Shown: positions 1 through 64,000 of the stretch, one piece after another
Numbering within the stretch: position 1 is the stretch's first letter
Layout of the letters: every line of letters starts with the position of its first letter
The notes under the pieces: generated by a model
What the model saw: the letters and a program-made list of their open reading frames with translations, nothing else
Databases searched by the model: none
What the model was told of the DNA's origin: nothing
Source of the DNA: Alopecurus myosuroides
Lineage: Eukaryota > Streptophyta > Magnoliopsida > Poales > Poaceae
Direction: 5' to 3'
Assembly: GCA_028641055.1 (NCBI GenBank)
Contig: CM054058.1
Location: 235,083,551 to 235,147,550, forward strand
DNA length: 64,000 bases
Translations under genes and position numbers: made by a program

Positions 1-579
1 AATTATCAACATGAATTGTTTCCATGAAGGCAATAAGATGACCAGCCTAAGGCATTATGCCTACAGATCTCATGATATTTCTAGAGGCCAAGGCAAGCAA
101 TTAGTAGTGAACTTGAACAAATAAATGGATGTTAGGCGTTAATAAATCGGAAGATTCAGAGCATGCACTATACTCTGTATTTCATAATCTATAATTGTTG
201 CACATACAGTCCAAGTACAAATAACTGATCTGGCTAGCACGTGATCGACGCGAAGATGGGTGATCAGGCATACATTGGCGCGCCGGCGCCAATGGCAAAC
301 GGTTGGGCACCATTGGGCTTGGTTGGAAGCAGGGACGCCAGATCCCAACCACCTTCAGGTCAAGATGCCGCATCGCCGTCGGGTCGAGATACCACGCACC
401 CTGCTGTAGCTATGTCTCATGCATGGACGAATCAAGCGGCAACGTGTTCTCTAGCTCCAAGTCCCCACTGTCTTTTGTTGCTCCTTGATTCTCTCTCCCG
501 TTGGGAGGAACAGGGTAGCCGCGTCCTCAGGCGCCACCACATTGCCGGTCTCCTTTCTTGATTACCAAGTGGTAGAAGC
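1..579. other. Unassigned left flank of Tat-1
   Basis: This is sequence into which Tat-1 inserted. I recognise no gene here. Short open frames exist on both strands, but none shows a domain, a splice pattern or a continuation that I can support. The pre-insertion site joins base 584 to base 9632, because CCATG is repeated at both ends of the element. It could be the 3' part of a host gene or an old repeat. Confidence 0.4.
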
Positions 580-584
580 CCATG
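580..584. repeat. Target-site duplication of Tat-1, left copy
   Basis: CCATG lies directly before the left LTR (TGTCG...). It is repeated at 9627-9631 directly after the right LTR (...CGACA). A perfect 5-bp duplication fits Gypsy integration and defines both ends of the element. Confidence 0.93.
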
Positions 585-1482
585 TGTCGTGGTGGTGTCA
601 CGGCAGATGCCATAGGATGGCTAAAGATGTGGGAACGATGGACGCTGGAGGTATTCGGGGAGGGATTACGCGACGAATAGCCGCGTGAGGTAAGATCCAC
701 ACAACACAAACAACACGATTGTACCCAGGTTCAGGGCCCTCGTGAGGAGGTAAAACCCTACTCCTGCCTTTCTCTATGTATTATGATGTCTCTCCGAGTA
801 GCCACAGTACAAATGGTATCTCTACCGAGTAGCCTCTCTCTCCTCTCGAGTAGAGCTAGGTCAAGAACTTAGGGTTTCTAGGGCTCAGAATGAGCGTGGG
901 CCCAAGATCCCTCGCGCAGGAGGCGGCGGGGGCACTTATATACACGGTGCCCAGCCGGATACGTCCAAATCTAGACAAGTGTCGACATAGTGTGCACATC
1001 GTCCTTTCTCCGAGTACCCGCTGACAGCTTTGGTTCCTAATCTTGGCTGCTTACGTAAAGTCGTTGGGCAAAACTAGGGGTCAGACTGGTATCACTGTAC
1101 CTAGGCACAGAGTAGGCCCCCCTTATCCTGCCACGGCCTGCTTCATGCTGTCACTGTCAGGCAGGCCGGTCCCAGATGAACAGTAGTTCGAATGCTGCCA
1201 AGTACGGACCCAGGATACGCGGGATCCTATGTCAGAACGGCTCCTTTGACTTTCTGGCCCGAGTAGGTTCCCGCCAATTGTTCCCGCCAATTGTACTCGG
1301 GCCAACTCTTCTACTCGAAAGGGTAGAACTTGATTTGATATCTCCTTCTGTCATCTTGAGGTGAGACCGAGTAGCAGTCGACCGGGGTACCGAGTACAGG
1401 TAGTCGGCTACTCGACCAAACCTCTCTTCTGTAAGCTGCCTTTACCACCTGTCTTTACCCTACTCGGGGTAACCCCCCGACA
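585..1482 (-). repeat. Tat-1 3' LTR (left copy)
   Basis: It runs from TGTCGTGG to CCCCGACA and matches 8740-9626. It is 11 bp longer overall than the other LTR. The clearest difference is a tandem copy of a 13-bp word (TTCCCGCCAATTG) near 1269-1294 that occurs once in the 5' LTR. The remaining differences are mostly single bases and homopolymer length changes. Confidence 0.93.
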
Positions 1483-1500
1483 GCAAGTCCCCGAAGCTGG
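1483..1500 (-). other. Tat-1 polypurine tract region
   Basis: On the minus strand the bases directly before the 3' LTR read CTTCGGGGACTTGC. This G-rich tract abuts the LTR start and is the position where plus-strand priming occurs in LTR elements. Confidence 0.7.
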
Positions 1501-1908
1501 TTGAGTCTTGCGAACTTGTTCAGTAGGCTCTGCCAGCTTAAAACCAGCCTTTGCATCTCAGCCCTTGAACCTCAAGATGCGAGTAGAACCTCCGATAGCT
1601 ATCTGAAAAGTACCTTGAGTTTCCTCTTTCCCTGAGTAGCACTTGCTTTCTACTCTGTAACCGAGTAAAAGACTTTAGAGCAAATTTGGACGAGGGCAGT
1701 CCCACGAGAACAATTCAATTGCAGAGTAGAATTTCACCTCAACTCGAAAAGAGGGTACATACACCTCTTTGCTTACGATGAAAAACGACGAGTAGGAGCC
1801 TACATCCAAGGGCGCTTGGTTTCCTCCTCCACGCTTTATCAGCCCTGTTCGCCTGTGATGGGCCGACTATCTACCAAGGTAAGTACGCATCATTGTGCAG
1901 TGCTTTGC

Positions 1909-2343
1909 TCACGATAAAAGGCCCTTCCCAAGGAGGAGACAACTTGTGCATCCCGGCTGTGCGATGCACAGCCTAAGGACCATGTCTCCTTCTCGGAAAA
2001 CCCTTGGGTTCACCTTTCGGCTATGATAACGCCGCAGGTTTTGCTGGTAGATAGCCGAACGTGACAGAGTCAGCTCTCTTGCTTCTTCAAGCAGGTCAAC
2101 GTCGTCTTCTCGAGCTTCTCTCGCCTCCACCTCAGTGTAGAGGGCTACTCGGGGGGAGTCATGCTCTAAGTCTATTGGCAACACGGCCTCAGCCCCGTAT
2201 ACCAAGAAGAATGGCGTGTAGCCGGTTGACCGGTTAGGGGTAGTCCTTAGACTCCACAACACCGCTGGCAACTCTTCTAGCCAACACCCAGGTGTTTTCA
2301 GCAATGGCTCAATCAGCCTTGGCTTTATGCCTGCCAGTACCAT
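1909..2343 (-). pseudogene. Tat-1 integrase C-terminal part, frameshifted
   Basis: This continues integrase after a frameshift near 2340, just after the NGQVERAN motif that carries the catalytic Glu. It encodes the conserved tail with LWSLRTTPNRSTGYTPF and VYGAEAVLP, followed by RSAIYQQNLRRYHSR. A second frame change near 1975 disrupts the last beta-barrel-like segment before the end, which should carry a PPWEGPF-like motif: the residues there switch to an unrelated frame. It cannot be made as one protein with the rest of pol without frame correction. Integrase tails in this lineage normally end within about 150 residues of this point. Confidence 0.85.
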
Positions 2344-5306
2344 CCATTTGCTCTCTCAACTTGCCCATTGGAGGCAGGGTGCGCGACTGACGCAACGTCT
2401 AGTCGGATATGCTTATCTCTGCAGAATCGCACCATTGCCCCCTCTGCAAAGTTGGTGCCGTTGTCGGTGATGATACTGTGCGGGTAGCCATATCTCATGA
2501 TCACATCCTTCACGAACTTCACAGCTGTGACCCCATCGCACTTCCGAATAGGTTTCACCTCGATCCACTTGGTGAACTTGTCCACCATGACCAAGATATG
2601 TGTCATATTGCCTTTAGCCGGCTTGAAAGGACCAACCATATCCAAGCACCAAACAACAAATGGCCATGTGATAGGAATTGTTTTCAACTCGGAAGCAGGC
2701 ATGTGAATCTTACTTGCGAACATCTGGCAGCCGTTGCACTTCCTCACGATATCTTCGGCTTGTTGCAGTGCAGTGAGCCAGTAGAAGCCATGCCGAAAAG
2801 CTTTCTTGACCAATGCCCGAGAAGAGGCGTGATGCCCACATTCCCCTTGATGTATCTCCACCAGAATTTCTTCTCCTTCCTCTGGGCTCACACAGCGTTG
2901 CAGCACGCCGGTGGCACTTCTCTTGTGCAGCACATCTCGGACTATGGTGTAGCCCTTGGATCTTCTCTGAATCTGCCTCGCAGTCACCTCATCTTCAGGT
3001 AGAGTGCCGTCCCTTAGAAAGGATAATATGGGCATAGCCCAACTCGGTGTCTCTCGTATGGGAAACACTGGTTCGTCCAGTTCCATTGGGATAGGCTCTT
3101 GCGGTTGCACAGGAGGAGTAGGAGCGCTCCTTTGCAGCCCAGACCGATTGGCGAGAACTTCTTCAATGAATGCAACAGCCTCTGGGTTGAGGGCGGCAGT
3201 CCCCGAGTACGGAGTGGCAGTCCCCGAGTAAGGAGTGGCAGTCCCCGAGTAAGGAGTGGCAGTCCCCGAATAGGGAACGGCGATCCCCGAGTAGAGGACG
3301 GCAGTCCCCGAGTAGGGAACGGCAGTCCCCGGGTTCCCTGCAGCACTCTCCCAGTCAATCTCCATTGGGTCAGATTCTTCACTTGGCAGAGAAGGAACAA
3401 AGATGGATTCCGAGTTGGGGGAAGGCTTGATGGATGGCTTCCTCAAATGCTCCAAGGCAATCCCTGCCGGGATGGACTGCCGAGAAGATCCCAACTTGGA
3501 TAGCTCGTCTGCTGCTTCGTTCTCTGCTCGGTGAATGTGCTGGAACTCACAGCCTTCGAAAAACCCAGTCATTGACTGCACCAGGAAGCGATACGATGCC
3601 ATGTTGGCATCCAAAGCATCCCAGGTACCTGAGACTTGCTGCACGACTAGATCTGAATCGCCATAGCATATAATGCGCTGCACACCAACCTCCTTTGCTA
3701 CTCGCAAACCATGCACCACTGCCTCGTACTCGGCTACATTGTTGGATGCCTTGAAATGAATCTGCAACACATACTTGAGCTGATCTCGCTTGGGTGACGT
3801 GAGCACGACACCAGCACCAAGGCCTTCCTTTACTTTCGAGCCATCAAAGTGCATCCTCCAATAGTTGGAAACTGGAGCAGGAGGTTCATACTGCATCTCG
3901 GCCCAGTCCACAAGAAACTCTGCCAGGACCTGAGACTTGATTGCTTCTCTTCTCGCATACGCGGGAGCGTACGCAGCTAGCTCAATCGCCCACTTGGCTA
4001 CTCTGCCACTCGCCTCCTTGTTACCCATGATATCCGAGATGGGAGCAGAACTTACAACCGTGATGGGGTGCTCCTGGAAATAATGCTTCAGCTTCCTGGC
4101 GCCCAGGTACACACCATATGTCATCTTCTGGTAGTGCGGATAGTTTTGCTTGGAACTGGACAGCACTTCACTGAGATAATAGACTGGGCGCTGCACACTC
4201 TTGCCTTCTTCTTCCCGCTCCACCACTATCACCACGCTGACTACTCGGTTAGTCGCAGCAATGTACAGCAGCATAGGCTCCTTGGGTAGCGGACTAGCCA
4301 AGACGGGAGCGCTAGCCAGCATTGCTTTCAGCTCATTGAATTCCACGTCCGCTTGCGGAGTCCAGACAAACTTGTCACTTTTCTTCATTAGCTGGTATAG
4401 AGGCAGAGCCTTCTCGCCCATTCGGCCCAGAAAACGGCTCAAAGATGCCAGACAACCCGTGAACTTCTGCACATCTTTCAGTGATCTCGGCAAAGACATG
4501 CTCTCAATAGCTTTTATCTTGGAAGGATTGGCTTCAATGCCCCGACTAGAAACCAGAAAACCGAGTAGCTTTCCAGCCGGTACACCAAAGGTGCACTTAC
4601 TCGGATTCAGTTTCATTTTGTACTTGCGTAGGTTAGCAAAGGTTTCCTCCAGGTCGGCAAGCAGAGTATGTGTTTTATTCGTTTTGATGACAATGTCATC
4701 TACGTACACCTGCACATTCTTGCCGAGCTGATCGTGCAAGCATTTCTGCATGCATCTCTGATAGGTTGCACCCGCATTCCTCAAGCCAAAACACATGACA
4801 CGATAGCAATAAGCCCCGTACGGGGTAATGAAAGCAGTCTTTATTTGATCAGCAGGGTTGAGTGCAATCTGGTGGAAACCAGAGTAGGCATCTATGAAAG
4901 ACAACAATTCACAACCAGCAGTGGAATCGATCACCTGATCGATGCGGGGTAGCGGGAAAGGATCCTTGGGGCATGCCTTGTTCAAGTCGGTGTAGTCGAC
5001 GCACATGCGCCATGCAGTGGCAGCCTTGGGATCTTCCTTTTTCTTCTCGACCATGACCGGGTTGGCTAACCAATCCGGATGCAGCACTTCCATGATGAAG
5101 TTACTTATCAGTAGCTTGGTGATCTGATCACCGATGGCCTTCCTTCTCTCATCTCCGAAACGTCGCATAGCCTGCTTCACTGGCTTGGCGTCAGGACGCA
5201 CATGCAAAGAGTGCTCAACCAACTCCCTCGGGACTCCTGGTAGATCTTCATTTGTCCAGGCGAACACATCCCGATTCTCACGGAGGAAGTGGATGAGCGC
5301 GCTTTC
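2325..5306 (-). CDS. pol: Tat-1 pol: RT, RNase H, archaeal-type RNase H, integrase
   Basis: The frame is open directly downstream of an amber codon at 5307-5309 and is the same frame as gag-PR. Counting from the first Met (5267), reverse transcriptase occupies about residues 60-240 with YVDD at 188-191. A Gypsy RNase H covers about 325-410, and a second RNase H about 470-592 with FDGSK, AEYEA, GDSDLV and NEAADELS. A 7-residue repeat tract spans about 646-690. The integrase has a zinc finger (HQGECGHH and CNGC) and DDE residues in LDMVGPF, ITDNGTNF and NGQVERAN. The product would copy element RNA to DNA and integrate it. The frame breaks near 2340, so the integrase tail is in another frame. 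Expression with gag would need readthrough of the amber codon or a separate start. Confidence 0.93.
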   Translation of the reverse strand, partial: ESALIHFLRENRDVFAWTNEDLPGVPRELVEHSLHVRPDAKPVKQAMRRFGDERRKAIGDQITKLLISNFIMEVLHPDWLANPVMVEKKKEDPKAATAWRMCVDYTDLNKACPKDPFPLPRIDQVIDSTAGCELLSFIDAYSGFHQIALNPADQIKTAFITPYGAYCYRVMCFGLRNAGATYQRCMQKCLHDQLGKNVQVYVDDIVIKTNKTHTLLADLEETFANLRKYKMKLNPSKCTFGVPAGKLLGFLVSSRGIEANPSKIKAIESMSLPRSLKDVQKFTGCLASLSRFLGRMGEKALPLYQLMKKSDKFVWTPQADVEFNELKAMLASAPVLASPLPKEPMLLYIAATNRVVSVVIVVEREEEGKSVQRPVYYLSEVLSSSKQNYPHYQKMTYGVYLGARKLKHYFQEHPITVVSSAPISDIMGNKEASGRVAKWAIELAAYAPAYARREAIKSQVLAEFLVDWAEMQYEPPAPVSNYWRMHFDGSKVKEGLGAGVVLTSPKRDQLKYVLQIHFKASNNVAEYEAVVHGLRVAKEVGVQRIICYGDSDLVVQQVSGTWDALDANMASYRFLVQSMTGFFEGCEFQHIHRAENEAADELSKLGSSRQSIPAGIALEHLRKPSIKPSPNSESIFVPSLPSEESDPMEIDWESAAGNPGTAVPYSGTAVLYSGIAVPYSGTATPYSGTATPYSGTATPYSGTAALNPEAVAFIEEVLANRSGLQRSAPTPPVQPQEPIPMELDEPVFPIRETPSWAMPILSFLRDGTLPEDEVTARQIQRRSKGYTIVRDVLHKRSATGVLQRCVSPEEGEEILVEIHQGECGHHASSRALVKKAFRHGFYWLTALQQAEDIVRKCNGCQMFASKIHMPASELKTIPITWPFVVWCLDMVGPFKPAKGNMTHILVMVDKFTKWIEVKPIRKCDGVTAVKFVKDVIMRYGYPHSIITDNGTNFAEGAMVRFCRDKHIRLDVASVAHPASNGQVERANGWYWQA
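3198..3332 (-). repeat. 21-bp tandem repeat inside Tat-1 pol
   Basis: About six and a half units of 21 bp encode the peptide GTATPYS and variants between the archaeal-type RNase H and the integrase zinc finger. Because the unit is a multiple of three the frame is kept. The tract lies in a linker, where copy number can change without touching a domain. Confidence 0.9.
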
Positions 5307-5309
5307 CTA
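5307..5309 (-). other. In-frame amber codon between PR and RT of Tat-1
   Basis: CTA on the plus strand is TAG on the minus strand. It separates the protease end from GAA-AGC-GCG-CTC of the RT leader. The frame is the same on both sides. Tat-2 has TAG at the aligned site (19922-19924), which argues for a programmed stop, although decay of a CAG codon is possible. Confidence 0.85.
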
Positions 5310-8300
5310 TTTCTCCGCCAACCCGGAACCAATGATGGCCACGCGCTCCGGGAACTCGGGGTCAACCTGGACTGTCTTGGTCTCCTTGGCAGCTTGGAAA
5401 GCAGTACCATGCTGGGTACTCGGCACACCTTGTGCGCCAGCTTGTGCGGACTGAGCCATGGCCACCACCTCGTACATCTTCTTCTTCTCGGCAGCAATCA
5501 CCATCGATTCCGCCAGCTGGGAGCTAGCAGAGGCACACTCCATGGACTTCTTGTAATCTCCCGAGATGGTGATGATGCCATTGGGACCAGGGATCTTCAT
5601 CTTTAGATAAGCCACATGTGTAGAGGCCATGAACTTGCTCAGAGCAGGCCTGCCGAGTAGAGCGTGATAGGGGCTCTGATGATCCACCACTTCAAACTGC
5701 AGGCGCTCTGTGCGGCAGTTCTCCCGGGTACCGAATAGCACATCAATCCACACTCGGCCAATCGGGTTGCACGAGATCCCGGGCACAATGCCATGGAAGG
5801 TGGTCTTGCTAGGCAGCATCATGTTCTCGGCCAGGCCAAGCTTCTCAAGTGTGTCCTTGTACACAATGTTGATGCTGCTGCCGTTGTCGATTAGCACCTT
5901 GCTGAACCTCACATTCTTCTCGGGACCCAGGAAGGTAGGATCCAGCACCAAAGCATAGGTGCCCGGGTTGGGCATCACCTTGGGGTGATCTGCTCGGGTC
6001 CACCTGATCTCCTGGTCACACCAGTACATATAGTGAGGGACATCCGGAATCACTGCATTGACCTCCATGGCCCGCCTGTGCTGTGATTGCTTGTCGACTG
6101 CCTCAGAAGTGAAGATCATATAGCTCTCATGGTGCTCTTGGTACTGGTTGGAGCCATTGCCCCCATTGTTGCCATTGTTGTTGTTGTTGTTGCCCTGATA
6201 GTTGTTGTTGCCTCTGTTGTTGTTGTTGCGGTTGTAGTTGTTGTTGTTGTTGCGGTATCTCTCATTGTTGAAGTTCCGGTTGGCTCCTAAAGCCACTTGG
6301 TTCACATTCTCTCTTCTCGGGTACACTGGCGGCCGAGTTGCGGGTGCGCGAGTAGGCTGAACAGTAGCATTGGCGGCTGGCAGGGGAGGAGGAGGAGGCA
6401 AGCCATCACTCTTGATCACATCCCACCATTCGCATTGCCGAGTAGTATGGTTCGCAGGCCTCGAGGGATGATGAGTGTGAAAGCTGCATGGGCCATCCTT
6501 CATGTCGTCAAAAACAAACTTCTTCGGCTGCTCGGAGTTCCCGCTACCCGACTGAGAGGCGCGAAATGGCTTCTTGTTGCCTTGGCCCTGATTCTGGTTC
6601 TGCCCGTAGGCTCCAGCAGGTTTCTGCCTTTGGCCACCACCACCTCCAACATTCACTGCATTCACCTCTTCAGGATCATACCGAGTATCTACTCGGCGCT
6701 TGTTGCGGAACTCGTTGCGCTTGTTGCTGTTGAAGTTTCTTCTCGGCTCAGAGGAGTCCATCAGTGGCTGAGTAGGATCACCGAGTGCGTACTGATCCGC
6801 AATCTTGATGGTCTCGGCCAGGGTGTTCGGCATCTCCCTCTGCAATCTCTGCCAAAGCATGCTGCCATGTCGGCAACCCTGCGCAAACCAAGTGATGGCC
6901 TGTGCTTCATTCACACCCTCACAAGTGTTCCTCAAGGTGCTCCACCGAGTAAGGTACTCGCGGTCCGTCTCGTCTTCTCGCTGCCTGCAGGCTGACAGCT
7001 GCTGGGGCCTATTCGGCCTCTTGTATGTACTCGTGAAATTGCTAATGAAGGCATCCGAGAAGTCCAGCCAACAGTTAATGCTGTTCTTGGGCAAGTTGTT
7101 GAGCCAGGTGCGAGCTGGACCCTCTAGCATTTGCGGCACATAGCGTACCGCCCATCTCCTGTTGCCATTCGCGATATGGACCGCGGTGACGTAGTCATTG
7201 AGCCAATCTTCAGGCTTGGTGCTGCCGTTGTAGCTCTTGGTGCCTCTTGCAAGCTGGAAGCCCTTCACGGAAGGCTCGTTCATGATGCGCGGGCCAAAGC
7301 ACTCGGGGCCAGGAGGACCCGTGCTCTCAAGCCGCGCCGACAAGCTGATACGGTCCAACTGGTGCCTTGCATCTCCAGGCGCCAACACACGCTCACCGAC
7401 ACGGTCATGGATGTCATAACCAGCCATCTCCATAGCCGAGTAGCCATCATCATACCTATCCACCTGCATAGCTGCGGGCTGCTCCACCGGGTTGGCGACT
7501 GGTGCCGCTGGGCGCGGCTGCTGCCTCTGCCGAGTAGGCTGAGCTGCGGGTTGCCGAGAAGTACCCGGACGCGCGGCTTCTCGGACTCGGCTTTGAGCTT
7601 GATGGGCTTGAGAGCCTGCTCTTGCAGCGTTGTGTTCCTGCCCGGGCTGCTGCGGCACAGCAACCTGTTTCGCGGCAGCAGCCGGGTCATACACCTGCAT
7701 TTGCCTGTCTCTACCCGAGCGCCCGCTGCGGCTCTTCTCGCGGCTAGGATGCGGAGACGAGGCCTGATCGTTAGATCTAGCCGCGTGCGAGTGAACCACC
7801 TGCGAAGCTCCAGCTCCCGGGTTGGCCTTCCGGAACTCCTCGTTCTGCCTAGCGGCCTCCAACACCAACTCGTTGAGCCTCTCCTGCTGCCTGAGACGCG
7901 CCTCTCCATCCAGGCGCGGCAACTCGGCAGCCACGGCCTGTGCAGCTCTGAGCGTCTTGGCAGGTGTGCTGTACCTTGGCCTTGTGAAGGTGTTCGCGGT
8001 GGCGGACTGCGCGGGCACCTCCGCAACTGTCGCCATCTCGACACCCAAGTTACGCCGTGTAGCGCCTACTCTGCTGGGCCTCCTGGCGACCGGCGTGAAG
8101 CCGTGAGCCTTGTTGTACTCGAGCTGGTCTAGACTCAGCTCAAGCCTGATCTTCTCCAACTCCGCCTGCTCGGCAAGCAGCTCCTGGCGTTGCCGCTCGA
8201 GCTGCTCCCTCGCGGCTAGGAGCTCGATGTCGGTGGGAGTGGGCATACCAGTTCGCGCAGCAGACGCGGGGATGACCGTTGACGTGGAAGGTGGCAAGTT

Positions 8301-8768
8301 GCTCTCCTTCTCGTAGGGCCGGTGATTTCTGCCACCAGCAGACGGTTCGTCAACCTCCTCGACAACGGCCGCAGCGCCAGTAGCGGCTGCGCCAGTGTTT
8401 GCCGCCAAACCCGTCACCATCACCTCAGCGCAGCTTGCAGAGCTGCATGCAGGCCTTCCGCGAGCAGCAATCACCGCGGGAGGATCCTCCGCGTCATGCA
8501 CCAGCTCGGGGTAGGCGCTGTTGGCGACGGTGGCGACGTAGATGAGGTGAGAGCCGAAGGAGATCACCGAGCCGCCCTCGGGCATGGCCAGGCCGCCGAA
8601 ACAGCCGGCGTTGTCGGTGACGAAGTCGAAGGAGCCGAATCTGTGGACAAGGCCACAAACTACGCGCTCCGCCGAAGAAGATCCCGTCCGAACAGAAACT
8701 CCAGCCAGCGCCGCTGGTTGCCCCACGGTGGGCGCCAACTGTCGTGGTGGTGTCACGGCAGATGCCAT
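5307..8768 (-). CDS. gag-pro: Tat-1 gag and aspartic protease
   Basis: One long frame ends at an amber codon at 5307-5309. The frame is already open in the 5' LTR. The start listed here is the Met at 8766-8768, inside the LTR downstream of its TATA box; Met at 8862-8864 (also in the LTR) or at 8583-8585 are alternatives. Features in order: a PBS-encoded stretch, an acidic/Ala-rich region, a charged coiled coil (about 8110-8250), a Pro/Gln/Ala-rich segment, the retrotransposon gag domain (about 6870-7210, with ARTWLNNLP and REYLTRWSTLRN), an Asn-rich tract (6145-6260), and the protease with LIDNGSS near 5880-5900 followed by HALLGRPALSKFM. Gag would form the particle and PR would process it. 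No intact CCHC knuckle is evident. Confidence 0.9.
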   Translation of the reverse strand: MASAVTPPRQLAPTVGQPAALAGVSVRTGSSSAERVVCGLVHRFGSFDFVTDNAGCFGGLAMPEGGSVISFGSHLIYVATVANSAYPELVHDAEDPPAVIAARGRPACSSASCAEVMVTGLAANTGAAATGAAAVVEEVDEPSAGGRNHRPYEKESNLPPSTSTVIPASAARTGMPTPTDIELLAAREQLERQRQELLAEQAELEKIRLELSLDQLEYNKAHGFTPVARRPSRVGATRRNLGVEMATVAEVPAQSATANTFTRPRYSTPAKTLRAAQAVAAELPRLDGEARLRQQERLNELVLEAARQNEEFRKANPGAGASQVVHSHAARSNDQASSPHPSREKSRSGRSGRDRQMQVYDPAAAAKQVAVPQQPGQEHNAARAGSQAHQAQSRVREAARPGTSRQPAAQPTRQRQQPRPAAPVANPVEQPAAMQVDRYDDGYSAMEMAGYDIHDRVGERVLAPGDARHQLDRISLSARLESTGPPGPECFGPRIMNEPSVKGFQLARGTKSYNGSTKPEDWLNDYVTAVHIANGNRRWAVRYVPQMLEGPARTWLNNLPKNSINCWLDFSDAFISNFTSTYKRPNRPQQLSACRQREDETDREYLTRWSTLRNTCEGVNEAQAITWFAQGCRHGSMLWQRLQREMPNTLAETIKIADQYALGDPTQPLMDSSEPRRNFNSNKRNEFRNKRRVDTRYDPEEVNAVNVGGGGGQRQKPAGAYGQNQNQGQGNKKPFRASQSGSGNSEQPKKFVFDDMKDGPCSFHTHHPSRPANHTTRQCEWWDVIKSDGLPPPPPLPAANATVQPTRAPATRPPVYPRRENVNQVALGANRNFNNERYRNNNNNYNRNNNNRGNNNYQGNNNNNNGNNGGNGSNQYQEHHESYMIFTSEAVDKQSQHRRAMEVNAVIPDVPHYMYWCDQEIRWTRADHPKVMPNPGTYALVLDPTFLGPEKNVRFSKVLIDNGSSINIVYKDTLEKLGLAENMMLPSKTTFHGIVPGISCNPIGRVWIDVLFGTRENCRTERLQFEVVDHQSPYHALLGRPALSKFMASTHVAYLKMKIPGPNGIITISGDYKKSMECASASSQLAESMVIAAEKKKMYEVVAMAQSAQAGAQGVPSTQHGTAFQAAKETKTVQVDPEFPERVAIIGSGLAEK
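6145..6260 (-). repeat. Asn-rich low-complexity tract in Tat-1 gag
   Basis: A GTT/GTTGTT-rich run on the plus strand encodes Asn-rich sequence on the minus strand with interspersed Gly, Tyr and Arg. Simple-sequence expansion within the coding frame is the simplest explanation. The valine-rich reading on the plus strand is its shadow. Confidence 0.85.
8721..8739 (-). other. Tat-1 primer-binding site
   Basis: Directly after the 5' LTR the minus strand reads GTTGGCGCCCACCGTGGGG. This is the position and form of a tRNA-primed minus-strand start (TGGCGCCC-type). I do not assign the tRNA. The site lies inside the open gag frame and encodes L-A-P-T-V-G. Confidence 0.8.
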
Positions 8769-9626
8769 AGGATGGCTAAAGATGTGGGAACGATGGACGC
8801 TGGAGGTATTCGGGGAGGGATTACGCGACGAATAGCCGCGTGAGGTAAGATCCACACAACACAAACAACACGATGTACCCAGGTTCAGGGCCCTCGTGAG
8901 GAGGTAAAACCCCTACTCCTGCCTTTCTCTATGTATTATGATGTCTCTCCGAGTAGCCACAGTACAAATGGTATCTCTACCGAGTAGCCTCTCTCTCCTC
9001 TCCGAGTAGAGCTAGGTCAAGAACTTAGGGTTTCTAGGGCTCCAGAATGAGCGTGGCCCAAGATCCCTCGCGCAGGAGGCGGCGGGGCACCTTATATACA
9101 CGGTGCCCAGCCGGATACGTCCAAATCTAGACAAGTGTCGACATAGTGTGCACATCGTCCTTTCTCCGAGTACCCGCTGACAGCTTTGGTTCCTAATCTT
9201 GGCTGCTTCCGTAAAGTCGTTGGGCAAAACTAGGGGACAGACTGGTATCACTGTACCTAGGCACAGAGTAGGCCCCCCTTATCCTGCCACGGCCTGCTTC
9301 CATGCTGTCACTGTCAGGCAGGCCGGTCCCAGATGAACAGTAGTTCGAATGCTGCCAAGTACGGACCCAGGATACGCGGGATCCTGTGTCAGAACGGCTC
9401 CTTTGACTTTCTGGCCCGAGTAGGTTCCCGCCAATTGTACTCGGGCCAACTCTTCTACTCGAAAGGGTAGAACTTGATTGATATCTCCTTCTGGTCATCT
9501 TGAGGTGAGACCGAGTAGCAGTCGACCGGGTACCGAGTACCAGGTAGTCGGCTACTCGACCAAACCTCTCTTCTGTAAGCTGCCTTTACCACCTGTCTTT
9601 ACCCTACTCAGGGGTAACCCCCGACA
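8740..9626 (-). repeat. Tat-1 5' LTR (right copy)
   Basis: 887 bp with TGTCG/CGACA ends, matching 585-1482. It holds the element promoter (TATA at 9091-9098) and, further downstream in transcription, in-frame Met codons of the gag frame at 8864 and 8768. Confidence 0.93.
9091..9098 (-). promoter_or_regulatory. TATA box of the Tat-1 5' LTR
   Basis: The minus strand reads TATATAAG in a GC-rich context. Transcription would start roughly 25-35 bp further left, giving a leader of about 320 nt within the LTR. The 3' LTR carries the same box near 938-945. Confidence 0.75.
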
Positions 9627-9631
9627 CCATG
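9627..9631. repeat. Target-site duplication of Tat-1, right copy
   Basis: CCATG, identical to 580-584. Confidence 0.93.
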
Positions 9632-10384
9632 AGACCATGGTTGCGAAGAAGACAGGGCGACGGCAAAGACCTGGATCAGATCAAGAGGACAAGGAGGCGG
9701 CGGGAACCTGGAACATCGATTTGCACGGCCTTGCACTCAACGATTAATAAAGCCTACATGTAGGAGCCTAGCAGTACCCAAGATGTTGTTGTCGGGCACA
9801 AGTTGTTAACAACTCGGGAGTGTTGTCAACATGGGTTCGTGCTCTTGCCGGATCAGAGCGATCGAGCGAAACCAAGGAAATCGAAATGTTTTTGCTTGGC
9901 GATCGTGTATGTGTGCGAAGTACGTACGTACGTCTTGCCGTACCATCAATTTCTGTGGAAATCGCCCGCAGAGAAGAGGGGCTATATGTGGGCAGAATAT
10001 CGTCGGGAGAGGGCATGAAACTTGGATCTGATTCGGTAGGAAATCGAGTTCATTAGGTAGTTGTTCTCGTTCGAGTGCGGGACGAGACAAAAACAAACTG
10101 AGAAAGCTCTAAACTAACGTATGAAGGAGAAACATCTTAGGTAAGATATGTAAAGATAGATCCCAACATGTATAACTTACTGGTGACAAGGTGGGTAATT
10201 TGTACCAACTGTGAGGGTAGTTTCAATGACCTACCAAACCAAACCAAACCAAGGAAGTCTTAACGCCTTTATTATTAGGTATAGATAAAACATTTTTATT
10301 TTTTTATTTCAGCATTTATTAATTCTATTAACAAACTTTTGCATATAGCACCTCGAATCATTTGTTAATTCTATTAACAACCAT
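9632..10384. other. Unassigned right flank of Tat-1
   Basis: No gene is recognised. A short plus-strand frame ends at 9747 and is followed at once by AATAAA, so a 3' terminal exon is conceivable but unsupported. A GTAC tetranucleotide run lies near 9918-9931. Near 10320-10383 a short segment is duplicated, and one copy forms a palindrome (TTGTTAAT, 3-bp loop, ATTAACAA). I see nothing else. Confidence 0.35.
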
Positions 10385-10629
10385 TCGATGAAAAACCCCT
10401 TAAACTATTTCAATTTTCCCCGAAACAATTTCGGTGGTGCCCAAAATATTCTTCGATATTCCGTATCCTCTCAAACGCATCATCGAACCTTAAGTGTGTC
10501 ACCCTACGGTTCGCGAATACGATAGACATGATCGAGACTCCTCTCCGATCAATAATCAACAGCGGGATCTGAAGATCCGTGATGACTCTTATATATTCAA
10601 CGATGACTCTCGTGATCGTGTGAACCAAC
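10385..10629 (-). repeat. BARE/Angela-like Copia LTR relic, left part
   Basis: Phrases such as CTCAAACGCATCATCGAACC and the following TTAAGTGTGTCACCCTACGG are typical of the BARE/Angela LTR family of grasses. The sequence continues at 23505-24206 on the other side of Tat-2, so this LTR was the insertion target. The outer end is not precise. Total length is well below a full BARE LTR, so it is truncated. Confidence 0.7.
10625..10629. repeat. Target-site duplication of Tat-2, left copy
   Basis: CCAAC directly before the left LTR, repeated at 23500-23504 directly after the right LTR. Confidence 0.92.
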
Positions 10630-11121
10630 TGTCGAATCTGCATCTCAACAAGTCCCTCGGGTGCACCCATAGGGTTTCGGTTAGGAGAACGTGTAGGCGC
10701 TGGTGACAATCGTCGGCTAGACAGGGGGCACGATTTACCCATGTTCGGGGCCCTCGTAGAGGTAAAACCCTTACTCCTGCCTTTGTCGATCTGTATTAAC
10801 GAATATATCGGTTACAATGGAGGGTTTCTCAAGTCGAGAGTATGATCTCGATCTCAAGGCTTGGTGGTGCGGTGTTGCTTGGTCCCTCTCCTGTGGTTCT
10901 CCAGGCCTTATATAGGTGGCCAGGTCTCAAACCGTACCCGGAGAGGACTCAAACCCTAACCTAGAGTCGGTTACAAGTTTCCTAACCTTACCCGCAAGGC
11001 TTGGTGGGTGGGCTCCAATTGGGCCTTCTAGAGTAATCCATGATGCCTCCTTTAGAGCTTGGGCCGTGGGCCTGAGACCGGGTAGGCTCATCCGACAGGC
11101 CTAGGATCCATCCTTTCGTCA
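10630..11121 (-). repeat. Tat-2 3' LTR (left copy)
   Basis: TGTCGAAT...TTTCGTCA on the plus strand, matching 23007-23499. It contains the promoter and polyadenylation region typical of an LTR. An open frame here runs out into the flank and has no meaning downstream. Confidence 0.92.
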
Positions 11122-11759
11122 GTAGCCCCCGAGAGTTTACTTGACTGAGAATCCGTCGAGTGGACGCTCAGAACTTATCTTGGTTTATTTTCGATTGGTG
11201 GCTTCAATCGTTTGAAGAGGATGTGTATCCTTTATATGATGCATTTCTTGTACTCGAGTATCGAGAAAATAAAAGTGCTTGTGTGTTTGGCTGTTTTCGC
11301 AGAAGGATGTGGCTCAGTTGCTTGGCTCTCCCGAAAGCTCAGGGCCAATTAATTGCATCTAGGGCAAAAACAGTTCTGGCCTACACAGATTCAAGACCTC
11401 CGACTCGAATCCGGTGAGGTGATCATTGCGACTGGGCTGTAGAGGTCTTACCGAGTCGAACTTAACCTAATAGGGTACCCGACGCGTCCGCTAAGATTTG
11501 TATTCGTGTTGTTGACACGGAATTTACCGGAGGACGCAGCTTGAGTGCGATTCCAGGCCCTCAAGAGAGATCTTTTGGGGTCTTACCTTCGTATTCAAAA
11601 GAATACGGCATCCAGATGTGCCTAGTCGGCCGAACGATCCAGGGGATTGATGTGCGTACATCGTATAACCGAGTGGCAGGAGCTGCACACTCGCAAGTTT
11701 TGTCCAGGGATATTTCGAGTGAAAATGTCTCCCTCGTTTTTGTGCACAAAGTTTTTTGT
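11122..11759 (-). other. Tat-2 PPT and 3' untranslated spacer
   Basis: On the minus strand the bases before the LTR read CTCTCGGGGGCTAC, a G-rich polypurine tract (11122-11137). The rest of the stretch has no coding pattern I can support on either strand. Confidence 0.55.
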
Positions 11760-12056
11760 GCTTTGTAGTCTTCTATCCATACGAAAGAGTTTTCGTGTTT
11801 GGAAACCTTGTCGTGCCCATTTGAAAGGAATTTTCATATCTGTGGTTTTTATGCGAAAGAATTTTCGCATCACGATTTGCCCATACGAAGTTATTTCGTG
11901 TCTGGGGCTTTATGCGAAGGAGTTTTCGCGTCTTGATTTTCCCATACGAAGTTATTTCGTGTTTGGGGTTTTTATGCGAAAAAGTCTTCGCGTCTTGATT
12001 TGCCCATACGAAGTATTTTCGTGTTTGGGGCTTTTATCCGAAAGAATTTTGAGCCT
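11760..12056 (+). repeat. About 61-bp tandem repeat with hairpin arms, upstream of the antisense gene
   Basis: Four to five degenerate units recur with a period of about 61 bp. Each contains GCGAAAGAATTTTCGC-like and ACGAAGTTATTTCGT-like self-complementary arms separated by CCCATACGAAG-type sequence. The array ends about 275 bp before the TATA box of the antisense gene and could serve as its upstream regulatory region (inference). Confidence 0.8.
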
Positions 12057-12070
12057 GATGATGTTCACAA

Positions 12071-12078
12071 TGACGTCA
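12071..12078 (+). promoter_or_regulatory. TGACGTCA palindrome, candidate bZIP site
   Basis: A perfect TGACGTCA, the classic plant bZIP/TGA-factor target, lies between the 61-bp repeat and the TATA box of the antisense gene. Further ACGT cores follow near 12105 and 12165. Binding is inferred from sequence only. Confidence 0.5.
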
Positions 12079-12332
12079 TAGCGCACTTTATACTCCCGAT
12101 GGGACGTGACGGAGCGAGAGCAGAGGCGCTGGCCCACCTTGTCAGCTTTTTGACCATAAACGAGACGTCGTTTCCGGTTTTTACGCGAACTGCGCGCAGT
12201 AATTGCGCACGATCTACTGTTGGGATCGTGACACGAAACAGCCTCCGCCGCCCTTTCGTTTTAGCTTCACGCGTGGCATCCGCGATGGGTGCCACGTTGC
12301 TCGATGAGCGGCCAGGATTGGGTGACTCCGTG

Positions 12333-12340
12333 TATATATA
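12333..12340 (+). promoter_or_regulatory. TATA box of the Tat-2 antisense gene
   Basis: TATATATA on the plus strand, about 100 bp before the ATG at 12436. The position fits a Pol II promoter driving transcription opposite to the element's own LTR promoter. Confidence 0.7.
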
Positions 12341-12435
12341 CGGTCCTTAGGTAAACGGTGAAATTTCCCGTTATTCGCTTCCAGTCTTCGTCTTCCTCGC
12401 GCTCATCTCTCTCTGTGAGCTTCGCACCAGCACCC

Positions 12436-15387
12436 ATGGCAGGAGGCAAGAAACGTGGCGCTGCGGTCTCCTCCTTGCAGGCGCCCGAAGAAGTTCCCAT
12501 GGCACCCGCTCCGCGCTCCGGCGACTGGTGTTCTGCTAACACCACGCAGAAGAGCATCAAGGAGATGCAGAGGGAGGCCTGATGCCTCCCGACGCCGAGA
12601 AGCGAGTTTTCCTCAGCAAAAAGGAAGAGGTACCCAATCCCCGCGCGAACGAGCGCGTGATCTTCGCGGATCACGTCTCGCGCGGGCTCTCACTCCCCCT
12701 CCATCCCTTCTTCGTGCCATTGCTGTATGTCTACGGCATACAGCTCCACGACCTGCCTCCGAACGCGGTGCAGCACATTTCGTGCTTCATCGTGCTCTGC
12801 GAGTGCTTTCTCGGGATCCGCCCGCACTGGGGCCTTTGGAAGGCCCTGTTCAAGGTGCGTGCTTTCTGTGAGAGGTCGCGGGTGGAAACCGAGCTTGGAG
12901 AGACGCTGCGCACCAGCGGCTTCGGAATCCAAGCGAAGTCGGACACCCTCTACTTCGACATGCAACTCATCGACTCTGCGCAAGGGTGGAGGAAGAAGTG
13001 GTTCTATGTCGTCGATAACAGCGCGGGTGGAGTTAACGAATTTCACCCGTTCACTGTCTTGAAGCAGCGGAAGTCTTGGGCGCACAGGCTCTCAGTCGAA
13101 GAAAGCCGCATCGTCGCCCCGCTACTCGCCAAGGTTGCAGCACTCCGCGACCAAACCGCAGGGGTTGCGCTGAACGGCTTGCATCTGGCGAGTATGTTCC
13201 TCAAGCGCAGGATCCAACCCTTGCAGGAGAGGCCCTCCAAGATCCCAGCCGTGTGAGCCGAGAAGAACTCTCGAATGCTCAATTCGAGAAGAAGATCGCG
13301 GCCATCACCAAGTTGAAAGTGGGCGAGGACTTCCCCGACTGTTCTGTTGCCCCATTCGAAGCTTCGAGACCTCCTCCAGCCGAAGTAAGTTCAAATATTT
13401 TTCTGTCTTAGTCCTTTCTCTTGTTCGAAAGTTTGTCGACTGAATTTCTTCTTGATTTTCTTCTTTTGTTTTCTTCTTGTAGAGTCTAGCGGTGGTCACC
13501 TGCTACCCGCCAGTCTCCGGTGAAGAAGCCTCGGACCTGTTGGCGAGCAACCTGGATGTTCCTGTCGACACCAGCGTTGCCGACGCCGACTCGAGTTCCG
13601 AGAATGATTCTTCGGATGACGTGGAAGAATCGGGTAGCGATCTCCGCCACCGCAAACACCGCCGAGCGGGAGACGATGAAGCCACCTCCAAGGATAATTC
13701 CTTGGGTGGGGGATCTGATAAAGAGTCCCTCATTGTGACCCCACTAAGTGTGCGCGCTCCTCCCGCTTCCCAGCCGAAGATCCAAACCGCGTGGAACACG
13801 GATACGTTGGACGATGGAGATGATGATGAGTAAGTTTTTCCTTCTTCGTTCTAATCGAACGTTTCCTTCTTGTTCCTTCTGACATTGTTGTTTTCCTTCA
13901 TGATAGGCTCCAGTCCATCAGCCCTGGCCGGTTTGCCTCTTCCCTTCCTCTCGAGAAGACGAAAGATGCTGCTGCTGCGGGTGAAACCCCGATTGCCGGG
14001 ACCGTCCAGAATTCACCGAGCCCAGCCCCCACAGCTGCTGCTACGGACTATAGGCTCCCTAGCTTTGCAGTTGGGGCCTCAACTTCGAAAGAAGTGTCGG
14101 GTAGCTCGGCTGATCCTCTCTGCATCGCTCAAGGCCAGGTAAACTTTGTCATTTTCCTTCGCATCCTGTACTTCGTTCGTTTAGGATTTTTATCGGGTGC
14201 ATGGCAGTGCTCCCGATGGGAGTAGCCCCCGAGGCTGTAGTTAATCGCTTGCGATTGGCTACAGGCTCAAGAACTTAAGCTCTTTTCTTCTCTTCATTTT
14301 ATCGGGTGCACGGCAGTGCTCCCGATGGGAGTAGCCCCGAGGCTATACTCGACTGTTTACAGTCGTGTATAGGCTCAATCTTCTCCTTTCTGACTTTTTC
14401 ATCTTCATGTTTTTCCAGTCTCTTCTTGACTCCCTCGCAGCCATTGGCCGTCGCATTATTTTGGCTGAGACAGATTGCGTGACCCTTCGGGAAGATCGCG
14501 AACAACTCATCTCGGAAGGCCAGCTTCTTCGAGGTAAGTTGATCTACTCCTTCTATTCAATCTTTTCCGATCATGCGAATTCCTTTGTGTTTTAATCTTA
14601 TTGCTGTGTAGCTCAAGCCGAAGAGCTGAAGGCCGAGAAGATGGATGCTGTCACTCGGGTAAACACCCTGGAGGCTCAGATGGAAGCTGCTCGAAAGGAA
14701 CTTGAATCCTCTCGCAAGCAGTCAACTGACTTCAAGGGAAAGCTCGCTGATGCCGAGGACGCCCTGAAGAAATTGGAGGAGGCTGGCACCAAGCAGGACA
14801 ACGATCTCGTTGACTTCCTTCGCCCTCTGGCCCAGAGTTTCGCGGGTAAGTTGCACTTATCCTTTGTTTTTTCTCGACTGGCTAGTATGTTCTTTGGAAT
14901 TAAAGTTCTCTTTGCAGATCTTCTTGGCGTTGCGCTGGAGCTGCCCGGGGTTCAACGGGTGGACGCCTTGATGGATTCTTGCGCTCAGCTTCGAAGGCAT
15001 GCAAGTGGGATTTGCTCCCTCATTGGCAATGCCACTCGAGTGTTGACGCAACTCCACGAGCGTCTTCTTGTCGGAGTCGCAGTTCCGCCCACGTTGGATG
15101 GTCTCCTGAAGGTTTTTCTGGTGGGCGATCTCCTTGAGGCCTACTCGGTCGCTCAGTCATAGTGCGGGGCGAAGACTGCTATCTAGTTTGCACTGGCACA
15201 CGGAGTCGCATGCTTGGACGAGGCGTACTCGAACCTCCCCGTCGATGCTACTTCGGGCAGAAAGGTAGCGCTTCGTCCTTTCGGCGATCCGGCTGGAGTC
15301 CTTACCCGGAAGTTATCTGACTTGATCGCCCGTGCTAGTCGCAGGGGGCAATCTGTCGCGAGTGGCAGTACTTCTGTAGTTCCTTAG
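12436..15387 (+). pseudogene. Antisense multi-exon gene of Tat-2 ('putative gypsy type transposon' family)
   Basis: The start is ATG at 12436, downstream of a TATA box. Exons supported by open frame and GT-AG borders are 12436-13384, 13483-13829, 13907-14138, 14419-14533, 14612-14845 and 14918-15387. The first exon encodes a domain with HPFFVPLLYVYGIQLHDLPP and CFLGIRPHWGLWKALF, which I recognise as the grass 'putative gypsy type transposon' family (Pfam Transposase_28-like). Exon 2 is acidic/Ser-rich, exons 4-5 form a coiled coil, and exon 6 is a helical C-terminal module. Breaks are frameshifts near 12575 and 13240 and amber codons at 15160-15162 and 15184-15186. Known relatives lie antisense in Tat elements; their function is not settled. 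It converges on pol, whose end is at 16693. Confidence 0.82.
14190..14350 (+). repeat. Duplicated segment inside intron 3 of the antisense gene
   Basis: A block of about 50 bp beginning ATCGGGTGCATGGCAGTGCT occurs at about 14190 and again at about 14298. Both copies carry the same GGGAGTAGCCCCCGAGGC-type core, and a similar core also occurs near 15520 and at the LTR/PPT junction. It lies in a 280-bp intron and does not disturb the exons. Confidence 0.7.
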
Positions 15388-15612
15388 GATAGACTTTATG
15401 TAGTTTGTCCTTCCGATGTAATGAACCTTGGGATGTATTCCTGTATTCTGTCTTTAATCGAAATGTTCTTTTGATATCTGAGATGTTTCTTGCGATTGAT
15501 TGTCATGAGTTCCTCCCGATGGGAGTAGCCCCCGAGCACCTGTCGAATAGGTGGTTTATTTCTCGTATGGAGCGTCTTGAATTATTCCTTAACTTTTCTT
15601 ATCTTCTTCCAG

Positions 15613-16417
15613 GTAACAGGCGTTGTCGCGGAGTCTTCGAGTGGATCTGCTGCACAAACAGATCCTCTTGTTGCTGCTGTTGGTACTTTTGCCGGCCTCC
15701 GTGACCGTGTCGCGGATGGTGAACGCAAGCTAAAAGCTTTGCGTGGAGTGGCTGATGTAGCCAAGTCCAAACAGAGACTTGCGGTTGAACGTGAGCAGTT
15801 TGTGATGGATGAATTGGTAGCTGTTGCCAAGGATATGCCTTGTAAGTACTTCAGCCCCCTAGCACTCTGTGTCTTCCTTCTTCGTTTGACTCTCTGTACC
15901 TTTCTTTGCAGTTGTTGAGCCTAACGAACGGTGTGAAAAGCATTGGGTGGAAAACCATATTCTTCACGAAGCCAACAGTCCTAAACCACATGCAAATAAC
16001 TTCTGGTCTGACCATAGTCGAGGCTTTGTTCTGGCCACTCTGAAGTATCGTGTGGGCCAGGCGAAGATACTGGTTGACAGTTGTCACGAGGCCCTGATAG
16101 CTTTGAATGGCGCTTTTTATCCTTTGGAAAGGGCTCCAGAAGATTTGAGCCAGCTACTCAGAACTTTCGGTCGAGTAGGCGAGATTCGAGAGTTTGTCCG
16201 TCAACAGTTGATCTGCGGGTCTTTAGTAGCACTCTCGTTTGTTCGATTATGGCATCCTGAGGTCAATTTCAACTCCGTGGCCAAGCTCCCAAATTCTCCA
16301 GTCGATATGACATCCCATTATACAGTCGTTCGTCCTGCTGCAGAAGAGATTATTCGACTGACCTCTGATGAGGTTAATCGGGTTTTAGCCGAGGAAACTG
16401 CTCGTCGCCATATGTAA
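15613..16417 (+). pseudogene. Downstream antisense exons of Tat-2 (second C-terminal module)
   Basis: Two exons are visible, 15613-15841 and 15912-16417, separated by a GT-AG intron (15842-15911) and preceded by a pyrimidine-rich acceptor ending at 15612. The first encodes a charged helical segment. The second encodes a helical module with LVDSCHEALIALNGAFYPL and REFVRQQLICGS that resembles exon 6 of the gene just upstream in layout. This may be the true 3' end of the same transcript, an alternative C-terminus, or a separate duplicated gene. No internal stop is seen. The frame ends at 16417, about 275 bp from the convergent pol end. Confidence 0.65.
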
Positions 16418-16692
16418 TTGTAGGATGTATGTATGCTGTTGATTTTATATAGTTGTCTTTAAACTTTATAAGGTGCCAACCTTGTTTGTATTCTTGTATT
16501 TGTAAGTGGTGCTAAGTTAGGCGTAGCCCCCGTGTGTTTGGGGTGTATACCTGTTATTTAGCGTGTAAAGATCAATGACTTGAGAAACTATGGTTAAGAA
16601 ACCACACATTTTATTACTATGATTGAGAAGCCATGTATTTTCTTCGAGCTACAGTATGGCTAGTATAGCCTTATTTTTGCGAGTAGAATAAT

Positions 16693-17978
16693 CTAAGGAT
16701 AGAATTTGCGGAGGTGCGCAACATTCCATGGATTGGAGTAGATGCCACCGGTCTCGGGATTCTTCAGTCGATAGGCGCCACCAGGGATAACTTCGTGTAT
16801 TATGAAGGGTCCTTCCCACGGTGGTTCGAGCTTGTGTCCTTCCTTCTGCTTGAGTCGCAGCACCAAATCTGCTACCACAAAAGCTCTGTGGCGTATACGG
16901 CGGCAGTGGTAGTTGCGCAACGACTGTTGATATACCGCGGATCTCGCGAGTGCAATGTCGCGTATCTCGTCAAGTGCATCCACGTCTTCCGCGAGTGCCT
17001 TGTTAGAGGTTTCTTCGCTGTAAGCGACGACTCGTGGGGCCCTGAACTTGACGTCTTCGGGAAGGACCGCTTCAGCTCCGTATACCATGAAAAATGGTGT
17101 GTATTTTGTTGATCGATTCGGGTCGTGCGTAGGCTCCATAGTACGGAAGGTAACTCCTCTGCCCAGTGCCCTGCCTCTGGGTGCAGACGATCGAGCAGCC
17201 GTTTCTTTATTCCAGCCAAGACCAATCCGTTGGATCGCTCGACTTGACCGTTGGTTTACGGATGAGCAACAGAGGCGAAACTAAGGGTGATTCCCTTTTC
17301 CTCGTAGAACTGCTCTGTTTCTTTTGCAGTAAAATTGCTCCCATTGTCGGTGATGATGTTGTGTGGTATCCCAAATCTGCACACGATGAAGTCGAGGAAT
17401 TTTACGGCGCATTGAGCGTTGGCCGAGGTGACTGGCATGGCTTCAATCCACTTTGTAAATTTGTCGACTGCAACTAGCAAATGCGTGTAACCTCCGGGTG
17501 TTGATTTTTTTCAATGGTTCTACCATGTCTAGCCCCATTGTGCAAAGGGCCAGGCGATTGGGATCATGTGAAGGTCAATGGCAGGGGCGTGCGGCTTGGG
17601 CGCAAATCTTTGACATGCGTTGCATTTGTCGACTAGGTCCTTTGCATTCCTGGCTGCTGTGAGCCAGTAGAACCCTGCGCGAAAAGATTTACCCACGATT
17701 GCCTTCCAGCTAGCATGGTGTCCGCAATCTCCTTGGTGTATATCTCGTAGTAGTTCCTTGCCGTCTTCGGGAGCTATGCATCTTTGTAATATTCCTGATA
17801 TGCTCTGCTTGTATAGTTCTCCATTGAGTACTCGAAAAGCTTTGTTGCGTCGTACTATCTGTCGAGCCTCACGAACATCTGCTGGGAGCTGCTTTTTGGA
17901 CAAGTAGTCCAAGTATTTCTGCGTCCAGACTGGGTTTGACCAGAAAAACTTGTCTTGAAATGTTGTGGGTGAGCTCAA
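16693..17978 (-). pseudogene. Tat-2 integrase, broken
   Basis: The segments are in order but in different frames. The zinc finger (HQGDCGHH and CNACQRF) lies about 17605-17740, then a frameshift near 17535 falls just at the first catalytic Asp. A core with VDKFTKWIEAMPV and ITDNGSNF lies about 17256-17480. A stop follows AHP, and the C-terminal part with TKYTPFFMVYGAEAVLPEDV ends at 16693 with PPWEGPF and HLRKFYP. All domains expected of a Gypsy integrase are present, but no single frame spans them. The end of this gene faces the end of the antisense gene. Confidence 0.88.
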
Positions 17979-18024
17979 TCATAGCAGTTTGCGGGCTGAC
18001 CTCTGTCTCCAATGTCGCGGGTGT

Positions 18025-18684
18025 TTATGCTGTTTTGACCTTGACTGATCGCTTGATCATCCTCTCGAAGTATATTCCCGGCGGTATGGGTGTGTTTGTA
18101 GAACCCATGTTTGCCAATTTATCTGCTTCTTCGTTGCTGGATCGTGCAATGTGCTTCAATTCGCACCCTTGGAAACTTCCTTCTAGTAGGTTGTACATAT
18201 CTCGATAAGCAACCATGTTTTGTGCAATGGCGTCACACTCTTTCATTGTCTGTTGTACTATGAGGTTTGAATCTCCATAGATCATTAGTCGGGTTGCTCC
18301 ACAGGCAATCGCCATCTTCATGCCGTGGAGGAGGCCCTCGTACTCTGCGTCATTATTTGACGCCGGGTCGTCGGGTGGAAAGTCCAATCGCCGGACGTAT
18401 TGTAACTTGTCACCTCTAGGGGATATTAAGACTACCCCAGCTCCGGCTCCTTCGTTTCTCTTTGATCCATCGAAATACATTATCCAGTTGCTTGCATATT
18501 CTGGAGGGCATGGCGTTTGTAGTTCTGTCCACTCGCTCAGGAACTCCACGAGCACTTGTGATTTGATAGATTTGCGACCTGCGTATATGATGTCCCAGGC
18601 GCCGAGCTCGATACTCCACTTCGCAATTCTTCCGGATGCCATTGGGTTATTCATGATAGTACCCAACGATGCGTCATTTACCAC
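18025..18684 (-). pseudogene. Tat-2 archaeal-type RNase H region
   Basis: An open stretch with YFDGSKRNEGAGAGVV, NDAEYEGLLHG, GDSNLIVQQ and NEEADKLANMG gives the four acidic positions of an RNase H fold, placed between the Gypsy RNase H and the integrase. It is detached from RT by a frameshift near 18690. This duplicated RNase H is characteristic of the Tat lineage. Confidence 0.88.
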
Positions 18685-19881
18685 CGTGACGGTGTGTTCC
18701 TGGAACTAATGTTTGAGCTTTCGGGCTGTGAGCACCACACCGTACCGAGCTTCTGGTAATGGGGATATCGCTGTTTGCAAGGTGAAAGCACCTCGCTGAT
18801 ATAATATATTGGCCTTTGGATGCCAAACGCCTTGCAGTCTTCCGACCGCTCGACCACAATTGTTGTGCTGATGACCTGATTTGTCGCGGCTAGATATAGG
18901 TACAGTGGCTCCCGCTCCTGCGGTGTTGCCAGGATGCGCCTGCTCTGCAATGCTCGCTTGAGGTCCGCGAATCCTTTTTGTGCTTCGGGTGTCCACTCGA
19001 ACTTATCTGTTTTCTTTAGTAACTTGTAGAAAGGTAATGCTTGCTCGCCTAGCCTCGCAATGAATCTGCTTAGGGCGGCTAGGCGTCCTGCGAGCTGCTG
19101 CACACCACAGAGATTGGTTGGCTCCTTCATTGTCAGGATTGATTGGATTTTCTCCGGGTTAGCTTCAATCCCTCGAGCAGAGACCATGTACCCGAGAAGT
19201 TGTCCTGCAGGGACGCCAAAGATACACTTGGTTGTGTTGAGTTTGATTCGGTATGCGTTCAACACGTCGAATGTTTCTCTGATATCATCGAGGAGCGTAT
19301 TTTCCACTCGAGTCTTGATGACGATGTCGTCGACGTACACTTATACATTCTTGCCAATGACCTTGGCGAGGCATTTTTGCATGCAGCGCTGATATGTTGC
19401 GCCTGCATTCTTTAGCCCGAAGGGCATTGTCATGTAGCAGTATACATCGTGGGGTGTTATAAACGTTGTCTTCTCCTCGTCCTCCTTTTTCATCCTGATC
19501 TGATTATAGCCCGAATAGGCGTCCAAGAAGGAGAGGCGTTGGCAACCTGCTGTAGAGTCAACGATCTGGTCGATCCGTGGCAGGGGAAAGTTATCCTTGG
19601 GGCAGTGCTTATTCAACGACGTGTAGTCGATGCACACGCGAAGGATGTCAGTATTTTTCTTCGGGACCAGCACCGGGTTTGCTAACCAGGTGAAAAAAAA
19701 TATTTCGCGAATGAATTTTGCTGCGAGTAGTCTGTTTACTTCTTCCCGAGAGCTTTTTGTTTGGGCTATGAGAACCTTCGGGTGGTCTGCTTGATAGGCT
19801 TAGCGTCTTTGAAGACTTCGAGTGAGTGCTCGGCGAACTCCCTGGGTATCCCTGGCATATCTGAAGGCTGCCAGGCGAAAA
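18685..19881 (-). pseudogene. Tat-2 reverse transcriptase and RNase H, broken
   Basis: RT motifs are clear: CIDYTSLNKHCPKDNFPLPR, SFLDAYSGYNQI, MPFGLKNAGATYQRCMQ, then YVDDIVI near 19325-19340. A TAA at 19341-19343 splits the frame directly before YVDD, where Tat-1 has Gln. The RT leader (FAWQPSDMPGIPREF, about 19830-19880) is followed by a degraded stretch with several stops. RNase H (LYLAATNQVISTTIVVER) follows and the frame changes near 18760. It is not translatable as it stands. Confidence 0.88.
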
Positions 19882-19921
19882 TTTTCTAGTACTCACGGAG
19901 GAGATCGACGAGTGCGCCTTC

Positions 19922-19924
19922 CTA
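19922..19924 (-). other. Amber codon between PR and RT of Tat-2
   Basis: TAG on the minus strand followed by GAA-GGC-GCA-CTC. It aligns with the Tat-1 amber codon, which is followed by GAA-AGC-GCG-CTC. A second TAG in the same frame lies at 19886-19888 just before KIFAW. Confidence 0.85.
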
Positions 19925-20677
19925 TGCTGGCGAGAGGGTGGTGGACACCATCGCCGTCTTCGCAGAATCCGTCGGGTGCACTTGATGCTTGCGGGTACCG
20001 CTATTTGTGTTGAACTCGAGCTCTGGAGCGTTCTTCTTGGTGAGAGGCATCACGGAGTGATCCGTGGTTTTCGCTATCTCTTCCAATTCTTCTTGCATCC
20101 CGAAGGATTTGGCGATCTCGTTGAACTCGATGTCGCATTTATTGGACTTTTCGAAATCGCCGTCGATGGTGATTGTGCCGTATTCCCCGGGCAACTTAAG
20201 CTTCAAGTATGCGTAGTGTGGTACTGCCATGAATCTGGCGAATGCCGTTCGACCCAGGATGGCGTGGTACTGTGAGGGCCAATCGACTACTTCGAAATCA
20301 AGAAATTCTCGCCTGTAATTACTTCGGTTGCCTAGCACCACCTCCAGGTTGATCGTTCCGAGTGGACGGATTGCTTTCCCTAGAACACGTGCGGCGTGTC
20401 CTGGTCGATAGACTCGCAGAGGGTGGTCTTCCTTGGAGAAAGTTATTGGTTGATCCGCCATATTCAGGTACTCGGGTTTCGTAGGTGGGGTCTGCACAAC
20501 CATGCATAATTGTCGTGTGTTTGTCTTCTGAACCCTGCGTGATGGACAAACCTTTTGTATCATGCCTAAGAGTCCCGCTGGGTTCGGGTATCCATTGGCT
20601 CCCTGGTTTGGGGCGGGTGGCGCTGGTAGCGCAGCTAGCACCGTGTTTTGGTTTCCTGCTGGGGGCAAGGCTTGCGG
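19925..20677 (-). pseudogene. Tat-2 protease remnant lacking the active site
   Basis: The frame shows the usual flanks of the protease: PITFSKEDHPLRVYRPGH upstream, then GTINLEVVLGNRSNYRREFL, QYHAILGRTAFARFMAVP and LKLKLPGEYGTITIDGDF downstream. The D-[ST/N]-G active-site segment that should lie between is missing. Compared with Tat-1, about 55 codons are absent at about 20380 and the frame is kept. A TAG at 20678-20680 separates it from gag in the same frame. No active protease can be produced from this copy. Confidence 0.85.
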
Positions 20678-23047
20678 CTATTGAAATCCTTGAGCTCCTC
20701 CTCCAGGAAGCTGCGGGTAACCCTGATTAATTGCTGCTCTATTTTTATTCGAGAAGGCCTCGTGGATATCAATGAACTTTCGGCAATCCTTGAGAAGGTG
20801 TGTTGCCTTAGTTTTGCCGGTGCGCTTATCTGTAAATAGATGTAGTTTGCAGTAACCGTCGAGGTCCTCCTCGGGGGTTTTGTCTTCTGGTTTTGGCTTC
20901 CACTCGCGTTTTCCACGATATCCACTATCGCGATTTCTCGTGTACTCCGCTGCCACCAATTCTTCTCGATCATCGTGGTCGTAATTCTTTCTTCTTTTCT
21001 TTCGACTATGGCGATCGTCATCGCGTGCTGGTGATGAGTCTTTATCATTGCGCACCGCGTCTTCGTCGTTTGCCCATCTGTCGGCTATGGCCATCGATTC
21101 TCCCATGGTTTTGGGTGTGAGTCGTCCCAGTTCTTCCCTGAAAGAGGTTCGCCGTGCTCCTTTGGCAAATGCTTCAACCGCGACTTCTTCTGATATATTT
21201 CCGGCTGTGTTCCTGAGTGTGGTCCATCGCTGAATATATCCGCGAGTAGACTCGCCACTTTTCTGCTTGCAAGCTTGTAGCTCCTCGATGGTCGCTGGTC
21301 TTTTGTATGTTGCCTGGAAATTTTTGCAGAAATCGAGATTTAGATCGTCCCAAGATCTGTAACATGCCCTCGGCTTTCCTTCGAGCCAGCTGCGCACAGC
21401 ACCGACTAGATGTAAGTTGAGGTATTGCATAGCCGTGTTTTTGTTCCCACGTTGGCACTTTACTGCCGTGAGGTAATCTGACAACCAGGCTTGCGGCTCT
21501 TGCGAACCATCATATTTCTGCACTTCCGTGGATAGCTTAAATCTCTTGGGTAGCGGCGCTTCACGAATGCTGCGGGCAAAGCATAAGGCTTCGCAGACTT
21601 TGTCATTGGAGGATGTAGATGGGGAGCGCGCACGGTTTCTTGCCGCCCGACCCTTATCAACCTTGCGCTGGGCGATGTCTGATCGCGCGTTGTACCCGGG
21701 TTCGTCGCGGTTGATGTCTCCCCTCGGCTCCTTGCTGTGATGTCGCGAGCGGCTGCTGTCTCGATCTCTTCGTGGGCTGCGATCTCGATCCCTCCGCGGG
21801 CTGCGATCTCGATCTCTCCGCGGGCTGCGATCCCGACCTCTTCGCGGGCTGCGGCTACGGTCTCGACCCCTCGGGCTGCTATCGCTGCCACTCGGTCTAT
21901 CTCCACGTCGTCGAGCTTCTTTCCCTCGTGCCCGACCAGGTGATGTGCCCCTATGTCCACGGGGTGCTTCTTTGTCCTTCTGTGCGGCTGCTTTCCTGCG
22001 ATCGTAGGAGGTGAGTTTTTCGGCTGCCATGCCTAATCCTTTCTGCACTTGCTTGTATTGTTCCGCACGGGGGTCGTTTTCCCATGGTTGGTTTATTTGC
22101 ATGTAGGTGGCAGCGGCTAGTACCGCGTCTGCGGGAGTTTGCGGATGGATGTTTCCATCCTCGTCGACGCGCATGAGTGATTTGCTGATTCTGCTCAAGG
22201 ACTCGCCATCCATGGTCGCGGTTTTTGAGACGTATCCTTTCTTCGCAGGGCGGTTCCCGACAGAAGGTGTCATGGATAGTGCGGCCCGGGGCTGGCTCGA
22301 TGCATCCGCCAGTTTCTTTCGCTCGGCTAGGTCTATCCGAGCTTCCTTTATTGCGGTAGCCGCTCTCACTAGATGATAGTGGTAGGCGGTCATGTCTTTG
22401 TGTGGAGCTCCTGGTTCCAGTGGCTTGCTTGTGCGGATGGCCTCCTTTGCTCGATCCCAAGCAGCTCGTGAAACGCCAATGGCAGCGCGTTCCTTTGCGT
22501 TGTTTTCAGTTTCTTCGGGTGGGGCTCCTGATCCTGCCATGCAGACCTGGGCCAGATATGGCTCGCGAGTCCTAGGCGCAGTTAGACAGGCTTTCCTGAC
22601 CCGAGAAGGTTCCTCTGTAGAGAGGGTATGGAAGTTGCTGGTGTTGAGGCGGATGGATTCGCCGCTTTTCGCCAAGTCGCGATCCGCGTAGCGGGGTCGT
22701 GAGTCGACAGCTTTTGGGCTAGAGATTGACCCAGATTCCGATCCTTCAAGATCGGTTTTCTCGGGGAAGTGTAGAATTCCATCTTTCTTGGTGTAGAACT
22801 GGAAACTCCCGAACGTCAGCGTGATGCTCTTCTCCAAGTCGCTGAATACCGGGCGCGATTCCGGCGAGTGAGGGGCGACGATGACCGACCCGATTCGGAT
22901 CGGATTGGTTGAAGTCGAAGTCCTGGGGTTCCAGCGTGAGTTGGTTGTCGATGAAGCCGAATATGCCGGAGATCCAGCGCTCGCCGTTCCCACAGACGAC
23001 GCCAATTGTCGAATCTGCATCTCAACAAGTCCTTCGGGTGCACCCAT
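20678..23047 (-). CDS. gag: Tat-2 gag with Arg/Ser-rich tract
   Basis: One open frame from within the 5' LTR to an amber codon at 20678-20680. In-frame Met codons at 23086, 23047 and 23020 are all inside the LTR, and no Met follows for about 160 codons after the LTR, so initiation within the LTR is likely. Order: a PBS-encoded stretch, a conserved N-terminal region (SITLTFGSFQFYTKKDG), helical segments, an Arg/Asp/Ser-rich tract (about 21735-21860), and the retrotransposon gag domain (RSWLEGKPRACYRSWDDL, STRGYIQRWTTLRN). A basic region and a short CKLH...HLLKDC motif at the C-terminus could be a degenerate zinc knuckle. Role: particle formation and RNA packaging. Confidence 0.88.
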   Translation of the reverse strand: MGAPEGLVEMQIRQLASSVGTASAGSPAYSASSTTNSRWNPRTSTSTNPIRIGSVIVAPHSPESRPVFSDLEKSITLTFGSFQFYTKKDGILHFPEKTDLEGSESGSISSPKAVDSRPRYADRDLAKSGESIRLNTSNFHTLSTEEPSRVRKACLTAPRTREPYLAQVCMAGSGAPPEETENNAKERAAIGVSRAAWDRAKEAIRTSKPLEPGAPHKDMTAYHYHLVRAATAIKEARIDLAERKKLADASSQPRAALSMTPSVGNRPAKKGYVSKTATMDGESLSRISKSLMRVDEDGNIHPQTPADAVLAAATYMQINQPWENDPRAEQYKQVQKGLGMAAEKLTSYDRRKAAAQKDKEAPRGHRGTSPGRARGKEARRRGDRPSGSDSSPRGRDRSRSPRRGRDRSPRRDRDRSPRRDRDRSPRRDRDSSRSRHHSKEPRGDINRDEPGYNARSDIAQRKVDKGRAARNRARSPSTSSNDKVCEALCFARSIREAPLPKRFKLSTEVQKYDGSQEPQAWLSDYLTAVKCQRGNKNTAMQYLNLHLVGAVRSWLEGKPRACYRSWDDLNLDFCKNFQATYKRPATIEELQACKQKSGESTRGYIQRWTTLRNTAGNISEEVAVEAFAKGARRTSFREELGRLTPKTMGESMAIADRWANDEDAVRNDKDSSPARDDDRHSRKKRRKNYDHDDREELVAAEYTRNRDSGYRGKREWKPKPEDKTPEEDLDGYCKLHLFTDKRTGKTKATHLLKDCRKFIDIHEAFSNKNRAAINQGYPQLPGGGAQGFQ
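21735..21860 (-). repeat. 24-bp repeat encoding an RD/RS-rich tract in Tat-2 gag
   Basis: Tandem units of 24 bp on the plus strand (GGGCTGCGATCTCGATC-type) encode repeats of RDRSPRRD on the minus strand. The composition resembles the RS/RD domains of splicing-related proteins. Functional likeness is inference. Confidence 0.85.
22987..23006 (-). other. Tat-2 primer-binding site
   Basis: The minus strand directly after the 5' LTR reads ATTGGCGTCGTCTGTGGGAA, a TGGCGTC-type PBS in the expected place. It is in the gag frame and encodes L-A-S-S-V-G, aligning with L-A-P-T-V-G from the Tat-1 PBS. tRNA not assigned. Confidence 0.78.
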
Positions 23048-23499
23048 AGGGTTTCGGTTAAGAGAACGTGTAGGCGCTGGAGACAATCGTTGGCTAGACA
23101 GGGGGCACGATTTACCCAGGTTCGGGGCCCTCGTAGAGGTAAAACCCTTACTCCTGCCTCTGTCGATCTGTATTAACGAATAGATCGGTTACAATGGGGG
23201 GGGTGCTCAAGTCGAGAGTATGATCTCGATCTCAAGGCTTGGTGGTGCGGTGTTGCTTGGTCCCTCTCTTGTGGTTCTCCTGGCCTTATATATGTGGCCA
23301 GGTCTCAAACCGTACCCGGAGAGGACTCGAACCCTAACCTAGAGTCGGTTACAAGTTTCCTAACTTGACCCACAAGGCTTTGCGGGTGGGCTCCAATTGG
23401 GCCTTCTAGAGTAATCCATGACGCCTCCTTTAGAGCTTGGGCCGTGGGCCTGAGACCGGGTAGGCTCATCCGACAGGCCTAGGATCCATCCCTTCATCA
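23007..23499 (-). repeat. Tat-2 5' LTR (right copy)
   Basis: 493 bp with TGTCG/TCATCA ends on the plus strand, matching 10630-11121. It carries a TATA box at 23286-23293. Confidence 0.92.
23286..23293 (-). promoter_or_regulatory. TATA box of the Tat-2 5' LTR
   Basis: The minus strand reads ATATATAA followed by GG. The expected transcript start is about 23255, so the in-frame Met codons at 23086, 23047 and 23020 would lie within the transcribed LTR leader. Confidence 0.72.
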
Positions 23500-23504
23500 C
23501 CAAC
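23500..23504. repeat. Target-site duplication of Tat-2, right copy
   Basis: CCAAC, identical to 10625-10629. Confidence 0.92.
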
Positions 23505-24206
23505 AACGTCGTGAACTATTCCCTTTGTCTCGCAATATTTTACTTGTTCGAGATTCGATCATTGGTATCAACCATATCTTGTTCAATCTCGTTACCGACA
23601 AGTAATCTTTTCTCGTTCCCATGATATAACATCCCTGTGATCATATCACGTGCTTGCAAGCGGTGTCGATGTGATATCACCGAGAGGGCCCAGAGTATAT
23701 CTCTCCGGCATTTTGGATGGACAAATCCCACTCTTAATCCATGATCCTCAACTAATACTTTCTGAATACCTAACGGAACCTTTATAGTCACCCTGTTACG
23801 GTGTGACGTTTGATGACATCAAAACACCCTTCCGGTATCAGTGATTGACATGATCTCATGGTCTAAGGAATAAGTTACTTCGTATGTTTGATATAGCAAT
23901 GTAAACTTAATGACTTGATCGCATTGCTATATTCATTTTGGGTATATGTTCATCACATCATTCTTCTAATGACAAGACCCCGTTATTAACAACATCCAAT
24001 GTTCATGATCAGGAAACATTGATCATCTATTAATCAACGAGCTAGTTAAAAGAGAGGCTTTACTAGGAACCATTGTTTGTTTATTAAACACACATGTATC
24101 AACTTTTCCGATTAATACAATTCTAGCATGAGAAATAAACATTCATCGCAAACAAGGAATAAGATAATAACCATTTTATTATTGCCTCTCGGGCATATTC
24201 CCTTGA
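23505..24206 (-). repeat. BARE/Angela-like Copia LTR relic, right part
   Basis: Phrases such as CTTGTTCAATCTCGTTACCG, ACCGAGAGGGCCCAGAG, CGGTTAATACAATTCTAGCA-like sequence and TTATTATTGCCTCTCGGGCA are typical of this LTR family. It continues the relic at 10385-10629. The outer end (CCCTTGA) departs from the usual TGTTGGAAA or TGAAGGAAA start on the other strand and abuts a SIRE gag fragment at 24207, so the junction is a break and not a clean insertion. Confidence 0.75.
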
Positions 24207-26090
24207 GGCAATGCTAGCATCCAATCCTCCAAGTATGATGTGGCTCTTGACAAGCCCGAGAACTTCGTTATGCTTGAAGATGAAAGTCTCGAAGAACTAT
24301 ATAGAAGAGTTGTCACTCTTGGAAACCAATTGAGGAACTTTGGAAAATAGGAAATCTCCGATGAGTGGATCAAGAGGAAGTTTGTCAAGGCCATAACTCC
24401 TTTAGAGAAGAACCTCTCCACTAGCATTCAAACAAGATTGGACTACAACTCCCTCAACTCCATTGGTGTTCTTAGTGAGTTCATAGCCATATCCCTATCT
24501 CGCAAGAGCGCAGATGATGCTCTCGCTCTCTCAAGAGGAGTTGTAAAGCCTCCCAACCTCGCCTTGAAGTCTAAGACGGTTGCTCGGATAGAAGAAGTGG
24601 ATGAGGATGATGAGTATTATGAAGATACATACAAGGGTGCTCACAAGTGCATTGCTCTTTCCATGCATGGTTATTCGAAGAGATGGGAGGCTCAAAAGGT
24701 CGGTGCTCCTAGACCTTCAAGAAACAAGATCTAAAAGAAGAAGGGGGAGTGGCCAAGGACATGCTTCAATTGTGGAAGTGTTAATAACTTTGTAAAGGAG
24801 TGCCCTTTTGGGCCAAGAGAAGAGAATGAAAGGAAGCTTGTTCGCAAGGACAAGAACAAAGCTCCACAAAAAAAGAATCTCGCTAGAAGAGTCCCAAGGG
24901 CTCTATATGTTCAAGAAGGCCCCACATTGGAAACATACTACTCCGGAGATGAAGGAGAAGATGAAGTCGTAGGTGTGGCCCATGTCGCCATAGCTACGAC
25001 TTTCTCTTCATCGGTCTCTCTATTCGAATCCCGCAATGAGAAGACATTGGTCCGACCTACATGTCTCATGGCAAAAGCCACCGCGGTAATTTCTTCCACC
25101 TCCAAGTCTATTGCTACTAGTTCTCCCTAATTATTGGATTGTGTTGAAAACATTGTGGATGATGAGGAGACCAAGAATCTTAGCTCTTGGCTATGTAGTC
25201 TTGAAGGTGAAACCAAGGAAAATGTAAAGGACCTCTTGAGGCAACTTGATGATGCCAACTCTCTCATAGATGAGAAGGAAGAGATCATCAAGACCTTGGA
25301 GAGCTATGGTGGTGGCCATGAGAATCATGACAATGAGCTTGTAGAAGCTCTTGAGAAAGAGAGATCCTTGAGAGCCTCTCTTGAAGAGAGACTATCTAGT
25401 CTATAAGAGACATATGCTATTAGTGTTTCCAAACTTATGAAGGATAATGAAAATATCTTTCTTTACTTAAAATCTTTGAAGAAGAAGAGTTGAAGCTAGG
25501 AATAGCTCATGAGGAACTTGTTGAGCGTCATGGAAAACTAGAAAGGGAGTTCACGTCTCTTAAAGAAATCCATGACAAACTCACCATATCCCGAAATAAG
25601 CTTCTAGCTCAACAATCTAATAAGCAAGTGACTTCTTCCTATAATAGCATTGTTATCATGCCTACCTCTTGTACTACTACTAACGTTGTAGGAAGAGAGA
25701 AAATTCTCAATGATGCCATAAGCTCTCAAGGAGCCAAGAAAGGAAAGGAAGGGCTTGGCTTCGTTGCCAAGTCAAAGAAGAAAACCAAGAATGTCACCTC
25801 TCCCTCTCCTAATTTTGTATTTGTGAAAGAGGGAGAGGTGACCAAGGAGAAAGATACCAACACCGTGGTGGGTGATGATACCTCTAGGGGGAGCATCACT
25901 CACAACGACTTTGCCGAAAAATATAATCCCTCTTATGTTCTTATGAAATCTAGAGATGGTCATGTTTATGCTAAATACGTTGGTACTTATTATGGTGATG
26001 ATTATCATTGGACTATTTGGGTTCCTAAGACCCTTGTTACTAACAAAAGAGGACCCATTGAAGGATGTGTACCTAAATCAAGAAATTGAT
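24207..26090 (+). pseudogene. SIRE-A gag fragment with long coiled-coil region
   Basis: Gag starts abruptly at the alignment point of GNASIQSSKYDV in SIRE-B. It includes the Copia gag core, then a zinc-knuckle-like motif CFNCGSVNNFVKEC in which the His ligand is Asn, then an acidic stretch. A region of about 330 residues with strong coiled-coil character and Lys-rich segments follows before the protease; SIRE-B lacks it. Stops lie at 24348, 24732, 25128, 25404 and 26087, with frame changes near 25490. The N-terminal end is missing, so it is not translatable. Confidence 0.82.
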
Positions 26091-26105
26091 CTCTTGTAGG
26101 GAAGT

Positions 26106-27405
26106 GCTTCCGGGTCGGGTAGATGGACGGTGGATAGTGGTGCATCCCAACATATGACCGGAAGCATGACGCAATGAGAAGTATTGAACCTCCATTACCT
26201 CATCTCAATTGCGTCACTATTGGTGACAATTCCGTACTTAAGTTATTGGGACGAGGCAAGGTGGATATCTCAAATGATGTATCAATTGAGAATGTTCTCC
26301 TTGTTGAGTCCCTTGGTTATAACTTGATGTCTGTTCTTCAACTTGCAAATTGTGGTTTAACCTCTTTCTTTAATAAAGAGAATTTGATTGTCACTTGGGA
26401 AACAACTCTTAAAGTAGCCTTTGTTGGGTTTGTTGAGAACGGAATGTATGTAGTGGAGTTCTCTAAAGGAGACACGTGTGCCATGACATGCCTAATGGCT
26501 AAAGTTGATGTGGGGTGGATTTGGCATCGCCAGTTAGCCCATACCAATATGAGAATGTTTCATGACCTTCAAAGTGGCAATAATGTTCTAGGACTAACCA
26601 AAGCTAAGTTTGCTAAAGATCGTGTGTGTAGTTCTTGCGCCTTTGGAAAGCAACATGGAGAACTTCACCCAACCAAGACTAATATCTCCGCCACGAGAAT
26701 TCTTGAGCTCATTCACTTAGATCTCTTTGGTCCACTATCTTATGATAGTCTCGGAGGAAAGAAGTATTGCTTGGTGATTGTGGATGATTATTCAAGATAT
26801 TGTTGGGTGTATTTCTTCAAGAGGAAGACTGAGACTCAAAAGAGAGTCATCGAGTTGATCACTCTAGTGGAGCGCCAACACAATGCTTCCATATTGGACA
26901 TCCGGAGTGATAATGGTACGGATTTCAAGAACTATACCGTTGAGGGGTTTCTTAGTGAAGAGGGCATTTCTCATCAATACTCCTCTCCCTATGACCCTCA
27001 ACAAAATGGTGTTGCGGAAAGGAAGAATCGGACTTTGATGGATGCGGCTAGGACAATGATTGAGGAGTTCTCTTCTCCTTATAACTTTTGGACCGAAGCC
27101 GTATCCACCGCTTGTCATGCTACCAACCGGTTATATCTCCGCAAGATCTTGAACAAGACTCCCTATGATATTCTCACGGGGAAGAAACCGGACGTATCTT
27201 AGTTCAAGGTCTTTGGTTGCAAGTGCTTCATTCGCAAGAAAGGTAAACATTTGTCAAAATCTGAGACCAAATCTTATGAGGGTATTTTTGTTGGCTATGC
27301 CACAAACGCTCATGCCTATAGAGTCTACAACAAGTCCACCAGACAAGTTGAAGAATCTCTAGACGTGGCGTTTGATGAGGATAACAGCTCCCAAGGGGGC
27401 GTATA
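26106..27405 (+). pseudogene. SIRE-A protease and integrase
   Basis: The protease active site DSGASQHMTG is at about 26130-26160. A frameshift near 26170 follows, then a long open frame (26174-27202). That frame contains the pre-integrase HHCC (WHRQLAHTNMRMFH and CSSCAFGKQHG) and the integrase core with LDLFGPL, DIRSDNG and NGVAERKNRTL, which supply D, D and E. A TAG at 27200-27202 stands where SIRE-B has Tyr before FKVFGCKCF. The segment 27270-27290 is the intact counterpart of the Helitron insertion site in SIRE-B. Confidence 0.88.
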
Positions 27406-27453
27406 GATCATGGTGTTGTAGGAGATGCAATTCCTCCCATCGTCATAAGAAGA

Positions 27454-29457
27454 ATGGGGATTGGTGAAATAATTCCCATTGAGGGTTACCGGATGACGGA
27501 GGGAGAAGGACTATGCCCCACTCAAGTGGAGCCATTGACTACACCCGTTGATACACAAGCTACCCAACAAGATGCACCAATCCCTCAAGCTAATGATCAA
27601 GGTCAAGCAAGTAATCAAGGCCAAGATGATGATCAAGGACAAACTTCCCATCAAAGTCATGATCAAAGTCCCATCATTGTTGAGAGAGCTCAACCTAGTG
27701 GTGATCCTTCACCCACTAATGATCAAGGCCAAGATGAATATGGACATGTCTCTGGTGAAGAAGGCGATTCTCAAGCAATATCCAAAGAATCTTTGGAGGA
27801 GATACTAGCTAGTAGATCAAAGAGAAGGCTAGAGAATCTTGAACGAGCGGGTCACATGGAGGACAAGATACTTGGGCAAGTTCGTGGAAGGGTTGTCACT
27901 AGGAAGCAATTGGTGGATTTTAGCAAGGCTCATGTTTTTGTCTCTTTCATTGAACCCAAGAAGGTTTATGAAGCTCCCGAAGATCAAGATTGGCTTGAAG
28001 CCATGCATGATGAACTCAATAACTTCGAGCACAACAACGTGTGGAAGTTAGTGCCAAGACCAAAGGATTGCAAGAATGTTATTGGCACCAAATGGGTGTT
28101 CAAGAACAAGCAAGAAAAAGATGGTATCGTCATTCGCAAGAAGGCAAGATTGGTGGCTCAAGGGTTTTCTCAAGTCGAAGGTGTTGATTTCGGTGAAACC
28201 TTTGCCCCTGTAGCTTTTTCTTGAATCCATTCGCATCTTACTTGCTTATGCATCTCATCATAATTTTAAGTTGCAACAAATGGATGTTAAGAGTGCTTTC
28301 CTAAATGGTCCCATTAGCGAGTTGGTATATGTTAAGCAACCTCCAGGGTCCGAGGATCCCAACCACCTAGATTATGTCTATAAACTCGATAAGACACTCT
28401 ATGGACTTAAACAAGCTCCACGTGCGTGGTACGAGCACGTTAAAGAGTTTCTAGTGGATCGTGGGTTTAATGCTGGTTTAATCGATCCCACCCTCTTGAC
28501 CAAGACGGTTGGAGGTGACTTATTCATTTGCCAACTCTATCTGGATGACATCATTTTTGGGTCTACTAACACTTTGTTCAATGAAGAGTTTTGCAAGCTT
28601 ATGACCGATAGGTTTGAGATGTCTATAATGGGAGAATTGGAGTTTTTCCTCGGCTTTGAAGTGAATCAATATCATGAAGGAACTTTCATCAAACAAGCCA
28701 AATACACTCAAGACATTCTCAAGAGATTTAATATGCATGATGCCAAGCGTATGAAGACTCCCATGTCCACAACCCTTGACTTGAAACCCGACCCCAACGG
28801 TAAAGAGGTAGATCAAAAGGTATACCACTCCATGATTGGCTCTTTGCTCTACCTTTGTGCATCTAGACCGGATATCGTGTATAGTGTAGGTAAATGTGCA
28901 AGGTTTCAAGCCTCTCCGAGGCAAAGTCATTTGGAAGCGGTGAAACGAATCTTTCGATATTTAGTTCATACCCCAAATTTTGGTCTTTGGTATCCCAAGG
29001 GTTCAATTTTTCAGCTCATCGGGTATTCAGATGCGGATTATGCGGGAGAGAAGACGAATAGGAAGTCCACATCCGGGGGTTGCCAATTCCTTGAAAACTG
29101 CATTGCTCTCTCCACCATCGAGGCCGAGTATATCTCCGCGGCAAGTTGTTGTGCCCAATTGCTTTGGATGAGGAAAACCTTAAAGGATTATGGTATTCAT
29201 TTTAACAAGGTGCCTCTTCTTTGTGACAATAAGAGTGCTATCAAGATTTCCTACAACCCCGTTCTTCACTCCAAGACGAAGCACACTGAGATCCGTCATC
29301 ATTTTATTCGGGATCATGTTCAGATGGGTGATATTGATCTCTTATATGTATCCACCAAGGATTAACTTGCCGATATCTTCACGAAGGCCCTTGATGAACC
29401 AAGATTTCGAGCTTTGAGGAATGAACTAAATGTCATCGATTCTTCCAACTTCACTTG
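27454..29457 (+). pseudogene. SIRE-A reverse transcriptase and RNase H
   Basis: This begins with an acidic, Gln-rich linker, then RT with NVIGTKWVFKNKQ, DVKSAFLNGPISELVYV, YGLKQAPRAWYEHV and YLDDIIFGST; the catalytic Asp pair is kept. RNase H has GYSDADYAG, STSGGCQFL and SKTKHTEIRHHF. A frameshift near 28220 separates the RT fingers from the palm. RNase H has lost about 12 codons between QFL and NCIALS relative to SIRE-B. A TAA at 29363-29365 replaces Gln near the C-terminus. Confidence 0.88.
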
Positions 29458-30290
29458 AAACCTTGCATATGTACTTTCATTATAGGTGTTATTAGGTTTG
29501 GATGTAGGCCTGTACATAGGGGGAGCGTCACTCAACTCATGAGCATACACTCCTCTTATTATGCAAAAATCAATTCATCATTGCATATCTAGTCAATTTG
29601 TGACTCATTGTGCTTAATTGTGAGTAGTACTCTTGGACCCAAGATACATCTTCGTGGTGCCAAAGTACACACTCAAACATGGTGGCTCCGGCCATCGACC
29701 TCCTCCTCTCCGAGTTGTTTTTATTTTGGCTCTTTCACGCACATACTATTCCCCCTTGACAACTTGTGTGGGTTCGGCTTTTCTTTCTTTGCATCTTGCG
29801 AACCCACTTCGAGTAATGTCTCTCGTATGACAGTTACAATCTTCAACCCTAGCTCCCTTTGCCCAAAAGACTATTTCTATCTGAATGCTCTCGTTTTTCT
29901 GATCTCGGCGTGCGAAAACTGGGTCTGGCGGAGGCTCCGGTGAAACCACCGGAGGCTCCGCTGCGCCTGTCCACCGGAGCCCATCGGTACCTCCGCTGGT
30001 GCGAAATTCGCCCAGCGGATCTGTACTGCGCAGTGCTTCGTGGACAGGGGGCGGAACCTCCGGTGAAACCACCGGAGGCTCCGCCCGCTGCGGTTCTGCG
30101 GAATAAAGGCTAGGGCGAGTGGGTCAACAAGATCTCAGATCTTATTTTCCCCCACTCGCCCTCCCTCTTCTTCCTCCAAACCGCCGCCGCTCCCTATGTC
30201 TCCGCCGCCGGGAAGAGTGCTCCACCGCCGGGAGGCCCTCCTCCTTGCCTTGGACCGCTCCGGGATCTTCTTCCTCCCTCACCTTCCACC
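29458..30290 (+). promoter_or_regulatory. SIRE-A internal promoter region with CCGGAG...CTCCGG palindromes
   Basis: This is the spacer between pol and the accessory gene. From 29928 to 30085 it carries palindromic blocks such as CCGGAGGCTCCG and CTCCGGTG-4 bp-CACCGGAG, the same motifs that fill the U3 of this element's own LTR (32700-33121). A weak TATA-like AATAAAG lies at 30102-30108, followed by a pyrimidine-rich leader and the ATG at 30291. The layout suggests an internal Pol II promoter for the accessory gene. Confidence 0.65.
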
Positions 30291-32043
30291 ATGGATGCGG
30301 GTATGTAGCTCTCTCTCTCATCTAGTTGATGGATGGGGAAACACTAGGAGCCACATGTTCTTCACATCTAGATGCGTGGATTTAGGTTTTGGAGTAGGAA
30401 ATCACAAGTACGAACCCTAGAAACCTAGACTGTGAGTATTAGGCTTGAATCACTTTGGTTCTTAGAGTGGATTTGTCATGTGCCCTACCCCTTGTTATTC
30501 ATACCTAATGTTCTTCATATCTTTGTTTCTCGGATTTGTGCATCATATAAACTTGAGCATTACCTCTTCTTCATGCTTTTCTTGCTATATCTCTTTCATA
30601 GATGCGTCCGGTTCCAAGGGCAAGGGCACTCGCACCAAGAGCGTGGCTAGTCGCAAGGCTCCAAGACTTGATGAAATCGAGGAAACATTGGACCCATCTC
30701 AGCCCAAGCGCAAGACGAGATTCCCGGATCCCGAGAAGACTTTGCCTCGCAAGGAGAAATCGGCCTCTCAAGTTTCCGAGGGAGTGTTCTTGGCGACTCG
30801 TCGCGAGAACCCATATAATGTTGAATGCAACCGCTTGATGCCACAGTTCCGGGGTAAGGATCCATGATTCCACACCGTGTTTCAAAGCCAAATTTATCAT
30901 GAGATTTTGATGAGGAAGTCCAAGCAGAATGTTGCTCCTCAACATGCCATCAATTTTGGTCTTATGGAGAGGAAGCCCGAGTACTTTGGAGAAGCACTAG
31001 AGATTGTTGATGCATTTGGCCTTGCTCCCATTATGCAAGTACATCAAGATTATAATGAGGGATTGTTTTGTGAGTTCTTGGCCACAGTGCACCTAGCCAA
31101 TGAAACAGAGTGTCATCTTATCTGGATGACCAAGAGACAGAAGCTCACTATCAAGAGATCCGAGGTTGGAGTCCTTCTTGGCGGCTACCCGGATCATGGA
31201 TCCTTTGCTGGTGACCCGAAGTTTGACAAGGGTTGGTTCCGTGTTCATGCTCCCAATGCTCAATCACTCACCAAGGATCAACTCACTCCTCTTTATCACT
31301 GGAAGAAGTTCGATGTTGGATTTGTCAAGGGCCTCTATCCCACTTATGATATTATGCTTCACATCTATCAAGAGACCATCAACCCAAAGGCGGGGAACAT
31401 TGATTAGATCCAAGGCTTCCTCAAGAACCTCATGCTTCTTACTCATGAGAAGCGGCTTTCCGGTCTAACTCAGAATCTTGATGTGCTCGATTATCTCTGG
31501 AACAAGTTGTGGCATGTGATTATACAAAGGAAGAATGCTTCCTTTGGGCCTTTCATAATGAAGATCATCTTGAATGTGTGGGAGAACAAGTTCCCAGAAG
31601 ATCCTCTTGATGATGCTAATTGGATCCCACATATGGAGAAAAGGCTTCTCATCAAGGACCACACCGAGCCTATTGTGCATCCCACTCCCACTGCTCACAA
31701 AGGCAAGGCCAAGCCACGGGTCATCATTGATGAGGAAGACGAACAAGAGGAAGTTGGTCCCTCTCCTCCTCCTCCTTCTGACAGCGACTTCAAGTGGATG
31801 GCAAGGGCTCTCAAGAAAGTGTTACGAGTGAACAAGAAGGTCGAGCAACACCAATGGGAACTTCACTATGACAAGGATCTTAAGCACCGCAAGGCAGCAA
31901 AGGCCGAGAGACGGCTTCGTCGTGATGGTGGAGAATCTGTGGAGTCCCCGAGGGAAGATAGCATTACTGACTGGGACGCATGGAAAGCCAAGGATTCCAA
32001 AGGGAAGATCATCGAGTGGTCTGACGAGGAACCTGGAGAATAG
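30291..32043 (+). pseudogene. SIRE-A accessory gene (unknown function), two exons
   Basis: Exon 1 is only 10 nt (30291-30300, ATG GAT GCG G). A GT-AG intron (30301-30601) follows, then exon 2 (30602-32043). The protein starts with a basic, NLS-like region (PKRKTR). Its globular middle, with LMERKPEYFGEALEIVDAFG and GFVKGLYPTYDIMLHIYQET, aligns with the accessory protein of SIRE-B. It ends in a Lys/Arg-rich helix and an acidic tail (EWSDEEPGE). I do not recognise a characterised domain; grass databases contain many relatives annotated only as transposon proteins. Stops at 30865-30867 and 31405-31407 break this copy. The split after ATG-GAT-nnn-G, followed by GTATGT, is shared with SIRE-B. Confidence 0.75.
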
Positions 32044-32483
32044 GTCACCAGCTCTCGCCGCCGCGCCCGCCCTCCGAGCTTGGATAACTCCCCTGAGTTA
32101 TCATTGGGATGTTAGCATCGGTCTCCTCCCTCTTTTGGTATCTTGATGCCAAAGGGGGAGAGATATCTACTTAGGAGCGGGAATTTGCATGGGTTCTCTC
32201 TCAAGCCGTGTTTTTTGATTTGCCTCTTACGTCTTGCTTGAGAGAGTTGGCTATTTGGAAACATTGTTTAAATTATTGTGCGTTGTGAACCTCGTTATGC
32301 ATTATGTGAGCTTGTGAACTTAGTACCTTAATTTTATCACATGTTATGTGCTCACTATTATATGTGTTTAGCTATCCATATTGTTTTAATTCTCTCAACA
32401 TGAAGGGAGCATATCTCTAGGGGAGCTCCGTCCATGTTGTGTGTGTTACAGTTATGCAAATAGGGATGTTGTCATCAATTACC

Positions 32484-32497
32484 AAAAAGGGGGAGAA
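32484..32497 (+). other. SIRE-A polypurine tract
   Basis: AAAAAGGGGGAGAA directly before the LTR start TGAAAG. The same tract precedes the 3' LTR of SIRE-B. Confidence 0.9.
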
Positions 32498-33870
32498 TGA
32501 AAGATCATCTTCCGTTTTGATAATTGATGACAACATAACTATAGGACTAATGTCTATTTGAGAGTACTTGCAGGTATTATTTGATATATATGAAAATTCC
32601 CAGGTTCATCAAGTATACAATCTTATTGGGTTACAAAAATATTTCGAATGGAAAGAGCTCGAAGAAACAAAGCTGGAGTGCCATTTTTGCAAGCAACGAA
32701 GGCTGAAACCACCGGAACCTCCGCCCCATGCATTTCCCCAGCTCTTCCAAGTGCTGGCCTCTGGTGGTGGATCCGGTGTAGCCTCCGCGAAAAACACCTT
32801 CGGGTGCAGAAGAGCGGAGGCTGCAGTGGAGCCTCCGGTGAACAACCGGTGGGCGGAGCCTCCGGTGACACCACCGGAGTCTCCGTTGGCTCCACTGCCC
32901 CATTGTGGGGCTAACCTCCAGTGGCGCTTCCGGTGTGGCCTCCGCCAAAACCACCTTCAGGTGCATACAGCAGAGCCTCCGGTGAACCTCCGGTGGGCGG
33001 AACCTCCGCCAACGCCACCAGAGCCTCCGCCCTGAAGAATCCAGAATGGAGCAAACGAGCCGCGCGCATGCGCGCAAGTGAAGACCACCGGAGCCTCCGG
33101 TGGAAACGCCGGAGCCTCCGGTGGTGCGTGGACTGCTCAACAGCCACATTGGGTGAGGGGTATTTAAAGCCCTTCCCCTACCTCATAAATGCCAAGCTTT
33201 TCCCATTCTCTCTCCTAGCCATTAATGAAAGCTTCAACCTCCTAGATTTCCCTCTCCAACCACCCAAACACTCCGAAACTTTGTGGAGAGCTAGAGGAGA
33301 CCTAGATCCGTGATTCCACCAAAGGAATTTCAAATCCATCCACCACATCCTAGTAGATCTAGAATCATACTTGAGGCTTAGAAACCTTAGTAGATCTTGT
33401 GCTTGTAGCTTCCACCTTGTTGCAAGAAGCTTCGGATTCGTTGAGAGCCTCCATCCATCTTGTGGAGTGTCCTCAAATTCGTGTAAAGGTTTGGTCAACA
33501 CCTTCAAGTCGACCTCATAGTGGAAACGAGAATCTCCCTCACCGGAGAAGCCCAAGGAGAATAAGGTGTGCACAACCATGCTATAGAGGAGTGCCTAGGT
33601 GGCTCCCCACCTCTCCAACGTAGACGTACTTCTCTTGAGAAGGGACTACGGGAAACATATCCTTGTCTCCTTGTTTACACTTGTGGTTTATCTTGTTGTC
33701 TTTTGTTTTACTTCCGTTGCGTATCTTATCTTGTATCACTTAGGTTGCTCACCTAGTTGCACATATAGAGAACCTTATCTTATCTTGCTTAGCCCTAATT
33801 AAAAGGAAAAGAAGAAAAATTGGTAGTCAACCTATTCACCCCCCCTCCAGTTGACCATAATGCACTTTCA
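32498..33870 (+). repeat. SIRE-A 3' LTR
   Basis: 1,373 bp with TGAAAG...CTTTCA inverted termini. U3 contains palindromes of the type CCGGAGCCTCCGG (for example 33088-33100 and 33109-33121) and CTCCGGTG-4 bp-CACCGGAG (32860-32879). A TATA box (TATTTAA) lies at 33161-33167. Sequence downstream of the TATA box closely matches the SIRE-B LTR; U3 does not. Confidence 0.9.
33161..33167 (+). promoter_or_regulatory. TATA box of the SIRE-A LTR
   Basis: TATTTAA follows the palindrome-rich U3 and a GGTGAGGGG run. No 5' LTR is left for this copy, so this box now points out of the element to the right. Confidence 0.65.
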
Positions 33871-34228
33871 CCTATAATGTTACAAAAATTCTCCAAGGGC
33901 AAAGAAAAAGGACTACTGTATAACTTGAAAGCAACAATGGGACCAAATTGTTTGTTTTGAAATTTAAAACTCTCAACAATTTCTTTTGTGAGAGTAACAT
34001 ACCGAGGACTTCCATCCTCCATGTAGCAGGTTAAACCAACTCTTTCAACAAGCATTAAAAATTCATCCAATAGACCTGCACTTCTTTAAAATGTAACACA
34101 TGGGAAGATAGAGGGATTAGCGATTACATCACCTCCCGCATCGTCGATGTTTGGTGCAATAAGGTCTTCATTATACGATGGCCTCCCTAAGGTGGATGAA
34201 TGTGAGGGCCTTGTTCTTCTAGGAGCAT
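33871..34228 (-). pseudogene. 3' ORF of an Athila-like element, inner part (truncated)
   Basis: The minus strand encodes PRRTRPSHSSTLGRPSYNED and, after a stop, LDEFLMLVERVGLTCYMED and KFQNKQFGPIVAFKLYSSPF. It resembles plant Athila ORF1-like/retroelement ORF proteins; the class is tentative. The reading frame continues across the solo LTR to its start at 53167-53169. It ends where the SIRE-A LTR begins (33870), so SIRE-A interrupted it. Confidence 0.55.
34224..34228. repeat. Target-site duplication of the solo LTR, left copy
   Basis: AGCAT, repeated at 53128-53132. Confidence 0.9.
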
Positions 34229-35129
34229 TGATGACCCACAAATATAGGGGGTGTATCGTAGTACTTTTGATAAATAAGAGTGTCGACCCCAACGAGGAGC
34301 AGTAGGTGTTGACAAGCAGGTTGGATAGAGGATTCACTGTAAACACTAGCAAATGGGTTTTTGGAGGTTTTTGATATAGCAGATGAATAAAGTGCGAGTA
34401 AATAAAGTGCAGTAAATACTATTGCAGCGAGTGGCCCAATCCTTTTGAGAGCAAAGGACAACCCGATTGTGTTACTTATGACTACCAAACGTTCTCGAGG
34501 ACACATGGGAATTTCGTCAAGTGCTTTCGCTTCGTATGGTTGATTAATATCGATTGGTTCGTGAAGTGTTGTGTGGGTGAACCTATGCTAATGCACCGCC
34601 CAACTAGGACTAATACATACTTGTGATTATACCCCTCGTAAGCATCCGCAAATACAAGAAAGTAATTAAGATAAAACTAACCACAACCTTAAACTCTAGG
34701 ATTTCACGCTCCCTCATGCATTGGCTTCCTAACGGGGGTTTAGGTTTCTCTCACTCCAACAGCCCCACAATTAGTAGCCAGATACACGATGCATCCTCCT
34801 ATGCTGATAAAGGTGAAGTGTCATGTAGTCGATGTTCACATGACACCGCTAGAAGAATAGCACCACAGCTTAAATACCGAACCACGAGATATTACTTCAA
34901 TATAACTTCACTACTAACATCATGAATTCTCCCATGTCCCCAAGAACTAAACAAACTACTCACAAGACATCATATGGATCATAATCAGAGGTGATATAAT
35001 GGATGATAACAATCTGGTCATAAAGTGCTAACACCGATAAATCTCACAAGCATCAACTACTAACAAGTAATCCACAGCGGGAGAGAGATCTAATGTAAAA
35101 CAACCATAGAGGCCCCTAATTGGCACAGC

Positions 35130-35240
35130 GGGATGACGGTGGATGATGAGGGTGATGGTGGTGGTGGTGGTGATGATGATGATGACAATCTTGATGATGC
35201 CCGGAGTGATGAGGGTGACGATGGCGATGATTTCCCCTCT
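35130..35240. repeat. GAT/GGT trinucleotide-rich tract in the solo LTR
   Basis: Imperfect GATGAT and GGTGGT runs. Apparent poly-Asp or poly-His frames here are artefacts of the repeat. Confidence 0.85.
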
Positions 35241-35299
35241 CCGGAGAGGAATTTCCCCGACAGATTCTCCCTGCTAGAGAGCTTTTCTCTCTCGGGTGT

Positions 35300-36695
35300 T
35301 GAAAGTACACAAATGTCAACTAGAGGGGGGGATGAATAGGTGACCTACAAATTTTAATCCTTTTTCAATTTTAGTGAGGGCTTTGGAAAGATAATAACTT
35401 TGTTATCTAGATGTGCAACTAAGTAGACACGCTATGTGACAAATAACGAGTAGCAATGGAAGTAAAAGCAAGGCACAAGATAACAACAAGTGAAAAACAC
35501 GTAGACAAGGATATGTTTCCCGTAGTTTTTTCTTGAAAGAAGTACGTCTACGTTGGAGAGGTGGGGAGCCACCTAGGCGCTCCTCAATAGCACGGATGTG
35601 CACACCTTGTTCTCCTTGAGCTTCTCCGGTGAGGGAGATTCTCGTTTCCACTATGAGGTCGACTTGAAGGCGTTGACCAAACCTTTACAAGTGGTTGAGG
35701 CTACTCCACAAGTGAGATGGAGGCTCTCAACAATCCGAAGCTTCTTGCTACAAGGTGGAAGCTACAAGCACTAGGGTTTCCCTTGGATGACAAAGCAACC
35801 AAGAGATTACAAGATCCCAAGAGGTATGGTGTGGGAATACAATTTTTGGCTTGGTAGAAAGGTAGATCTAGTCCTCCTCCATGAGATGCTTAAAGGGCAT
35901 CGAGTTTGGTTGGAGGAGGAGGTAGATCGGGGCGTTTTGAGCTCTTGAAAAATGGAGGAGAGAGAGGAATGGACGAGCTGCCTATCTAGAGGAAGAAGAC
36001 AACTATTTATAGGCCCCTCCAAATTCTGACCGTTGTAGTGTGCTAGGGCCGGAATATTCCGGCGTTAGCACCGAAAATTTCCGGTCTAACCTGGCCGGAA
36101 ATTTGAATAGTCTGGGGGGCGGATTTTTGAATCTTCCGGGGGCGGAAATTTCCGCCCAACATTCCGCCCCCATCTCTGCGCGCGGGCACCAGCACCGCGC
36201 TGAATATCGCTAAGGACCAGGACCGGACTTTTGAATAATCCGGGGGCGGATATTTGAAACTTCTGGGCCCGGAAATTTCCGGACAATAATCCGCCCCCGT
36301 CTCTGTCCGCGGGCATCTGAGAAAACTCCAATTTCTGCTAAGTACCAGAGGGCCGGATATTTGCACCGGAAATTTCCGGGGCAAATTTCCGCCCTAGCTT
36401 CTGTGCGCGGGCAGTGGGAGAAAGACTTAGCCGTTTTGATGTTGCCAGAAAGGCTGGAATATTCCGGTGCTTGGGCCGGATATTCCGCCCCATAAGCACC
36501 GGAATTTCCGGTGTAAATTACTGAAAAATCCGGGGGAAGTAACTCCAGAATACAGAACTCCTCTTTGAACTTTTTATAAGAATATATCAATAATCACCTG
36601 AGAGAACAGCTGCACAGACTTAAACAACATTGTTAGAGAGTAGATACCCGCGCTGTTATGATCACCAAAATCATTAGAGGGATCCTGAGCTTTCA
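35300..36695 (-). repeat. SIRE-B 3' LTR (left copy)
   Basis: Matches 51295-52690 with the same length. U3 (about 36040-36540) is packed with CCGGAATATTCCGG and CCGGAAATTTCCGG-type palindromes and three copies of a CTCTGYGCGCGGGCA-like word. TATA (minus strand TATAAATA) is at 36004-36011. Confidence 0.92.
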
Positions 36696-36713
36696 ATCTC
36701 CCCCTTTTTGGTG
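36696..36713 (-). other. SIRE-B polypurine tract
   Basis: The minus strand reads CACCAAAAAGGGGGAGAT before TGAAAG, the same form as in SIRE-A. Confidence 0.9.
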
Positions 36714-36993
36714 AGTGATGACAACCCGGGTATTTGCAAGGGAATAAACTAACAATGCAAGCGATGGAAAGTAAAACACCATAGATAGCATATATAGGAG
36801 ACATGCCTCCTAATAATAATAGTTCACACAAGCAAATTCACGAATAACGAAGTTCGAAAAGACGAAACGATAAAAGGCGAGGAAGAACGAAACCCCACCC
36901 TAGAAAATCCCCGCAAACATCTAAATCTTCTCCCCCTTTGGCATCAGGATACCAAAAAGAGAAAAGAGAGCAGTACGTCCCATGGAGCAAACT

Positions 36994-38839
36994 CTAGGCC
37001 TGGGTGTCATCATCTGTTTCTTCTTCTTCCTCCTTGCTAGCCGTCGCAATGTCCTCATCATCATCCACTCCGAGATCCCAGTCAACGTCACGGTTGTTCC
37101 AGTTCTTGTATGGAATCCTGGGAGGAGGAGGAGCTGGCACATCTGGAATGTTGAGAGCAGTCATGATGGTGCGTTGGTTCTCCAGGATGTGGCGGTGCTC
37201 GACATAGGTGTTGTAGTTCTCCTTGTGGATGCACACATTCATGCACATCACCTTCTCAATGGCACGAGCAAGCCACGAGCGCTTTCTTTTTGCCGAGAGG
37301 AGGTGGGCGCATGCGAGAATCATGGTGACCCTGACCCGTGGCGCCAACATCATGAGCAGCCTGCTGAGTGTGGGCGGCATTCTTGTACATCATGACATCC
37401 TTGTGCTCATCACAGTCTAAGTCGAGGTCCTCACGGAGTTCAACATGGTAGCGAGACTTGATGAGCTTCATGACGTAAGGAGCATAAGGAGGCACTTTGC
37501 GGTTGAAGAGAGCAAAATGGATCTCGTTGAAGATGAAGTCCATCACATCAATCTTATGGTGCTCAGCATCAGTCATGTCACCCTCAGTGAAGGTCAGGAA
37601 GGAGTGGTACATGAGGTTAACCAGGCCTCCACGAATGGCATCATTATTGCCCGCGCTCGGGGCAATAGTCTCTCTGAACATATGCAGCAGGATGTCATAG
37701 ATGGGGTAGAGAACTTTTGCAGAACCAATCACACCAGTAGACCCATACAGCTCAGCCAACCTGTTCTTCTCATACTCCACCCCATGAACGTGCATGCGAT
37801 GGCCCTGAGGAGTGTGAAGACCAGCAAACGGATAACCGAGCTCGGCAGCAAAGTCATGGAAGTTGGCAGTGAGCAAGTGAGGGCCAGACATCCAGGACAT
37901 CCCAATATCCTCAGACTCATCAAACACCAGAGTGGAGTAGAACTGCTGGATGAAGGTGGCGTTGTAGGAGCATTTGGTCTCCATGAGATGACGCAGCCCC
38001 ATAAGTTCAGCCAGCTGGACAGAGTTGTTGAAGTATGCAGGATTGGCAGCCAAGTGTGCAAAGTTGATGGCTTTCATGGGACCGACTGGTTTGCTCATCA
38101 CAGTGTACACCTGTTTGAAGAGCGTCTCCTGCTCGACGTTCCAGAAGCATGGGTCGATGGTGGGGTCTTGAGGACCCTCAGTGTACCAGGCTTTGCCCCT
38201 CCATGCCTTGAATTCAGGAATAGACATGGTGGCCAGGTTGAGAGCTGACTTCCGTTGCTGCTTATGTGCCTTGCGAGCTTCCCTGGAAGCGTCACGTTGA
38301 CACTCATATTCTTTCTCAGCATCCCTCGCACGCCGGCGAGTTTCCGCCTCATCAACCAGTGTGCCCTCAGCATCTTCCCTCAAGTGTCGGAGCCTCTTGC
38401 ATGATCTAGTCAGCTTGGAAGGCCTAGAGCTTGAACCATCCGCGAGGAAGGCCAGGAAAAAACGCAAAGAGAGAACAAACAAAAATGAATCAAAACGGGG
38501 GCTCACAACTCGTAGAAGTGGAATAACAGATCTCAGTTAGAGATTCAGGGCAGGCCGGAAATTCCGGTATCTGGTGCGGAAATTCCGGGGGGGGGGGGGC
38601 GGAAATTCCGGTCCTGGGGCGGAAATTTCCGGCCTTCGGAATTTTCGAAACAAATCTGAATCTGTGGCCTGCAATAAATCTAAAACTACGATGAAGTGCA
38701 ATGGGAGGAACCCTAGAGGATAGATTATACTAGTATGTGGATGTTCCTCTCAAAAACACATGGAATATCAAAGGACATGAGATCAAATCAACCAATAACC
38801 CTAGATTGCAGAGAAAACGAAGCACATACCGGGATCCAT
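36994..38839 (-). pseudogene. SIRE-B accessory gene (unknown function), two exons
   Basis: Exon 1 is 38830-38839 (ATG GAT CCC G) and is followed by GTATGT. Exon 2 starts at about 38439 with GGTTCAAGC in frame. The expected acceptor at 38440-38441 reads GG instead of AG. Exon 2 begins basic (KLTRSCKRLRHLRED), has a charged helix and then a globular region with FWNVEQETLFKQVYTVMSKP and KVLYPIYDILLHMFRETIAP, homologous to the SIRE-A protein. A frameshift near 37300 leads into the C-terminal frame, which ends in an acidic tail (VDWDLGVDDDED and a Glu run). Its own TATA box lies at 39005-39011. Function unknown; not an obvious membrane protein. Confidence 0.75.
38554..38640 (-). repeat. Palindrome cluster in the intron of the SIRE-B accessory gene
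   Basis: Four CCGGAAATTCCGG-like blocks and a 14-base G run lie inside the intron. The same motif family occurs in the LTR and upstream of the internal TATA box. Confidence 0.8.
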
Positions 38840-39004
38840 GAGGGAGAAAGGGATTTGCGGTCTCTTGATCCGCAAAGGGCAATCAGAAGATGAAGAGGGG
38901 AGGCAAGAGGGCCTCCCGGTGGTCTCGGAGGCGGCGGCTGCGTCTGGAGGCGAAGAGGAGGCGAAGGGAGGGAGAGCAGTCTGGAACTGCCCCTCCCGTC
39001 GCCC

Positions 39005-39011
39005 TTATATA
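39005..39011 (-). promoter_or_regulatory. Internal TATA box of SIRE-B
   Basis: The minus strand reads CTATATAAGG, about 165 bp before the ATG at 38839. It is flanked on its upstream side by the palindrome array at 39015-39350, which supports an internal promoter for the accessory gene. Confidence 0.75.
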
Positions 39012-39014
39012 GCC

Positions 39015-39350
39015 CCCAGCCAGACGGACCGGATTATTCCGGCATTAAGGCCGGAATATCCGGGGGGCGGAGATTTGGGCCGGAATATTCCCCCAAATAT
39101 CCGGTGTGCCTTCTGCGAGCGGGCACGCTGGATATTTTGGGGAAGATTCTGGTTAATCTCGAACCCCGGAAATTTCCGGGTCTTAAGGACCGGAATATTC
39201 CGGGCCCCCGGATATTTGCTCCGGAAATTTCCGCCCAAATTTCCGGGGTGCCTTCTGTGAGCGGGCACCTTGGAAATGGGTGAAAATTTCTGAGGCAAAT
39301 GTCTGGAGGCCGGAATTTTCCGGGCCCTAGGCCGGAATTTCCGGGGTTCC
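39015..39350 (-). promoter_or_regulatory. SIRE-B internal promoter array of CCGGAA...TTCCGG palindromes
   Basis: Perfect copies include CCGGAAATTTCCGG (39166-39179) and CCGGAATATTCCGG (39190-39203), with several near copies. Two CTTCTGYGAGCGGGCAC words also match words in the U3 of the SIRE-B LTR. It is thus built from the same modules as the LTR promoter. Confidence 0.8.
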
Positions 39351-39715
39351 CATGCCTTCTGAGAATTTTGGTGGAAAATAAAACAAGAAGTGAGCCTCCA
39401 AAAACACGAACCAACGACGACGAACACACAAACACGAACAAAAACACAAAGAAAGCAAATACAAAGAGAAATGTTGGTGGCCGAAGCCACCGTGTTTGAG
39501 TGATACCAAGGAGTCGCGAAGATATATCTTGGACCCAAAAGTATGACTCACGTTTAGGCACAATAAGTCACACAATGACTAGATATGCATGACGCTTTGG
39601 TTGTTTTGCGCATGATACGTGGAGTGTTGGTTCATGAGTTGAACTACGCTCCGTCTATGTCCATGCCTACATCTAAACTTGATAGTACATATAATGAAGG
39701 TAGGTATGCAAGGGT

Positions 39716-41836
39716 TCAAGAGAAGTTGGGCGCATCGATAACATTTAGTTCATTCCTCAAACCCCTAAATCTTGGTTCATCAAGGGCCTTCGTGAAGATA
39801 TCTGCAAGTTGATCCTTGGTTGGCACATAGGAGAGGTCAATATCACCCTTCTCAACATGATCCCGAATGAAATGATGGTGTATCTCAATGTGTTTCGTCT
39901 TGGAGTGAAGAACGGGATTGTAGGCGATCTTGATGGCACTCTCATTGTCGCACAAGAGAGGAACTTTGTCAAAGTCGATGCCATAATCTCTCAATGTTTG
40001 CCGCATCCAAAGTAACTGAGCACAACAACTCGCCGCGGAGATGTATTCGGCTTCGGTGGTAGAGAGAGCAATGCAATTTTTCTTCTTGGAAGACCAACAT
40101 ACCAATGAGCGGCCAAGAAATTGACAACCTCCGGATGTAGATTTCCTATCCGTCTTCTCTCCCGCATAGTCCGCATCCGAATACCCAATGAGCTGAAAGC
40201 TTGAACCCTTGGGATACCAAAGACCGAAGTTTGGGGTATGAATTAAATATCGAAAGATGCGCTTAACCGCTTCAAAATGACTTTGTCTCGGAGAGGCTTG
40301 AAACCTTGCACATTTACCTAAGCTATACATAATATCGGGTCTAGATGCACAAAGGTAGAGCAAAGAGCCAATCATGGAACGGTATACCTTTTGATCTACC
40401 TCTTTACCATTCGGGTCGGGTTTCAAGTAAATAGTCGTGGACATGGGAGTCTTCATAGGTTTGGCATCATGCATGTTGAAGCGCTTGAGCATGTCTTGAG
40501 TATACTTGGCTTGCTTGATGAATGTGCCTTCGGGATGTTGCTTCATCTCAAAGCCAAGAAAATACTCTAACTCTCCCATCATAGACATCTCGAATTTATC
40601 CGTCATAAGCTTGCAAAACTCATCATTGAATGCGATGTTAGTAGAACCAAAGATGATATCATCCACATAGAGTTGGCATATGAACAAGTCACCTCCAACC
40701 CTTTTGGTGAAAAGGGTGGGATCGATTAAACCGACATTGAACCCACGATGTACTAAAAACTCTTTAAGGTGCTCGTACCACGCAAGTGGAGCTTGTTTAA
40801 GTCCATAGAGTGCTTTATCGAGTTTGTAGACGTGATCGGGGTGGTTGGGATCCTCGAAACCCGGAGGCTGCTTGACATAGACCAACTCGTGGATGGGACC
40901 ATTCAAAAATGCACTTTTAACATCCATTTGTTGCAATTTAAAGTTGTGATGAGAGGCATATGCAAGTAAGATGCGAATAGATTCAAGACGAGCTACGGGA
41001 GCGAATGTTTCACCGAAATCGACACATTCGACTTGAGAGAAGCCTTGAGCAACCAATCTAGCCTGGTTGCGAATGACGATGCCGTCCTTGTCTTGCTTGT
41101 TCTTGAAGATCCACTTGGTGCCGATGACGTTCTTGCAATCTTTGGGTCTTGGCACCAACTTCCACACCTTGTTACGCTCGAAGTTGTTGAGTTCTTCGTG
41201 CATAGCTTCAATCCAATCTTGATCTTCAAGAGCTTCATAGACCTTCTTTGGCTCAATGTGAGAGACGAAAGCATGAGCCTTGCTAAAACCCGCTAATTGC
41301 CTTCTTGTGATGACCCTTCCACGAACTTGTCCAAGAATCATTTCCTCCGTGTGACCGGCACGAGCAAGATTATCTAGCCTTCTCTTTGCCCTACAAGCTA
41401 GCATCTCCTCCAAAGTTTCCTTGGATAGCACTTGATCATCACCTTCATCATCGGAGCCTTGTCCACCTTGATTTTGTTCATCAACGGGAGGTGGATCCCT
41501 CATGTGTCAAGTTGTATCATCACCATGTGTATCTTGTTCTTGTCCTTCATTGTGAGCTTGGCCTTCATCATGAGCTTGGCCTTGATTGTTAGCTTGGCCT
41601 TGTGGTAAAACATGAGGGCTTGGTGCATCTTGTTGGGTAGCTTGAGTATCAATGGATGTAGTCAATGGCTCCACTTGAGTAGAGCATAGTCCTTCTCCCT
41701 CCGTCATCCGGTAACCCTCAATGGGGATTATTTCACCAATCCCCATTCTTCTTATGACGATGGGAGGAATTGCATCTCCTACAATTCCATGATCTATACG
41801 GCCCCCTTGGGACCCATTATCCTCATCAAACACCAC
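39716..41836 (-). pseudogene. SIRE-B reverse transcriptase and RNase H
   Basis: This runs from the linker (QGGRIDHGIVGDAIPP) through RT with NVIGTKWIFKNKQ, DVKSAFLNGPIHELVYV and YVDDIIFGST to RNase H with GYSDADYAG, SSKKKNCIALS and SKTKHIEIHHHF, ending at 39716. One TGA at 41507-41509 interrupts an otherwise complete 700-codon stretch. RNase H is intact, unlike in SIRE-A. RT plus RNase H converts element RNA to DNA. The link to integrase is broken by the Helitron at 41925. Confidence 0.9.
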
Positions 41837-41989
41837 GTCTATAGCTTCTTCAACTTGCCCGATGGACTTGTTGTAGACTCTATAGGCGTGAGCGTTCGTG
41901 GCATAACCAACAAAGACACCCTCATTAACCTAAGGCTTTAAGCCGGGAGACGAGCGACGATTCTCAGGCCATACACGCGTCGGGCTGCA

Positions 41990-43600
41990 GTTGCGTCGTG
42001 ACCTCGCTGGCCCCTCTAGGTTACCTCGCGTGCGTGGCACGGCTGGTGGGCGGTGGCAGTCCCGTCTCTCTCTTTCTCCCACTCTTCTATACCTGCATCT
42101 CTCATCCTCCTTGCGCTGGCCACGGTGGCGGCGGCGGAACTTCCGGCGGCGCAGGTGATGGGGAACGGCGAGTGGAGCCTAGGGCGTCATCCCCTCTCTA
42201 TCCCCTCTCTGCTTTGTCGCGGATCTCTCTCCCCTCTCCCCTAGCGGCGGCGGCGGTGGGGAATCCGGCGGCGCTGGTGACGGGGAACGACGAGGGAAGG
42301 CTAGGGCATCCCCCCTCCCCCTGGTCTCTTCCCTCTCTCCTTGGCCGCGCCTCTCTCTTCCCCTGGTCCCCCCCTCCCTTCTCAGTGGCTTTACTCCCCT
42401 TTCTTTACCATTGGTGGCGAGAACGGCGGCCGCTGGCAGCGTGGAACAACGAGAAGGTGGCGGCGGGGAACGTCGAGCAGAGCCATGTCCCTTTGTCTCT
42501 GGGGACTCCTCTCTCTCTCTGTGCTATGGATGCGAGATGCCCCCTCTCCTTTGTCTGCAAAAAATGTGTTCTTTGAATCGGATAAACAAGACGTCGGCTC
42601 GCACCAGAGGCATGTAAGCAATATTTCTCCTTCAATCGTTCATCTAGCTCTCCTTCAAGTAGATAGTATATGTGTTGCTCTTATCCTAGGCCAAATGAAT
42701 TAAATGCAGTTTTTGCTATCAGGTCACGGAGTGCTTTACCAGCTTGAGTGGTATAATATGTTTGTACCTGAATGATCATTCAATACTTATTTGCGGTTGT
42801 TGCTAGATATTTCAGCTGTTGTTTTGCCAACTTAACTGCAAGTCTGAAGTTCAAAAAGAAAAAAAAACCTTAGGTACTGCAAAGTGTGTAGTTGTCTTAC
42901 TGAATAAATTCGTTTGCAAACATGTCCTTGGAATTTATGTACCAGGTTCAATTCGTTTTCTGGCGCAAACAGTAGGTAGATTTTGGTTCAATTGTCTGCT
43001 GCTGTTTTGCTGTAACGCAGTTCAGTTTTCCGGCCGTATTGCTCAGTATTGTTGTTTTGCTGAACTTGCAATTCATATTCAGTACATAGTCTGTTTTGTT
43101 GAACTCAATGTCCATCTATTATGCTAAGCCTGTGGCAACCAGTAGCAAGCAGATCACTGCTGGTATCGAGGGGTCCGAGGGTGATCAGAGCTCGGACGGA
43201 AGGTGAAGAAGGGAGCATTGGAGGTCCGACGTATTCCACAGCAAGGACACTGAATTTGACGTGCCTTGGGTTAGCTAAACAAGGGCAACACATAGTGGTA
43301 CACCTACCCGCCGCCGCCGTGAGAACCTCCTGCCGCCACCCCGCACGAGCCTAGCCGGCGCCGCTGTGAGAGCCTCCTGCCGCCTCCCCGCACAAACCTG
43401 CCCCTTGGGCCTGGCCTCCGTTGTCGCCCTGCACGCGAGCCCACCTGTGGTGCACCCACCTGTCCCAACGAGAGTCATCCCTGCTACCCCGCCTGCCCGC
43501 TTCTGGCCACCAGCGATCGCCCCGTGTCATGCTACCCCGCTGTTTAGACTATTGATTTGGTTTGGTCCATCATCTCTAGATGATTTTTAGATGCCCTGCG
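41990..43600. other. GC-rich, gene-fragment-like cargo of the Helitron
   Basis: Two GC-rich blocks (about 42000-42600 and 43120-43540) with CGG/GGC runs and longer open frames stand out from the AT-rich remainder. This is the look of captured 5' exon or UTR sequence, as grass Helitrons often carry, but I recognise no protein and assign no source gene. Confidence 0.4.
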
Positions 43601-46600
43601 GATCAGCCATTTGACACGAAGGAGGCAAGAACAAACAATAACACTCTAGGCTTCGTTGATAGGCTGCAGCGCCATCAAAAAATCGATTAATCTTCTTCGA
43701 TAGCTAGCCTCAACCTATTTCTCTAAACCTACAACTTAAATACAATTGGCTATCTTTTAATTTAAATGATGGATGTTCTTCTAATTTTGCATTCAGGGTG
43801 AATTCCTTCTTGGCATTGCGTGGAGGTTAAATTTCAGTCCTTTGTTTCCTGTGCTTGGTGCTTGCTGCTAGCACCATGAGTATGCATGTTATGCTCGTAG
43901 ACTTGTAGGTATAATTAACTTCATCCTAGCTAACGACTATCCTTGTGTATTTATCCTATATAGAAACTAAATTCTTTGTGTTGCCCTGTTTACGTTTCAC
44001 TTATATGCTAACAATCTACAATGCTGCTAATTTGGAACTAAAATCTTAGCTATAGTTGCAGCTGTCTGTTTCACTATTATCTTAATATGTTTTCAAATGT
44101 TTAATTGCAGTCTCCATTTAGGGATTGTTTGTTTTACACTTGGAAACCATGCGATTCCTAGAATTAAAACGACTTTGTGTGAACGATGATTATTTTACAA
44201 TCAGTTACACAAACTTGTAACTGAATTCTTCATTCTGAAGGAGATCTGTGTTAGCTAGAACTGTTCTGTGCCAGCAATATAGTAGTCCATGTGATATACA
44301 GTACTTTCTTATAAATGATACCTTTTTCAGAGCAGCTCATATGTTAGTCTCCGGTGTTAAAATTTGATAGCTTACACGTTTGGAATGTGATGTCTATCTT
44401 CTCATTTCTTATCCAGTAATCCAATCTTATTTTTCTTGTTGTGATCATACCGTATTTGGGTGTCTTCAGACTAATCGCTTAAATTGGTGTTTCTTTGTGC
44501 AACATAATGCTTTTAATACAAGCGAATGGAGAGTTGTAGGAAGGTTTTGTATATGGTAAGGAGTCAGAGAAGATTGTGTTGTTGAACGGAGAAACAACAA
44601 TTTAAATTCACAATGTGTTGATATATCTTAGTACTGGACCACCGTCTCTCATATTTGAAATTATTGATGATGCCTAGATGACAGTGGAAAGGTGTACGAG
44701 GATGCATCATTAACAATAAATAGGTAAACGAAATCTTCAATTTTGTTTGTTTGCATCGTATATATGACAATTGGACATAATATGTGCAGGTCTGACTTAG
44801 TTTTTCGTAGAGGACATGGGCATCCTCTTCATAATACCCAAGGACACAACTGCCAACTTGACAAAGATTATTCATTGGCTTGGTTTAGAAGGTAAGAGAA
44901 AAGATATATTGTGGAGAATAAGTGAGGAGAACCTTCTGTAGAATAGTTTTATTTTACCAGGTTTGTGCACATATACATGTTTTTGCACAACTTTTATACT
45001 ACTATTTATTACACACACAACCTTTTTTCAAATCCAGAAAAAAAAATTGTGAGCATGCTTCTATGTTAGTGTGTAAGCTATGTACTTACTATTCATCACC
45101 GCGAGATTGGTACTATTGACCTTGCCATTTTATATCAAAATGGGTACTGCTATTAGGTTGTTAACGAAAGGTTGATGTATCAGGAATGTGTATCAATTTG
45201 AATGGAAAATTTACTATATTGATATAACAATTAATCTAGATAAGTTTATATGAGTCGATAAAACTTGCATGTGCACGTGCACCATTACTATATTTGCAAA
45301 TCAGCTTGTTGGTAGCAGGATTCAGTTGCAATTAATGTCCAAGGAATCATATTATGTTCTCTGTTTTTAACATGTTTTATGGTTTTCTTACGAATACAGT
45401 GTTCCCCCCAATAGTTGTAAAGCCATATTTGCAAATCAGCTTGTTGGTAGCAGGATTCAGTTGCAATTAATGTCCAAGGAATCATATTATCTTCTCTGTT
45501 TTTAACATGTTTTATGGTTTTCTTACGAATACAGTGTTCCCCCCAGTAGTTGTAAAGCCATGCAAAATAGCATATTAATATGTCTATCTGTCTGTCATAT
45601 AGCATAAGGAACTCTCAAAAGAATTAATGAAGTCTAATTTTTTTTCCTTTCCACTTGCAGTTTAACTAGCCTTAGTTTTTGCACAGATTACTTTCATTTT
45701 CTCCTCGGTACGCGTCCATGTGGGAGGGGAACATAGAAGGGAATGGCCCACGACGATGCCATCCTTCCCCACACAGAGCGCAATGCAGGGTAAGGAAGCA
45801 ACAGAAGGGAAATAGCAGGGATCTGATAGCTGCAGTCATCGTGATCACCCCATTCCTGAATTTTGTGTGTGTTTTTTGGGTAATTTCTATTTATGGGAAA
45901 GGGGTTTTCCTATGATACTAAGAGTTTAAAGTTGTGGATTTGACCATTGAATCAGATATTCTCTTTTTATCTTTCATTGGACACGTAGTTGAATTTTTTG
46001 TTATGGACCTACTAGGATCATGGCCTTTGTTCCCACACACCTGATATCAGTTATAGGTGCTTCTACCCTTGGCTTTCCATACAGGACTCTGCATAATAAC
46101 TAACATGGGTGCAAGTAAGACAATATTAACTGTAGTTTTGTACTTTTGTTTTACTTTGTAACTTAGATACTACAAGTGTCTTCCCTATGTTATTAGTTGA
46201 CCCACCTAGAGCACATAAGGAAATATTGGACCCTGCATTTAATCCCGAACCGAAGATAACAGTCGCTATAGCTTATGGATCATTGGTTTCACATTCATGT
46301 ACTTATGATTTGCTCGATACTACCCACTGTATAATTATCTGGGTCCTACCAAGGGTTTAAGTATGGAATGCAAACCATCACATCTTGGTGTGTGAAATCA
46401 AAACTTATAATCAAACTTGGAACTGTTTTTAAGTTTGGTATTTTTTCAGGATACTCTGTATTATTGGATGAATCAGTTGGAGTTAGAAAGGTAACCTGTT
46501 TAACTTATTTTTTTGTGCCCCTAGAATTTATTCGTTATTGTTGTATTTTTCTTCATTTTATTTTCTCAAATAAACGCTCTCTGATATCTCAACCCCATGA

Positions 46601-48420
46601 AAACTATCATTTTTAAACTTACAAGAATGTAAGCCGCCATTATTGATTTACAATTTGCATCCAAACTTCTGAAGTTTCTTACCACGTGATCTATGGGACA
46701 TAAGAGATGTATGGTTTACAGGTCACACATGAGGTGGCCAAATGATCAAGGATCTAGAGAAATATTGAGAGAGAAAACTATGAATGGGGGAACTGTAAAC
46801 TCTATCAGGAGATTCTATAGTGTAACCATTCTTGAACATACGACACATATTTTTAGTGTTTTTCCTTGCTATATATATACTTTCCTGGCCATTTTCACAT
46901 TAGTGGGCAATAGTTCAAAAACTTGCATATTATTTTAGTAGCGGTCTTCATTTGAAGGAATTACGTTGTTTGTGCAGGGAAGAAGCACATATCCTGGTGC
47001 AGCCCCCATTGTACATTGACTTGAAAATTACAAACCACACGTCGTCATCAATTCTCGGGTTGCTGATGTTGTACTTTTTTCAGCACCTATGGTATGCCTT
47101 CCATGGCTTTTCAAATGGTTACCAATATTTTCATAACATAAATTCATTGTTTCAACATATGAGTTCTGGAATATTTAGTAAGTCATGGTATGAGGACATG
47201 GACCTTAAGATTCATTTCACGTGGCTTTAGTTATGTTTTTCTTCTCTTGAACGCTTAAAATATGTAATCTGAAAATGATATTTTCATGTCATAACTATTT
47301 AGTTAACGTTCTGTCCATCTGCCTTCGAATATGAAGGTTTACCAATTGGGTTCTAATCGGAACGAAGGAGTTGGCACACGGGACATTAGCTAGCCATATT
47401 TTTGAATGTGGTTGTCAACTTACCGGAAGATATTTCACGCACCCCATACATCTCTTGTTCTTTGAAAAGCAATAAACGTGTATTTTTACTTCATGCATGA
47501 TTCATGTTACCTTTATGTTCTACTTCTGGTATTGTAAAGAACAGGACATGCATATCGGGATATTTCTTTGGAGCGGCTTCTAGAATTATCTATTCTATGT
47601 GCTGAAGTTAGTTATAAAGGAAGATGTTTGTGTTGGGAGGCGGAGGTCTTCTGAGCTATAGCACCTGTGCAGAGCAGCTTCTATATGAAGTTAGGGATCC
47701 TACAAACTGCATAATTCCTGATCTGGAGAGGTCATATGACATATCCATTATATGTAGTTTCTTGTCTCAATATTGGTCATATTTAAGAGCAAATTGTAGA
47801 TTTCAGCTATGTGCAGTTCCATCAAATATCAATGTAAAGGAGCAAAACTATCAATCCCTTGTCGGCCTGAGAAACCCCTCGAATTGTTTCCTAATGGATG
47901 TTTTCCTTGGTAACAACAGAAATTGTACTAAATTCAAGTTTTCCTTCAGTGTTCTTCGGAGTAAAAGTATTTAGTACCTAGCATTAGTGTTTCGTATAGT
48001 TGGGTATTTAGTGTTTACCCTGTTCCATGCTATCTTACTGGTACTGTAAAAAATTACTATGTAAATGTTTTAATGTGTCGGCTGGCTATATTGTTGCCTA
48101 ATCAAACATTTTTCGAGTAATTTTCCTAACGCTTGTGTTTCTCAAATAGAATCTGATAGAATCGAACGGTAGTCTTCTTGATTTGAAGAAAGGTCCTTCA
48201 ATTATAGTCCATTCAGATATTTTTCGTCAAGAGGCTCATATTCAGCTCAGAACATGTTGACAAAACTCCATGCAGACAACATTAAAGCTCCACGAAAATA
48301 ACTGTCCTACTAAGCGCCACGTAAAAAGACCATCTGATAACGACTGACAGCATGTTATGATCAACACAGAACGCCGAAGCACACATTGCTCTGACTATGG
48401 TATCAGAGACAATAGATAGA
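43600..48420. other. AT-rich interior of the Helitron, no gene recognised
   Basis: There is no frame with recognisable domains. It has an intron-like base composition with scattered short frames. A 135-bp tandem duplication lies at 45291-45560. Nothing else can be supported. Confidence 0.5.
45291..45560. repeat. 135-bp tandem duplication in the Helitron
   Basis: Two adjacent copies starting TATTTGCAAATCAGCTTGTT (45291 and 45426) differ by only a few bases over 135 bp, so the duplication is recent. Confidence 0.92.
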
Positions 48421-48450
48421 CGGCGCGGCAAAGCGCGCTACTCCGTCTAG
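48416..48450 (+). other. Helitron 3' terminus: hairpin and CTAG
   Basis: GCGCG/CGCGC arms with a short loop lie about 12 bp before the terminal CTAG. An outer pair (TAGACGG and CCGTCTA) frames them. This matches the known Helitron 3' structure. Confidence 0.8.
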
Positions 48451-49401
48451 TAAGATTTAGTCTAGAACTTTGACAAGCGTTTTCCTCTCTTGCGAATGAA
48501 GCACTTGCATCCAAAGACCTTGAAGTATGATACATCCGGCTTCTTGCCCGTGAGAATCTCATAAGGGGTCTTGTTCAAGATCTTGCGGAGATACAATCGG
48601 TTGCTAGCGTGACAAGCGGTGGAGACGGCCTCGGCCCAAAAATTATAAGGAGAAGAGAACTCCGCAATCATGGTTCGAGCCGCATCCATAAGAGTCCGAT
48701 TCTTTCTCTCCGCCACACCATTTTGTTGAGGGGTGTAGGGAGTGGAATATTGATGAGCAATTTCTTCCTCGCTAAGAAATCCCTCCACGGTGTAGTTCTT
48801 GAACTCAGAGCCTTTATCACTTCGGATAGCCATGATGCTTGTATTATGTTGGCGCTCCACCAAAGTGATGAACTCGATGACCCGCTTTTGAGTCTCACTC
48901 TTCCTCTTGAAGAAGTACACCCAACAATATCGTGAATAGTCATCCACAATCACCAAGCAATACTTCTTGCCTCCAAGACTATCATATGATAGAGGACCAA
49001 AGAGGTCCAAGTGAATGAGCTCGAGGATTCTTGAGCCCTAGGTGGTGATGTTTGTCTTGGTTGGGTGAGCTTCTCCATGTTGTTTTCCAAGAACGCAAGA
49101 GCTACACACACGATCTTTGGCAAACTTAGCATTTGTTAGTCCTAGAACATGATTGCCACTTTGTAGGTCATGCAAAATCCTCATATTGGTATGGGCTAAC
49201 CGGCGATGCCATAGCCAACCCACGTCAACTTTAGCCATTAGGCATGTCGCAGCACACGTGTCTCCTTTAGAGAAGTACACTACATACATGCCGTTCTCGA
49301 CATGCCCAACAAAGGCTACTTTAAGAGTCGTTTCCCAAGTGACAATCACATTCTCTTTATTAAAGAACGAGGTAAAACCACTTTTAGCAAGTTGAAGAAC
49401 C
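48451..49401 (-). pseudogene. SIRE-B integrase region
   Basis: The minus strand has the pre-integrase HHCC (WHRRLAHTNMRILHD and CSSCVLGKQHG), then the core with MDLFGPLSYDSLGGKKYC, AIRSDKGSEFKN and NGVAERKNRTL. In the second catalytic motif Asn of DNG is Lys (SDKGSEF); the Asp itself is kept. Stops lie at 49036-49038 and 49399-49401. The sequence stops at RLSKF because the Helitron inserted there, and the continuation is at 41924 and leftward. Confidence 0.88.
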
Positions 49402-51242
49402 TATATGAGATTATAGCCAAGGGACTCAACAAGAAGAACATTCTCAATTGACAAGTCATTTGAGATTTCTACCTTGCCTCGTCCCAATACCTTTAGTTCG
49501 GAGTTATCACCAATAGTGACGCAATTGAGATGAGGTAATGGAGGAAGTAGATCACTCATTGCGTCATTGCTTCCGGTCATATGTTGGGATGCACCACTAT
49601 CCACCGTCCATTTGCTCGAACCAGAAGCACTCCCCGAAGTGGCTTTTGCCATAAGACATGTAGGTCGGGTAGCCACAATCTCATCGGGGGATTCAAATAG
49701 AGAAATCGATGAAGATGACGCGGTGGCAACGACGACGTGGGCCACTCCCACAACTTCATCTTCTCCTTCATCTCCGGAGATATAGGTTTCTAGAACCGCC
49801 CCTTCTTGAACGTAGAGAGCCCTTGGCACTCTTCTAGCGAAGTTCTTGTTTTGTGGAGCCTTGACCTTGTTTTTGCGAACAAGCTTGCCTTCATTTTCTT
49901 CTCTTGGCTCAAAGGGGCACTCCTTCACGAAATGGTTTGCGCTACCACAGTTGTAACATGTCCTTAGGCGCTCCCCCTTCTTCTTGTAGCTCTTGTTTCG
50001 TGGAGGTCTTGGAGAGCCGGCCTTGTGAGCTTCCCATCTCTTCCAATATCCATGCATAGCGAGAGCAATGCACTTGTGAGCTCCCGTATAGGTGTCTTCA
50101 TAGTCTTCTTCATCATCATATTCTTCTTCACTTTCATCAACTCGAGCCATTGCCTTTGACTTCAATGCGAGGTTGGGAGACTTTCCCATCCCTCTAGAGC
50201 GAGCTAGAGCATCATCCGCACTCTTGTGTGATAGAGAGATGGCGATGAACTCACTAAGAACACCAATGGAGTTGAGAGTGTTGTAGTCCGCTCTTGTCCG
50301 AATACTAGTGGAGAGATTCTTCTCAAAGGGTGTGATGGCCTTGACAAATTTCCTCTTTATCCACTCATCAGAGATCTCTTCCTTTCCAAAGTCTCTCAAT
50401 TGGTTGGCGACAGTGACAACTCTTCTATAGAGCTCTTCGGGAGTCTCATACTCTTGCATGACGAAGTTCTCGGAGTTGTCAATGGCCACATCATACTTGG
50501 AAGATTGAATGCTAGCATTTCCTTGAAACAAGGTGTCAAGTTTGTCCCAAGCTTCCTTGGCGGTCTTGCAACCACGAATGTGAGTGAGATGCTCCCTTGG
50601 GAGAGCCTTCTGGATAATAATGAGAGCAGTTTTGTTGAGTTGAGATTCCACATCCTCCCTTGGAGTCAAGTTGCTCGGGTCATGCGGATGAAATCCATCA
50701 ATCACACTCCTCCACAATGCGGTGCACGGTCCAGAAATATGGGACTCCATTTCAAACTTTTAAGAAGAGAATTAGTTAGTGTTAAGCATGGGAGGAAGTC
50801 CAACATTAAGAATGTGTGGCATGGAAACAATTGGGTGAATGGTGTCATAATTTTGAGGAGGTGGGACTTGTGCGTGGACCCCGGAACCATTAGTCGTTTG
50901 AGACTTGGAGCCACCAGAACTCTCCTTTGCGTTGGCTTTAGCCTTTTGTGTGGCTTTAGCCTTAGCTTTGGCAATGTTCTCCTCGATTTGGGAATCGTCA
51001 GGAATCGTCTCCTCTTCCGAACTATCCTCATCGGTGACATGGGGAGAGTTCGATGGCCCCTTAGGTTTACCCATCATGTTCTCCAACATCTTCTTGATGG
51101 AGGAAACCTCCGAACCTACACTAGAGCTAACCTTGGACAATTGGGTTTGGATAGTACAAATCGTTGTCTCTAGGTTAGCTATAGTGTCGGCCATTTTGGA
51201 GAGCTCCTCCTTAGAATATTTGGGATCATCTCCGTTGACCAT
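49402..51242 (-). pseudogene. SIRE-B gag and protease active site
   Basis: The start MVNGDD lies at 51240-51242, 41 bp after the PBS. The N-terminal part has a short coiled coil (TIANLETTICTIQTQL) and a Lys/Ala-rich tail. Two TAA codons (50772-50774 and 50760-50762) interrupt it before FEMESHISG. Then follow the Copia gag core (SVIDGFHPHDPSN, ELYRRVVTVANQLRDFGKEE), an intact CCHC knuckle CYNCGSANHFVKEC and the protease site DSGASQHMTG. Relative to SIRE-A, about 1 kb of coiled-coil sequence between knuckle and protease is missing without loss of frame. Confidence 0.88.
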
Positions 51243-51282
51243 GATACTCTTAGGCGGTTAAGCCCGATAAAAGAGCCGAGGC

Positions 51283-51294
51283 TCTGATACCAAT
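51283..51294 (-). other. SIRE-B primer-binding site (initiator tRNA-Met)
   Basis: The minus strand after the 5' LTR reads ATTGGTATCAGAGCC, which contains TGGTATCAGAGC, the standard Copia PBS complementary to the initiator tRNA-Met 3' end. Confidence 0.95.
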
Positions 51295-52690
51295 TGAAAG
51301 TACACAAAGGTCAACTAGAGGGGTAGGTGAATAGGTGACCTACAAATTTTAATCCGTTTTCAATTTTAGTGAGGGATTTGGAAAGATAATAACTTTGTTA
51401 TCTAGATGTGCAACTAAGTAGACACTCTATGTGACAAATAACGAGTAGCAACGGAAGTAAAAGCAAGGCAAAAGATAACAACAAGTGAAAAACACGGAGA
51501 CAAGGATATGTTTCCCGTAGTTCCTTCTTGAAAGAAGTACGTCTACGTTGGAGAGGTGGGGAGCCACCTAGGCTCTCCTCAACAGCACGGATGTGCACAC
51601 CTTGTTCTCCTTGAGCTTCTCCGGTGAGGGAGATTCTCGTTTCCACTATGAGGCCGACTTAAAGGCATTGACCAAACCTTTACAAGTGGTTGAGGCTACT
51701 CCACAAGTGAGATGGAGGCTCTCAACAATCCTAAGCTTCTTGCTACAAGGTGGAAGCTACAAGCACTAGGGTTTCTCTTGGATGACAAAGCAACCAAGAG
51801 ATTACAAGATCCCAAGAGGTATGGTGTGGGAATACAATTTTTGGCTTGGTAGAAAGGTAGATCTAGTCCTCCTCCATGAGATCCTTAAAGGGCATCGCGT
51901 TTGGTTGGAGGAGGAGGGAGATCGGGGCGTTTTGAGCTCTTGAACAATGGAGGAGAGAGAGGAATGGACGAGCTGCCTATCTAGAGGAAGAAGACAGCTA
52001 TTTATAGGCTCCTCCAAATTCTGACCGTTGCAATGTGCCAGGGCCGGAATATTCCGGCGTTAGCACCGGAAATTTCCGGTCTAACCTGGCCGAAAATTTG
52101 AATAGTACGGGTGGCGGATTTTTGAATCTTCCGGGGGCGGAAATTTCCGCCCAACATTCCGCCCCCATCTCTGCGCGCGGGCACCAGCACCGCGCTAAAA
52201 ATCGCTAAGGACCAGGGCTAGATTTTTGAATAATCTGGGGGCGGATATTTGAAACTTCCGGGCCCAGAAATTTCCGGACAATAATCCGCCCCCCTCTCTG
52301 TCCGCGGGCATCTGAGAAAAATCCAATTTCTGCTAAGTACCAGAGGGCCGGATATTTGCACCAGAAATTTCCGGGGCAAATTTCCGCCCTAGCTTCTGTG
52401 CGCGGGCAGTGGGAGAAAGACTTAGCCGTTTTGATGTTGCCAGAAAGGCCGGAATATTCCGGTGCTTGGGCCGGATATTCCACCCCATAAGCACCGGAAT
52501 TCCTAGTGTAAATTACTGAAAAATCCGGGGGCAGTAACTCCAGAATACAGAACTCCTCTTTGAACTTTTTATAAGAATATATCACTAATCACCTGAGAGA
52601 ACAGATGCACAGACTTAAACAACATTGTTAGAGAGTAGATACCCGCGTTTTTATCATCACCAAAATCATTAGAGGGATCATGAGCTTTCA
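51295..52690 (-). repeat. SIRE-B 5' LTR (right copy)
   Basis: 1,396 bp, the same length as the other LTR. Palindromes include CCGGAATATTCCGG (52044-52057) and CCGGAAATTTCCGG (52066-52079). The TATA box (minus strand TATAAATA) is at 51999-52006. Confidence 0.92.
51999..52006 (-). promoter_or_regulatory. TATA box of the SIRE-B 5' LTR
   Basis: TATAAATA on the minus strand, about 40 bp downstream of the first palindrome of the U3 array. Element RNA would start about 30 bp further left. Confidence 0.8.
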
Positions 52691-53127
52691 AGTGTTTTCC
52701 GCCCTGAGGCGGCGGCAGTATAATTCTTCGATGATGGTCTGGGGCATAGGGTTCCATGGGCATCAAGTACGCGAAAGATCTCGACCAGAGGTGGGCCAGG
52801 ATGGCCACACCACCTCGTGGCGCGGTCAGGGGGCGCCACCTCATTGTGTGGGCCCCTGGTGGCCCCCTCTGGCTCCCGTTCTGGCTGGAGTCCTCCTATG
52901 AACTTCTAAGACACTTTCGGTGTCCCCCTTCTTCTTCTGATCTTCTGAAACATGGTATCTCGATGATGCTTTTTCAATCAGATTTCTAGTCCCAGTGTTT
53001 ATTCTCCAAAAATTGTGAAACATGCAAAATAAGATAAAATAACATAAGTAATGCATCATAACATGAAATATGTCGATGAATAATAGAAAATAACAATATA
53101 AAGTGGTTATGCAAAATGGACGTATCA

Positions 53128-53132
53128 AGCAT
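53128..53132. repeat. Target-site duplication of the solo LTR, right copy
   Basis: AGCAT, identical to 34224-34228. Confidence 0.9.
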
Positions 53133-53169
53133 CACTCCTAAATATATCTTTAAAGTTATGGTTGTTCAT
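53128..53169 (-). pseudogene. Start of the split Athila-like 3' ORF
   Basis: ATG at 53167-53169 (minus) opens a frame MNNHNFKDIFRSDA that continues without frame change at 34228 with PRRTRP on the other side of the solo LTR. The solo LTR thus inserted in coding sequence. An acceptor-like TTTCAG precedes the ATG by two bases. Confidence 0.6.
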
Positions 53170-54220
53170 CTCTGAAATTTTTCAACAATCGTCACAAAAA
53201 ATTGATTTCAAGCAACTATAAGGTGGAAACTACCATAGAGACTTATAAGAGAGGTAAACATGCATCAAATCTATATTATTTCCACTCAAATCAAAACTGC
53301 AAGCTCACATAAGCTGTCACCTACAGTACCAAAATACTCAAGAATACTTCACCAAACAAAATTCTACTTGGATAATCGGAGGAGTCACATACCGGAGAGC
53401 AAATGCACCAAATTTCAGCACAAATGATGGGCTCAACAAAGAGATCAAAAAATCTCGAGGTAGAACAGCAAGAACTCTGGTTCTAGGAAATGTTTTGAGT
53501 TTGGGAGGTGAGAGAGGGATCTTTGGCAGGGGAGAGAGTTAGTGGGGGGCGGGGGGACCCACACCATGTGCTAGCGCCGCTAGGGGGTAGGCCGTGCCAC
53601 CCCATGGTGTGCCTGACTGGTGGGTCCCCATGGTGCCTCCCAGGTGGCCTTCTGCCTCATTTTTGACGTAAAAATTTATTATAATTTTTCTGGAATTTTT
53701 CGAGAAACTTTATTTTTGAGGTATTTCCAGAATTTTAATGATTAATAAAAACAAAAAAAAGTGAAAAGGTGGAAAACAAAACCAAAACCAACACTACGTA
53801 GGTTCTATGACACTCCAATGGAAAAATAACCAAGGAAAACAAAGGTGGAAGTGGTGAAAACAAAAGTATGGATGGTCAAAACATGCATAATCACAATAAT
53901 CAGGGTGAAAACATGAGGGAAACATGAATATGGATGATGGAAAACATGATTGTACTAAAGTAGAAAGGTGATAACAGAAGTAAACATGGTGAAAACATAA
54001 TGGGGAAGGTGAAAACATAGTGAAAACATTGCCCTCTTCATTAAAAATCATTTTGTTAACAAGGGTGATCAAGTCTTGTTACGAGAACAATTTTCATATG
54101 AAGCAAAACTTTGCTAATCATTGAATAATTATGTTACCTCAACCTTGATATACATAGTCCCAATCATAATAATTTCATATTCCTTTGGTGGTACTGGAAT
54201 GGGACAATAAAATTCTCCAA
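53170..54220 (-). other. Leader of the split ORF and non-coding spacer
   Basis: Upstream of the ATG (minus) lies a possible intron ending TTTCAG, then a GC-rich block (53515-53660) and an AT-rich stretch with TATAATAA near 53680, which could be an internal promoter and leader. From 53800 to 54030 a degenerate GGTGAAAACAT-type purine-rich repeat occurs. No RT or integrase sequence is found between the protease and this ORF, so that part of the element is missing. Confidence 0.45.
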
Positions 54221-54877
54221 TCTTGATGGTCTCAATATTTTCAATTGAATTTAAACCATATCTTCTATCAATCTTCTTGGGAAAAATAAACAGTATGGTC
54301 TTTATCATTCACATTAAAAGTTACTTTTCCTTGATTGCACTCAGTAACAACCCCTATAGTGTTAAGAAAAGGTCTCCCAAGAATAATAGACATATTATCA
54401 TCTTCAATCATTTCCAACACAACAAAGTCAGTTAATATCAAACAATTAGTAGCAACTTGAACAGGAACATTCTCACATATACCAACAGGAATAGAAGTAG
54501 ATTTATCAGCCATTTGCAAAGATATACCAGTGTGTATCAAATTTTCAAGAGAGAGAGTCTCTTATAAAGAGAGAAATGCATAACACTAACTCCAGCTCCC
54601 AAGTCACATAAAGCAGTTCTAACATAATTATTTTTAATGGAACAAGGGATAGTAGGAATACCAGGATCTCCAAGCTTCTTCGGAACCTTGCCATTGAAAG
54701 AGTAATTAGCAAGCACAGTGGAAATTTCCTCATTAGGATTTGTTAGAGACACTATCTTTCATATATTTAGAATAAGGAGGTAATTTAATAGCATAAGTCA
54801 AAGGGATTTGCAAAATCAGAGGTTTGATCCACTCACAAAACTTGTTATAATGTTCTTCTTCCTTTGATTTGTGTTTC
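54221..54877 (-). pseudogene. Athila-like protease, broken
   Basis: The minus strand encodes PCSIKNNYVRTALCDLGAGV with the catalytic Asp in CDLGA, then after a frame change VPVQVATNCLILTDFVVLEM and SIILGRPFLNTIGVV. The DLGA and ILGRPFL motifs are the two landmarks of a retropepsin of Gypsy elements. It is separated from gag by the LTR-like insertion at 54878-55208. Confidence 0.8.
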
Positions 54878-55208
54878 TGTTATGGTCGGTATTACGTATG
54901 CGAGCAAGAGGCCCACAAGTGGCTAGTTATGGGCTTAGTCCAATAGTATCTAGGGTTTAGAGGAGTTGTCCTCATATATAAACACATGTATTCCTTCGTG
55001 ATAATTAAGCAATAAAGATATATCTTATTGCCGACTCCCAGAGGAGTCGGCCCTTAACCCTAGCCACCGCCTCTGCCCTAGCCGCCGCCCTCCTCCCTAG
55101 CCGCTGCGATGGCGCCCCGCCGCCGGCGACAACAGCCCGAGCTCCTCCGCCCTCACTTCCACCCCTACAACCTACGTTCGACGACTGGTAGAACCCTAGC
55201 GTCTACCA
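54878..55208 (+). mobile_element. 331-bp LTR-like (TRIM or solo LTR) insertion
   Basis: It starts TGTTATGG, ends TCTACCA, and is flanked by GTTTC and ATTTC, a 5-bp duplication with one change. On the plus strand it has a TATA-like CATATATAAA near 54975, AATAAA near 55012 and a perfect 9-bp stem hairpin at 55030-55051. Then comes a GC-rich part with a short Arg-rich frame. These are LTR-like signals in an LTR-like order. Its family is unknown. Confidence 0.55.
55030..55051 (+). terminator. Hairpin downstream of AATAAA in the LTR-like insertion
   Basis: GCCGACTCC, loop CAGA, GGAGTCGGC. A perfect 9-bp stem lies about 18 bp after AATAAA. A role in 3' end formation is only suggested by position. 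Confidence 0.35.
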
Positions 55209-57096
55209 ATTTCTTATTAGGAAAAGGCATTCCTTTTTTGTACCAAAGGATCTATTTCATTACCATGTTTATTATCAATGAAATCCTCCTTAGTATACTT
55301 TACAGTTTTAGTTTGCTTTTCAGGTTCAGCTACAGATTCTTCTTTATCAGAAGCATCACTTTTATCATTACCACTTTCAGTTTCAGCATCAGAAATAGAT
55401 ATACTATTAGTATCCTTAGCAGGTTCAGGAGATTCTACAACATTTTTATGTATCTTCTTCTTTTTCTTAGAAGGAGAACTATTGTTTTTAGGTTGCTGAG
55501 AATCTTATTCAATTCATTTAGGATGTCCTTCAGGATACAAGGGGTCCTGAGTAGAAACACCACTTCTAGTAATTATTTCACGAACATGTTTATCTCTAGA
55601 AGCATTAGCTAGCATATCTTTTTGCACTTTAGTAAGTTGATCAATTTGAGTTTGAACCATTTGAAAATGTTTAACAAGCATTTTAACATCATTAGAGGTT
55701 CTCTCAATAATACCATGCAAATTATCAATAGCTCTAGAGTTTTCCATAAGATGGTTTTGCACTCTCATATTAAATTTGTCTTGCTTAACAACATAATTAT
55801 CAAATTCATCTAAGCATTGATCAGGTTATCAAAGTATTGGAGAGAGTGTACCTCAACAGTTGATGGATGAGGAATATGCTTACATAATTCTTCTACAGGA
55901 GGTAAATTCTTCACATCTTCAGATTTAATACCCCTCTCTTTAAGAGATTTCTTGGCTTCCTTCATCACTTCATCATTTAATTCAATCATCCCTCTGTTCT
56001 TGGGTGTTGGTATTGGTGTTGGCTCTGGTGTACGTGTAGGTTCAGGTATATTCCAATCATCATTAATTTTGGCTATTTTAGCCATTAATTCCTCAGCTTC
56101 TTATGGAGTTCTTTTCCTGAAAACACAACCAACACAACTATCCAGGTATGTCCTAGATTCAACAGTTAGTCCATTATAAAATATATGTAGGATCTCATTT
56201 TTAGGTAATGGATATCCAGGGCTAGCTCTTATCAAAGAACAAAACCTTGTCCAAGATTCAGGCAATTTTTCTCCTTCAATTTGCTCAAAGTTAAAGATAT
56301 CCTGCATGGCAGCATGTTGGGCAATAGCAGGAAAATATTTTTGAAAGAAAGCATTAACAAAATCCACAGGAGCAGTAATAGATCCAGGTGACAGATTGTT
56401 CAACCAATTTTTAGCTTCATCTTTCAATGAGAAAGGTAAGATCTTGGTAACAAAATAAGTACGCAATTTAGTATCATCAGAAAATAAACTACTCAAAGAT
56501 GAAAGCTCATTCATGTGCTCCATAGCACTTTTACTTTCAGTTCCACAAAAAGGTTCCTTCTCAACAATATATATGTAAGATAAATCTAGAGATAAATCAT
56601 AATCCTTGTCTCTAATATGTATGGGAGATGTGGCAAATTTAGCATCAAGAGAAGATTTATATTTAACAACATTTCTTGCAAGAAGGCTCTTAAGAGCACT
56701 TGCACCAGTAATAGCACGAGCTTCTTCAATAAAATCATCATTAAGTTCAATATAGGTTTTATCAAGATCATCAATAGGCTCAGGTGAATTAACACGTGTA
56801 CCAACATTTTCAACAATTTTTTTAGCATTTTCAATTTGTTTGGATTTAGAAATAGTAGCATCTAGGAAAGGACCTAGAGAACCAGTATCATGAAGCACAG
56901 TAGAAGCATCATCAAAAGTATCAGAAACATTTTCAGACTCGGCAGAAGTAACAGTACGTGTAGCATGTGGTGGAGTAAGAAGCTTACTCGTAACAGACAA
57001 TGAATCAAGAGCAACAGAGGTGTTCAGAGTTGTACCTCTCCTTGTAGTGGATGGTAAAATAGAGACGTTTCCATCACGAATCTTGCCCATGATCAA
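55209..57096 (-). pseudogene. Athila-like gag, broken
   Basis: The longest frame (56101-57096) begins after the PBS with MIMGKIRDGN. It has a Ser/Thr-rich region and the gag core (FSLKDEAKNWLNNLSPGSI, FFQKYFPAIAQ, WTRFCSLIRASPGYPL). After a TAA it continues as AKINDDWNIPEPTRT and then as a helical segment with RDKHVREIITRSGVS, ending in a TGA where CGA would be expected. Gag of this kind is typical of Athila elements of grasses. No chromodomain or RT is attached. Confidence 0.82.
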
Positions 57097-57127
57097 GTGA
57101 GCAAATAAATAAATCTATCCTCCCTGG

Positions 57128-57147
57128 CAACAGCGCCAGAAAATAGT
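57128..57147 (-). other. Athila-like primer-binding site
   Basis: The minus strand reads TGGCGCTGTTGCCAGGGAGG, close to the tRNA-Asp type PBS (TGGCGCCGTTGCCGGGGA) used by Athila elements. Confidence 0.8.
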
Positions 57148-57149
57148 CT

Positions 57150-58543
57150 TGATGATCCACAAGTATAGGGGATCGCAACAGTCTTCGAGGGAAGTAAAAC
57201 CCAAATTTATTGATTCGAAACAAGGGGAGTCAAAGAATATTTATAAGCCTTAAGAACTAAGTTGTCAATTCAGTTGGACCTGAAAGTAGACTTGCTCGCA
57301 ACAATTTATCAGTGGTAACCATTTTATAGCACCAGTAGAAATAAAATAACAGCAGTAGTAAAATAGTAACAGAAGTAGCACTTCCGGAAAACAACAGGAT
57401 GAAAGTACCGTAGGCATAGAGGGAATGGATGGACGGGCGTTGCATGGATAACATAGGTCATGTAACAATAATAACGTGGGCACTGCAGATAATAATAATA
57501 AATCATCCAACTTATAGGAAAACCATAGGCATGTGTTCCAATATAGTCATACGTGCTCGCAATGAGAAACTTGCACAACATATTTTCTCCTACTAGCCCG
57601 TGGCAGCGGGGCCTCTAGGGAAACTACTGGTAATTAAGGTGCTCCTTTTAATAAAGCACCGGAGCAAAGCATTAACACTCCGTGAACACACGTGATCCTC
57701 ACATCACAACCATCCCCTCCGGTTGTCCCAATTTCTGTCACTTTGGGGCCTCGGTTTCCGGACAACAACGTGTGTAAACAACTTGCAGGTATGATCAAGA
57801 AACATAATTATACTCATAAAACAATAACATGTTCAGATCTGAACTCATGGCACTCGGGCCCTAGTGACAAGCATTAAGCATAACAAGTTGCAAAAACGGT
57901 AGAAAACACTAACAATGGATACTAGGCACTATACCCTAACAATCTGGCATTATTATATGATCAATCTCATCCAATCCCTTCCATCCCTCTCAGCCTACAG
58001 CGGTGTTTACTCACACATGGACGAGGGAATCATGGATAGTTGATGGAGAAGAGGTGGCGATGTCGATGGCGATGATCTCCTTCGAATCCCCGTCCCGGCA
58101 GGGTGCCAGAACAGGAACTTCCGATCCCCGAATCGAGTTTTGAGGTGGCGGCGGCGCTCTGTTGTGTTTCTATGGAATATGACGACCCCCCTCGATTTTA
58201 GGTCACAGAGCATAATTAGTCGAAAGGGGAGCCCGAGGGGGTGCCTGGGTGGCCCACACCTACAGGAGGCGCGGCCAAGTGGGGCACAAAGGGGTGGTGT
58301 GGCCCCCTCCTGGAGCCCCTCCGGGACTCCTTCTGGCTCCCGGGGTCTTCTGGTGTTTTAAGCTCAATGGGATCTTTTCTGGGCAATTTTGCCGAAAGTT
58401 GATTTTTCTGCACAAAAACGAGACACCAAGGTAATTCTGTTGAAAACAGCGCTAGTCCGTGTTAGTGGTATCCAAAACTCACAAGTTTAGAGGAAAACAA
58501 TAAGAAAATTGTTCGGAAAAGGAGATATGTTTTGGACGTATCA
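57150..58543 (-). repeat. 5' LTR of the Athila-like element
   Basis: 1,394 bp, TGATGATCCACAAGTATAGG to GACGTATCA. It is similar in its ends to the solo LTR at 34229-53127 but clearly diverged in the middle. The matching 3' LTR is not in the window because the left end was lost at 33870. Confidence 0.85.
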
Positions 58544-59160
58544 TGTGTTCCCAAAGAACGGAGAACCTTATAAGTTACCCATTGCACTTATTCCCTTAAC
58601 TTCACGATATGAACGCTATCACGAGGTGAGACTATGTGATCTAGTCTGATCAAACTCTTTGATCATAACACATATAACTCGTCTTTCGATATCGTTCTCT
58701 TTTCTCATCCATATCCCCGATGACCCTGTGATAAAATCATACTATGTATGACCAGATGATATGTCATCGGTGATATTAAGAGGGCCCATAGAATGTATCT
58801 CTCTATCTTTCAGAGGAGTTAAGCACTAGTTTTGAACAATCTCAGTTCCATTGCACTTTTTAGGTCATACCTAGATATCACCGTTGTAGTCTCCAGTTAC
58901 GGCAAGACGGTTGATGATATCCAAAGTATAACTTTCGATCATGCGGTCACCAGATATTCTCATAGTACAGCAATTATAGTCAACATTAACTTCATATGCA
59001 TTTGCTAAAATAAATAATGATTGTTTAGTCTCTTTTAGCAACAACATACACTTGGGTCGGTTGAGTACTATTGTTACCCTAACAATAAACTCTTATGTTT
59101 TGCAAAACTTTCTTCTAAGTCCCCGATCAGGAAAATATGATAATCTCACAGAACACAAGC
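58544..59160 (-). repeat. Degraded Copia-type LTR sequence
   Basis: The arrangement TTAAGAGGGCCCATAGAATG, TATCTCTCTAT and AACATACACTTGGGTC recalls the BARE/Angela-type LTR (compare CGAGAGGGCCCAGAG at 23680). Similarity is partial and no clear ends are visible. Confidence 0.45.
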
Positions 59161-60180
59161 AAATCTTATAGACAAGATTAGGAATTTTTGTTTGTTTAAT
59201 AGACAGAGCAACACACTTTGCTGCGTCGGCCGCCTATCAGCTTTGCAAGTCGTCGACATCGTGATTTGTGTATCAGCATTTTGTGTTGGTCATAACCTGT
59301 TGTCAATAGGTTATTAGACTGTTTTCCATTTCTTAAATCATATTTTCTACTTCAGTTACTATTTTTACACAGATGCTTATAGAAAACTGAACCGTGAGCA
59401 GAGACACAACGATACCTGTAGCATATAGTTTGGCGACTGGTAGCATCAGTATGCTTAAGTTTATGAATGGGAAAATATTCACTGCCTTGTTTATAGCACC
59501 AATCATAATATTTTTAGCCAAGACAAACCAGGCATCATCATAGCACGATGACAAACAAAAAAAACGATGAATTATGTAGCAGATGATACATAACCATCAT
59601 TGTGGAGTGTTTTGCCCGTCAGAGTGTGTCAAACTGGTACTGATTATCCTGACAGTGCTTCAAGAAATATACCATGCTGTCAAAATATTTCCTTTCCATT
59701 ATTGGATTTCCATCATCACTCTGTTGAAGCATTTCTTCCTATATATGGAGAACAATTAGCTACTTTGGTCAGTATAAATTTTATCATACATAATAGCAAC
59801 ATACACATTGTGGTTGCACTATTAGGTTGATGAAATGAACTTAAAGTAAGTAGCATCCTGAGAAATGCATGCTTGTGTTCTGTTGTAGATGAATGCATCT
59901 CCTTTTTTGAACCATTTAGCTCATCTGCATGACATCTGTAAGACTAATAACAAAAACATTGTGAATAAGGGGTGTTTTTCAATGGAATGGGTGATTTATT
60001 ACTAAAAATGGACTAAGCAAGTTAAACGGGGGGGGCATGTAAACACCACTTTGCAATTTAATTGAAGATAATCAACTAAAAAAAGAGGAAATCTGATTGT
60101 TGCAAGGGCATAGGTGCTAAACTATAAATACGTTTGTGCAGTTAGATAACTTTTCATAAGAATGGATATTTCCACGGGTA
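59161..60180. other. AT-rich stretch, nothing recognised
   Basis: Short frames on both strands, none with a domain. A small inverted repeat (AACCT...AGGTT) occurs near 59300 and a run of eight G near 60030. No terminal repeats that would mark an element were found. Confidence 0.4.
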
Positions 60181-60182
60181 TG

Positions 60183-60730
60183 GCTTTCACAAACATATTA
60201 CAAATGCTCTCATGCAAATTAGAGAAGAAGAATTAAAACATGAATCTTCTATCTTTAGGAAGTTAGATGATGGTTGGGAACCCATCATTAAAATGAAAGT
60301 GAATGATTTTGATTGTAATGCTTTATGTGATCTTGGTGCTAGTATCCCTGTTATGCCTAACAAACTCTATTATATGCTTGATTTACCACCTTTGAAACAC
60401 TACTACTTGGATGTTCGTCTCACTGATAATGCTAGAAAGAAACCTTTGGGGAGAGTTGATGATGTTTTTATTATGGTTACCAATAACCTTGTCCCCGTTG
60501 ATTTTATTGTTATGAATATTGAATGCAATGCTTCTTGTCCTATTGTTTTGGGAAGACCTTTCCTTAAAACTGTTGGTGTTGTTATTGATATGAAAGAGGG
60601 TAATATTAAATATCAATTCCCACTCAAGAAAGGTATGGAACACTTTCCTAGGAAGAGAATGAAGTTGCCTTTTGATTCTATTATTATAACAAGTTGCAAT
60701 TTGGATGCTTCTTCACTTGAAAATACTTGA
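60183..60730 (+). pseudogene. Athila-type aspartic protease (plus strand)
   Basis: An open frame of about 172 codons with IIKMKVNDFDCNALCDLGAS (catalytic Asp in CDLGAS), NKLYYMLDLPPL, then PIVLGRPFLKTVGVVIDMKE and a basic end KKGMEHFPRKRMKLPF. It is a complete-looking retropepsin fold but lacks gag upstream; the sequence left of it is unassigned. RT is not found downstream, so the parent element is a gag-PR-type non-autonomous Athila relative, in opposite orientation to the one at 53128-58543. Confidence 0.8.
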
Positions 60731-60736
60731 TTCTTG

Positions 60737-60985
60737 CTTTCTGGACCTAGCTAAAAGGCGTTAAAGAAAAACACTTCTTAGGAGATAACCCATGTTTTTA
60801 TTTTTGCAATGTTTTCTTCTATTTTCTTTGAGTCAAGGTGTTGTTTATTCTGTTGCAACTCCTTTGTATCTTTATTTTCTCGTATTTGTTGTGCCAAGTA
60901 AATTCTCTAGTGAAAGTTGAAGTTAGATTTTGATTTCCATGGAGAAAACAGATTCCTGCTGTCAACTGTTAAAATTGTATAAAAT
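60737..60985 (+). repeat. Duplicated 250-bp module, copy 1
   Basis: It begins CTTTCTGGACCTAGCTAAAA, passes GGCGTTAAAGAAAAACACTT and GGAGATAACCCATG, and ends about TGTCAACTGTTAAAATTGTA. It follows the protease stop codon directly and matches 61408-61665. Confidence 0.88.
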
Positions 60986-61089
60986 CACATACCTTATAAG
61001 AGTGATCAATCATCTTGTTTTGCTATTGCTAAAAGTGAGAAATAAGAGGTATTTTTTTTAACTTTGATCCCATTATTTTTTAGCTTGAT

Positions 61090-61425
61090 ATGAATTGTGT
61101 GCTTTTAGACCATGACAAACATGCTTTATGTGATAATTGTGTTATTGAGTTTGTTCATGATGCTACTAAAAATTATTATGAGAGAGTAAATTATGGTTGT
61201 AGGAATTTTCATGTTACTAAAACACCTCTCATTTTGTTGAAAATTTTGAAATTGCTCTTGTTCTACCTTTCCATGATTTCTAGTTTGAGCTTCTTTAATT
61301 TATTCATTTACAAGATTGGAAAGTGGGTTAGAATTAAATTTGTTTTATACTTGCTTCTTGATGCTCTCTTTTTCTTAATTCATATTTCTTATATGAGCAT
61401 CTTCTTTCTTTCTGTGCCTAGCTGA
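61090..61425 (+). CDS. Small ORF with two hydrophobic segments (Athila-type, function unknown)
   Basis: 111 residues. The N-terminal 40 are Cys/His-containing (ALCDNCVIEF, NYGCRNFHVTKT). Two hydrophobic stretches follow at about 47-75 and 84-108, separated by a basic loop (YKIGKWVRIK), which predicts a small membrane protein. I have seen very similar short ORFs in grass Athila-type elements, but no function is established. An envelope-like role has been suggested for larger Athila ORFs and cannot be claimed here. It sits between the two copies of the 250-bp module. Confidence 0.6.
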   Translation: MNCVLLDHDKHALCDNCVIEFVHDATKNYYERVNYGCRNFHVTKTPLILLKILKLLLFYLSMISSLSFFNLFIYKIGKWVRIKFVLYLLLDALFFLIHISYMSIFFLSVPS

Positions 61426-61665
61426 AAGGCGTTAAAGAAAAACACTTCCTCGGAGATAACCCATGTTTTTATTTTTGCAATGTTTTCTTCTGTTTTCTTT
61501 GGGTCAAGGTGTTGTTTAATTCTGTAGAAACTCCTTTGTATCTTTATTTTCTCGCATTTTTTGTGCCAAGTAAAGTCTCTAGTGAAAAGTTGAGGTTAGA
61601 TTTGGATTTCTGCGTAGGATACAGATTTCTGTTGTCCACTGTTAAATTCGTATAAATTCACAGAG
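61408..61665 (+). repeat. Duplicated 250-bp module, copy 2
   Basis: Matches 60737-60985 with scattered differences. It overlaps the last codons of the small ORF, just as copy 1 starts a few bases after the protease stop. Confidence 0.88.
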
Positions 61666-64000
61666 AGATCAAAATGACCTTAAATTTTTGTGCTTAATCC
61701 TCAGCTATTTCTGAAACCTTTTCTAGTTTTAAGTTTTTCGATTTGAGCAACGTAAGTTCCCCGAAAAAATTCATCTATACAGACTGTTCTGGTTTTGACC
61801 GATTCTGCCTTTTTTACTTGCATTCTCTCTTTTACTATGTTGAGTGGATTTCTTTGCTCCAGAAAATATCAGTGGCTGTCGATAATTTTTAAAAATTATT
61901 AATAATGCTTGTTTCCAAGGAGAACATGTGTTTTTTTATTATGCACTAACCCTCTAATGAGAATTACTTTGAGTTTGGTGTGAAGGAAGTTTTCAAGGGT
62001 CAAGAGAAGAGGGTGATATAATGTGATCAAGAAGAGTGAAAAGCTAAAGCTTGGGGATGCCCCCGTGGTTCATCCCAGCAAATTCCAAGAAGACTTAAGC
62101 GTCTAATCTTGGGGATGCCCAAGGCATCCCCTTCTTCATAAACAACTTATCAGGTCACTTCTAGTTATTTTTATTCGGTCACATCATATGCACTTTACTT
62201 GGAGCGTCTGTTTGTTTTTGTTTTATTTTCTTTTGTTTTCCTTGCTGCAATAAACTTAGTTGGAACCCAACATTCTTGTGTGGGAGAGAGACACGCTCCT
62301 CTTTTTCATATGAATACTCGTACTCCTCATTATCATGCTCGTATTATTCGTTTTTCTTCTAGCTGCTGCAAATCTTCCTCTTTTTAGCTCATGTTTTTCA
62401 TGCATTTCTTTTTCAGAGCTGTTAGTTCTTGTCAGGTAGTTCTACTCTCTTGTTTCGTTGATATATCATATGGAGAGTTTTTGGTTAAATAATATGATGG
62501 TGTTGGAAAGCAATAAAATATTTCATGCTTATAACGGTGCAAATAGAAGCTTGTTTAGACTGTGGCTAGACTTTATCATGTTATGTTGGATGTTATTCTA
62601 ATTTTATGCCTAGTAATTATTGATGTAGCATGACTTGTACTAAACATCTGAGAGTTTTTCATGTGCCATTGAAAGAATCATGCGTTGTTTTTATCATATC
62701 AAAGCATAATATTGTGGTATTCTCCTTTGAATGCTTTATTTGGTTGACTTGGCGCATGATTACACCATGTTATGACTATAAACCAGTCACCTTTAGCCTC
62801 CATGATCATTTAGTTTTTGACTTTCAATACCATGTATGCTTTGATCAATAATGTTTTTGTCGCTATGCATGATTATGACCATCATGCTTTCTTGATTTGT
62901 CGCTCTCAGTCTTTGCTAGCCTCCACCTGTACTGAGTATGAGCTCGACTCTTGCATCCAACTCCCCAAACAAACCAAAGTATGCCAAATGTGTCCACCAT
63001 ACCTACCTACATGTGGTATTTAACCGCCACTCCAAAGTAAATTGCTCATGTGCTACCTTTAAAACCTTCAAAATTATACTTGTTTTGTGCCCCTGTTTAG
63101 CTCATGAGGACGTGAATAGAGAATCTTCATTTCACTTGTTGATTGGACTTTACACATATGTACTAGTGGCACATCCGATTATCCAAATTGATATAAGAGC
63201 TGGCAGCGGGGTGCCCAGCCCCAAAATTGGTTACTATAAAATTCTCTTCACTCCTTTTGCCCTCGATTTACCATTCAAAGCATAATTGTGTAAACAAAAG
63301 AGAAGAAGGATGATCTCCTACCCCAGTTGCGTCCTTCAATGGGATCCGCTCTTATGAAGTCTAGTTAGCTTGTGACGTACTGTATTGTCTGTTTACCATT
63401 CGTTGACATAAGCATACACCTCTCTAAAAAAATGTTTTCAGTACCTTTGTTTATAAAATAAAAAGCTCTAGCATATGAGTTGATCCATGCTTCCCTCTGC
63501 GAAGGGCCTTTCTTTTACTTTTATCCTGAGTCTTCATCTTCTAACTTTATGCACAGTTAAGAGAGCGTAGTTGCCATTCTGAGTTTACTGTGCATTTGTC
63601 CCAAAGATTATTATTGATATATTCATAGCATGTTATTACTTGTTCTCAAACTATTTGTTTCTAGTCACCACTTGAACTTTGAAGGTGTCCTAGCATTTAT
63701 GTTTTCCTCCACTCTTAAAGACAAGCTGAATACTACTTTGTATGCTTTCTTATTGCTCGAAACAAACATATAACTTTCAAATGCATTATTATTCATAATC
63801 TTTTTTTTGTGTTATTTTTCATGTTGCAACATGATTGCGAAGTTTCATTGTTAGAATTATATCAATCATGCCTGTTTTTAAAGAACTATGATCTCAGCTT
63901 TACAAATGCTTTTACAATTATGATGATAAAAAATTATGTTGGTAGCATGTCGCCTTAAAAATTATTTTGTTTTTATCGTTTTTCCTACTCGAGGATGAGT
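61666..64000 (+). other. Athila-type 3' spacer, non-coding
   Basis: AT-rich, with phrases common in grass Athila-type spacers (CTTGGGGATGCCCAAGGCAT, CTACTCGAGGATGAGT). No frame above background is supported. The element continues beyond the window end. Confidence 0.55.

What the first reader, a model, noticed from the sequence alone, without database searches (positions are those of the whole stretch)
35300..52690. Element-specific palindrome arrays shared by the LTR promoter and an internal promoter of SIRE elements
Seen: in SIRE-B, CCGGAATATTCCGG/CCGGAAATTTCCGG palindromes cluster upstream of the LTR TATA (36049-36540 and 52044-52530) and again upstream of the internal TATA of the accessory gene (39015-39350), with more in its intron (38554-38640). 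A second word, CTTCTGYGCGCGGGCA-like, is shared by both places. In sister SIRE-A the same two places (32700-33121 and 29928-30085) carry CCGGAGGCTCCGG-type and CTTCCGGTG-like palindromes instead. The CCGGA/TCCGG half-site is common; the core and spacing differ. LTR sequence downstream of TATA is conserved between A and B. Inference: the motif changes in concert at both promoters, by gene conversion or by co-evolution with a trans-acting factor, possibly the accessory protein.
Basis: partly seen in the sequence, partly recalled or inferred. Interest (0 to 1): 0.87.

Follow-up and report, generated by a model that had tools for sequence, protein, structure and literature searches.

The report
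Retrotransposon promoters sharing lineage-specific palindromes
In a grass genome, each family of a common jumping gene carries its own palindromic DNA word at two promoters, and the protein made from the second promoter may be the switch that reads that word, a role known from an unrelated Arabidopsis transposon.

Summary
SIRE-B carries CGGAAwwTTCCG palindromes (13) and SIRE-A CGGAGsCTCCG palindromes (6) upstream of both the LTR TATA and an internal promoter (plus one in the B intron), none elsewhere in the window. [quoted passage not shown]

The parts
51294..52691 (-). SIRE-B 5' LTR
   Evidence: 96% identical to 35299-36696, K2P 0.042
35299..36696 (-). SIRE-B 3' LTR as matched by BLAST; the LTR proper begins TG at 36695, after the purine tract and AT
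36049..36540 (-). SIRE-B U3 palindrome array (3' LTR), modules at 36413-36350, 36315-36252, 36188-36125
52044..52530 (-). SIRE-B U3 palindrome array (5' LTR)
36004..36011 (-). LTR TATA box TATAAATA
39015..39350 (-). SIRE-B internal-promoter palindrome array, modules 39267-39204 and 39125-39062; its part 39161-39349 is also an imperfect inverted repeat of itself
39004..39011 (-). internal TATA box TATATAAG
38830..38839 (-). short first coding exon of the accessory gene (inferred), donor GTATGT follows
   Evidence: same layout in SIRE-A and in lineage C copy L043
38540..38660 (-). further palindromes inside the accessory intron
37256..38437 (-). SIRE-B accessory (ENV-like) second exon, open for 393 aa; the protein goes on in another frame (36994-37389), and the expected acceptor site is not canonical in this copy
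37388..38242 (-). conserved domain that was folded (285 aa, pLDDT 92.0)
36994..37389 (-). C-terminal part of the accessory protein (HKEN motif, acidic tail), other frame
39716..41506 (-). SIRE-B reverse transcriptase ORF
   Evidence: RVT_2 E 7.4e-75
29928..30085 (+). SIRE-A internal-promoter palindrome array
30291..30300 (+). SIRE-A accessory first coding exon (inferred); donor GTATGT follows, acceptor AG at 30600-30601
30602..32043 (+). SIRE-A accessory second exon, interrupted by stop codons ending at 30867 and 31407
32700..33121 (+). SIRE-A U3 palindrome array
33161..33168 (+). SIRE-A LTR TATA-like TATTTAAA
29729..33097 (+). SIRE-A 3' cassette (internal promoter, accessory gene, U3): no DNA-level match to SIRE-B except three short islands; from 33098 a weak, from 33396 a strong match resumes
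36074..39444 (-). SIRE-B 3' cassette, the counterpart

Best explanation
The palindromes are lineage-specific binding sites (Sirevirus RM boxes) that put two promoters of the same retrotransposon under one control: the LTR promoter, and an internal promoter for the accessory (ENV-like) gene. The most likely reader of the sites is the accessory protein itself, which would work like VANC of Arabidopsis VANDAL transposons: it binds the arrays in the U3, in its own promoter and in its own intron, and activates or un-silences only elements carrying its word, itself included. Accessory gene and U3 lie side by side at the 3' end of the genomic RNA, so a template switch near the end of pol, plus the normal strand transfer in R, moves gene and sites together; the U3 is then copied into both LTRs. 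SIRE-A and SIRE-B therefore share pol and R/U5 but carry very different cassettes. Shown here: arrays at both sites, lineage specificity, extra conservation of the words, deep divergence of the cassette, lack of membrane-like segments, fold similarity. Inferred: DNA binding by the accessory protein, activation or anti-silencing, and the route of exchange.
Confidence: 0.52

Rival explanations
1. The palindromes are binding sites for a host transcription factor; the accessory protein does something else. Both promoters are co-regulated by the host factor, and different lineages follow different host factors.
For: Bousios 2010 matched RM boxes mainly to stress-related plant motifs and suggested different nuclear factors for small variants; elements without ENV keep the boxes; A and C words are alike despite very different accessory proteins.
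Against: Words of coexisting lineages in one genome are kept apart, which a shared host factor does not require; the accessory fold points to a DNA-binding TE protein.
Confidence: 0.27
2. No co-evolving reader: the internal promoter is a captured or duplicated piece of U3 (or the reverse), copied by template switching in an ancestor of each lineage and kept as a generic promoter; similarity at the two sites is shared descent.
For: A 61-bp block is shared by B U3 and B internal promoter (score 70, shuffle max 32) and a 35-bp block by the two A sites (55, shuffle max 27); U3m1 is nearest INm1 in 1976 of 2000 bootstraps.
Against: Words are more conserved than neighbouring bases, words also sit in the intron downstream of the promoter, and nine published ENV-containing elements show the same pairing with nine words.
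Confidence: 0.13
3. The palindromes act as RNA or DNA secondary structure (hairpins, small-RNA precursors, host-silencing targets) rather than as protein-binding sites.
For: In maize an excess of small RNAs maps to the palindrome clusters of Sireviruses (reported in PMC10760457, passage); the B internal array is partly a long imperfect inverted repeat (39161-39349).
Against: By inference, not by a folding run: spacers of 3-4 bp between CGGA and TCCG leave little room for a loop; the spacing is nearly fixed per lineage; arrays lie upstream of TATA boxes like cis-elements.
Confidence: 0.06
4. The accessory protein is a retroviral-type envelope, and the internal promoter simply expresses it.
For: Historical name for the gene in this position in Sireviruses.
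Against: Membrane-like segment in only 1 of 22 long homologues by hydropathy; confident globular model; no significant match in the viral structure library.
Confidence: 0.02

Closest known systems
Sirevirus RM boxes (Bousios et al. 2010, PMC2829016)
   Same: Palindromic CGG..CCG words in high copy in the U3 and again upstream of the ENV gene, one consensus per element; TATA just downstream; purine tract AGGGGGAG next to the LTR.
   Different: New words (CGGAAwwTTCCG, CGGAGsCTCCG, CGGAGwCTCCG); a clear internal TATA in B and C, a short first exon and an intron with more words. The paper could not conclusively identify an internal promoter; in the parts I read (abstract, sections 9, 19, 22, passages) no accessory-protein reader and no cassette exchange is proposed.
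VANC21/VANDAL21 anti-silencing system (Hosaka et al. 2017, PMC5735166; structure 9LNJ)
   Same: TE-encoded protein; dense family-specific motif arrays in non-coding DNA, including introns and upstream regions; VANC and its targets vary much more than the transposase; predicted fold similarity over about 210-220 residues.
   Different: Mutator-like DNA transposon, not an LTR element; motif YAGTATTAY is not palindromic; DUF1985/DUF287 not detected here; binding and hypomethylation were shown for VANC and are untested here.
Pfam PF20167 (Transposase_32) / Athila 3' aORF
   Same: 15 of 27 aligned accessory proteins match at E up to 10, best 5.7e-6; an Athila aORF of sunflower with partial PF20167 similarity was predicted nuclear (PMC11728184, passages).
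   Different: The window's protein scores 18.7 bits against a cut-off of 45; Athila is Ty3/gypsy.
Tnt1 superfamily U3 variation (as described in PMC2829016)
   Same: Related elements with similar genomes and variable LTR control regions.
   Different: There the LTR alone is described as variable; here U3 and an adjacent accessory gene differ together.

Membership tests
Sirevirus (Ty1/copia) | copia gene order gag-INT-RT with RVT_2 | tested here: met
   Pfam hits on pieces of A and B; INT at 48528-49568 and RT at 39719-41506 on the minus strand of B
Sirevirus (Ty1/copia) | purine tract AGGGGGAG, then AT, then TG of the 3' LTR | tested here: met
   B 36705-36694 has it exactly; A has AGGGGGAG, AA, TG at 32488-32499
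Sirevirus (Ty1/copia) | palindromic CGG-CCG boxes in U3 upstream of a TATA, and upstream of the ENV-like gene | tested here: met
   definition
VANC (VANDAL anti-silencing protein) | encoded by a VANDAL Mutator-like transposon | tested here: not met
   encoded in a copia LTR element
VANC (VANDAL anti-silencing protein) | DUF1985 and DUF287 domains | tested here: not met
   none of the 27 members of alignment A1 matched them at E up to 10; HMMER filters limit this
VANC (VANDAL anti-silencing protein) | fold of VANC21 | tested here: inconclusive
VANC (VANDAL anti-silencing protein) | dense family-specific motif arrays in non-coding parts of the element | tested here: met
   VANC description
VANC (VANDAL anti-silencing protein) | binds its motif and causes loss of DNA methylation | not testable with these tools
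   needs protein and plant experiments
Pfam PF20167 | score above the curated cut-off (45 bits) | tested here: not met
   18.7 bits for the window's ORF; several homologues carry a precomputed PF20167 label
retroviral-type envelope | transmembrane segment | tested here: not met
   simple hydropathy scan: 1 of 22 homologues of 380 aa or more; no dedicated predictor was run

The most novel reading that the evidence does not exclude
The 'envelope-like' gene of Sireviruses, an abundant group of plant LTR retrotransposons, is not an envelope but a VANC-type sequence-specific self-activator or anti-silencing factor. It reads lineage-specific palindromes in both LTRs, in its own promoter and in its own intron, and gene plus target sites travel between Sirevirus lineages as one exchangeable 3' cassette. 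TE-encoded anti-silencing would then be shared by DNA transposons and retrotransposons.
Probability: 0.45. Interest if true: 0.88.

Novelty: new variant of a known kind. Interest (0 to 1): 0.72.

Why it matters
The function of the ENV-like gene of plant retrotransposons was unproven and controversial in 2010 (PMC2829016), and I found no later answer in the searches made. If it is a self-recognising DNA-binding activator, it would explain how such elements multiply despite silencing, why several lineages can coexist without cross-activation, and why U3 and the accessory gene diverge while pol does not. It also gives testable protein/word pairs (A, B, C) with clean predictions, and possibly sequence-specific tools for chromatin work in cereals.

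Tried and rejected
Relatives in other collections: the accessory protein or its alignment in viral contigs and genome contigs, the B reverse transcriptase in viral contigs, phage records, and a purine-tract DNA pattern in viral contigs gave no relatives. Rfam: none at gathering score. Sequence link to VANC: profile searches of the PDB and Pfam scans found none; DUF1985 was found neither in the own genome nor in any of the 14 controls, so that search says nothing. Foldseek against PDB and BFVD: nothing significant. The accessory-tree conflict with pol was not significant by AU test, so topology is not used as proof. Per-copy gene conversion was tested and not seen. The five loci are not in the counts: four are C sub-lineages (67-77% to C) with C-words upstream in 3 of 4 and downstream in 2 of 4, and one of them (L075) has instead a single A-word upstream; the fifth (L071) is one copy of a fourth lineage, with degenerate C-like words upstream and one clear palindrome in the presumed intron, and an LTR that seems interrupted, so it neither supports nor refutes.

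Rows dropped before counts: RT tree, 8 of 120 hits lacking coverage (115 tips = 112 hits, A, B, P0032); accessory tree, 34 of 60 rows kept (80% coverage or more). The RT search listed the best 120 of 6684 proteins. The genome searches score only the best candidates (105 of 14436, 150 of 10850, 79 of 15308, 102 of 14762), and I took 8, 30, 30 and 5 of them as loci, so loci are the closest copies, not a random sample; L001 and L009 are the window's own copies. A U3 arrays lie near the end of the fetched flank.
Full report
What was examined. The window lies in a 3.57-Gb genome that could be searched but was not given as a file; I take it for a grass from its content (the named homologue that carries RT and accessory together is from Lolium). 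SIRE-B lies on the minus strand (LTRs 51294-52691 and 35299-36696, 96% identical, K2P 0.042). SIRE-A lies on the plus strand (24206-33870; no 5' LTR found). Both have copia-type gag, integrase and reverse transcriptase and the Sirevirus purine tract next to the 3' LTR. Between pol and the 3' LTR lies an accessory gene with, as I read it, a short first coding exon, an intron and a long second exon. In SIRE-A the second exon is interrupted by stops at 30867 and 31407; in SIRE-B the frame shifts between 37256 and 37389 and the expected acceptor is not canonical.

CGGAAwwTTCCG occurs 13 times in 64 kb: 4 in each B U3, 4 in the B internal promoter, 1 in the B intron. CGGAGsCTCCG occurs 6 times: 3 in the A U3 and 3 in the A internal promoter. 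Neither occurs elsewhere. For the longer B form, its relaxed form and the A form, the expectation from resampled sequence of the same composition is 0.00-0.03 per segment. Looser forms and half-sites do occur elsewhere, and the A U3 holds one C-type word. The second word is shared by both B sites, 8 near-perfect copies. Local alignment finds a 61-bp block shared by B U3 and B internal promoter (score 70, shuffle maximum 32) and a 35-bp block shared by the two A sites (55, shuffle maximum 27); of four A-to-B comparisons three stay below the shuffle maximum and the best ties with it (28 and 28).

It is known in kind. Bousios et al. 2010 (PMC2829016; I read the abstract, sections 9, 19 and 22, and passages) described palindromic repeated motifs, nearly all with a CGG-CCG core, in Sirevirus LTRs upstream of the TATA and again upstream of the ENV gene. 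Table 3 lists 13 elements with one consensus each; the 9 with ENV have the motif at both sites, the 4 without ENV only in the LTR. They favoured an internal promoter but could not conclusively identify one. My paper searches showed no title, abstract or passage linking this gene to VANC. Of PMC5735166 I read the abstract, sections 8 and 9, and passages; of PMC8756742, PMC12844716, PMC11728184, PMC12859917, PMC13317346, PMC7145672, PMC10760457 and PMC10398659 passages only. The library lacks most subscription papers; Bousios 2016 and Sasaki 2022 are not held.

Test across copies. Searching the own genome with the B protein, the A piece and homologue P0005 gave 68 loci with 1.5-kb flanks. Their accessory proteins fall into three lineages at 60% identity: A 30, B 11, C 27. 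The internal-promoter flank and the U3 flank both carry the lineage's own word in 23 of 30, 11 of 11 and 25 of 27 loci; palindromes of other lineages appear on one side only, in 2 of 30 A loci (C-word), 1 of 27 C loci (A-word) and none of 11 B loci. The looser C half-word is seen in A loci (downstream in 9 of 30, upstream in 1) and downstream in 1 of 11 B loci. Shared 8-mers with CGG/CCG between the two flanks are 0.16-0.27 within a lineage and 0.03-0.10 across lineages. Pairing the two flanks of the same copy is no better than pairing different copies of one lineage (p 0.69, 0.25, 0.30). The coupling is thus a property of the lineage, not of recent conversion in single copies. Word positions are more conserved than their neighbours in all six zones (p below 0.05 in five; A internal promoter 0.074); words were defined on one reference copy per lineage. 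The C copy L043 has the same layout as B: array, TATA, short exon, intron with further words, and 26 of 27 C loci have a C-word within 450 bp before the protein match, where that intron lies in L043.

The 3' cassette. A and B match over gag, integrase and RT at 80-86% of bases and again in the R/U5 part of the LTR, but from the end of pol (29728/39445) to the LTR around or past the TATA only three short islands match. RT identity is A-B 85%, B-C 69%, A-C 68% (C copy L069; a second C copy, L070, gives 66-74% in pieces); accessory identity is A-B 30%, B-C 40%, A-C 27%. With the Lolium gene model P0032, RT is A-B 86.5%, B-L 75.5%, A-L 69% over 208 shared columns, and the accessory is B-L 43-48%, A-B about 30%. 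A and B are sisters in the RT tree (115 tips, support 0.968). Fourfold-degenerate third bases agree between A and B at 60 of 85 (0.71, RT) and 65 of 87 (0.75, INT) but at 0.229 in the accessory gene over 64 pairs of sampled copies (8 of 30 A, 8 of 11 B), chance 0.289; the window's own pair gives 7 of 18. For B and C the two genes agree with each other (RT 42 of 106, 0.40; accessory 0.383), so A holds the odd cassette. Synonymous saturation in one part and not in the other means that the A and B cassettes split earlier than their pol genes, which I read as replacement by recombination. An AU test on 168 columns did not reject A and B as sisters (p 0.319), so topology alone does not prove it. 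The likely route, inferred, is intermolecular strand transfer in R, copying of U3 and accessory gene from a co-packaged RNA, and a switch back near the end of pol.

Judgement. The palindromes are ordinary Sirevirus RM boxes of new sequence; the reading of concerted change is right at the lineage level.

Noticed in passing
window 41926-48450: About 6.5 kb is nested in the SIRE-B pol gene (SIRE-A is contiguous at 27276); it contains a 135-bp tandem duplication at 45290-45559.
   Followed up: partly
window 39161-39349: Part of the SIRE-B internal promoter array is a long imperfect inverted repeat of itself (76%), which could extrude or give hairpin RNA.
   Followed up: no
window 585-9629: A Ty3/gypsy element on the minus strand with 96% identical repeats at 585-1485 and 8740-9629, a 1201-aa gag-containing ORF and a 993-aa pol ORF; the repeat pair 10625-11121 / 23002-23499 (95%) marks a second, similar element.
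   Followed up: no
protein P0032 (Lolium multiflorum gene model): A public gene model fuses Sirevirus-type reverse transcriptase to the accessory protein, probably a transposon predicted as one gene.
   Followed up: partly
L043 and related lineage C loci: A third Sirevirus lineage with CGGAGwCTCCG words before an internal TATA and again in the accessory intron, the same gene layout as SIRE-B.
   Followed up: yes
L071: A fourth accessory lineage (51% to P0006) with degenerate C-like words upstream and one clear palindrome in the presumed intron; its LTR appears interrupted soon after its start.
   Followed up: partly
genome G000: The first look for the accessory gene lists 14,436 candidates, of which only 105 were scored; the true copy number is open but seems very large.
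   Followed up: no
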